Under the pieces are notes generated by a model, which had not been told where the DNA came from, ran no database searches, and worked only from the letters and a program-made list of their open reading frames with translations. Below, one piece after another: positions 1 through 33,624 of a stretch of DNA of 33,624 bases (position 1 is its first letter; every line of letters starts with the position of its first letter). The position numbers and the translations under genes were made by a program. This DNA is from a virus, in the IMG/VR virus record IMGVR_UViG_3300035701_000159, positions 1 to 33,624 of that record. One strand, given 5' to 3'.

Positions 1-349
1 GAAACGCGGCCGTTTCATGGGCGAAGCAGACATTCATGCACGGTAGATGAATCAGTTTGCAATTTCGCCGACGCAATTCCGGCCAGAGCCGCACGCAACG
101 CTCGATCGCAAAATCCACCACCACAGAATCCTTCAGCCATTTCGGCGGCCGGTCCGGCGGGCAGGGCTTTGTGATTTTGCAACCCGCCGCTGCCAAACGT
201 GCGGGCCAAGGGTTGTCGGCAGCTTCCTTGCTTGCCGGCAACACGGTGACGGGGATTTCCAGCGACCGCCACAAGAGGGCCACGGCCCCGCTTTCAGTAT
301 TCCCTCCACCCACAGGTCTGGGGCAACCAAAAAGAACAATCGACTTCAT
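1..349 (-). CDS. Glycosyltransferase-like protein, 5' part only (runs off left edge)
   Basis: An ATG-started frame stays open for 116 codons to the edge of the window, so only the N-terminus is visible. It begins MKSIVLFGCPRPVGGGNTES, a hydrophobic first strand followed by a Gly-rich loop, as in the N-terminal Rossmann domain of GT-B glycosyltransferases. It continues with a segment containing NPWPARLAAAGCKI. Its ATG overlaps the stop of the upstream 103-aa gene (ATGA), so it is translationally coupled to the modification cassette. The glycosyltransferase call rests on the N-terminal pattern and on its neighbours (sulfotransferases, GT8 and GT25 enzymes). The catalytic half lies outside the window, so another nucleotide-binding enzyme is possible. 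Confidence 0.5.
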   Translation of the reverse strand, partial: MKSIVLFGCPRPVGGGNTESGAVALLWRSLEIPVTVLPASKEAADNPWPARLAAAGCKITKPCPPDRPPKWLKDSVVVDFAIERCVRLWPELRRRNCKLIHLPCMNVCFAHETAAF

Positions 350-657
350 GCTTTGGCAACCTCATCTTTGGATTGTGCTTCGTCTGCTTCCGCCTGGCGG
401 ATGGCCTCCAACACCAGTTGCCGCATGGGCCAGCCGGCGCCGGGTAAGGAGGCGGCCACCTTCAGAAAGAACCCTCGCTTCTGCGCTTCCTTCCGCATGT
501 GTTTGACGATGCGTTTTAGTGTGGCCGGCTCCCGGCAACCCGTAGGACCAGCCTCGTCCATTTCCTTGACAAGTTTTTCGCAACCACAGCCGCGCAAGAA
601 GTTCTGGTGGAATCGACGTTTGAGAATGCAGTGTAGATGGGTGCCTGGTCCCGCCAT
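346..657 (-). CDS. Small CxC-motif protein of the glycan cassette
   Basis: This 103-aa protein has an early GPGT motif (residues 3-6), a CGCEKL segment (about 24-29), then MDEAGPTGC and a helical, basic remainder. The spacing C-x-C ... MD..GP..C, followed by an Ile/Lys-rich helix, resembles small uncharacterised proteins I recall being encoded beside glycosyltransferases in phages and mobile elements. The three Cys could bind a metal. The start codon overlaps the stop of the sulfotransferase gene upstream (TAATG), and the stop overlaps the next gene (ATGA), so it is embedded in the modification operon. No enzymatic motif is visible. A role as accessory or scaffold to the glycosyltransferases is inference from position. 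Confidence 0.7.
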   Translation of the reverse strand: MAGPGTHLHCILKRRFHQNFLRGCGCEKLVKEMDEAGPTGCREPATLKRIVKHMRKEAQKRGFFLKVAASLPGAGWPMRQLVLEAIRQAEADEAQSKDEVAKA

Positions 658-1298
658 TACTTTACCTTTGTCCAGTGGTTCAATTCTGGCTGCGCAAACT
701 CAATCGCCGCCTGCCGCTGCTCTGCCGTGGGGACAATACTCGTGAAGTCGATCATGGCGTCTACCGCAATTTGCGGAGATTGGAGTATATCAGCGTAGCG
801 CAGCTTAATGTACTGCACGTTATAGTAGGCAAGATCGGCGTCACGCTTAGCGTAGAGCCAGCGAACGCCATTGACCGTTTCCTCGGGCGTGAGCTTATGT
901 TTCCACCATGACCGGCCGGAAAGAGCCACATCATCTGTGGGCCGCTCGGTGGCAAACACTTTCAATTTCGGCCATGCTACTATTATTTGCGGTATCATGC
1001 GGCAAAGGCAGGGATTCTTGAAGCCCACTATATCGCCGACACGCTGCCGTAAGATTCTCCTGAGTGTGCGAATCCGTTGCTGCGGCGTAGTCCACTCCAG
1101 CGGATCAAAAATCATCCCGTAGGTCGCCAGCCGCAGTTGATGCAAGCCCTCGTCCTCAAAGTACCCAATGGGATTCTTCCGATTTGGTTCTCGCCATGAG
1201 ACGCCCATATCCACACCAAGTTTCCAGAGCATCCCCGCCACGCAGCTTGTGCCAGAACGTGGAGGCCCGACCACGGCGATAACTAAAGCGGAATCCAT
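657..1298 (-). CDS. PAPS-dependent sulfotransferase-like protein
   Basis: This 213-aa protein opens with VVGPPRSGTS (residues 9-18), the 5'-phosphosulfate-binding loop of PAPS-dependent sulfotransferases, followed by a helix and KLGVDMG. FEDE and GFKNPCLCRMIP are further family-like segments, and ATERP resembles the 3'-phosphate-binding strand. It is clearly homologous to the C-terminal half of the 486-aa fusion protein at 3178-4638, sharing the loop, LGV.MG, the AWP and RP motifs and the WW motif. The expected reaction is transfer of sulfate from PAPS to a hydroxyl, probably on a glycan. The gene follows the methyltransferase by one base. A related P-loop kinase fold is the main alternative. 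Confidence 0.8.
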   Translation of the reverse strand: MDSALVIAVVGPPRSGTSCVAGMLWKLGVDMGVSWREPNRKNPIGYFEDEGLHQLRLATYGMIFDPLEWTTPQQRIRTLRRILRQRVGDIVGFKNPCLCRMIPQIIVAWPKLKVFATERPTDDVALSGRSWWKHKLTPEETVNGVRWLYAKRDADLAYYNVQYIKLRYADILQSPQIAVDAMIDFTSIVPTAEQRQAAIEFAQPELNHWTKVK

Positions 1299-1299
1299 G

Positions 1300-1827
1300 C
1301 TATCGCAGCCTCACCAGCCGATCCGCCACCAGTTCGATGGTCATGTGATGTGCTTGCGTAAACTTATTCACGGCACGAACTACGCCGGGATAGTTCGGCG
1401 TGTAATCGTGCGCCAACAGCACGCCGCCGGGTGTCAAGAGAGGCATCGCCATCTGTAAATCATTCAGCACTGGGGTATAATGGTGGTTGGCATCCACCAC
1501 GATCAGATCGAACTTAGCGGGGTTCAGTTTCTCGAATTGCGTGGTGGTCCCCACAAAAATCTGATAGTTTTCGCATTGCTGCGAGTTTCTGACCGCCGGG
1601 AGGCCGAAGGCAGCGTCTTTGGCCACAAAGATGTCCAGTCCGATGAATTGCACCCTCGGCCGCTGTTTGGCTAACCAAGTAGCAGTTGCCCCTGAATGCG
1701 TGCCGATTTCTAGGATACGGCCAGTCTGCGGTATCAGGATCAACAATCCTTTGCGTTCCGCTACCGTCATTTTTGATAGCCCGAAGATGCCAGGAAGTCG
1801 CGTAGGTTTCCAATCTTTGGTCCTCAC
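1300..1827 (-). CDS. Class I SAM-dependent methyltransferase
   Basis: The 175-aa product has the SAM-binding motif I LEIGTHSGATA (residues 39-49), an acidic ribose-binding residue after beta-2 (FIGLDIF, D65), and motif IV FDLIVVDANHHY followed by GGVLLAHDY. This layout matches the Methyltransf_24 group, often found with polysaccharide loci. I chose a GTG start because it overlaps the upstream stop (GTGA) and has an AGGAG ribosome-binding site a few bases before it. The open frame extends further 5' but only through the antisense of the GT8-like gene. The likely role is O-methylation of a sugar in the product of the neighbouring glycosyltransferases. The substrate is not readable from sequence. 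Confidence 0.82.
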   Translation of the reverse strand: MRTKDWKPTRLPGIFGLSKMTVAERKGLLILIPQTGRILEIGTHSGATATWLAKQRPRVQFIGLDIFVAKDAAFGLPAVRNSQQCENYQIFVGTTTQFEKLNPAKFDLIVVDANHHYTPVLNDLQMAMPLLTPGGVLLAHDYTPNYPGVVRAVNKFTQAHHMTIELVADRLVRLR

Positions 1828-2480
1828 GGAATATTCTCCTGTTTGCACGCCGCCATTAGTTCTGCTACCGAGTGGCGTCCGCGTTGGTTGAAATGATAGA
1901 CATAAGCTGGTCGCCGCAACCGTTGGGAGTGCAGGGCATTGTACTGCCACGGTAACCAGGTCACGGGGGTGCGCATTTGATGTAACACGCAGCTCAATGC
2001 CCCCTGGTCTGCACGGCCCACGTTCCTGAACTGACAGTATTCGCCAGCTTCCTTCCATCGTCGCAACACATTAGCGTGCAATGTGCGGTGGTACAAAATT
2101 AGTCCACCATTCAAGTGCTTGCTTTCATCAGGATAGGCAGGCACGCCGAATAGCCTGGACTCGCGGCGGCCGACGTAAGCAACCGGATGGTGAGGCTGAT
2201 GACGCGATACTACGCCAAAGTGTGTCTCGGGCACGATAGCAAAGAGATTGTGACAATCACTACCGATTAGAATGTCGCCGTCGAGCACTAGCACTCGGTC
2301 GTAAGGCGCGGCATAATGGCTGGTAGGAATAAGCGTCTTTTGCCAGAAGTGATGGATGTCAGCTAGCGGAAAGGTAATTTCTTGATACCCTGCTTCCCAG
2401 CGTTCAGCCGCCAAACAAATTGAACGGCGCGCTTGCTGCGGCATGAAGTCTCGCAAGTTGAGTACGATAATGCCATTCAC
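1824..2480 (-). CDS. GT8-like glycosyltransferase (GT-A fold)
   Basis: The 218-aa product carries YDRVLVLDGDILIGSD (around residues 60-75), whose D67-G-D69 is the metal and nucleotide-sugar binding DxD of GT-A enzymes. It also has LNGGLIL (123-129) and DQGAL (158-162), the two downstream signatures of GT8-type retaining enzymes. The family transfers a hexose from a nucleotide sugar; donor and acceptor cannot be told. It is shorter than typical GT8 proteins, mostly through a reduced N-terminus. Translation starts at a GTG overlapping the upstream sulfotransferase stop (GTGA). It sits between a sulfotransferase and a methyltransferase, consistent with building a sulfated, methylated glycan. Confidence 0.82.
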   Translation of the reverse strand: MNGIIVLNLRDFMPQQARRSICLAAERWEAGYQEITFPLADIHHFWQKTLIPTSHYAAPYDRVLVLDGDILIGSDCHNLFAIVPETHFGVVSRHQPHHPVAYVGRRESRLFGVPAYPDESKHLNGGLILYHRTLHANVLRRWKEAGEYCQFRNVGRADQGALSCVLHQMRTPVTWLPWQYNALHSQRLRRPAYVYHFNQRGRHSVAELMAACKQENIP

Positions 2481-3118
2481 GAAAAGCTATACCCGAAGTA
2501 GTCAATGTCCAGCGCAAAGCGTTCCGTCACCAGATTGCGTATGGCTGGCGTGTAATAAGTGCGGTAGTCGGCGTGCCTAGAGCTATTGCGATGCGGCATG
2601 TCGGCCAGCGAGATACCGAGCTTTTCCCCCAGCTTCAGACAGCTTGCTTGATAATCCTCGAAGCGGAAGATGTCATTGACCAGTAGGTTGCCGTAATGAT
2701 CCGTTAGGTAATCCAGTTGGTTAAATGCAAAGTGATTGCGACTGCGCCAGCGATTTCTACCCTGAAGTTGCTTCCTTATCGTGGAGGCTGTTATGAATTC
2801 CGCGAATGGGAGTTGAACTGCCTCCCAGCGATAGCGCCCCCACCAATCTGTGCGGCGCCAGTTTGGTCGCCAAGCTTTCTCGCGGAGCATAGTGTACCAT
2901 GACACCAGCCGATCCCACGGGTTGCGAACAAAAGTAAAGCGATAGAGCTGCTGAAAGGCTTGCGGCCCCAGTCGTTGCATCGCATCTTCGGCATGCGGAT
3001 GCGGAGAAATAAATCTATGTGCTTGCGGGAAGTGCTGCCGTAGTGCCTTTCGGAGGCTGGTGCCACCAGTGCGTTGGATATGTACGAACAAGAACTTATC
3101 GGAGAGTGAGATAAGCAT
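2477..3118 (-). CDS. Sulfotransferase, carbohydrate type (Sulfotransfer_2-like)
   Basis: This 213-aa protein has both hallmark sites of carbohydrate sulfotransferases: the 5'-phosphosulfate loop FVHIQRTGGTSL (residues 11-22) and the 3'-phosphate site FTFVRNPWDRLVSWY (61-75). The latter is very close to the chondroitin/dermatan sulfotransferase signature. C-terminal FRFEDY and a Tyr/Asp-rich end are also family-like. It should use PAPS to sulfate a sugar hydroxyl. It is a different sulfotransferase branch from the ones at 657-1298 and in the fusion gene, so the cassette holds at least two classes. A 59-base spacer separates it from the fusion gene. An AGGT element precedes the ATG. Confidence 0.88.
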   Translation of the reverse strand: MLISLSDKFLFVHIQRTGGTSLRKALRQHFPQAHRFISPHPHAEDAMQRLGPQAFQQLYRFTFVRNPWDRLVSWYTMLREKAWRPNWRRTDWWGRYRWEAVQLPFAEFITASTIRKQLQGRNRWRSRNHFAFNQLDYLTDHYGNLLVNDIFRFEDYQASCLKLGEKLGISLADMPHRNSSRHADYRTYYTPAIRNLVTERFALDIDYFGYSFS

Positions 3119-3177
3119 GGTTGAAGTTTACCTGTGAATCAGTGCAGTGATTTCTGTATTGAGCATGACAAGTGCGT

Positions 3178-4638
3178 TCATGGCAGAGCCGTCTCCGTGC
3201 GTGCCTGCCACCAGGCCACCAGTTCATTCAGGATGCGAGGATCGGGCGGTGAATCCTCCAAGGTGCGGGCGTGTGGAAGTTCTTGCTCGTTGCTTGGTGG
3301 CAGTTGAGAAGGAACTTGCGAATCTGTTTCCTGGTGGTGGTCAAGGCTCTTGTCCAAATGTGCCTCGGCCTGTTGAAACTGTTCTGGGCTGGGTTCGATC
3401 TCCGCAAAGGCCGCCATCCACTCCAGGTGCTTGCGGGGTTCCGCCAGGAATTTGTCGAAGTCCAGCCGCAAGACACGTTCGGCGGGAACCGCTGCGATGT
3501 CGCGATCACGAGTGGAAATCAAGCGGCCGATAAGTTCTTCCGGCTTGATGCCCGCTTGCCACCAGCCGAGCTTACGGAGCGAGTCGATGCTTTTTTCCAA
3601 CGGCCGATCCAACACCACAAACTTGCACTCCGGCCATGCCTGAAGCATCTCGGGGACCATCAGGCAGAGTTTGGCATGCTTCGCGCCGATGATCGCCCCC
3701 TCATTCCCCCGGCCCTGGAGCCACACCCGCAACAGCTTCACGCGCTTGTCAAAGGGTTTTGCTTCCTGAAAATGCGGTTCGGGATAACAGGCCAGACAGA
3801 GGTCGTAGAGCATCTTGGCCTCGAAGCATCCCTTGGGGCTGGCCGCCTTGCCTCCCTCGAAAAACTTCCGGCCCATGACGACGCCCAGTTTATGCAAGGC
3901 CCCGGCCAAGGCACTCGTACCTCCGCGATAGGGACCTAGCACGGCAAGTACCATAGGTAAGACTCTCTGCTGACGATCAAAGGAACGACGGCGCAGGTGC
4001 CGACCCAGGATTTCGCTGTAGCCGGCGGCTTGTTCCACCAGCCAGTGCGTCGGGGCATAGGTAACAATCTGGCCGATCGGCGAATCGCCGCGGGAGAGCC
4101 TTTCGAGGTGATGATCAATGTGGTGGCCGGTCTGCCAATTGTGGGCCGTCAGGTGTCGGTAGACCTTCTTCATACCTGCATTCGTGAGGGCGTATGCGTG
4201 CAGGCGATTTACGGACCAGGGGCGCACGACTTCAGGGTTGATGACTTGCGGGGGATGATTTTTGTAGTGGTTGGTCTGGCCCCCGAGGTAAACTAATTCA
4301 GCGTCTTGCGGCAGGGCGTTGAGGAAGGCGGCAACCTTTGCGGCAAATCCTTCGGTAAATTCAGCATCATCTTCGAGGACCAAAAGCCGCTTCACGCCGT
4401 CACGCAATGCGTCTTCAATGCAACGAAGATGACTTCTGAAGGCGCCCCATGCGGCATTTCCTTGGTTGAAAAAGGGCGCTGGCGGGCAGAGTCGCCCGTC
4501 TATGGCCGGGAGAACCTCAACTTCCCGAAACGGCCATGTGGTCTCGCTGAGCCGCTTCCGAAAACTTGCCAACCGCTGTGGAGTTCTGCCCAAGGAAATG
4601 ACAACACAGCGTGAGAAATAATCACGAAGGTCGACCAT
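3178..4638 (-). CDS. GT25 glycosyltransferase fused to a sulfotransferase domain
   Basis: The 486-aa product has two domains. Residues 1 to about 215 look like glycosyltransferase family 25: VVISLGRTPQRL near the N-terminus, AIDG, a GAFRSHLRC helix, then LVLEDDAEF, whose EDDA (89-92) is the family's metal-binding motif. Residues about 230-430 form a sulfotransferase-like domain with the phosphate-binding loop GPYRGGTS (235-242), KLGVVMG, and an RP motif after a beta strand. This half is homologous to the protein at 657-1298. The C-terminal 50 residues are polar linker. I prefer the ATG at 4638 over an upstream in-frame TTG at 4662. A glycosylating and sulfating bifunctional enzyme is the natural inference. 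Confidence 0.82.
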   Translation of the reverse strand: MVDLRDYFSRCVVISLGRTPQRLASFRKRLSETTWPFREVEVLPAIDGRLCPPAPFFNQGNAAWGAFRSHLRCIEDALRDGVKRLLVLEDDAEFTEGFAAKVAAFLNALPQDAELVYLGGQTNHYKNHPPQVINPEVVRPWSVNRLHAYALTNAGMKKVYRHLTAHNWQTGHHIDHHLERLSRGDSPIGQIVTYAPTHWLVEQAAGYSEILGRHLRRRSFDRQQRVLPMVLAVLGPYRGGTSALAGALHKLGVVMGRKFFEGGKAASPKGCFEAKMLYDLCLACYPEPHFQEAKPFDKRVKLLRVWLQGRGNEGAIIGAKHAKLCLMVPEMLQAWPECKFVVLDRPLEKSIDSLRKLGWWQAGIKPEELIGRLISTRDRDIAAVPAERVLRLDFDKFLAEPRKHLEWMAAFAEIEPSPEQFQQAEAHLDKSLDHHQETDSQVPSQLPPSNEQELPHARTLEDSPPDPRILNELVAWWQARTETALP

Positions 4639-4678
4639 CGTTGTGTTTTTCCAGATATGCAATGGCTTTGAGGTTCAT
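4622..4678 (-). CDS. Possible 18-aa leader ORF before the GT25 fusion gene
   Basis: An ATG overlapping the radical SAM stop (TAATG) opens an 18-codon frame, MNLKAIAYLEKHNDGRPS, which ends inside the start of the GT25 fusion gene in another frame. It could pass ribosomes from one gene to the next by translational coupling, or simply be chance. The peptide has no recognisable motif. Only the overlap geometry supports it. Confidence 0.25.
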   Translation of the reverse strand: MNLKAIAYLEKHNDGRPS

Positions 4679-5859
4679 TACGCTTCCTCGGGGATGGGCT
4701 GACACTTTGTTGCCTCTCGCTCAAACCATTTCGGATCAAAGAGCGCCAGTTCGCTATGGACCCAAATCGCCAATCGCCGCCAATGCCGCGTAAAGATGCA
4801 CCGCACATCCGGCGTTTTCCAGAAGTCGCCGGATGTGACCCAAGACAAGTGACGGCAGCCATGCTGGCAAGACTGCCTAGTCTCGCACTCTCTACACTGC
4901 GGCGATTCGACCCCCTTAGAGCATAGGTGAGCGTACTGATAGAGGTCTTTCCCAAACTGCGGCGTGTTCCCAGCCAGGAAATCCGAAAGTTTCCCGCCGC
5001 ACATTACCGAGTCGCGCGGTTCGTTGAGGAAACGGTGGCACGGCATGAGATAACCATCGAATGTAATGGCTTGCAGGCCCCAGCCTGCACCGCAGCCGAT
5101 CGTCATGGTCTGGCTGTTGGCGAATATCTTTCGGGCGAACAGTTGCAGCACTTCATTGCCTAGCACGCAGCCAAGCTTGAATTGCCGCACAAATTCTTTC
5201 GCCAAGCGTTCCGTCTGCACCTTATACTCGTCAATCGCCTCTAGCGGCCAGTCGGCGTAGTCGTCGGTGGCGAAATCCAATGAACCATAATAACCCTTGC
5301 TGTAGAAATACTTCATGCTTTGCATGAGGTACTTGGCCGTTTCAGGAATGGTGGTAATCCGCCGTGGGCGGTGGTAATCGTCCCACCAAGCGCTTTCACG
5401 TTCGTACCATTGCAAGTAGTCACCGGGCCGAGTGTGTTGGCAGGCTTCTGGGCAACCGCCGACGCTGCGTTTCGAAAGTACGTCATGCTCTCGGCACCAC
5501 GCGACTTGCTCGGGTGTAGCGGTGGCCCCATTGGTGAAAATCGCCTTGCCAATGGGCAGTTGCCGCTTCTCGGCCGCAAGGATAATTTGCTGCACGACGG
5601 CGAAGTTTAGAAACGGCTCGCCGCCAAAGAAATTCAAGGCAACACGTTTCCGGGGCGGCAAATCCGTGCTCAGTTGGCTGACATACTCCACGATCTGCGC
5701 GGCAACCTCCGGCGACATATCACCCTGGGCGGAATCCGCTGCCCGTTCGAGATAGCAATACTTGCATCGCTGATTGCAGCGGGCGGTAATGCCAATATCC
5801 AGTTCGCCGGGCCGCCACGTACTGGGATCAAGCAATATCGGCTGTTTCGGGCACGCCAT
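4678..5859 (-). CDS. Radical SAM/SPASM enzyme, anSME-like
   Basis: The 393-aa product has the radical SAM cluster motif C28-x3-C32-x2-C35 (CNQRCKYC) and a GGEP motif (79-82), followed by SVGGCPEACQHTR, comparable to the S-x-D-G-...-R segment of sulfatase maturases. The C-terminal part has Cys groups typical of a SPASM domain for two extra 4Fe-4S clusters: GCGAGWGL...DGYLMPCHRF and CRECETRQSCQHGCRH, with a late C. Anaerobic sulfatase-maturating enzymes, which make formylglycine, are the closest family by pattern; RiPP-modifying enzymes are the alternative. I prefer ATG 5859, overlapping the preceding small gene, over TTG 5904. It heads the sulfotransferase and glycosyltransferase cassette. No sulfatase is visible in the window. 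Confidence 0.85.
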   Translation of the reverse strand: MACPKQPILLDPSTWRPGELDIGITARCNQRCKYCYLERAADSAQGDMSPEVAAQIVEYVSQLSTDLPPRKRVALNFFGGEPFLNFAVVQQIILAAEKRQLPIGKAIFTNGATATPEQVAWCREHDVLSKRSVGGCPEACQHTRPGDYLQWYERESAWWDDYHRPRRITTIPETAKYLMQSMKYFYSKGYYGSLDFATDDYADWPLEAIDEYKVQTERLAKEFVRQFKLGCVLGNEVLQLFARKIFANSQTMTIGCGAGWGLQAITFDGYLMPCHRFLNEPRDSVMCGGKLSDFLAGNTPQFGKDLYQYAHLCSKGVESPQCRECETRQSCQHGCRHLSWVTSGDFWKTPDVRCIFTRHWRRLAIWVHSELALFDPKWFEREATKCQPIPEEA

Positions 5860-6073
5860 TCTCGTATGCCTGAGTAAGGGCTGTGATAATGAGTTCTTCG
5901 GCAATCGGCAAGTCGTCCAAGAGAAACTGATTCAGTTCTAGGGGCTGATCGCCACGGCCGACTTGTACCAGCCCGTCGCGTGTGTAGATGAAGATGGCCA
6001 GTGTCCCGGTTGGTTGAAGTTTCCGGGAAGTGTCGATCCAGGCGTCAATTTCCTTCCGTTCGTTCTCCGTCAT
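5828..6073 (-). CDS. Small acidic protein upstream of the radical SAM gene
   Basis: This 81-aa protein starts at an ATG seven bases after a strong AAGGAGG site, which rules out the longer open frame that runs into the fibre gene. It is acidic, with an N-terminal helix (MTENERKEIDAWIDTSRKL), a short beta segment (GTLAIFIYTRDGLVQVGRG) and a helical C-terminus rich in Leu, Ile and Glu. I do not recognise a family. Its 3' end overlaps the radical SAM start, so the two are translationally coupled. It could be a partner or a peptide substrate of that enzyme, but there is no leader/core organisation or Cys content that would argue for a RiPP precursor. Confidence 0.7.
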   Translation of the reverse strand: MTENERKEIDAWIDTSRKLQPTGTLAIFIYTRDGLVQVGRGDQPLELNQFLLDDLPIAEELIITALTQAYENGVPETADIA

Positions 6074-6092
6074 GCATGATCCTCCTTGATCT

Positions 6093-9000
6093 TTAGGTTG
6101 GCGTATGCGAACCAACAACCGGAGTGATGTGCGTATCGGTGATGGTCGCCCAGGTAGTAAACACAGTAGTGTCATCGGTGGCGTAGACCGTCCACAGTCC
6201 ATCCACCACGCGGAAATGGAAGGCGGCTAGCACGAGGCAGCAGAGGGTATTGCGGCCGGCAGTGCCTTGCACGTCGGCCATATCTGCCAGAAAGACGCCC
6301 TCGACGGCTTGCGGTTTGAATCGCCAGTCTGCGCCACGGGCCTCGATCATGTTGGCCAGTTTGGTTTGCAATTCGCTGCTGTCGGCCAGGATGTCGTTGA
6401 TGCTGGCGTTGTCGGGGGCGGTATAGCCGCCGGGAGTCAACCAGTCGCCCTTAGCGTTGAGAGCAGCAGCATCTATTGCAGAAGCGTCAATCCATCCAGC
6501 AGGCGCATGCGTCCCTAGAGAGGTAAGCCAATCACCACTGGCTGGCATGGTCCCTAGCTGTGTTTTCAGGTCCGCTACGCCCGTGGTGTTGAGCGAATCC
6601 GCCAAATCCATCTTTGCGCCAACAGTGGCCCAATCACCTTTCCCGTTGAGGGCGTCGGTGTCGATGGCAGCCGCGTTGATCCAACCAGACGGTGCGTTGG
6701 TTCCAAGGGTCGTCAAGGGATTCGTGGGGATGGCCAGCACGTGAGCATCGGTAGCGAGCCCCGACTGAATAGCGGTCACTGCGGTGGCATTGGGTGCGTC
6801 CACGAGATCCATCACATCACCGGCCTGGGCCGCCGTCTTCGCGGGGTCGTAGGCCCCGTCCAATGAGTAACCCGTCTTGTCGCCGGTATCGGCCTTCACC
6901 GCCGCGATGTCGGCCGAGACGCTGGCGCCGGCGGGTGTGCCGAGAAGAGTGATGATGGAATAGATGTCATCCCAATCGATAACCTCCACACAGTTGTCAA
7001 TGTCGAGCAGAATCGATTGAGTTTGGGTACTGAGATAACTGTAGAGACTATCGATGTCTGCGGCGATCGTTTCCCATGTTGGCGTGCCGAGCAAAGCGTA
7101 GGCGTCGCCTGTCATATCTGGCGGTGTCCCGCCTTTCCAGCAAACCACGTCGGCTCGGACCTGCCCGCTGGTGAGGTTGATTTGACCTTGGCCTGCCCCC
7201 TGAGAAACCTTGACGTAACCGTTGCTGTCGATCTGCATCGAGGAGAAATAAGACGGAAAGGTCACACCAGAAATTGAACTGATACTGGTCGCCGACAGGG
7301 TGACTCCCGTATCTTGGTTGTACACGTGAGCCCAATCGATACCGACAGACCCCGCTGCGCCAGCGGAATCAGTTCCCAGGATTTTGCCAAGGTCCATCCT
7401 GCCGGAACTATCGATAGCCAGAGACGCAAAGTTGGCAGGGAATGTCTGGGTCAAACTAAATCCTGTTTTTCCCCAAGCCGCAAGTCGATTGTCGATGTCG
7501 GTGGTGGTCAGCGTTGAAAAGCCCGTAGCAGTTGCCCACGACCCCGAACCATGAGCGCTATTGAGCGCGGTAACGAGGGCGTCAAACGTAGTAGTCGTTC
7601 CCGAGAGGCTGAAGCCAGTTTTACCCCAGGCCGTTAGTCTTGCGTCGATGTCCGAAGTAGTCAGCGTCGAAAAGCCCGTAGCAGTTGCCCACGAACCTGA
7701 CCCGTGGGCACTGTTGAGGGCCGTCACAAGAGCATCAAACGTAGTCACGGTTCCGCTAAGGCTAAACCCCGTCTTGCCCCAAGCAGCAAGCCGGTTGTCA
7801 ATATCGGTCGTGGTTAAGGTGCTGGTGCCAGTTCCGATCGTCGGTTTGTTCGTTACATCTGCGGCCCAGTCGAGCGTGGCCGGACTCTTGGCTACAGCGT
7901 AGTGGCTGCTATCGGCCTTCACATAGTAGTGACCCGAATCGGTTGAAAACTCTAGGGTCTGAGGGACTCGACTAAGTAGAGTCGTGGTTCCCGAGGTGTC
8001 GCCGCCAGCATAAGTGGACCAATCGCCTTTACCATTCAGAGCAGCCGAAGCGATAGCTGCTGCATTGATCCATCCGCTAGGTGCGTTCGTGCCTAACGTC
8101 GTCAGAGGATTTGTGGGGATCGCCGACACGGCCGTTTGCAGGGCAGCATTGCCATAGGTTCCGTTGTTGACGATGGCGTAGGCATCGCCAGTCTGCGCCG
8201 TGCCGATCGTCCAGTCAGCCAACTTTTTGCCAATGGAACCCACAGCCGTCATGCCGCTGGTGGCTGCGTTCCAAATAGCAGCGATGATGCCGTTGAGAAC
8301 ATCCAAGTAACCGGCGCGGGTTGTGGTGTAGCCCTGCGCGGTCATGGCGGATTGCACGCCGGTTCCGTCTAGGGTCGAAAGGCCCGCTTGGATTTTGGTG
8401 ACTGCATCAGCTTTTACGCCTGCGGCCGTGAGCCAATCGGTCGTGACCACAGGAAGATTGGTCAGTGTCGTGACCGTGCCAGAGTCTACGATCACATGCT
8501 GGCTCGTCGAGATGGTGGTGCCAGAGAGGCCGACCGCGGTCGTGGGGGCGTAGACGTGGCCCCAATCTACGCCAACGTAGCCTGCTTGCCCTGCACTGGC
8601 GGTTCCCAAGACCTTGCCAAGATCAACACGGCCAGAGGCATCGACCGCCAATGCTGCCGTAGCGTTGCCTACGTAGGCTCCTACGGTGATTGCCGCCGCC
8701 GCTGTTGCCGTCTGACCTCCAAGTTGCGCTGCGTTTGCCTGGACGTAGGCAGAGGTTATGGCCGTCCCTCCCCACTTGCTCACGTCTACGCGGCCATTGG
8801 CGTCGATCGACAAGGAGGAAAAGTTGCTGGGGAACGACTGGGAGAGGGAGTATCCTGTCTTATCGCTTACGGTGGAAACCGTGTAGCCGGTCTTATCTGC
8901 GTTAGTGCCAACTGTGACCTTGCCCGTACCAGATGTGATGGCGAGGTCGGCGAAATTTGTCGGGAAAGCAGACGGTAGGTTATCAGTTTTAGCCCTGATC

Positions 9001-11066
9001 GCGTTCAGCACTTCTCCCTCGCCGAGGCCACTCTGAAAATCGGGATACCAATCCACGGTCCCCGAGGCGTTTCTGGCGCGGACCCGCAGGATCAACATCT
9101 TGTCGGCCGTGGACGGGGTGTAAGTCACAGTGACTTTATGCCACGCTGTATCATCGTCCCAGTTCACGCCGGCCGCGTAGTCCACCAGTTTGCTGTTGGC
9201 CGAATTGAACGCATAATCCGGATCAATCAATTGAATCCGGGCTGGTTCGGTGAACCCAGCCGCCGACGAGAGGATGTAGACATCCACGGTGAGCGGGAAA
9301 TTCTTCTTCACGAAAATCGGCAGATCGAGGAACACCGGGTAGGTTACAACCTCCAGCGTGTGCTGATGCGCGTACGGACAGGTGAATCCCGACGGCTGAG
9401 AACCAGGGGTGTGCGAAGCGACTTTGCCTCCGGGCATCCAACCTTTCACTTGGCCGATCTGCGGCACGCCCGCACTGTTGGCGATATCATAGATCATCGT
9501 CTGTTGCCAGGCGGAGGCACCGCCAGCAACGGACTGTTGGTAAGAGGCACACTGAGTTGCGCTACCCAGATTAGCACCGTAGCCTTCCAGGACATCTACA
9601 GAATACAAGTCATAGATATTGCTGGTGAATGTGGCTCGACTCAAGTTGTAGCTGCCAGCGCGCAAACCATATATACAGTTGCTTATAATCCCATTGATGG
9701 CACAAGAAGTACAACCAAAATAAGCGTAATTCCCACCGTTGCAGGCCCCATTCAAACTGCAGGAAATACACGAATTTAAGCCATTACCATTGCCACTAAG
9801 ATTCCCGGTTTCAGTTACTTCGCAGGAGTAACAACCGTAGAGCGCATTGGCGTTTCCGTTTACACTGCCAGTAACGAGGCAACCTACACACGTGTAAAGA
9901 CCTCCTCCGGATGTCGTACCATTTCCACTCACAGTTCCGCTTACCGTGCATCTAGTGCAAGTACGAACTCCATACGTCCCCCCGCTGATGCTCCCGCTCA
10001 GCGTGCAGGAGGTGGAGTTGAATATCCCGTTTCCCTGTAGACTGCTTCCCGTCTGCCGGATTGAACATTGCAATACCGCACTGGTGGCTGCGTCGACAGC
10101 GTTCTGGGTGCCATTGAATCGAATCTCCACGTTCCGACGATTGAGGGTGAGAATCGACCGCGGAGCTTTATAACCGACCAGGTTTGAACTCAGTGTGACG
10201 GTAGTTGCGGTGATCGCTGTAGAGGCGTGCAGCGCTAACCTCTCCGCATCATTGGTCGCTCTTCGCCAATTGGCCACGGTCACGGCCGCGGAGAGTTTCC
10301 ACGGCGTGTCCGCCGTGAGGTCGGTGGTCACGGGCAGAACGGCAGTACCGGCCGCGGCACCACCCTCGACAGTGATGGCACCGACGGAATTGCTTGTCAA
10401 ATCCTTGATGTCGCCGCCCGACGTGGCCGAAATCTTGAACCAATTCGTATCGATGCTCTGAACGTAATACACTGTGCCTTCAGAAACTCCGCCGGGGAGC
10501 GTCCCGGTATTGGCCCAGAAATAGAGTGGTTGTCCGACGATGAACGGGTGTGCCGTGCAGTTGATCTTGTCGTCGGCCGCCGTACCCGTGCAGGCTTTCT
10601 CGCCGGTGGTGACCAGCGCCGTCACGTAGGTCGGATTCGTGCCGTAGAGTGAAATCGACAGGTATGTTGCATTGATCGTGGCGGTGCCGAGCAGTTCAAT
10701 AATAGCCGTGTAGGACTCGGAAAGCGGAGTCTCCGCCGTGGCACAATTCAGTTGCCCCTTGCTGGCCGCGTTCGTGCCGGCAATCGTGGTGGCAGTTGCC
10801 AACTTCAGATAGGTGCTGGCGTTCGTGGCAAACGTCAGAATGCCCGGCGTGGTAGCGTGGCTGGTGATGGTGATGCCCGGCACGCCCGTAGTCCAGGCCG
10901 ATTGATCCACATCGAACGTTACCGTGTGACCGGCCTGAATTACTACCGGGTGGGCGTCGCCATCGGCGGGAATGCCCCACGTGCCGCTGCCGTTGGCCGC
11001 CTCGTTCCACATCGTCGTGGCGTTGCTCCAGTTGCCGGACGCGAGCTGTGAATACCAGGTGGCCAT
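6093..11066 (-). CDS. Giant tail fibre / receptor-binding protein
   Basis: At 1657 residues this is the largest gene. Residues 1-330 look like a beta-rich head (MATWYSQLASGNW, GTWGIPADGD). Residues about 350-470 form a repetitive Gly/Ser/Cys segment with five CxxC pairs, read here as a right-handed beta-helix. About 600-700 resembles a beta-sandwich. The remaining half is long, low in Cys and rich in Ala/Thr/Gly, with many modules such as GKTGFSL, NPLTTLGTNAPSGWINAAAI and DLGKILGT, including 51-residue tandem repeats. The C-terminus is a short beta-rich tip. Length, repeats and position after the tail genes fit a fibre that contacts the host. The ATG overlaps the upstream stop (TGATG). It ends before the modification cassette. 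Confidence 0.82.
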   Translation of the reverse strand: MATWYSQLASGNWSNATTMWNEAANGSGTWGIPADGDAHPVVIQAGHTVTFDVDQSAWTTGVPGITITSHATTPGILTFATNASTYLKLATATTIAGTNAASKGQLNCATAETPLSESYTAIIELLGTATINATYLSISLYGTNPTYVTALVTTGEKACTGTAADDKINCTAHPFIVGQPLYFWANTGTLPGGVSEGTVYYVQSIDTNWFKISATSGGDIKDLTSNSVGAITVEGGAAAGTAVLPVTTDLTADTPWKLSAAVTVANWRRATNDAERLALHASTAITATTVTLSSNLVGYKAPRSILTLNRRNVEIRFNGTQNAVDAATSAVLQCSIRQTGSSLQGNGIFNSTSCTLSGSISGGTYGVRTCTRCTVSGTVSGNGTTSGGGLYTCVGCLVTGSVNGNANALYGCYSCEVTETGNLSGNGNGLNSCISCSLNGACNGGNYAYFGCTSCAINGIISNCIYGLRAGSYNLSRATFTSNIYDLYSVDVLEGYGANLGSATQCASYQQSVAGGASAWQQTMIYDIANSAGVPQIGQVKGWMPGGKVASHTPGSQPSGFTCPYAHQHTLEVVTYPVFLDLPIFVKKNFPLTVDVYILSSAAGFTEPARIQLIDPDYAFNSANSKLVDYAAGVNWDDDTAWHKVTVTYTPSTADKMLILRVRARNASGTVDWYPDFQSGLGEGEVLNAIRAKTDNLPSAFPTNFADLAITSGTGKVTVGTNADKTGYTVSTVSDKTGYSLSQSFPSNFSSLSIDANGRVDVSKWGGTAITSAYVQANAAQLGGQTATAAAAITVGAYVGNATAALAVDASGRVDLGKVLGTASAGQAGYVGVDWGHVYAPTTAVGLSGTTISTSQHVIVDSGTVTTLTNLPVVTTDWLTAAGVKADAVTKIQAGLSTLDGTGVQSAMTAQGYTTTRAGYLDVLNGIIAAIWNAATSGMTAVGSIGKKLADWTIGTAQTGDAYAIVNNGTYGNAALQTAVSAIPTNPLTTLGTNAPSGWINAAAIASAALNGKGDWSTYAGGDTSGTTTLLSRVPQTLEFSTDSGHYYVKADSSHYAVAKSPATLDWAADVTNKPTIGTGTSTLTTTDIDNRLAAWGKTGFSLSGTVTTFDALVTALNSAHGSGSWATATGFSTLTTSDIDARLTAWGKTGFSLSGTTTTFDALVTALNSAHGSGSWATATGFSTLTTTDIDNRLAAWGKTGFSLTQTFPANFASLAIDSSGRMDLGKILGTDSAGAAGSVGIDWAHVYNQDTGVTLSATSISSISGVTFPSYFSSMQIDSNGYVKVSQGAGQGQINLTSGQVRADVVCWKGGTPPDMTGDAYALLGTPTWETIAADIDSLYSYLSTQTQSILLDIDNCVEVIDWDDIYSIITLLGTPAGASVSADIAAVKADTGDKTGYSLDGAYDPAKTAAQAGDVMDLVDAPNATAVTAIQSGLATDAHVLAIPTNPLTTLGTNAPSGWINAAAIDTDALNGKGDWATVGAKMDLADSLNTTGVADLKTQLGTMPASGDWLTSLGTHAPAGWIDASAIDAAALNAKGDWLTPGGYTAPDNASINDILADSSELQTKLANMIEARGADWRFKPQAVEGVFLADMADVQGTAGRNTLCCLVLAAFHFRVVDGLWTVYATDDTTVFTTWATITDTHITPVVGSHTPT
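7462..7830. repeat. 153-bp tandem repeat inside the fibre gene
   Basis: Units beginning near 7462, 7615 and 7768 repeat at 153 bp, encoding 51 residues each (DID.RL.AWGKTGFSL ... FDALVTAL ... GSGSWATATGFSTL). Two are complete and one is partial. Many differences are synonymous, so the repeats have diverged under protein-level constraint. Confidence 0.85.
9657..10019. repeat. CxxC-bearing beta-helix repeats in the fibre
   Basis: Within the fibre protein, CxxC pairs occur at residues 370/373, 393/396, 412/415, 433/436 and 452/455, a spacing of 19-23 residues. Each is followed by a hydrophobic-x-G-x-hydrophobic-x-G-N pattern (for example CLVTGSVNGN). The period fits one turn of a right-handed beta-helix, which would stack the Cys pairs on one face. 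Confidence 0.75.
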
Positions 11067-11266
11067 CAGCGGAACCTTTCACAAAGAGCGATGAATCGAG
11101 CGAACAAGGGACAGACTGCCAGCAATGCTTGCCGCTGCGTCGGATTTATGCGCGGCCAATCAGCCTCACAACGGACCACATGACTCTCCACGGCATCCAG
11201 ACCGTCCGCTACTTTTTTTGCCTGACCTGGCGGGAGGTGCATGTCTATCTTCGTTTTTTTGGCCAC
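11066..11266 (-). CDS. Small basic phage protein
   Basis: This 66-aa protein begins at a GTG six bases after GGGGAG, just downstream of the previous stop (TAACGTG). A TTG five codons earlier is a weaker choice. It has a Lys-rich N-terminus, then a helix containing HLPPGQAKKVADGLDAVESH, and a second helix with several Cys near the C-terminus (LLAVCPLFARFIALC). No family is recognised. Its stop overlaps the fibre start (TGATG), so it is translated just before the fibre. A fibre-assembly or attachment role is only suggested by position. Confidence 0.6.
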   Translation of the reverse strand: MAKKTKIDMHLPPGQAKKVADGLDAVESHVVRCEADWPRINPTQRQALLAVCPLFARFIALCERFR

Positions 11267-11267
11267 G

Positions 11268-11450
11268 TTAATTCTCCCCAACTATCTCGAACTCTTCCTC
11301 TTCCGGTAGGGTGGCTTCGAGTGCATCCACCGCTGCCTGCACGTCGGTTGGCTGACTGCGAAAATGAAAACAGGTCTGACTCTCGTTGCTGAGAATCACA
11401 TCCACATCGTATCCGTCGCAAACCATTTCTTCCCGAATGATGATTGCCAT
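11268..11450 (-). CDS. Small acidic phage protein
   Basis: This 60-aa protein follows an AAGGA site seven bases before its ATG. The N-terminal half is a predicted beta-hairpin (MAIIIREEMVCDGYDVDVIL). The C-terminal half is an amphipathic helix ending in an acidic stretch (LPEEEEFEIVGEN). No family is recognised. It lies two bases before the start of the 66-aa gene, and the opposite charges of the two products make a small complex possible, though this is inference. Confidence 0.6.
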   Translation of the reverse strand: MAIIIREEMVCDGYDVDVILSNESQTCFHFRSQPTDVQAAVDALEATLPEEEEFEIVGEN

Positions 11451-11463
11451 GATCGTTCCTTAG

Positions 11464-11559
11464 TTACGCGGGTTTCTTTGCGTTGCCGCCGCCGATCGGC
11501 GCGCCGCCATTGAGATTGCTGCCGGCTGACGGATCGCAGTAGAGTTCGGTGTAGGCCAT
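11464..11559 (-). CDS. 31-aa ORF with a TELYxD start motif
   Basis: An ATG with GAGGTGA a few bases upstream opens a 31-codon frame starting MAYTELYCDPSAGSNLNGG and ending in a Gly-rich, basic tail. TELYxD...GSNLN is a sequence I associate with the N-termini of longer phage tail or fibre proteins, so this may be the surviving start of a truncated gene. A similar TELYYD occurs near the C-terminus of the 425-aa tail protein upstream. The strong ribosome-binding site argues that it is translated. Confidence 0.55.
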   Translation of the reverse strand: MAYTELYCDPSAGSNLNGGAPIGGGNAKKPA

Positions 11560-11702
11560 CGTCTCACCTCATACCCAAAATTCTTCCCAATACTGGATTA
11601 GCTTCACCGGCCCGGTGAATCCTGCCGCCCCACGATCCGGACGATTGACTCAGCGAGGAGGTCTTGGGTGTACCAAGCCTGCGGACCAGCCTCAGTTTGC
11701 CT
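11560..11702 (-). pseudogene. Coding-like remnant after the serine-rich gene
   Basis: The 143 bases between the 909-aa gene and the 31-aa ORF contain two protein-like stretches in different frames. One continues the 909-aa frame after its TAA and contains PQAWYTQDLLAESIVRIVG. The other, in the -1 frame, contains AAGFTGPVKLIQYWEEFWV and ends at a TGA. Joined by a -1 shift they would make one small domain, but there is no good start codon. A decayed gene or C-terminal exon-like remnant is the likeliest explanation. A sequencing indel is the alternative. Confidence 0.3.
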
Positions 11703-14432
11703 TTACATGGTATAGGCGCTTTGCAGGAATCTTTCATTACTCTCAAATTGCTCGCGTGTTCGATCGGGGAAGCGCAGGTCGGCAAAGCCTCGGCGAATGC
11801 CCAGCAGGCGAATCACCACGCGGATAGGGTTCTCCGTTGATGCTGCGGGCACTCGCAATCGGACATGGCCGTCCACTACTATCGCGCCGACACAGACGGC
11901 CTCGTCGGATTGACAGAGACATTCGATGCTGTCCTTGGCGCAGACCTCGATCAAGTGGGGATCAATCGGCACCAGCGTTTCGGCCTGCCTCACTATGATG
12001 ATGAGACGGTCGTTAAAGTTGACTTCTGGGGACTCTTCCACAAACAGGGCTGTGAAACCCGTTTTGGTCCAGCTTGCCGGTACGATGGCCGTGGACTTGC
12101 CGCTGCCCGAGGGCACGCTGCCTGAGGGTACGCTGCCGCTGCCTTCACTGCCGCTGGCAGTTGAACCACTGCCAGTCGAAGGCCTCGATGAACCACAACT
12201 CTCCGATGTCTCAGAGCAGGCTCCCGCTTCACTACAAGGCGGATCACATTGAATAGGCCTCCATCTAAATTTTACTGCGAAGCCGCCTCGGCAGCCGGAA
12301 GATAAACTGGTGCTGATCGATGGGCGTGAAGAGGCCGATGATTCCGAGCTGATCGATGGGCGTGAAGAGGCCGATGATTCCGAGCTGATCGATGGGCGTG
12401 AAGAGGCCGATGATTCCGAGAGGGCGCTGCCGGATGACACGCTGCCGACACTAGGGTGACTGATACTCGACGGAACACTGCTGGCGCTGGGGTGACTGGA
12501 AATCGATGAACCGCGACTCTCCGATGACTCATGGCATCCTTGTTGGTGGCAACTCGGTGAGCCGGAAATCGACGAACCGCTGGGGATACTTGATGATGCC
12601 GACGAACCGCTGGGGATACTTGATGATGCCGACGAACCGCTGGGGATACTTGATGATGCCGACGAACCACTGGGGATACTTGATGATGCCGACGAACCAC
12701 TCGATAGCGTACTGGAACTAGCACTGACTATGGATATACTGCTACCACTGATGACAACTGACGAGATGGACGATAGTGATGAACTCGTTGTGCCTCGCCC
12801 GCAACATCGTCCGTATTTAAGAATCTCAAATTTTTCGGAATCGGCGCAGCGTTTCGCCCAGGCTGTGGCCCATCGCGGCGCGTGGCCTAAGTCCGGAAAG
12901 TCAACCTCGTAGATTCCCAGCGGGTCCCAGACCTTGATGATGCAGCAGCGCTGCGCGTGACAACAGGTCCGTTGCCAACTATTGCCGTGACTTCCACTGC
13001 CTCCACTGCCTCCACTGCCTCCGCTGCTTCCGCTGCGGCCGCTGGTTGCGGATGGCGCAGCATTATGAGGAGCCGCAGCAGGAAACTGCGAACTGAAGCC
13101 GCCGTGGCAGCTCCCCGCAGACGAAACTGGGCCACTAGAAGCAGATGAGCCGGAAATCGATGAACCGCGACTCTCCGATGACTCATGGCATCCTTGTTGG
13201 TGGCAACTCGATGAGCCGGAAATCAATGAACTACTAGAGGGTGATGAGCTTGAAGCGGGCGAGCTGGATATTGATGAACTTCCGCTGGATGGCGAGCTGG
13301 ATATTGATGAACTTCCGCTGGATGGCGAGCTGGATATTGATGAACTTCCGCTGGATAGCGAGCTGGATATTGATGAACTTCCGCTGGATGGCGAGCTGGA
13401 TATTGATGAACTTCCGCTGGATGGCGAGCTGCTTTGGGAACTGACACTACTGGACGGAAAACTGGAGGATGAACCTTCAGAGTCAGAGTGGGTCGTTCCA
13501 CTACTAATGGATGACTCACTCAAGGCACTCAAGCCCTCACTAAATGAAAAGGAGAAGCCACCTTGGCAACCGGAGGGCAAGCTGGTGCTGGATGACTTAC
13601 TGGTTCTGTGCCGCTTGCCACAAGGAAATCTGAGCACCTGGGCGTCAACTTCCTTGCAGCAGTGCAAGTCCTTTAACAACCGCACACGAATGATGTCATC
13701 ATAAGCGTGCAACACCCGCCAGGTGTGGGAGGTGTAGTCCATCACGCACCACACCCATTGCCCGCGCCCATAAAGCGGGTAGAGCGCTTCCTGCCAATAA
13801 CAGGGGTGTTGTTTATCGCCGCCGCTGCCGCTGCCACTGGCTTGGCTTGTTCCGCTGCCACTAGCTTGGCTTGTTCCGCTGCGACCGCTATTGTCGGAGA
13901 AGTCAGCCTCAGCGATTAGTGATCCCGCAGGTCCACTAGCGAAACGACCGCTGGCGCTGGCCCCGCTACCTGTACTGCCTTCACTATTGCTGCTGCCTTG
14001 GTGGCACTTGTGAGGCTCATGCGGCGGGCCGGCAATCGGCCACCACAAATCAGTGAGCAGGTCGGGCGGGTTGACTTCGAGGGCCTTCCAAAATACATTT
14101 TCTGGCGTATTGCGATTGCCCTGGTTTCCCCAATCCCACCAGAATGTGACGGGTTTGCCCTTGCAGACCCAAAATAGACCTTGAATTCCGGGGCCGAAAT
14201 TGGCTGGCCCTATCTGTTGCCAGCAGGTCACAATCTCGAAGCAGATCAATCGCGTAGGCAGGTTCGGTGAGAGGGTAATGGAGTTGGTGCTGGAGATGGC
14301 GTGCATCCCCAGTCCCGTATCCGGCGAGAGTGCTGCGCGAACCTTCTGGGCCGTGCGCGATGCCATCCGGGCCACATCCGACAAGCCGCCGATGGGTGTG
14401 CCGTGAACCGGAGATAACGAGGGGATTGTCAT
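11703..14432 (-). CDS. Serine-rich repeat tail protein
   Basis: This 909-aa protein alternates folded Cys-rich modules with very Ser-rich low-complexity blocks. The N-terminal domain (1-145) is ordered. Modules with WQEALYPLYGRGQWVW and with CCIIKVWDPLGIYEVDFPD look like repeats of one small beta domain. Ser blocks occur at about 145-205, 290-410, 560-670 and 670-710. A C-x-GGF motif (CQGGF, CHGGF, CRGGF) recurs after each Ser block, near residues 287, 441 and 712. The last 140 residues are beta-rich and non-repetitive. The ATG overlaps the upstream tail gene stop (ATGA). Position after the tape measure suggests a tail-tip or adhesin component. The Ser blocks are plausible O-glycosylation sites. 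Confidence 0.75.
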   Translation of the reverse strand: MTIPSLSPVHGTPIGGLSDVARMASRTAQKVRAALSPDTGLGMHAISSTNSITLSPNLPTRLICFEIVTCWQQIGPANFGPGIQGLFWVCKGKPVTFWWDWGNQGNRNTPENVFWKALEVNPPDLLTDLWWPIAGPPHEPHKCHQGSSNSEGSTGSGASASGRFASGPAGSLIAEADFSDNSGRSGTSQASGSGTSQASGSGSGGDKQHPCYWQEALYPLYGRGQWVWCVMDYTSHTWRVLHAYDDIIRVRLLKDLHCCKEVDAQVLRFPCGKRHRTSKSSSTSLPSGCQGGFSFSFSEGLSALSESSISSGTTHSDSEGSSSSFPSSSVSSQSSSPSSGSSSISSSPSSGSSSISSSLSSGSSSISSSPSSGSSSISSSPSSGSSSISSSPASSSSPSSSSLISGSSSCHQQGCHESSESRGSSISGSSASSGPVSSAGSCHGGFSSQFPAAAPHNAAPSATSGRSGSSGGSGGSGGSGSHGNSWQRTCCHAQRCCIIKVWDPLGIYEVDFPDLGHAPRWATAWAKRCADSEKFEILKYGRCCGRGTTSSSLSSISSVVISGSSISIVSASSSTLSSGSSASSSIPSGSSASSSIPSGSSASSSIPSGSSASSSIPSGSSISGSPSCHQQGCHESSESRGSSISSHPSASSVPSSISHPSVGSVSSGSALSESSASSRPSISSESSASSRPSISSESSASSRPSISTSLSSGCRGGFAVKFRWRPIQCDPPCSEAGACSETSESCGSSRPSTGSGSTASGSEGSGSVPSGSVPSGSGKSTAIVPASWTKTGFTALFVEESPEVNFNDRLIIIVRQAETLVPIDPHLIEVCAKDSIECLCQSDEAVCVGAIVVDGHVRLRVPAASTENPIRVVIRLLGIRRGFADLRFPDRTREQFESNERFLQSAYTM
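12313..12420. repeat. 36-bp tandem repeat, three units
   Basis: Three near-identical 36-bp units encode 12-residue SESSASSRPSIS repeats in the serine-rich protein. The unit length is a multiple of three, so copy number can change without a frameshift. Confidence 0.92.
12498..12556. repeat. 59-bp dispersed repeat, copy 1
   Basis: This copy is identical over 59 bases to 13152-13210. It encodes the Cys-containing cassette around CHQQGCHESSESRGSSIS, placed at the edge of a Ser block. The exact identity, despite diverged surroundings, points to recent duplication or gene conversion. Confidence 0.92.
12571..12690. repeat. 30-bp tandem repeat, four units
   Basis: Four 30-bp units encode the ten-residue repeat GSSASSSIPS. 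The fourth differs by one base, and a partial fifth unit follows to about 12708. Confidence 0.92.
13152..13210. repeat. 59-bp dispersed repeat, copy 2
   Basis: This is the second copy of the 59-bp segment at 12498-12556, encoding the same CHQQGCHESSE cassette. It adjoins the 33-bp repeat array. Confidence 0.92.
13261..13425. repeat. 33-bp tandem repeat, five units
   Basis: Five 33-bp units encode an 11-residue SSPSSGSSSIS repeat, with one unit carrying a single substitution (Pro to Leu). A partial unit follows. Confidence 0.92.
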
Positions 14433-15706
14433 GGTAATTCGTTGTGCCGCTGGGCGGCTCTTGACGCCGAACTCTTAGCGTCGTAGTAGAGTTCCGTCAA
14501 TCGCTGTTCCATGCCACTGGTACTCCCGCCACCGCTGCTGCCGGTGTTGCCGCCAGAACTACCATCCTGGGGCTCACGGCAATCCACGCCAGGACAGGTG
14601 AATGTGTCGTCGTCTTCGCAACCGCCGCTGTCGTAGTCCGCGCAGAACAAATCCTCGAACCGATAGTAGGGATAGCGCGGCACCCAGCCCTTTGGACACG
14701 TCCCATGTGGCGTGTACCCCATCTCCATCTTGTTGTAGTCCTGCATCATAATGAACCGCCAGCCGAACGGCGACTTGGGGGAGTTGTCGCGCTTGTACTC
14801 ATGATTCCAACCCACGGCGTATTGCGCCTTATTGCAATCGTCTGGGTATGGCCCCTTCGCATTGGGAATCTGTCGGCACTTCAACACGCAAGTCAGCCGC
14901 CAACGCCGGCAGTTCTCCGTGTCCGGCACGAAGGTCTGGTCCAACGCCCAGGTGTCGAACATCAGTGTCCCTTCTTCTTCGCGCAGGAATAGGGGGTGAT
15001 CGAATGGTGCATAGTCCGCACCAGGACAATCGCCATTGACGGTCCCTTCCCGCATGCGCCATGACCTTTCGGCCCGCATGATGTTACAAAGCTGCTCGTC
15101 CGTCAGGCGGTCGCAGGTAATGTGGTATTCCGTCAACGGGATGCGAATGCGGCTATTGAAGGTCTCGTTCGGGGCCTGTTCGACGCCCGTAAAGCAGGCC
15201 GTCATTCCCCTACCGATGCCAGAGCTAAAGGCTGTGGGGTCGATCTGGAGCATTTCTCCGCCGCCACGGACTTGCAGGGTCAGCACCGTTCCCCTGGGGT
15301 GCTTCGGCTTGCAAGTGAAGGGCCACGGGTCGCTGATGTGCAGCAGTTGGTACTGGGCGACGATGAGGTACTGATCGAACAGCGGCAGTTCCTCGCTGAT
15401 GTCCTGCACGTCCCCTAGCACGTTAACCTTCTCGTCCGGCGCGCCCCACTGCACCGTGACAGGCACGCAATCGGGTTCGCCCGGCCAGTGCGAGTCGCAA
15501 ATCTCCTGAAGCTTATTTTTGAGTTCCTTGACTCTCGCTTTCGTGCTCTTTGAACTGCACGGTTTGAAGTACCACCGCCGCATGCCGCCCAAGCCCTGCG
15601 CTGTGGAGAGCGCACCTTGCGGGAAACAAGACAAGTCCTGCAACCCCTGGCAGGATTTCGGAAAGGCCGCCGGATCGGCCAGTGAATTTAACGGCGTCGG
15701 GATCAT
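14429..15706 (-). CDS. Cys-rich tail protein after the tape measure
   Basis: This 425-aa protein starts at an ATG overlapping the tape-measure stop (TAATG); the longer open frame upstream is antisense noise. It is rich in Cys, Trp and Pro. Recognisable segments include LLHISDPWPFTC, CDRLTDEQLCNIM and FGWRFIMMQDYNK. The C-terminus has a Gly/Ser linker (about 382-398) followed by TELYYD and a basic helix. No family is recognised. By position it corresponds to the distal tail or tail-tip protein that follows a tape measure in siphoviruses. The many Cys suggest disulfide or metal stabilisation of an extracellular particle. Confidence 0.7.
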   Translation of the reverse strand: MIPTPLNSLADPAAFPKSCQGLQDLSCFPQGALSTAQGLGGMRRWYFKPCSSKSTKARVKELKNKLQEICDSHWPGEPDCVPVTVQWGAPDEKVNVLGDVQDISEELPLFDQYLIVAQYQLLHISDPWPFTCKPKHPRGTVLTLQVRGGGEMLQIDPTAFSSGIGRGMTACFTGVEQAPNETFNSRIRIPLTEYHITCDRLTDEQLCNIMRAERSWRMREGTVNGDCPGADYAPFDHPLFLREEEGTLMFDTWALDQTFVPDTENCRRWRLTCVLKCRQIPNAKGPYPDDCNKAQYAVGWNHEYKRDNSPKSPFGWRFIMMQDYNKMEMGYTPHGTCPKGWVPRYPYYRFEDLFCADYDSGGCEDDDTFTCPGVDCREPQDGSSGGNTGSSGGGSTSGMEQRLTELYYDAKSSASRAAQRHNELP

Positions 15707-17829
15707 TAGTTGCCTTGCCAGATTGCGGGCATGCCCTGGAGGTTCTGTCCCATTGCTGGAGAGCCCACCGTGTCCACATTGCCGCCGCCAGTGTTGCGAG
15801 CAATCTGGGCTAGATGCTGGTTGGCCTGTTGCATTCCTTGGGCCGTCTCTTGCGCGTAGTCGATATGGATACCCGCCTCGGTCTGCATCTTGTTGGCGAA
15901 ACCGGAGAGCGAGGAAAACGAGAATTGCGGCTGGCCCCACGGCGGCATGTTGAACGGCTGAGCTGGACCGCCCATCATGGCGTTAATGTCGCCACTAGCC
16001 CCCAAATACTTTTGCCACTGCTTATGTACGAGGTCTGAGGGAACGCCAAATTCACGGCTCAGAATCTTTTCCAATGCTGGCCGGTCGGTTTCGGTAATGG
16101 TGATTCCCTTTTTTGCGTCTCCTCCGCGAGCCTTGCGGAATTCCTCTAATTCTGGCAGTTCTCTATGGGTCAGGTATGGTGGTGGTGCGCCGGGCATATT
16201 CAGCAATGGATTCTTGTTTCGTGCGTCAAATTTTCCGCCCTTTATGAGGGCATGAAGATTGTCAATAAGTTCTGCCTCTCCCTCACTGATTTGTCCCGCA
16301 CCACGCCAAAGGCGAAACCAAGTCTCTCGTGCGTGGCCGACGCGATACTCATCCATGCGTTGATTGACGGCTCTTTCCGTTTGTGGGGTCGTGGCATAAC
16401 CCACCCACGCCTGATAAATGTCTCCATAGGACAGGGCGTAAGGATTGATTCTGCCAGGAAAGCCTCGACTAGGATCGGGAGGCGTGAGCCATTGCGGCTG
16501 CTTCAGCGCATCTTGAATATATTGTCGAATCTGTTGGTCGGTGCGAGTTTGATGGCCATATTTCTCGCGTTCTTCGCGGATTTCTTTTGCCACCAGTTCA
16601 TTCATAATACCTGGAATCCCAGCAATCTCTCCCCGCCCCTCAGTGCCCTGAGTGCGAAACATCCGGTAGATTGCATGGGCGGTTTCCAGCGGGTTTTTTA
16701 CGTCTAACGGATGAACTAGGCCGACGCCCATTGCTTGCGTCATCCAGCGTGTCGCACGCTCAGCCCATTGCTCTTTATCGGGCATCGTGCTAAGGAGTGC
16801 CGTTAAGTCCGCTTGAAATTCTGCTGGTCCAGCCTTTTCGCCAGCACGACCAAGTTGCGAAAATAGCGCTCTTTGCGGTGCGACAAGCGGCTCCATGTTG
16901 GTGCGGCCCGCAAGTGCCTGAAGATCGGCGAATTGCCGAGCAAAAGCGATTTCTTGCTCTATCTTCTGGGGAATCTTGCTCAGTGCATCGGTGATTGCCC
17001 AGCCGATGTGGAACATTGCCCCGCCGCCGATCATGCCCGCAGCCCCGCCGAGCAGACTGGCGGGAATCTCTCCCATGCCAAGTGCATTTTGTAAAAATCC
17101 AGTGGCAACTTCCGAAACGCCACGTTGCGGTCTGGCACCCCTACCCCAAGACAGAATACCTTCTCGCCAGTAGGACATCTCCTCGGTCGCTTTTTTAGTT
17201 GCCTTGATGTTTGCATGGCGCGCCTCAGTCTCTTCGTTCATGGACCCTAGACTGGTTTCGATGGTGTGCAGGGCTTTGCGGGCGTCAGGGTCGCTCGGAG
17301 TATACTGCATTCCGAGCCGTATCCCTAAATCGGTTTGGGTGGGCTGTAGTGGACCTTGAGCCCCCGGTGGCAATGGCTTGAAGTGCGTGGGAGCCAATAT
17401 GGGGCCTTGGCGCGCGATTTCTTCAATGAGCGCGGGAACATCCGACTTGCCTTTGAGGGTAAATGTACCTCGGCCGCGTTCCCCGCTAATCACTACGTCG
17501 ATGGCCGATTTCGCTTTTTCTGCCGCCGTTGCCAACGTCGTAAATTCAGTACGCAGTGCGCTAATGCGATCGCTAAGTTCCGTTGGGGCCGCCATCGCCT
17601 TAAACGATAGCTTCCATTTATTGGCCGCCTCTTCCACGACCTTCTGGATTTGCTCACCGGTGCCACGGGTGACCTGAAGATCGACGCTCAGAGGGGCCTG
17701 TGCAATGGCCTGCTGGAGTTTCGCGTGAGTGCGCAGAATTTGGGCCAACGATGCTTGCTCATCGGCCAGCAGCCGGAATACGATGTCCATACCGGACATG
17801 ATTTCGTTTTCGCCGCCACCGGTGGACAT
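15706..17829 (-). CDS. Tail tape measure protein
   Basis: This 707-aa protein follows the frameshifting tail chaperone by six bases, the expected place for the tape measure. The N-terminal 220 residues are mostly helical and heptad-like (LRTHAKLQQAIAQ; RISALRTEFTTLATAAEKA). A Gly-rich hydrophobic stretch at 244-283 (ASLLGGAAGMIGGGAMFHIG) resembles the membrane-active segment of tape measures. The rest is helical and charged, ending in a Gly/Asn-rich tail. The length would predict a fairly short tail of roughly 100 nm, using the usual rule of about 0.15 nm per residue. The ATG is preceded by GAGG. Confidence 0.85.
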   Translation of the reverse strand: MSTGGGENEIMSGMDIVFRLLADEQASLAQILRTHAKLQQAIAQAPLSVDLQVTRGTGEQIQKVVEEAANKWKLSFKAMAAPTELSDRISALRTEFTTLATAAEKAKSAIDVVISGERGRGTFTLKGKSDVPALIEEIARQGPILAPTHFKPLPPGAQGPLQPTQTDLGIRLGMQYTPSDPDARKALHTIETSLGSMNEETEARHANIKATKKATEEMSYWREGILSWGRGARPQRGVSEVATGFLQNALGMGEIPASLLGGAAGMIGGGAMFHIGWAITDALSKIPQKIEQEIAFARQFADLQALAGRTNMEPLVAPQRALFSQLGRAGEKAGPAEFQADLTALLSTMPDKEQWAERATRWMTQAMGVGLVHPLDVKNPLETAHAIYRMFRTQGTEGRGEIAGIPGIMNELVAKEIREEREKYGHQTRTDQQIRQYIQDALKQPQWLTPPDPSRGFPGRINPYALSYGDIYQAWVGYATTPQTERAVNQRMDEYRVGHARETWFRLWRGAGQISEGEAELIDNLHALIKGGKFDARNKNPLLNMPGAPPPYLTHRELPELEEFRKARGGDAKKGITITETDRPALEKILSREFGVPSDLVHKQWQKYLGASGDINAMMGGPAQPFNMPPWGQPQFSFSSLSGFANKMQTEAGIHIDYAQETAQGMQQANQHLAQIARNTGGGNVDTVGSPAMGQNLQGMPAIWQGN

Positions 17830-17835
17830 GATCCA

Positions 17836-18569
17836 TTACCTCTTCGCTGACCGTCGCCACTTCTTCATTCCAGAAAACCGCCGCAAATCCTCTTGCGTCA
17901 TCGAAAGGTTCGTATGATCTGGAGAAAGAGCCCCCATTAAGATTGCAGCTTCGTAGATCGGAAGTCTGTCTACTTCGTCTGGTCGGAATCCGTATCGGTC
18001 TCCGAAAAATTCGTAGATTGCCGGATATCCGTCGTAGCAAGGTCGTCCGGTGGTTGGCTTTCGGCCGGAGCCGGCTGAGCGGTCCGGCCAGACGAGTTTT
18101 TTATGGCCGTGTCCTGACTCACCAGGGCAATGAGGATCGACAACTCCTGAAGCTTCTCGCGGGGAAGCGAGGTAATGAATCCCAGCGCCCACTGCACGCC
18201 GTCGATCAGGTCGATGGGGCCGCTGGTGTCCTTATCGACCTTGTGCTTGGAATCGAGGGTGTGCCAGAGCATGTAGGCGGTCTTCCAACTACTGCCGTTA
18301 TAGGCCGACCATTCCTCCTCGCTGGGGATGCCGCGCATGTTGGCCGCCGCCGCCCCTTCCCAAATACCCGCGTGATAGCTGGCCGGCAAGCGTTGCACCA
18401 TCCGCAAGGCGAATTCGCCTGGATCGCGGCGTTTCCAGAGGACCAACGCCTCTTCGTCGCTGTAGCTGGCCATGCGCAGCGGTTGACTCAGTAAGTATTT
18501 CACCCCCTCATACTCGAAGGTACGAAACGTCTTGCCGGCCACGCGGGAGGCAGAGGAGACTTGCGTCAC
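17836..18569 (-). CDS. Tail assembly chaperone, GT frameshift product
   Basis: A -1 shift at the slippery site 18096-18102 joins the first 158 codons of the G-type protein to an 86-codon extension beginning LVWPDRSAGS and containing YPAIYEFFGDRYGFRPDEVD and YEAAILMGAL. The extension is open only in the -1 frame and has no start of its own. The resulting protein is about 244 aa. In lambda-like phages the minor GT product binds the tape measure and tail tube subunits during assembly, and the gene always precedes the tape measure, as it does here. Nucleotide order and the exact in-frame heptamer make this assignment strong. Confidence 0.85.
17970..18569 (-). CDS. Tail assembly chaperone, G-type product
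   Basis: The 0-frame product is 199 aa, starting at a GTG. It has a helical body with DEEALVLWKRRDPGEFALRM and SLPREKLQELSILIALV, and a polar C-terminal tail rich in Ser, Thr and Asp that is replaced in the frameshifted form. The organisation, a G-like protein overlapping a -1 extension upstream of the tape measure, is the conserved tail chaperone arrangement of siphoviruses. The GTG lies three bases after the previous stop; a GGGGAGG element is further upstream than usual, so initiation may depend on upstream translation. Confidence 0.82.
   Translation of the reverse strand: MTQVSSASRVAGKTFRTFEYEGVKYLLSQPLRMASYSDEEALVLWKRRDPGEFALRMVQRLPASYHAGIWEGAAAANMRGIPSEEEWSAYNGSSWKTAYMLWHTLDSKHKVDKDTSGPIDLIDGVQWALGFITSLPREKLQELSILIALVSQDTAIKNSSGRTAQPAPAESQPPDDLATTDIRQSTNFSETDTDSDQTK
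18096..18102 (-). other. Programmed -1 frameshift site A AAA AAC
   Basis: On the minus strand the codons ATA AAA AAC form the heptamer A AAA AAC in the correct phase for a -1 slip (X XXY YYZ). The -1 frame is then open to 17836. It lies in the overlap between the G and GT frames, as in other tailed phages. I did not model a downstream pseudoknot. Confidence 0.9.
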
Positions 18570-18572
18570 GGC

Positions 18573-18815
18573 TTAATGTTCCTCCCCATACTCAACACAC
18601 AGAAGTTCTCCCGTGAAGCGGCCTTCTTCGCTTGGCCACTCTCCGGAATAATGCTCAACCGATCTGTGCCAAACGAACAATCATTCTTTACCGTCCCATT
18701 GAAAGATGGCCAGCGACCTCTTCAGATAGAGCATATTGCAAGCGCCGCTACTTGTCTTTGAGCCGTTAAAACCGGAGTTTTCGCCTACAGGTACGAAACT
18801 TTTGTGTTCCAGCAC
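18573..18815 (-). pseudogene. Duplicate of tail-tube C-terminal domain interrupted by UGA
   Basis: A GTG with GGAGG seven bases upstream opens a 44-codon frame ending in FQWDGKE at a TGA (18681-18683). The same frame then continues for 35 more codons (LFVWHRSVEHYSGEWP...) to a TAA. The whole resembles the last 45 residues of the tail-tube-like protein: YQWNGSTWLSV there against FQWDGKE*LFV here, then G-[YF]-[AT]-G-[QE]-L in both. The TGA falls exactly where the homologue has Trp (TGG). The simplest reading is a nonsense mutation in a duplicated domain. UGA readthrough as Trp is the alternative. Other genes here end in functional TGA stops. Confidence 0.6.
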
Positions 18816-18818
18816 GGC

Positions 18819-19595
18819 TTAGCCTCCGACAACGCAAGGGATGAAGTTCAGTTGGCCCGCATAGTTGCCGGACTCCGTGGGAGCCGGTCCGTGCGTGAAG
18901 CCTTCGCGGCATTCATCAAGTACCGATAGCCAGGTCGAACCGTTCCACTGGTATGCCGTCACCGGCACATGCGTGAACTTGGAAAGCTCGATCAGCTCAC
19001 TGGCCCCGTTGCTCGCCCTGCTGCCCGGCGCCCCGCCGCTCGACGCGCTGCCGCCCGGCGCGCCGCCGCTGCCCCCGCAGCAGTCGCAGCAGTCGAAGGT
19101 GCCGTGTATGCCATGCGGCATTTTCCACCAGCCCTTCGAGGAGAAGGTGTAGTTGTGCTCGACCGGATCGCCGTTTTCCAGATTGCAGATGATCGGGTCG
19201 GCTTCGATCATCGCGTAGCCGGCAATATTGCTATTCCAGTGACCCCAACCCATAGGAAATACAGAAAGCCAGATGTATTGCCCCGCATGGACGGTGAACG
19301 GATTGTCGTTGCACTGCACCTTTGTGGTCAGCGAACCGTCCCACGATGCCAGACCCGGAGTGGAGTCTTGGGCACAGAACGATTTGTCGTGGCCGTACTT
19401 GCGGACCGAGACCCGCGAGTTGACTTCGATGCGAGTCACCTGCTCGGAAAAGTACCGCAGCACTCCGTCGGGTGGCGTGCCGTCCAGCTTGAGATTATCG
19501 CAGTTGATGTCCAGGAAAAAAACGCGCGAACAGCGGGCTGATTGCCCCTTGCCGCCGTCAGGAACATTCGTGGGCAGCGTGGTTTTTGGATTCAT
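18819..19595 (-). CDS. Major tail (tube) protein with a Ser/Gly linker and C-terminal domain
   Basis: The 258-aa product lies immediately upstream of the chaperone and tape-measure genes, where siphoviruses encode the tail tube. Residues 1-168 are beta-rich (GVLRYFSEQVTRIEVNSRVSV; AGQYIWLSVFPMG). A CCDCC cluster (169-173) is followed by a Gly/Ser/Pro/Ala linker (174-199) and a C-terminal domain (205-258) with YQWNGSTWLSVLDECREGF. That domain resembles small Trp/Cys modules appended to virion proteins and would be displayed on the tail. A decayed copy follows directly downstream. The tube call relies on position more than on motifs. Confidence 0.65.
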   Translation of the reverse strand: MNPKTTLPTNVPDGGKGQSARCSRVFFLDINCDNLKLDGTPPDGVLRYFSEQVTRIEVNSRVSVRKYGHDKSFCAQDSTPGLASWDGSLTTKVQCNDNPFTVHAGQYIWLSVFPMGWGHWNSNIAGYAMIEADPIICNLENGDPVEHNYTFSSKGWWKMPHGIHGTFDCCDCCGGSGGAPGGSASSGGAPGSRASNGASELIELSKFTHVPVTAYQWNGSTWLSVLDECREGFTHGPAPTESGNYAGQLNFIPCVVGG

Positions 19596-19625
19596 GGCAA
19601 CACTTCCTTGTGTTTGTGTGAAATA

Positions 19626-20186
19626 TCATTCTGTGGCAACCACGGCGCGTCTGGAGGCACGTGAGGACTCACTGAAACGGGAGAATTCGCTGGAATGGGA
19701 GGACTTGCTGGAGTGGGAGAATTCACTGCTAGGCAGATGTTCGGACAGGCAGCACAATGCGCTATCCACCCGTGGCTGCTCAATGCACAGCGTCATCAAC
19801 TTCACCAATTCCCAGCCCTGGTACGTCGGCTCAGTCAGTTGATGGCACGTCGGCGGTCCACCGTCCAGCACGTCGATGACGCAGCCGTAATCATAATCCC
19901 ACGCCTGATTACACCAGACGCGCCGGCAGTGTTCAGCGATTGCCTCGCCATCCTCCAGCTTGTCGGGATCAACCCATATATGCAGGGCCAGCGTGCGGCG
20001 CAGGCCCTCGAAACGGTCGCTGCGGTAGTGCATCCGGCCGCTGCCGGGGACCAACGACATATAGGGAAAGGGATATTCATCTACGGTAGGCAATCGTCCG
20101 GTCACGAAGTCGCTAAAGGGCACCAGAGCGCACGCAACCGGATCATCACGCCAGCGTATCGCAAAGCTCATCAGAAGTCCGGGCAT
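19626..20186 (-). CDS. Tail terminator-like protein with a serine-rich tail
   Basis: The 186-aa product starts at an ATG overlapping the upstream stop (TAATG). The body (1-150) is alpha/beta, with PYMSLVPGSGRMHYRSDRFEG and LALHIWVDPDKLEDGEAIAEH; position between the gp10-like protein and the tail tube fits a tail terminator (DUF3168-like) protein. Residues 153-178 are a Ser-rich tail made of SSEFSHSSKSSHSSEFS-type repeats, unusual for this family and similar in flavour to the serine-rich blocks of the 909-aa protein. The tail may be a surface-exposed extension. The family assignment is by context. Confidence 0.6.
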   Translation of the reverse strand: MPGLLMSFAIRWRDDPVACALVPFSDFVTGRLPTVDEYPFPYMSLVPGSGRMHYRSDRFEGLRRTLALHIWVDPDKLEDGEAIAEHCRRVWCNQAWDYDYGCVIDVLDGGPPTCHQLTEPTYQGWELVKLMTLCIEQPRVDSALCCLSEHLPSSEFSHSSKSSHSSEFSRFSESSRASRRAVVATE

Positions 20187-20734
20187 TACATGAGCCCTCG
20201 TGAGGTCAACAGCACGGTGGCCGCGAATTCACTCCAATAGCGGTTTAGCGTCACCCGCAGCCAAGGGCGCTGGATCACATGTTTCGGCGCTTTGCTGTTC
20301 GGGTTGGTCGGATAACGGATACCAAGTTCATGGCCCATCATGTATGATCGCAACGTCGTCATGCCGCCTGGTGCATTGGCATTCACGCCAATCCGCACCA
20401 CGATCTTCCCTTCTTCGTAGTTCTTTTCCTTGATCTGGTAGCCGATGCTGTCACGGCCCGCGCCGGTGCTATGCGGCGGCCCAAGGCGAGTAAACTGCGT
20501 GACCATCTTCCATTGCTCAATGAACTTCCGCCGGCTGCGGACGCGCCCAGTCGGTTCCACGTAGAGGAATGGCGTCACGTTGGCCAAACCGCGCTGATGG
20601 CTCGGATCTTCTCCGGCCACCACCATCTTCAGGTGTTGGACCATCAGGTCGGCCCCCCTGTGTACGCCGGCCTCCAGGCGATCGAGGGCACGCCCGCGCA
20701 AGACGGCCATCAGGTTATGCACATCAATCGGCAC
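20186..20734 (-). CDS. Tail completion / HK97 gp10-like protein
   Basis: The 182-aa product has a helical N-terminus (LRGRALDRLEAGVHRGADLM), a basic middle region and a C-terminal ...YMMGHELGIRYPTNP... followed by QRPWLRVTL. The 'HE-x-G...P...RPWL' ending is the common signature of gp10-like neck/tail-completion proteins that join head and tail. A GTG start with an upstream GGAG is used. It overlaps the next gene by TAATG. It lies between the three paralogous beta proteins and the terminator-like gene, as expected for a connector component. Confidence 0.72.
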   Translation of the reverse strand: MPIDVHNLMAVLRGRALDRLEAGVHRGADLMVQHLKMVVAGEDPSHQRGLANVTPFLYVEPTGRVRSRRKFIEQWKMVTQFTRLGPPHSTGAGRDSIGYQIKEKNYEEGKIVVRIGVNANAPGGMTTLRSYMMGHELGIRYPTNPNSKAPKHVIQRPWLRVTLNRYWSEFAATVLLTSRGLM

Positions 20735-20738
20735 GGGA

Positions 20739-21284
20739 TTATGGCTCCACGATTATGCTTGCCTGCCGGATAGTTACGACTCCAGTGGTGGGAATCTCCT
20801 GCCCGGAGGTACCTTGCCCGGAGGTGCCGACCGCTTGGCCCCAGTCGATCCAGGCCCAAAGCTGAATGGTGTCCGGCGCTTGGCGGGTGACGTTGTAGGG
20901 CACCCGCGGTAACATGACAGGGATGTCTTGCTCGTTCTGGCCGGAAGTCCCGATGATACCGATGGTGACAGCGATCATGCTGCCAGGCAGATCGGCTGCA
21001 TTGTGATTGGTCCTACGAAGCTTCAGTGTTACCGTGGCCGGATCGTCCAGAGTGCAGCCAGCTAGGCTAATCACTGCCTGGGCCTGAATTGTCTTGACCC
21101 TGCCCCGCTGAGGGGCCGGGATGGTGACCTGCACCGCTTGTGTGGTCTGCGGATCAACCTGCACCCGGCGGCGACGATCACGTTGGCGACGGCGCGGCAG
21201 GTGCAGTGGCGTTCTGCCCATGACCACGGTTGCCGGTGTGCTCACGAGGTTGTAGGGTGTTCCGCTGTTAAAGATGGCTTGCAT
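20739..21284 (-). CDS. Tandem beta-rich virion paralogue, copy 3
   Basis: This 181-aa protein shares with the next two genes an N-terminal GTPY.L...PA.V segment, a central TLKLRRTNHNAADLPGS segment, a G(T)SGQ stretch and a C-terminal V.IRQASIIVE. This copy alone has a basic insertion (HLPRRRQRDRRRRVQ) near residue 30-42, which could bind nucleic acid or a negatively charged polymer. No family is recognised. Its place in the connector region suggests a virion decoration or neck protein. An AAAGGA site precedes its ATG. Confidence 0.7.
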   Translation of the reverse strand: MQAIFNSGTPYNLVSTPATVVMGRTPLHLPRRRQRDRRRRVQVDPQTTQAVQVTIPAPQRGRVKTIQAQAVISLAGCTLDDPATVTLKLRRTNHNAADLPGSMIAVTIGIIGTSGQNEQDIPVMLPRVPYNVTRQAPDTIQLWAWIDWGQAVGTSGQGTSGQEIPTTGVVTIRQASIIVEP

Positions 21285-21335
21285 GGCGGTTGTCCTTTCA
21301 GCTTTCTTCCGACGGCCCTTCGTTCCACTTGCACG

Positions 21336-21764
21336 TTACAATTCCGAGACGATGCTGGCTTCCTTGATGACGATGTCGCCGCTGTCGGGCAAGGAGTCGA
21401 TGCTGGCCCAAAGCTCCACAACATCCCCGGATGTTCCCGATAGGGTGACTTCCACCGGAGGCAATTCAACCACAGCGCCCGTCATGGATTGCCCGGAAGT
21501 GGAGACACCGACTTTGATTACGGTGCTGGAGTTCGGAATATCGGCGGCCGTGTGATTGGTGCGCCGCAACTTCAGCGTAATGTTCCGCTCAGTGGACATA
21601 ACGGCATTGACAAAATTAACTACCGCACGCGCCAGCACGATCAGTTTTCCATTCGCGCGAATGAAGGTGATTATGGGCGATGTGGTGCCGAACTGCACCT
21701 GCGCCGGCGTGTTGGTAAGTACGTAAGGGGTTCCTGTGGCATAAGCGCGTTGTCGTAAAGGCAT
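21336..21764 (-). CDS. Tandem beta-rich virion paralogue, copy 2
   Basis: This 142-aa protein begins MPLRQRAYATGTPYVLTNTP, contains FGTTSP, TLKLRRTNHTAADIPNS and TSGQS, and ends in VIKEASIVSE. It is the closest of the three to copy 1, in line with local duplication. The predicted fold is nearly all beta strands, with one conserved Trp. An AAGGA site lies before the ATG. Decoration, spike or adaptor roles are all possible. Confidence 0.7.
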   Translation of the reverse strand: MPLRQRAYATGTPYVLTNTPAQVQFGTTSPIITFIRANGKLIVLARAVVNFVNAVMSTERNITLKLRRTNHTAADIPNSSTVIKVGVSTSGQSMTGAVVELPPVEVTLSGTSGDVVELWASIDSLPDSGDIVIKEASIVSEL

Positions 21765-21775
21765 CGAAGTGTTCC

Positions 21776-22216
21776 TTAATTTTTCACGATGATACTGGCT
21801 TCGCGGATGCTAACTTCTCCATACATATCGTAGTCGTGGGGTATGTCGTCGATACTGGCATAGAGTTTCACTACATCGCCGGGCGTTCCAGAAAGTGTAT
21901 ATTCGATCGGCGGGATTTCTACGACAGCATCGGACAATGATTGCTCAGGTGTCCAAATGCCGAGTTGGAAGTTGGTAAGAGAATTAGGCACATCGGCTGG
22001 AGTGTGATTGGTGCGTCTCAGATAGATCGAGATCACTTCCCCATCGGCAAACATCGCACCAGATAGATCAATTACCACACGAGCTAAGATGATTCTTGTG
22101 CCGTTGGCTGCCCGAAATGTGACTTGCGGTGATGTAGTACCAAATGTGACTGGCGCGTTAAAAATAGTCAGTGTGTAGGGAGTTCCAGCAGCGTATATGT
22201 TTTGCATAAAAGGCAT
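21776..22216 (-). CDS. Tandem beta-rich virion paralogue, copy 1
   Basis: This 146-aa protein begins MPFMQNIYAAGTPYTLTIFN and carries FGTTSPQVTF, IYLRRTNHTPADVPNS and a C-terminal VSIREASIIVKN. I chose the ATG after an AAAGGAT site, not the longer upstream frame. Together with copies 2 and 3 it forms a three-gene tandem family that must have arisen by duplication. No known family is recognised. Confidence 0.7.
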   Translation of the reverse strand: MPFMQNIYAAGTPYTLTIFNAPVTFGTTSPQVTFRAANGTRIILARVVIDLSGAMFADGEVISIYLRRTNHTPADVPNSLTNFQLGIWTPEQSLSDAVVEIPPIEYTLSGTPGDVVKLYASIDDIPHDYDMYGEVSIREASIIVKN

Positions 22217-22229
22217 AACGGTTATCCTT

Positions 22230-22976
22230 TCACGATGGAAATTGAGGCGGCGGCAAGGGAGCTGGAGCGCCTGCACCGAAGTATTCGGCCCCCTCAATGA
22301 TTCTCACGACTAGGGCGCACGGCAGACGGTCGAGCCGCTGGGCGTCGAATATCTCCAAAATGCGATAGCGGTTTCCTACCGAGTCCAACAACCGATGTTC
22401 TCCAGAGGCCAACTGGATGTTGGGCTTATGTTCAAAGATGACGCGGTAGCTATAGCGGCTCCATTCGGCCGAATAGCGAATCTGGGCCAGTTCTACCGCC
22501 GGCTGGAAGCGTACCGTGAGCACGTCGTCCGCTGTGGGCGGTGACTGGCCGCTGAAGCAGCCTTTCCACACTGGCTTAGCCTCGTTGGCACGGCCCTTGC
22601 GGTATTCGGCCTTCAAGAGCGTGGCCTGATTGAGGACCGAGGGGATGATGGAAAGGTTGCGGCAGTGTGCTCGCCAGGTTTCGATATGTTTGCGGCGCTC
22701 GTAGGCCAGGATAGTCCAAAAATTCTCGTCCGAATCGACGAGCATGGAACCCAGCGGTGGCTGCATGGGGCTGAGGATTTTGGGCCAGACCATCCACTGG
22801 TCACCTTGCGGCACCTGGGCGTCGGTGGGCTCCATTTCATGCCATGCCACCGGCTCCGTATGCACGGCGTCTTCCAAAAGAAGATCGTCCTGCCCTTCGA
22901 CCTTGAGCGTCATCGTGCTCAGACCGTAGACCGAGAGCAGGTCGCGGGAGAAGTCGGGAGCGTAGGTGATAATCAT
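22230..22976 (-). CDS. Head-tail connector-region protein, unknown
   Basis: The 248-aa product starts at an ATG overlapping the stop of the 87-aa gene (ATGA). The first third has hydrophobic beta segments (MIITYAPDFSRDLLSVYGL). The middle has WPKILSPMQPPLGSMLVDSDE and WTILAYERRKHIETWRAHCR. The end is Pro-rich. I do not recognise a family. Its position between the capsid and tail genes suggests a head-completion or adaptor protein. The WTILAYE...TW.A..R pattern resembles head-tail connector proteins only loosely. Confidence 0.55.
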   Translation of the reverse strand: MIITYAPDFSRDLLSVYGLSTMTLKVEGQDDLLLEDAVHTEPVAWHEMEPTDAQVPQGDQWMVWPKILSPMQPPLGSMLVDSDENFWTILAYERRKHIETWRAHCRNLSIIPSVLNQATLLKAEYRKGRANEAKPVWKGCFSGQSPPTADDVLTVRFQPAVELAQIRYSAEWSRYSYRVIFEHKPNIQLASGEHRLLDSVGNRYRILEIFDAQRLDRLPCALVVRIIEGAEYFGAGAPAPLPPPQFPS

Positions 22977-23236
22977 CGGGCAATCGAAACTATCTCGAAG
23001 GGTTGTAGTTGGACCGCCTCTTTCTGACACTGCATGATGGCCATGTCGAACCACCGCATCAGACCTTCCCAACTCATACTTTCCCCGTGGATGTTGTAGT
23101 TCGGCTTCGGCCCCGCTTGGATGATCGTCAGGCGTAACCCACGCAACGTGGCGAGCGTCTGGTTCACGTCCCCGGTCATGTCGGGGATGTCCAGCACATA
23201 CGGCGTGTCTGCTTGTCCCGACGTGCCGTTGCTCAT
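22973..23236 (-). CDS. Small connector-region protein
   Basis: This 87-aa protein has AAGGAAG before its ATG. It contains a beta segment (TPYVLDIPDM), a helix (QTLATLRGLRLTIIQAGPKPN), then YNIHGESMSWEGLMRWFDMA. No family is recognised. The tight overlap with the downstream 248-aa gene points to joint function in head completion. Confidence 0.6.
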   Translation of the reverse strand: MSNGTSGQADTPYVLDIPDMTGDVNQTLATLRGLRLTIIQAGPKPNYNIHGESMSWEGLMRWFDMAIMQCQKEAVQLQPFEIVSIAR

Positions 23237-23246
23237 GGCGGCTTCC

Positions 23247-23546
23247 TTATTGACTGGAGGCTTGCGCCTGCACCGATGTCTCGACCTGCCCCAACTGGCT
23301 CCCTAGCGAAACGTACTGGTCCAACACGCTGGCTTCCGCGCCGAATGCCGCCAGCACTGCTGCCTGATTGCGGTTGATGCGGCGATTCACCACGGCGACG
23401 TGCCGCCCGATGAAGCGACGGAGGTTGGATGCGATCTGCGCGGGCGGGACCTGCTTGGATGCGATCTGCGCGGGCGGGACCTGCTTGGATGCTGCACGCC
23501 GCATTCGGCCCGTAGCGCGACGTTTGCGACCTGGTTTCTTTGCCAT
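23247..23546 (-). CDS. Basic small virion-region protein with an internal duplication
   Basis: This 99-aa protein begins MAKKPGRKRRATGRMRRAAS, a very basic N-terminus suited to nucleic-acid contact, followed by two exact ten-residue copies of ASKQVPPAQI, then a helix (LRRFIGRHVAVVNRRINRNQ) and a C-terminal Gln/Ser tail. I start at the ATG preceded by GAGG, not at the ATG ten codons upstream. It follows the major capsid gene. Possible roles are a DNA-binding head protein or a minor capsid component; no family is recognised. Confidence 0.6.
   Translation of the reverse strand: MAKKPGRKRRATGRMRRAASKQVPPAQIASKQVPPAQIASNLRRFIGRHVAVVNRRINRNQAAVLAAFGAEASVLDQYVSLGSQLGQVETSVQAQASSQ
23431..23490. repeat. 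30-bp perfect tandem duplication
   Basis: Two identical adjacent 30-bp units encode the ten-residue ASKQVPPAQI duplication. Perfect identity, including third positions, indicates a recent event. Confidence 0.95.
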
Positions 23547-23555
23547 GTTCACGAT

Positions 23556-23609
23556 CCTCAGCCCCTGGAAAGGCAAGGCCCCAGCCGGCTAGGGGCTGGC
23601 CTGCTGAGG
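23556..23609 (-). promoter_or_regulatory. Hairpin covering the ribosome-binding site after the capsid gene
   Basis: In the minus-strand RNA, CCTCAGC pairs with GCTGAGG and encloses a second GC-rich hairpin (AGGCCAGCC with GGCTGGGGCCT). The 3' arm includes the GAGG that would be the ribosome-binding site of the 99-aa gene. There is no U-tract, so it looks like translation control or RNA stabilisation, not a terminator. Confidence 0.55.
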
Positions 23610-23632
23610 CTTTAGGACCTTGTGACGCGCAA

Positions 23633-25090
23633 TTAACCGGGACTCTTGTAGTTGTGCCGCTGCACCAAGCGCGGTTCGCTCCAGAACCACTGGCCGCGCT
23701 CGTCGAACCGCCACCGCAATACGATGTCCTGCGTGAACTCGGCCTCGCTGTTGGCCGGGGCCATGATGACCTTGATGTTCCAGTTGGTCATGTATTTGAC
23801 GGCCTCTTTCAGGTCGCCGTAGAACCACACCTTGTCGGACTGCGGCGTGCCGGAACCGGTCTCGCTGTAGAGCCCCGACCTAATCATTTCCTGCCGCAAC
23901 ATGCGGGAGACTTGCACGTCCACGTCGCCTAAGGTCTCAATGATCGGGTTAGGGCCGATGGTATTCAGATTACCGTCGCCGAAACCGCCGATGGCTTGGC
24001 TGATCCGCCACGTCTGGAACGCCTTCATAATCACGGCGATATTGAACCGCTCGGTAAAGCAGGCGAATACTGAGGGTCTGCTGCCGAAGGTGATCGGCAG
24101 GCCGTCGTTCGGATCGATCAGTTTGGATTGGTACTGGTCCGCCGTTTGGAATGCCACCCAATCATTCAGGGGGTTGCTAGGGATGTCGTTAGCGAACTTG
24201 AACGGCCGCGTCGGGAAGTAACTGGTATCCGCAAGCTGCCCGCTGCCCGTTCCCAATGCGTACTGGTAAGGGTCGAGCGTGACGGGGGCCGAATCGTAAA
24301 GGAACTTTTCGATGTAGGGCACGCTCAGCGCCCCGATCAATAGCCGCAGTCCGCGCTGTTCCTTGCTGATTCCCAACACCCGTGACCCCTTGGCGGCGTT
24401 CTGCGCCACCAGCCCCGTGCGGTCTGCATAGATCGAAAGCCGATCCACGCCCATGATGCCGCCGCGCATCTCCGTGGGCGGCAGAATCTTGTAGTTCTCG
24501 CCCATTGAGAGGTATGGGAATGCCTTCTGCGGCTTGACCAGCAACAGGTCTTCTGTGTCGCTCAGATCCTTGGTGACCGGCAGCGACACACCGGGAATGC
24601 GCTCGCCATCGACTAAGCCGGTGTTGTAGACGCCCGCTGCGCGGGAGAATTTAAACTCCTCATGCTCAAAGCCCTTCAGGGTCGAGTTGATGAGGATTTG
24701 TCCGGTAATGCCCGCGAACATGGTGTAATCCACGGCGGACACTTCACCCGCTTCACGCATTCGGCAGAGTCGGCCGAACCGCTCTCGACAGAATTCGTCC
24801 GGGCCGAAGAACTCGTGGAGGAAGCTCATGCCGACCGGCTCGCCGTTGCTGCGATTGATGATCGTTTCGGCAGCCAATTCGCGGAGGCTCACGTTGGTGC
24901 GCTGTTCCTCCATGAAGATAGCCGGAGACTTGCCCTCGATAAGAAAGTTGCCATCGTCAAGTGCCAAGGCATGCTCGCGGAAGTTCCGCACCGTGTAACT
25001 GTCGGCGAGGAAATCTTCGTTGATGCGGCGGCCCTTCGCCTCTTCCTGGAGCTTCCGCCGCCACATGCGGCCAATTCTTTCATATCCCAT
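23633..25090 (-). CDS. Major capsid protein (probable)
   Basis: The 485-aa product is the largest gene between the protease/scaffold and the connector genes, which is where the capsid subunit is expected. It begins with a helical, charged segment (MGYERIGRMWRRKLQEEAKG). It continues with a mixed alpha/beta body and ends DIVLRWRFDERGQWFWSEPR, a pattern found at the end of several gpT-like and HK97-fold capsid proteins. AAAGGA precedes the ATG. The N-terminal region may be removed by the upstream protease. The fold is inferred from position and size, since capsid sequences are poorly conserved. Confidence 0.78.
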   Translation of the reverse strand: MGYERIGRMWRRKLQEEAKGRRINEDFLADSYTVRNFREHALALDDGNFLIEGKSPAIFMEEQRTNVSLRELAAETIINRSNGEPVGMSFLHEFFGPDEFCRERFGRLCRMREAGEVSAVDYTMFAGITGQILINSTLKGFEHEEFKFSRAAGVYNTGLVDGERIPGVSLPVTKDLSDTEDLLLVKPQKAFPYLSMGENYKILPPTEMRGGIMGVDRLSIYADRTGLVAQNAAKGSRVLGISKEQRGLRLLIGALSVPYIEKFLYDSAPVTLDPYQYALGTGSGQLADTSYFPTRPFKFANDIPSNPLNDWVAFQTADQYQSKLIDPNDGLPITFGSRPSVFACFTERFNIAVIMKAFQTWRISQAIGGFGDGNLNTIGPNPIIETLGDVDVQVSRMLRQEMIRSGLYSETGSGTPQSDKVWFYGDLKEAVKYMTNWNIKVIMAPANSEAEFTQDIVLRWRFDERGQWFWSEPRLVQRHNYKSPG

Positions 25091-25127
25091 AGCAGCATTC
25101 CTTTGCTGTTAGTTTGGTGGTAGTGGC

Positions 25128-25730
25128 CTATTGGCCGCTGGTGCCGGTGTAGGTGCCTGCGACCTCTGCGGTGCCCAGTAGGTTGCGAGCCATGATATCC
25201 ACTACCACGCGGTTCATGGTTCCGCTGGCGCGGAATGTTCCGAGCGAAGCCGTGGTAGGGATTGCTCGCCCGATCACGGCGCTCTTGGTGGCGCCGCCGG
25301 CGAGCTTGTCTACTTTCTGGGGACTGGATGGATAGCCGGTGCCAGCGCCAGTGCTGTAGATGCCCACCGGTTGATTGGCATACCAAGCCTGTGCCGGGCA
25401 ATCGAATTCGAAACGGCCGGTAGTGCAGATTTGCACCGTGTTTCGGCGATTCTGGTCCTGACGGAAGGTAGTCTCACCGGATTGCAGGCCGACCTTCTCG
25501 TTGGCCACGCCCAGGAAATACTGGGCGAAGCCAAGTTGGTCCTTTTCTTCTGAACCTTCTGCATTAAGAAAGTTTGCAGAACGGGCCGTGTTGTCGGACG
25601 TTCCTTGCCCCGTGCCGCTGCCGGGGTGCATGTACATGAGATCGCCCTTCTCACACGAGTAGTTTACTGAGTCGATGGCGACTTCAATCAGATTGACATC
25701 GCCGTCAACATATCGGCAGGTGGATGCCAT
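25128..25730 (-). CDS. Capsid decoration-like protein
   Basis: The 200-aa product lies between scaffold and capsid genes, the usual place of head decoration proteins. It starts MASTCRYVDGDVNLIEVAID and contains CEKGDLMYMHPGSG, FAQYFLGVANEKV and a KSAVIGRAI segment. These resemble the beta-barrel decoration proteins that cover capsid vertices or three-fold sites. A strong AAGGAGGAG site lies before its ATG, consistent with high expression. Ser/Thr/Gly-rich ends are typical of exposed virion proteins. Confidence 0.65.
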   Translation of the reverse strand: MASTCRYVDGDVNLIEVAIDSVNYSCEKGDLMYMHPGSGTGQGTSDNTARSANFLNAEGSEEKDQLGFAQYFLGVANEKVGLQSGETTFRQDQNRRNTVQICTTGRFEFDCPAQAWYANQPVGIYSTGAGTGYPSSPQKVDKLAGGATKSAVIGRAIPTTASLGTFRASGTMNRVVVDIMARNLLGTAEVAGTYTGTSGQ

Positions 25731-25766
25731 TGTTTTCTCCTCCTTGAGAACGATGTTTTGGTGGGC

Positions 25767-26204
25767 CTATTCACCGAAGAATCGCTTTTCCTTGGACGTG
25801 TCGGCGGTGTCTGTCGGCGGAGCCTGAAAATTCGTCAGCGGTGCGGGGATGGCCGTCTCGCGCAGGCGCGCCGCCAAGGCCATGCGTTCCCTGATGAGTT
25901 CCGCACGCTCAGGCTTTTCGGCCTTGATGAGTTGCTCCTGAAACCGCTTGGAGTAAAGCAACTCATCATTGGTAGGAAATTTGGCGGCTTGCACCTCGGC
26001 CGCAACGTCGACCTCACGCAGCCGCATTGCCTTTTCGGCCTTTAGGCCATCGAGTTCCTTGTCCTTGGCCGCATTGTCCGCCTTGAGCATCTTGGCTTCT
26101 TCAGTCAAGCGGCTCATGTCATCGGTGCCCTGGAGCTTGGCTACCAGGTCTGGGCGTTCCTTGCTGAGCGTTTCGAGGGTAATGTCTTTGTACTCGACAA
26201 CCAT
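25767..26204 (-). CDS. Internal-start scaffold protein nested in the protease gene
   Basis: An in-frame ATG at codon 260 of the protease gene is preceded by a run of GGAGG repeats at 26210-26222, five bases away, among the best ribosome-binding sites in the window. Translation from it yields the 145-residue C-terminal part, MVVEYKDITLETLSKERPDL and onward, which contains a predicted coiled coil (about residues 290-330 of the full protein). This is the arrangement of lambda C/Nu3, where the nested product is the scaffold. Confidence 0.75.
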   Translation of the reverse strand: MVVEYKDITLETLSKERPDLVAKLQGTDDMSRLTEEAKMLKADNAAKDKELDGLKAEKAMRLREVDVAAEVQAAKFPTNDELLYSKRFQEQLIKAEKPERAELIRERMALAARLRETAIPAPLTNFQAPPTDTADTSKEKRFFGE

Positions 26205-26981
26205 GAATACCTCCTCCTCCTTGAGGAAAGTGCTGCCGGCCGGGACCGACAACGCGGGTGATTCTTTCTTGATCTCGCCTTCGATAAACTCTCCGGGCTC
26301 TTCCTCTTCCCACAATCCGCGCGTGGTCCCGGGGCGGCCCACCAGGTCGATGGAATAGACCTTGCGGATCTTCGTGACGTGCCGCCGCCCATCGCGAATC
26401 TCGTAGGCGCAGTCGGCGTCGTGCGAGAAGCCCACGTTCTTGGGATCGTTCTTGGCATCCCAAATCAACTGCGACGCGCAACGGTGTTGCGGATTGAAAT
26501 GGAAGTCGGTGCGGATGCCCTCGGGGCTCATGTGCGGATTGTGATGGACGCCGAGCTTATTGTCGTAGGGCGGATTCGAACCGTCCTTGGTGTGATTGAC
26601 GAAGGTGGGCATGCCGTCATAAAGCTGGGCGGCCTCTTGCATCACGGCCGGTGCGTAGATGCCCATGCCGCGGGTGCCCCCGCCCAAGACCAACACATCC
26701 TTGATGACGCCGTTGGTCTCATCGACCGTGAGAGGCGAGGCTTGCGGTTGGGCACGCTCCCGGAAACGGCCCTGCTGTTCGCCGCTGACAACCTCTTCCT
26801 TGATGTTCGCAACGGCGGCATTCGCCGACTTGATGGCGATAGCCTCAGCGTCGGCCTCCTTAGTGCCCTTCTTTGTTTCCCGCTCCAAGGTCTCATTGGC
26901 GACCTTGGCCCACACCTCTTGCTTGTGGGGTGTGTCGCATTTGGCTGTTTTTTCCTTGGCTTGGCTCGCCGTCCAGGGCAT
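25767..26981 (-). CDS. Prohead maturation protease with scaffold domain
   Basis: The 404-aa product has three parts. Residues 15-60 resemble a ChaB-like helical segment (TPHKQEVWAKVANETLERET). Residues about 85-225 are a prohead-protease-like domain with GFSHDAD (H187) and VYSIDLVGRPGTTRG (S210), matching the His and Ser positions of phage maturation proteases. The remainder, from about 260, is an acidic coiled-coil scaffold. AGGAAG precedes the ATG. It is the first gene of the capsid transcription unit, behind a terminator-flanked promoter region. A proteolytically inactive paralogue cannot be excluded, since the third catalytic residue is not obvious. Confidence 0.8.
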   Translation of the reverse strand: MPWTASQAKEKTAKCDTPHKQEVWAKVANETLERETKKGTKEADAEAIAIKSANAAVANIKEEVVSGEQQGRFRERAQPQASPLTVDETNGVIKDVLVLGGGTRGMGIYAPAVMQEAAQLYDGMPTFVNHTKDGSNPPYDNKLGVHHNPHMSPEGIRTDFHFNPQHRCASQLIWDAKNDPKNVGFSHDADCAYEIRDGRRHVTKIRKVYSIDLVGRPGTTRGLWEEEEPGEFIEGEIKKESPALSVPAGSTFLKEEEVFMVVEYKDITLETLSKERPDLVAKLQGTDDMSRLTEEAKMLKADNAAKDKELDGLKAEKAMRLREVDVAAEVQAAKFPTNDELLYSKRFQEQLIKAEKPERAELIRERMALAARLRETAIPAPLTNFQAPPTDTADTSKEKRFFGE

Positions 26982-27011
26982 TTTGTGGCTTCCTGCCTGT
27001 AAGGCCTAAGA

Positions 27012-27051
27012 AACAAAAAAAGCCCGCAGAGGAAACTCCTCCACGAGCTTT
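27012..27051 (-). terminator. Intrinsic terminator before the capsid protease gene
   Basis: On the minus strand AAAGCTCGTGGAGG pairs with CCTCTGCGGGCTTT around a five-base loop, 14 pairs with three wobbles, and is followed by a run of T. It lies between a promoter at 27110-27136 and the protease start at 26981. Confidence 0.85.
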
Positions 27052-27104
27052 GGATTGATGTCTCAAATACTCGCACCGGCCGACGCAACATCGACCAGCA
27101 TCAA
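27015..27104 (-). ncRNA. Candidate structured small RNA or attenuated leader
   Basis: A near-consensus promoter starts transcription near 27104, and an intrinsic terminator ends it near 27015, giving about 90 nt with no coding frame. The 5' end UUGAUG can pair with CAUCAA some 45 bases later, and an inner GGUCGAU/GUCGGCC hairpin lies between. If the terminator is leaky, or is overcome by an antiterminator, the same transcript would lead into the capsid genes. Both readings, a stand-alone RNA and an attenuator, fit. Confidence 0.55.
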
Positions 27105-27109
27105 ATCTT

Positions 27110-27136
27110 ATTATACACCAAATTTTACGTTGTCAA
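27110..27136 (-). promoter_or_regulatory. Sigma70-type promoter (TTGACA-15-TATAAT)
   Basis: The minus strand has exact consensus TTGACA (27131-27136) and TATAAT (27110-27115) hexamers separated by 15 bases, slightly shorter than the usual 17. It is AT-rich within a GC-rich region. It lies between two terminators and upstream of the capsid operon. Confidence 0.8.
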
Positions 27137-27147
27137 GCCTCTATCCC

Positions 27148-27193
27148 AAAAAAAACGTGAAGGCAAGCTTAATTGCCGTCCCGGCCGCACGTT
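27148..27193 (-). terminator. Intrinsic terminator after the DUF6378-like gene
   Basis: AACGTG pairs with CACGTT and encloses an inner GGCAA/TTGCC hairpin, followed by eight T residues on the minus strand. It begins inside the stop codon of the gene at 27192, so it ends the right-hand transcription unit. Confidence 0.8.
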
Positions 27194-27521
27194 AATGGTC
27201 GTCCGGCGGCACCAGTTCGCTTAACCGCTCGCGAATCCGTTCTAGGCAACGTGCGTATCCTACAATATCAACTAACGAGTCGCGCTTCGGTGTAAACACA
27301 TCCCTAGCAATCTTCAGCAGAATCATCATCCTGGCCACATCTTCGGCGTCCAATTCAGCCGTTGGCTCTTTGCGGCACGCGAAGTAGGCATTCCACAACC
27401 GGGCAATCCGCAAGTGGTTCGGCAGGGGATGGTCATAATCACGTTCCCGCGGTCCAGCGGTAATCTCGGCCGCCTCCTCCAAGATGGTCTTGCTATCGCA
27501 ACAACTCTTCGGCGAATCCAT
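27192..27521 (-). CDS. DUF6378-like phage protein
   Basis: The 109-aa product has AGGAG seven bases before its ATG; the longer open frame is antisense of its neighbour. It contains ILEEAAEITAGPRERDYDHP followed by NHLRIARLWNAYF and a helix LKIARDVFTPKRDSLVDIVG. This pattern, R.-.YG/YDHP, a Trp helix and K..R....RDSLVDI.GY, matches a widespread phage family (DUF6378). The family has no established function; NTP-pyrophosphatase-like folds have been suggested for similar helical proteins. It overlaps the upstream deoxyribosyltransferase-like gene by 29 bases. Confidence 0.78.
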   Translation of the reverse strand: MDSPKSCCDSKTILEEAAEITAGPRERDYDHPLPNHLRIARLWNAYFACRKEPTAELDAEDVARMMILLKIARDVFTPKRDSLVDIVGYARCLERIRERLSELVPPDDH

Positions 27522-27831
27522 CAACAAGCTCCTCGATTGAATGGTAGACGGGTATTCCGTGGCTAGCGGCATGCTCGCATTCGGCGTCTGCTCCTGTTGA
27601 CTCACCGGGCAACCGCAGCACCGCATGTGCCACCTCTACCCACGAAAGATCATTGTCGATCCATGCTTGATGCGGAAACTCTTGGTGTCCAGGCAGGTGG
27701 CACGTTAGGTGTGGGCACAGTACGGCAAAGCTTGCACGCATTAACTGCTGTATGGCCGCGTAGGCTTGCCGGAGGTTGGATTGCAAATCGCCGATCATTA
27801 TCGGGCCTGATACATAGATCCTTGGCCTCAT
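27493..27831 (-). CDS. Nucleoside 2-deoxyribosyltransferase-like protein (DUF4406 type)
   Basis: The 112-aa product has the N-terminal RIYVSGPIMIGD segment and the C-terminal RLPGESTGADAECEHAASHG segment of the deoxyribosyltransferase-like DUF4406/DUF1937 group, where a Glu within the latter helix corresponds to the catalytic nucleophile of nucleoside deoxyribosyltransferases. DLSWVEVAHAVLRLP precedes it, giving the usual beta-strand context. Such proteins might act on nucleotides. The ATG overlaps the stop of a 23-aa ORF. Activity is inferred from fold pattern only. Confidence 0.78.
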   Translation of the reverse strand: MRPRIYVSGPIMIGDLQSNLRQAYAAIQQLMRASFAVLCPHLTCHLPGHQEFPHQAWIDNDLSWVEVAHAVLRLPGESTGADAECEHAASHGIPVYHSIEELVDGFAEELLR

Positions 27832-27899
27832 ACGGCCGCCCTCATCTCGCGTGTCTCTGGATGAATCTCCACCACCGCCGGCAATTCCAAATAGTTCAC
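27828..27899 (-). CDS. Tiny coupled ORF, 23 aa
   Basis: A GTG overlapping the upstream stop (GTGA) opens a 23-codon frame (VNYLELPAVVEIHPETREMR and so on) whose stop overlaps the ATG of the deoxyribosyltransferase-like gene (ATGA). Such exact double overlap is unlikely by chance, so translation is plausible. No motif is recognised. Confidence 0.5.
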   Translation of the reverse strand: MNYLELPAVVEIHPETREMRAAV

Positions 27900-28168
27900 G
27901 CGCTTCTCACCCGGTCTCGCGCCAGCTTGGATGCCTGAATGTCCTGGGCAACTCCTTCCTCGAAAGGGACAGTAATTGCAATCGTTCCCCAGAACTTCCG
28001 ACCGTCGATCTGCTCGTTCTCAGCGTCGTCCCACATCCTGTCCAAATGCTTATGGGCAGCATTCCATTTGCGAGCGTTCCCCTGAGGACGGGCCTGTGGT
28101 GGGAGATCCGTTGCCGAGTCGCCTTGCCCGCTGCTACCGACTGACGCGAAACACGGTTTCCTTGTCAA
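27896..28168 (-). CDS. Small phage protein with a TTG start
   Basis: The 90-aa product starts at a TTG seven bases after a perfect AAGGAGG, overlapping the upstream stop (TTGA). The longer open frame upstream is antisense noise. It has a polar N-terminus, then KWNAAHKHLDRMWDDAENEQ and GRKFWGTIAITVPFEEGVAQDI, a beta strand after a helix. It is not a recognised family. The charged, Trp-containing helix could bind nucleic acid or a protein partner. Confidence 0.65.
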   Translation of the reverse strand: MTRKPCFASVGSSGQGDSATDLPPQARPQGNARKWNAAHKHLDRMWDDAENEQIDGRKFWGTIAITVPFEEGVAQDIQASKLARDRVRSA

Positions 28169-28389
28169 GATGTTTCCTCCTTGAAGCGAGCCGCAGTGGG
28201 CACATCTTCTACGATCTCGGCAGAAGCTACGTCGGAACGTGTCGCAAGCTCGGTGCAGCACTCCTCCGCGCGGCGACGATCCGAGTAGGGGCCAAAAGTG
28301 CCGTCGTAGAGACTTGATGACGCAATGTTGGTTCTGTAACGCATGCACACCGTGTAGAAGACGGGCTTCAGATAGCAAGTTCCATTCAT
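28165..28389 (-). CDS. Small phage protein, 74 aa
   Basis: I start at the ATG with GAGGGAG upstream, though the frame is open a further 15 codons to an earlier ATG near the HNH stop. The product contains CYLKPVFYTVCMRYRTNIAS and GTFGPYSDRRRAEECCTELA, a beta-hairpin then a helix with two Cys. That arrangement is common in small phage ORFs handling a 'GPYSD.R.AE' motif. No function is known. Confidence 0.6.
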   Translation of the reverse strand: MNGTCYLKPVFYTVCMRYRTNIASSSLYDGTFGPYSDRRRAEECCTELATRSDVASAEIVEDVPTAARFKEETS

Positions 28390-28437
28390 GCGTCGAATCT
28401 CCCTCATCAGAAAGTCAAGGTATACGTAGCCCATTTT

Positions 28438-29013
28438 TCAGCAAGCCGCCGCAGCCAGTTCTTTCAACAGCCTCTCCAATTTCTTGCGTGTCGTGGGGTG
28501 CCGCTCGGCACTTCGCGTCAACGACACGATCATGCCCGACATGCGCGTGCAGAACTTGAAAATCGCCGCGTGCTCGCGGGCCAGCACATCAAAGCGCTCG
28601 AACGATCCCAGGTGTGCCAGGTGCAAATGGTGATTCGCGCCCATGCGACAGCATGGAAGCCAGAAGCGGCTATCCATTTCCAAAGAAGGAAACCACCAAA
28701 ATGGAAAGATGTGGTGGGCTTCTTCGGCCTTGGCGGAACAGTAGGCACACTCCTTGCCCTTCAACCATTTCTTTGCGGCTGAGGCAAAGCGTGATTTCCG
28801 TCGCGCCCCAATGGCCGCCGCGAACATGGTCTCCCGGTCCACGTCCTCAGGGAGCTTCAGCACGTCCGCCATCACCGCACCGAGATTTAGGTGCTTCTTC
28901 ATTTTGTGTTCAACAATCCATGCCGCTTCAGACTTGCCCGCCCCAATTGCCCTTCCTTGTATCCATTCTGGTACGCCCCGCTTTTCGTCGCCGCGAAACG
29001 ATCCATGCTTCAT
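28438..29013 (-). CDS. HNH-like zinc-binding protein
   Basis: The 191-aa product starts at an ATG overlapping the portal stop (ATGA), preceded by AGGAG. It has C89-x2-C92 (CAYC), HHIFPF (100-105), a Cys pair at 121-122 and NHHLHLAH (127-134), the order C..C, HH, C, H of HNH nuclease zinc folds. The N-terminal 80 residues are basic and helical, and the C-terminus is a helix rich in Lys and Arg. HNH endonucleases commonly sit beside packaging genes and help DNA cutting. The residue order fits, but the spacing is not canonical, so catalytic activity is uncertain. Confidence 0.6.
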   Translation of the reverse strand: MKHGSFRGDEKRGVPEWIQGRAIGAGKSEAAWIVEHKMKKHLNLGAVMADVLKLPEDVDRETMFAAAIGARRKSRFASAAKKWLKGKECAYCSAKAEEAHHIFPFWWFPSLEMDSRFWLPCCRMGANHHLHLAHLGSFERFDVLAREHAAIFKFCTRMSGMIVSLTRSAERHPTTRKKLERLLKELAAAAC

Positions 29014-31349
29014 GCTCCTGGTTTGAGGGCTGAAAGTTCGGGCCGCATTTCCAAAAGCCACTGATCTTCGTAGTAGTTACTCACCCGATGAGCGCGGGCA
29101 TACGCCAGCTTCCCTTGCAGCATGAGCGTATACTCGATGCACTCATGTAAAACATTAAGACCGCGATCGTAGGGTACAAAAGACCAATCGACGATGATCT
29201 TGTCGGCGGGGACGAATGGCCACTTCTCGCTGTTGCCTGCACAGATTAAATCTGGGCACGAATACTTCACGACCATCGCCCGCATGTCAATAGCCCACAC
29301 TTGCTGACCATCGACCAGTCCGAGATAGATGCCCCTTACGCCCGGCTCATATTCTCCGTAGGCTTGATTCATACCTCGCGGACCGGCTGGTAATGAAAGG
29401 ATTTCCGACTTCCTGGTACTTAGCCACTCAGGCGTAATCCACAGACCAGCCATTGCGAGGTCTTCCTGCGTCGGCTGCATTGCGGCCCTATCGTCGCTCG
29501 AATGTTCCCGCAATCGCGACTCTTGCAATTTTCGTAAACCCTTGACACGCCATTGTTGAATGGACACATATTGGCCACCATCCGAATATGCGTCAGAATC
29601 GGATAGAGCTTTCGCTAACTGTTGCTCCGCTTCCTTCAGGGTGTAGCCACCGTAGTATTGCTCGTTACGTTCCTCTTCCCTTGTCGCCCCGCTGGCCCGC
29701 TGGACCTGCCGCGGCTCTTCGCTGGCGCTGAAGGGTCGGGCGTTGTCCGTTTGGCGGTTGCGCGGTTGCGTGCCGTCACCACAAGCCGTAGCCGCCATCG
29801 TTAACGGCGACGGATTGGTCTTGATGTTGGCGGCCTCGGTTTCCGAGTCCAATCCCTCACGCTGCTGCCAGGTGGTGACACTCAGTACGCCACACTGGAC
29901 TTTGATCTGATTGGCCTGCGCCTCTTGAATCCCCTGCCGCGCCAAGGGTGGACCGGTCATTTCGAGCTTGAAAAGCTCCAGTGTGTCTTCGTCCAGCAGC
30001 GCCGCCTCCATCGCGACTTCCAACACGCGCGTGGCGACTTCCCGATCCTCTTCTACCATGTCCTCCTGGTGCTGCTCGAAGGTCTTGACCACTGGCCCTT
30101 CGGCTACCATTGCTGTGGCAAAACTTCCTTTGTTCAGCGCCCCGCTGACCATGTAATCGGCCAGCCCGACGCTGGTGGCCACCGCTTGCAAATCGGCCTG
30201 AATCGAGGCCACGATCTTGTCGGTTTCGATGTTCTGGTTAGGAAACTGATATTCGGCCTGGTCGGAGGTGTCGAGAATCGCCCCCTCGGGATACTGCGAA
30301 ATGTTGCGAATCTGGCCACCAGGGCCAGCGATACTGGTCATAGCATTAGCCGAGAGCATCGGCTGCACGGAACCCGCCAGGGCGTTGACTCGCTTGCGAA
30401 TCAGTGCGATCTTGGTCCGCACCTGCACCAGTGTGCCCATTGCCCGCAACGTCCGCATGGATTGTTCTAGGCGGCCTTGCACCCAATAGGTGTCGGGGAT
30501 ACCGCGTGGCGACGAGCGGTCCACGTTCACCTTGCGGTGCTGGATTTCGCTGGCGTCGATCATGCGATCCCAGGCGGATTGGTCGCTGTTGTCGGCCCCC
30601 AGTAAATTGGTGCGGCGGACGTAGTAACCCAAGGGCCTTTCGTAATCGCCCCGCTTAAACTGGATGCCAAACCACACTTCGTCCTGCTCGGATTTACTGG
30701 CGGGCGTCCAGACCAACAGCGGTTCGACAAAGCGCACCCGCAGACGAGCGTTATCGGTGACGTATTGTAGAAAGTATTCGCCGTCTCGACTCTTGCGATC
30801 GAGCTTCTCTTGCTGCACGTGCCGATAGCCGCCCGTACCAGTGTAGTCTCCAGTGCCATCATAGAAGTCATCTATCTCCTGCTGAGCTTTCTCCCTTTTC
30901 TCTTTCGGCGGTTTTTGCTTCGGGTCACGCAGCACAAGCGTCCACTTGTGCCCCTTGCCGGCCACGTGCGTCTTGAGGTTGTGCTGCACGCCATGCCAGT
31001 ACGGATTGATCGAGCAAAACGCGCGGGAGCGGGCACGGATAATACGGTGCTGCGTCTCGTTGATGCAAAAGGCCGCGAAGTAGCCGGGGCGAAAAAGCGC
31101 TTGGCTGTAGGCCCACTTATAGTCAAACATCATTTCGTTCGGCTGTCCTTGACTGCTGCCGAACTGGATAGTGCCGTCTTCTCCGTAAGTGAAGGCCCGC
31201 TCTTCATCCTCGATCAGACGCCCGATCCAATCGGCCTGCTCCTTGAGGCGGTGGATTTCCTGGAAGAGTTCCGGCGGCACGTAGGTGGTCCGCTGCGGCT
31301 CGGGCAATGGCGATTGCCACCATTCCTTGAATCGTTGAAGAAGTCCCAT
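29010..31349 (-). CDS. Portal protein with a C-terminal zincin-like domain
   Basis: The 779-aa product has a portal-like body: N-terminal helical clip region, RPLGYYVRRTN, a long conserved helix QGRLEQSMRTLRAMGTLVQV with TKIALIRKRV, and a GLADYMVSGALNKGSFATAM segment characteristic of lambda-type portals. Residues about 640-779 are extra: WAIDMRAMVV, then FVPADKIIVD and HECIEYTLM (H735, E736, E739) with YARAHRVSNYYE (H754, E761), matching a phage HE..E...AH...E family usually found as separate proteins. The stop of the zinc-ribbon gene abuts its ATG, with GGAAGG upstream. The extra domain may be a metal-binding or protease-like appendage. Confidence 0.82.
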   Translation of the reverse strand: MGLLQRFKEWWQSPLPEPQRTTYVPPELFQEIHRLKEQADWIGRLIEDEERAFTYGEDGTIQFGSSQGQPNEMMFDYKWAYSQALFRPGYFAAFCINETQHRIIRARSRAFCSINPYWHGVQHNLKTHVAGKGHKWTLVLRDPKQKPPKEKREKAQQEIDDFYDGTGDYTGTGGYRHVQQEKLDRKSRDGEYFLQYVTDNARLRVRFVEPLLVWTPASKSEQDEVWFGIQFKRGDYERPLGYYVRRTNLLGADNSDQSAWDRMIDASEIQHRKVNVDRSSPRGIPDTYWVQGRLEQSMRTLRAMGTLVQVRTKIALIRKRVNALAGSVQPMLSANAMTSIAGPGGQIRNISQYPEGAILDTSDQAEYQFPNQNIETDKIVASIQADLQAVATSVGLADYMVSGALNKGSFATAMVAEGPVVKTFEQHQEDMVEEDREVATRVLEVAMEAALLDEDTLELFKLEMTGPPLARQGIQEAQANQIKVQCGVLSVTTWQQREGLDSETEAANIKTNPSPLTMAATACGDGTQPRNRQTDNARPFSASEEPRQVQRASGATREEERNEQYYGGYTLKEAEQQLAKALSDSDAYSDGGQYVSIQQWRVKGLRKLQESRLREHSSDDRAAMQPTQEDLAMAGLWITPEWLSTRKSEILSLPAGPRGMNQAYGEYEPGVRGIYLGLVDGQQVWAIDMRAMVVKYSCPDLICAGNSEKWPFVPADKIIVDWSFVPYDRGLNVLHECIEYTLMLQGKLAYARAHRVSNYYEDQWLLEMRPELSALKPGA

Positions 31350-31544
31350 TTATTTTACCTTCCATAGCGACTGATCTGGCCACATGGGCATGAGTCGGTC
31401 AAAATAGTACATTGGCTTACCAGAGTTCGGAGCAACCGACCTTACCGTAGGCAGACCACATTTCTCACACACCTCTTTTGTATCTCGGCCGCTGCCGCTG
31501 GAATAAACGACACCTCCGCAAATACACGTTCCCTCCACGCTCAT
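31350..31544 (-). CDS. Small zinc-ribbon protein
   Basis: The 64-aa product starts at an ATG preceded by AAAGGAAG, so the longer open frame upstream is not used. It has CICGG near the N-terminus and CEKCG (C-x2-C) about 20 residues later, a rubredoxin-like zinc ribbon, followed by YYFDRLMPMWPD. It ends directly before the portal start. Partial duplication of the portal 5' end lies just upstream, so this gene may have been inserted there. Confidence 0.65.
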   Translation of the reverse strand: MSVEGTCICGGVVYSSGSGRDTKEVCEKCGLPTVRSVAPNSGKPMYYFDRLMPMWPDQSLWKVK

Positions 31545-31548
31545 GTCG

Positions 31549-31617
31549 TCACTTCCTTTGTTGCGGCTCGGGCACCGGCGGCTGCCATCATTCACGAAAG
31601 CGTTCCACAAGTCCCAT
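31549..31617 (-). pseudogene. Degenerate duplicate of the portal 5' end
   Basis: A frame reading MGLVERFRE, TGA, WQPPVPEPQQRK, TGA resembles the portal start MGLLQRFKEWWQSPLPEPQR almost residue for residue. The first in-frame TGA stands where the portal has the first of two Trp codons. Nucleotide identity is around three quarters. It is a broken partial copy separated from the real portal start by the zinc-ribbon gene. Confidence 0.75.
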
Positions 31618-31646
31618 GCTTGCCTTCCTTGGCTGGATTTGTTCTG

Positions 31647-31757
31647 TTAGGCGGCTGGTGATAGTTGGGTGCCGCGCAATAATCTGGTGGCGTGCCACTC
31701 TACGATGATTCTACTGGTTCGTAATGAATGCAGCCGAATGATGGATTCGTCTTTCAT
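31647..31757 (-). CDS. Tiny coupled ORF, 36 aa
   Basis: The ATG overlaps the stop of the upstream gene (ATGA) and has GGAG upstream. The 36-aa product (MKDESIIRLHSLRTSRIIVE and so on) has a short helix and a basic C-terminus. No motif is recognised; the coupling suggests it is translated. Confidence 0.5.
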   Translation of the reverse strand: MKDESIIRLHSLRTSRIIVEWHATRLLRGTQLSPAA

Positions 31758-31969
31758 GGCTCTCGCTCCATTTCCTTGTGCATCACCCCACCGCGCCCCG
31801 CCAGCACTACCGTCAGCCGATCCGGCTTGCCTTGCCTCTTCCCTCGGCAAAACATCGCCGTCTTGACGCCAATGGCTTCTAACGTCTCGCGAATCGCTCG
31901 CCACTCAGCAACCGTCGGGGCACGCATCGTCCCGCAAATCTCCACGGTTTCGCGGTTGATGAATCGCAC
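31754..31969 (-). CDS. Small phage protein (start uncertain)
   Basis: From the GTG at 31969 the product is 71 aa: TVEICGTMRAPTVAEWRAIR, then GVKTAMFCRGKRQGKPDRLT. The frame is open upstream to about 32080 with protein-like codons (ILRIFENGKSYGDPYTWCAT), but there is no ATG, GTG or TTG. An ATA overlapping the peptidase stop (ATAA, 32057-32059) would give a 101-aa protein and mimic the usual ATGA coupling. RAPTVAEWRAIRE...GV.....R is a pattern seen in small phage proteins of unknown function. Confidence 0.6.
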   Translation of the reverse strand: MRFINRETVEICGTMRAPTVAEWRAIRETLEAIGVKTAMFCRGKRQGKPDRLTVVLAGRGGVMHKEMEREP

Positions 31970-32055
31970 GGTCGCACACCACGTGTACGGATCGCCGTAG
32001 GATTTGCCATTCTCAAAGATTCGTAGTATGCCAGTGAGTGGTTCTAAATGGCCGT

Positions 32056-33438
32056 TTATTGCAGCAGGCTCGCTAAGTTATTCGGTGGCGTCCCTAACCC
32101 AGTACATAAGTCGAAACCGGCAGTTGCCTCCCATGCACCATTATTGCCGCTAGTGATGTCCCGCAGGCTGCCACTGAGCAAACTGTACAAGGCCGGGTGG
32201 ACGAATCCCAGTTTGCGGCCCAGGGCTTGATTCAATCGACAGACGAGCGCCGCCCACAATGGGGCCGCCGCGCTGGTGCCGCCAACCGCCATGCTCTGGC
32301 CGTTCAGTCGGACCAGGAATCCCGTGTTGGGATCTGCGTTCGCCGCCACGTCGGGAACCATCCGCATGTTATTTCCGCTGGCCACGGCTGCCTGATAGTC
32401 CGGTATGGCAAAGAACTCGCTCAGTCCGCCGCCCGTCGCCCCGCTGGCGCTGTTCCAGACTATTTCGCTTTCGTAGGCACTGCCGGAAAGAAGCAACTTC
32501 GTGCCACCGCAGCCAAGAATGTACGGGGCCGAGCCGGGGAAATCGACGTTCAGGCCGGGCTGTCCATCGCTGCTGCCACTGTCGCCCGAGGCGGCGCAGA
32601 TCGTCGTTCCCTGCTGGCCGGCGCTTTGCGCCAGGTTATTGATGGCCGTCATGCTGGCTGGCGTCCATTGATTCTCAATCGCGCCCCAGGAAATTGATAC
32701 GGCATCATGTCTGGTCTGCACCGCTGCGGCCAGGGCGTTGTAGAAACCGGCCGTCGTGTTCGGGTAGAAGTAGAGCTTCGTCAGGGCGTTGGGAACAAGT
32801 GTGGCTATGATCTCCGCATCCAGCATGACTTCCACCGAAGCGTTTGTCTGTCTGGGATGCTGTTGGCCGGTGGTAGTGACGTTCGGAGTGCGTTGGATAT
32901 TCACATGCTGAAAGTACCATCGCATTGCCTTCGCATCGTAGGCCCCGCCAAATTCCACGATGCCCACCGAATGCCTGCGGCCAAGCTGCGGCGGAAAGCC
33001 GTAGGAACCGGCCACGGTCGGTGCCATATAGCCGTTGAATCCTGCATGGGAATCGGCGAACTTGTGAATATGGTGGTGGTAACGCACTTGCGGTCGGGTG
33101 TCCAATCCCAATACCGCTACGACGTTGCTGCCGAATGTGGCGGGCACGCTGTAGGGTCCGCTGCGGCAACGGTGACGGCCGCGGCGACGGAGTTGCACTT
33201 GAAAGGTCCGCTGCACCGCAGCCACAGTCCCAGAGAACATGATGCTCTGTCTCTGTGCGGCCTCAAACCTCAGCCCGGCACTCTCGGCCAGCTTCGTCAG
33301 GGCGACTCGGTGCCGTGGTTTGCTGTCGGGCGCTAAAGCTAGGGTCAGGCGCAGCGGCGTGTTAGGGGCGTAGGGGCCTTGGTCATCATCGGGGAACTCA
33401 TGGCGATGGGAACCGGGAATGAGGCGGTAGCTGGTCAT
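32056..33438 (-). CDS. S53 family peptidase (sedolisin/kumamolisin type)
   Basis: The 460-aa product has a prodomain (1 to about 130) including LRLTLALAPDS, then a catalytic domain beginning YMAPTVAGSYGFP. Catalytic residues are clear: E203 and D207 in EVMLD, D286 in ASGDSG, and S389 in GGTSAAAP, the S53 Ser-Glu-Asp set. The calcium site D427 and the motif DITSGNNG...AGFDLCTGLGTP are present. There is no obvious signal peptide; the start (ATGA overlap) may give a cytoplasmic or virion-associated protein. Sedolisins are acid peptidases, so a structural or host-degrading role is possible. It is unusual in a phage structural operon. Confidence 0.92.
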   Translation of the reverse strand: MTSYRLIPGSHRHEFPDDDQGPYAPNTPLRLTLALAPDSKPRHRVALTKLAESAGLRFEAAQRQSIMFSGTVAAVQRTFQVQLRRRGRHRCRSGPYSVPATFGSNVVAVLGLDTRPQVRYHHHIHKFADSHAGFNGYMAPTVAGSYGFPPQLGRRHSVGIVEFGGAYDAKAMRWYFQHVNIQRTPNVTTTGQQHPRQTNASVEVMLDAEIIATLVPNALTKLYFYPNTTAGFYNALAAAVQTRHDAVSISWGAIENQWTPASMTAINNLAQSAGQQGTTICAASGDSGSSDGQPGLNVDFPGSAPYILGCGGTKLLLSGSAYESEIVWNSASGATGGGLSEFFAIPDYQAAVASGNNMRMVPDVAANADPNTGFLVRLNGQSMAVGGTSAAAPLWAALVCRLNQALGRKLGFVHPALYSLLSGSLRDITSGNNGAWEATAGFDLCTGLGTPPNNLASLLQ

Positions 33439-33624
33439 ACTAGGTTTCTTTGATACAAGTAAGTTGCTGCGGATTCAAGTAACTTAGGATCGTCTCTGAA
33501 AAAGCCGATGCCAATTTTTTCTCTGGTTGTGCTCACAAGGATTGTCCCATAGGTGTCAACCCCGCTTGGCGCGGCGGTAAAACCTGTCCCGTAGTCGCCT
33601 TCACCAACATGCGGAGTCCATACT
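33435..33624 (-). CDS. 3' end of an unknown gene (runs off right edge)
   Basis: The last 62 codons of a frame entering from the right are visible, containing FTAAPSGVDTYGTILVSTTR and GIGFFRDDPKLLE, and ending in YLYQRNLV. The stop overlaps the peptidase start (ATGA). It looks like a real protein end, but no family can be named from this fragment. Confidence 0.6.
   Translation of the reverse strand, partial: VWTPHVGEGDYGTGFTAAPSGVDTYGTILVSTTREKIGIGFFRDDPKLLESAATYLYQRNLV

Follow-up and report, generated by a model that had tools for sequence, protein, structure and literature searches.

Why would a tailed virus keep sugar-building and sulfate-adding enzymes beside a serine-rich gene that adjoins its tail genes? 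The locus belongs to an uncultured tailed virus of bacteria, and the window, meaning the whole stretch of DNA analysed, covers positions 1 to 33,624 (33,624 nucleotides) of the IMG/VR virus fragment IMGVR_UViG_3300035701_000159. In it, a gene for a 909-aa Ser-rich protein sits between the tail genes and a one-strand enzyme cassette, and from the sequences this arrangement suggests that viruses with a fused GT25 glycosyltransferase (GT) and sulfotransferase (ST) may put sulfated sugars on their own tails. No match was found to the window capsid, and viral scans with single-protein queries (capsid, portal, terminase and fusion) returned a near-identical fragment only, or nothing. Searches of isolate phages by tblastn gave no match to the capsid, portal, tail or Ser-rich proteins and, for the fusion, a weak match to one uncultured phage via the GT half; a genome-contig scan for the host found distant proteobacterial matches only. 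The genes that bear on the question are listed below, and the cassette is on one strand throughout, as a sequence-only reading had described it.

19626..20186, minus strand: 186-aa head–tail region protein whose C-terminal tail is rich in Ser (15 of the final 40 aa)
14429..15940, minus strand: tail protein, 425 aa from the ATG at 15706, encoded upstream of the Ser-rich gene; Gly/Ser linker at the C terminus
11703..14432, minus strand: Ser-rich, Cys-containing protein of 909 aa (27.4% Ser), candidate glycan acceptor; its start codon shares bases with the stop codon of the tail gene
6093..11066, minus strand: fibre-like protein of 1657 aa, Thr-rich (13.6%), alternative acceptor candidate
4678..5904, minus strand: radical SAM/SPASM protein directly before the fusion; probable start 5859; CNQRCKYC motif
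3178..4662, minus strand: GT25 glycosyltransferase–PAPS sulfotransferase fusion; probable ATG at 4638
2477..3118, minus strand: sulfotransferase ST2 (Sulfotransfer_2, PF03567, 43.6 bits against a cut-off of 22; galactose-3-O-sulfotransferase phrog_3347, 3e-22)
1824..2480, minus strand: weakly matched GT-A-like, GT8-like glycosyltransferase (E=0.12; 12.3 bits, below the cut-off of 24.3)
1300..2058, minus strand: SAM methyltransferase (Methyltransf_24, 57.5 bits); probable start GTG at 1848
657..1298, minus strand: second ST3-like sulfotransferase (Sulfotransfer_3, 24.3 bits, just under the cut-off of 27)
346..657, minus strand: uncharacterised 103-aa ORF within the cassette
2..349, minus strand: ORF cut by the contig end, with no family match in profile searches

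The 909-aa protein had no family match in profile searches. It contains five Ser blocks (~310 aa), defined by at least 35% Ser over 21 aa, that alternate with Cys-containing stretches. Because both TCN (141) and AGY (108) codons are used, its Ser coding is not one DNA triplet repeat; parts of the gene consist of DNA units of 30, 33 and 36 bp repeated almost perfectly in tandem. The Ser-richness and repeats described in the sequence-only reading stand, while the virion or tail role that it assigned is one we infer from gene order, the single basis for it. That reading also gave Ser-rich extensions to several head–tail and tail proteins: the one on the 186-aa protein is real, and those at 18819–19595 and 14429–15940 are ordinary Gly/Ser/Ala linkers. 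The Ser blocks of the 909-aa protein may likewise be plain linkers. The tail protein had no family match in profile searches, though its position matches that of tail proteins in two other phages, L005 (328 aa) and L169 (351 aa), and the fibre-like protein had no Pfam match.

At the centre of the cassette is the fusion, both halves of which had been recognised correctly. The GT half scored 34.9 bits against PF01755 (curated cut-off 24), and that of the L005 fusion scored 34.6. The ST half reached 21.7 bits against Pfam Sulfotransfer_3, below the gathering score of 27 that the relatives L007, L253 and L275 pass; it is confirmed as a PAPS sulfotransferase by its predicted fold, which matched the tyrosylprotein sulfotransferase TPST1 (Z 15.7). 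In the same model (mean pLDDT 66), the GT half matched COLGALT1 (Z 14.0, rmsd 3.3, 193 aligned), with a GT-A fold like that of known GT25 enzymes. The 5'-phosphosulfate loop R.GTS is present in the ST half and in the 657–1298 protein (PRSGTS / YRGGTS). The fusions of the two other phages are 40% and 39% identical to that of the window, conserved over the whole length, and the EDDA motif is invariant in all three. Among GT25 enzymes of solved structure, the closest in sequence are human procollagen galactosyltransferase and mimivirus R655, which glycosylate proteins or are proposed to (PMC9546862).

The two further sulfotransferases and the methyltransferase of the sequence-only reading were also recovered: ST2 and the methyltransferase by their profile scores, and the ST3-like protein by sequence, through its loop and 35% identity to the ST half of the fusion. 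Its GT8-like call was not substantiated: the motifs DGD, LNGG, DQ..L and HFN can be picked out by eye, and the fold model (pLDDT 32) is too poor to inform. The supposed further glycosyltransferase at 2–349 is unsupported, since this ORF is cut off and matches nothing. Overlooked at that stage were the small ORF at 346–657 and the radical SAM/SPASM gene, a possible partner of the cassette whose product scores above the cut-offs for both domains. The best NCBIfam match of this protein was the PapB-type peptide maturase NF047865, at 131 bits, well short of the equivalog cut-off of 340. A radical SAM protein fused to GT25 in L253 was compared with it; the two are not close relatives and are common only at the phrog_1802 level, so we gave this link little weight.

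We scanned viral contigs for the PAPS-loop of the sulfotransferases, which yielded 70 loci. Outside the window, the GT25-ST fusion occurred at only two of these, L005 and L169, in both cases just downstream of a Ser/Cys-rich protein that in turn comes after the tape measure and one tail gene, and 0/68 of the remaining loci had a comparable Ser-rich gene within ~10 kb. The Ser threshold was set after the data were seen; a TCN-run scan for Ser-rich genes served as background only and mostly gave loci without Ser-rich proteins. Ser-rich matches at 0.33–0.38 in other ST loci were antisense or spurious ORFs in those checked, with L228 (0.33) outside the check. On a conservative count, the association stands at 1 in 42 clusters; taken as two, it gives a p of ~0.001.

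L005 and L169 have one short motif in common (C.GQCTW.AVD) and are probably of one ancestry; both carry HK97-type capsid and portal or terminase genes, from which the matchless window capsid differs. No homology was detectable between the window and L005 in either the Ser-rich or the tail proteins. The cases number three only, two of them mutually related. In all three phages, the fusion holds the same late-module position on the same strand. The L169 cassette, which appears complete, consists of two soluble bifunctional proteins (GT25-ST and GT32-like/GT31-like) followed by opposite-strand genes.

The sequence-only reading had offered co-occurrence in related genomes as its check, and relatives carrying the cassette without any Ser-rich virion gene as evidence against it. 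For the fusion the check turned out well, in phages with different capsids; read loosely, the contrary case is represented by record G047, which has an ST close to the fusions, GT25 and methyltransferase genes, yet no Ser-rich gene. The Ser-rich link therefore holds for the fusion only. Further fusions join sulfotransferases to other glycosyltransferases (GT2-ST in L205; ST-GT2-like in L161 and L157/L007), so viral sulfotransferases often act with glycosyltransferases. Inspection of regions from related isolate phages (Campylobacter radical SAM, DLP6 ST) showed no comparable cassette.

We suggest, with a probability of about 0.5, that these soluble enzymes assemble a glycan, sulfated and probably also methylated, on the phage's own low-complexity tail protein, chiefly the Ser-rich one. 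The cassette would be a late-gene maturation module, in which GT25 may add or extend a sugar within the O-linked glycans that the Ser blocks would carry, the fused and other sulfotransferases would sulfate the glycan in the cytoplasm using host PAPS, and the methyltransferase would cap it. So decorated, the glycan could join the tail and alter virion adsorption, stability or shielding. That GT25 and PAPS-sulfotransferase domains share a polypeptide in three phages, always downstream of a tape measure, tail gene and Ser-rich gene, argues for this; against it, no Ser O-glycosyltransferase making the first Ser–sugar bond was identified. The earlier proposal of sulfated, methylated glycans on the phage's own tail is partly supported, by the co-occurrence and the soluble enzymes, and weakened by the few cases and by G047. 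More tentatively, some tailed phages may display a mucin-like tail domain, in which Ser blocks carry sulfated, methylated O-glycans made by GT25-sulfotransferase and its partners.

The cassette might instead act on glycans that the host secretes or bears on its surface, in infection or in lysogeny (seroconversion, superinfection exclusion), and its place beside the Ser-rich gene would then only mark a site behind the tail genes where accessory genes tend to settle. In PHROGs, the GT25 and ST families concerned are classed as moron genes, the closest ST2 relative from an isolate has replication genes around it, and the L169 record carries a tyrosine integrase, as lysogenic conversion would predict. 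Against this, the window cassette yielded neither a recognisable membrane GT, flippase or polymerase nor a predicted transmembrane segment in any of its proteins, though cytoplasmic sulfation of surface-glycan precursors would likewise need no membrane enzyme, and the cassette is cut at position 1 (the contig end), so a partner may be missing. The tie of Ser-rich genes to the fusion, rather than to sulfotransferases in general, and the shared late-module placement make us regard this explanation as unlikely, if the strongest of the alternatives.

A virion protein may also be glycosylated and sulfated with a different acceptor: the Thr-rich fibre at 6093–11066 or, in other phages, collagen-like fibres. 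This fibre directly precedes the radical SAM and GT25-ST genes, collagen is a substrate of GT25 relatives, and GT25-bearing G047 encodes a collagen-like fibre with abundant GPT/GVT-type triplets; in L005 and L169, however, no long fibre lies between the Ser-rich gene and the cassette, and we consider a fibre acceptor improbable. Phages are known to employ glycosyltransferases in DNA hypermodification, and the radical SAM protein finds its best NCBIfam matches among RiPP maturases. Even so, it seems very improbable that the cassette and this PapB-like enzyme make a modified peptide or small sulfated molecule, or hypermodify phage DNA, with the tail irrelevant: neither a precursor-peptide-like gene next to the radical SAM gene nor a base-hydroxylating enzyme was recognised in the window, an incomplete record, and no radical SAM gene adjoins GT25-ST in L005 and L169.

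A fusion found repeatedly beside a Ser-rich tail gene points to glycans as the class of substrate and supplies a candidate acceptor as well, and the question can therefore be tested with one enzyme and one peptide. Should glycosylation of the tail prove true, phages would count among the small number of systems with known sulfation of their own surface, which would bear on adsorption and virion recognition; virion glycosylation is already known, and sulfation as a virion modification in bacterial viruses would be new. Gram-positive bacteria have serine-rich repeat glycoproteins with adjacent glycosyltransferases, and the window resembles these systems, by analogy of function, in placing Ser-rich repeats beside a glycosylation cassette. 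It differs in having a tail protein as the proposed acceptor and in its additional sulfotransferases, and neither GtfA/GtfB nor SecA2/SecY2 was recognised among the window proteins scanned (a subset of ORFs in a fragmentary record). Relative to the GT25 family (COLGALT1, the proposed enzyme mimivirus R655 and LPS galactosyltransferases), the fusion is alike in PF01755 score, sequence and fold, and differs in being joined to a PAPS sulfotransferase. In the mycobacteriophages Che8, Corndog and Myrna, phage-encoded glycosyltransferases act on the capsid and tail tube (Freeman et al. 2023 as cited in PMC12363180), a parallel to the virion glycans proposed here; the passages concerned describe no sulfotransferase, GT25 or Ser-rich acceptor, whereas the glycan of the window is predicted, from genes, to be sulfated. 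Sulfotransferase genes (Sulfotransfer_3) recur in phage genomes, where a 2023 paper states that their function stays unclear (PMC10580990), and those of the window are of the same broad ST family; what sets three phages apart is a sulfotransferase fused to GT25 beside a Ser-rich tail gene.

The late genes of the window, which is a whole IMG/VR record of 33,624 bases, are read from the minus strand in the order S53-type peptidase, portal, possible protease, probable capsid, small head–tail genes, tape measure, tail protein, Ser-rich protein, long fibre and the enzyme cassette, which is incomplete where the record end (position 1) cuts through it.

Window features discussed here
32056-33438, minus strand: Pro-kumamolisin/S53-like peptidase
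20739-22297, minus strand: three adjacent proteins alike in sequence
11703-14432, minus strand: 909-aa Ser-rich protein
4678-5904, minus strand: radical SAM/SPASM gene
3178-4662, minus strand: fusion of GT25 and PAPS sulfotransferase (ST)

A near-identical fragment from another metagenome sample (L003/L004, IMGVR_UViG_3300032046_000452) matches the head region and provides a Terminase_3 gene upstream of the window genes. Beyond this fragment, searches of viral contigs revealed no relatives for the capsid, portal and terminase, and isolate phages yielded no match to the capsid, portal, tail or Ser-rich proteins. The peptidase, located between terminase and portal (Pro-kuma_activ and Peptidase_S8 above cut-off), also had no isolate-phage match. 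The three adjacent proteins (..GTPYVLT.., ..LRRTNH.A.D.P.S..) appear to be a paralogous family, possibly of capsid decoration proteins.

The serine-rich composition of the putative tail protein proposed in the sequence-only reading was confirmed: Ser makes up 27.4% of its residues and lies in five blocks, with Cys-containing stretches in between. Some repeat units are recent DNA duplications, yet large numbers of codons from each of the two Ser families encode it, so Ser composition is maintained at the protein level. Two of three "Ser-rich extensions" claimed for other proteins are instead Gly/Ser/Ala linkers. Within the cassette, we recovered the expected GT25-ST fusion, two further STs (one Sulfotransfer_2 protein and one ST3-like paralogue of the fusion's ST half, 35% identity) and a SAM methyltransferase (Methyltransf_24). 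The supposed GT8-like enzyme is present, though its GT8 likeness is weak, and the last ORF, taken for a probable further glycosyltransferase, is a fragment without any match. Overlooked previously was the radical SAM/SPASM gene immediately preceding the fusion, whose product is PapB-like at a score below cut-off.

Searching with the two ST paralogues aligned to each other led to L005, on the 24.4-kb record of a phage with HK97-type capsid and portal. Here the order is tape measure, tail gene, 430-aa Ser-rich protein (20% Ser; SSSSE, SESESEPSTSS), 267-aa protein, GT25-ST fusion (40% identical to that of the window), methyltransferase, Stf0-type ST, GT32-like protein and contig end. The portal of this phage (L016, 440-2392, plus strand) has an (SDT)n repeat at its C-terminal end. 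A PAPS-loop DNA pattern that picked up the two window STs and the ST relatives known by then, but no background loci, returned 70 loci over all viral contigs, including one further GT25-ST fusion, L169, on the 37.5-kb record of a temperate-type phage (integrase, terminase, HK97-type capsid). There, the tape measure and a 351-aa tail protein are followed by a 502-aa Ser/Cys-rich protein with SSDPP repeats, a 209-aa protein, the fusion and a GT32-like/GT31-like protein, after which come opposite-strand genes. The anticipated co-occurrence was seen for the fusion: both other fusions have a Ser-rich gene after a tail gene. The window and L005 Ser-rich proteins have no detectable homology, which suggests that the common property is Ser-richness itself.

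STs are fused to other glycosyltransferases in more phages, as GT2-ST (L205) or ST-GT2-like (L161, L157/L007) proteins, and a 478-aa ST ORF in a related record (L167) sits among capsid, GH25 and fibre genes.

Fusions of ST with glycosyltransferases other than GT25 in viral contigs
L205, 574-2109: GT2-ST
L161, 277-1761: ST-GT2-like
L007, 9986-11446: ST-GT2-like

We scanned ST loci up to about 10 kb on either side for 60-aa windows of at least 40% Ser, a threshold chosen after the data were seen. Peak fractions were 0.73 (window), 0.58 (L005) and 0.45 (L169), and 0 of the 68 other ST loci reached 0.40 within that range; near misses above 0.34 were rejected as antisense or spurious ORFs. Clustering at 60% identity gave 42 clusters, and with the window excluded as the discovery case, a Ser-rich gene accompanied 2/2 fusion loci versus 0 of the remaining clusters (p about 0.001, post hoc threshold). 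L005 and L169 have a motif in common and may be a single lineage, which would reduce the association to 1 in 42 clusters.

Nearest to the fusions in the ST tree are L207, which directly follows tape measure and tail gene where its contig stops, and L184. The record of the latter, G047, has GT25, ST and Methyltransf_24 genes and a GT25-radical SAM fusion, with a collagen-like fibre and no Ser-rich gene, so glycosyltransferase/ST/methyltransferase sets do occur without one. A relative with the cassette but no Ser-rich virion gene had been named as evidence against the proposal; read loosely, G047 is such a relative, whereas none was found with the GT25-ST fusion itself. The G047 fusion is one 515-aa ORF (L253, 4059-5606, minus strand), and this phage further holds a second GT25-like gene and volactin.

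An AlphaFold model of the window fusion, built from a three-sequence alignment, was moderate (mean pLDDT 66). Its second half resembles PAPS sulfotransferases, most closely tyrosylprotein sulfotransferase (Z 15.7). For the first half, the collagen galactosyltransferase GT25 domain (Z 14.0) is a better match than a beta-1,4-galactosyltransferase (Z 11.4). By sequence, the best solved structures for the GT25 half were procollagen galactosyltransferase and mimivirus R655, for which a collagen glycosyltransferase role is proposed only (PMC9546862). These relatives hint at a protein acceptor but do not prove one, because saccharide-acting enzymes have the same fold.

We favour, at about even odds, modification of the Ser-rich protein of the virion in the cytoplasm, where the cassette would draw on host nucleotide sugars and PAPS, because its enzymes are predicted to be soluble, no lipid-linked or membrane partner enzyme was seen with it in this record cut at position 1, and the cassette comes after the Ser-rich tail protein in all three fusion phages. 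The chief rival, that the cassette modifies the host surface, seems rather unlikely to us.

Phage enzymes that glycosylate virions are already known from mycobacteriophages (PMC12363180), and the function of phage sulfotransferases is still unclear according to one paper (PMC10580990). We found no description of phage virion sulfation in the literature, which was partially covered. If the acceptor is confirmed, a sulfated virion would be a new variation on known phage virion glycosylation.
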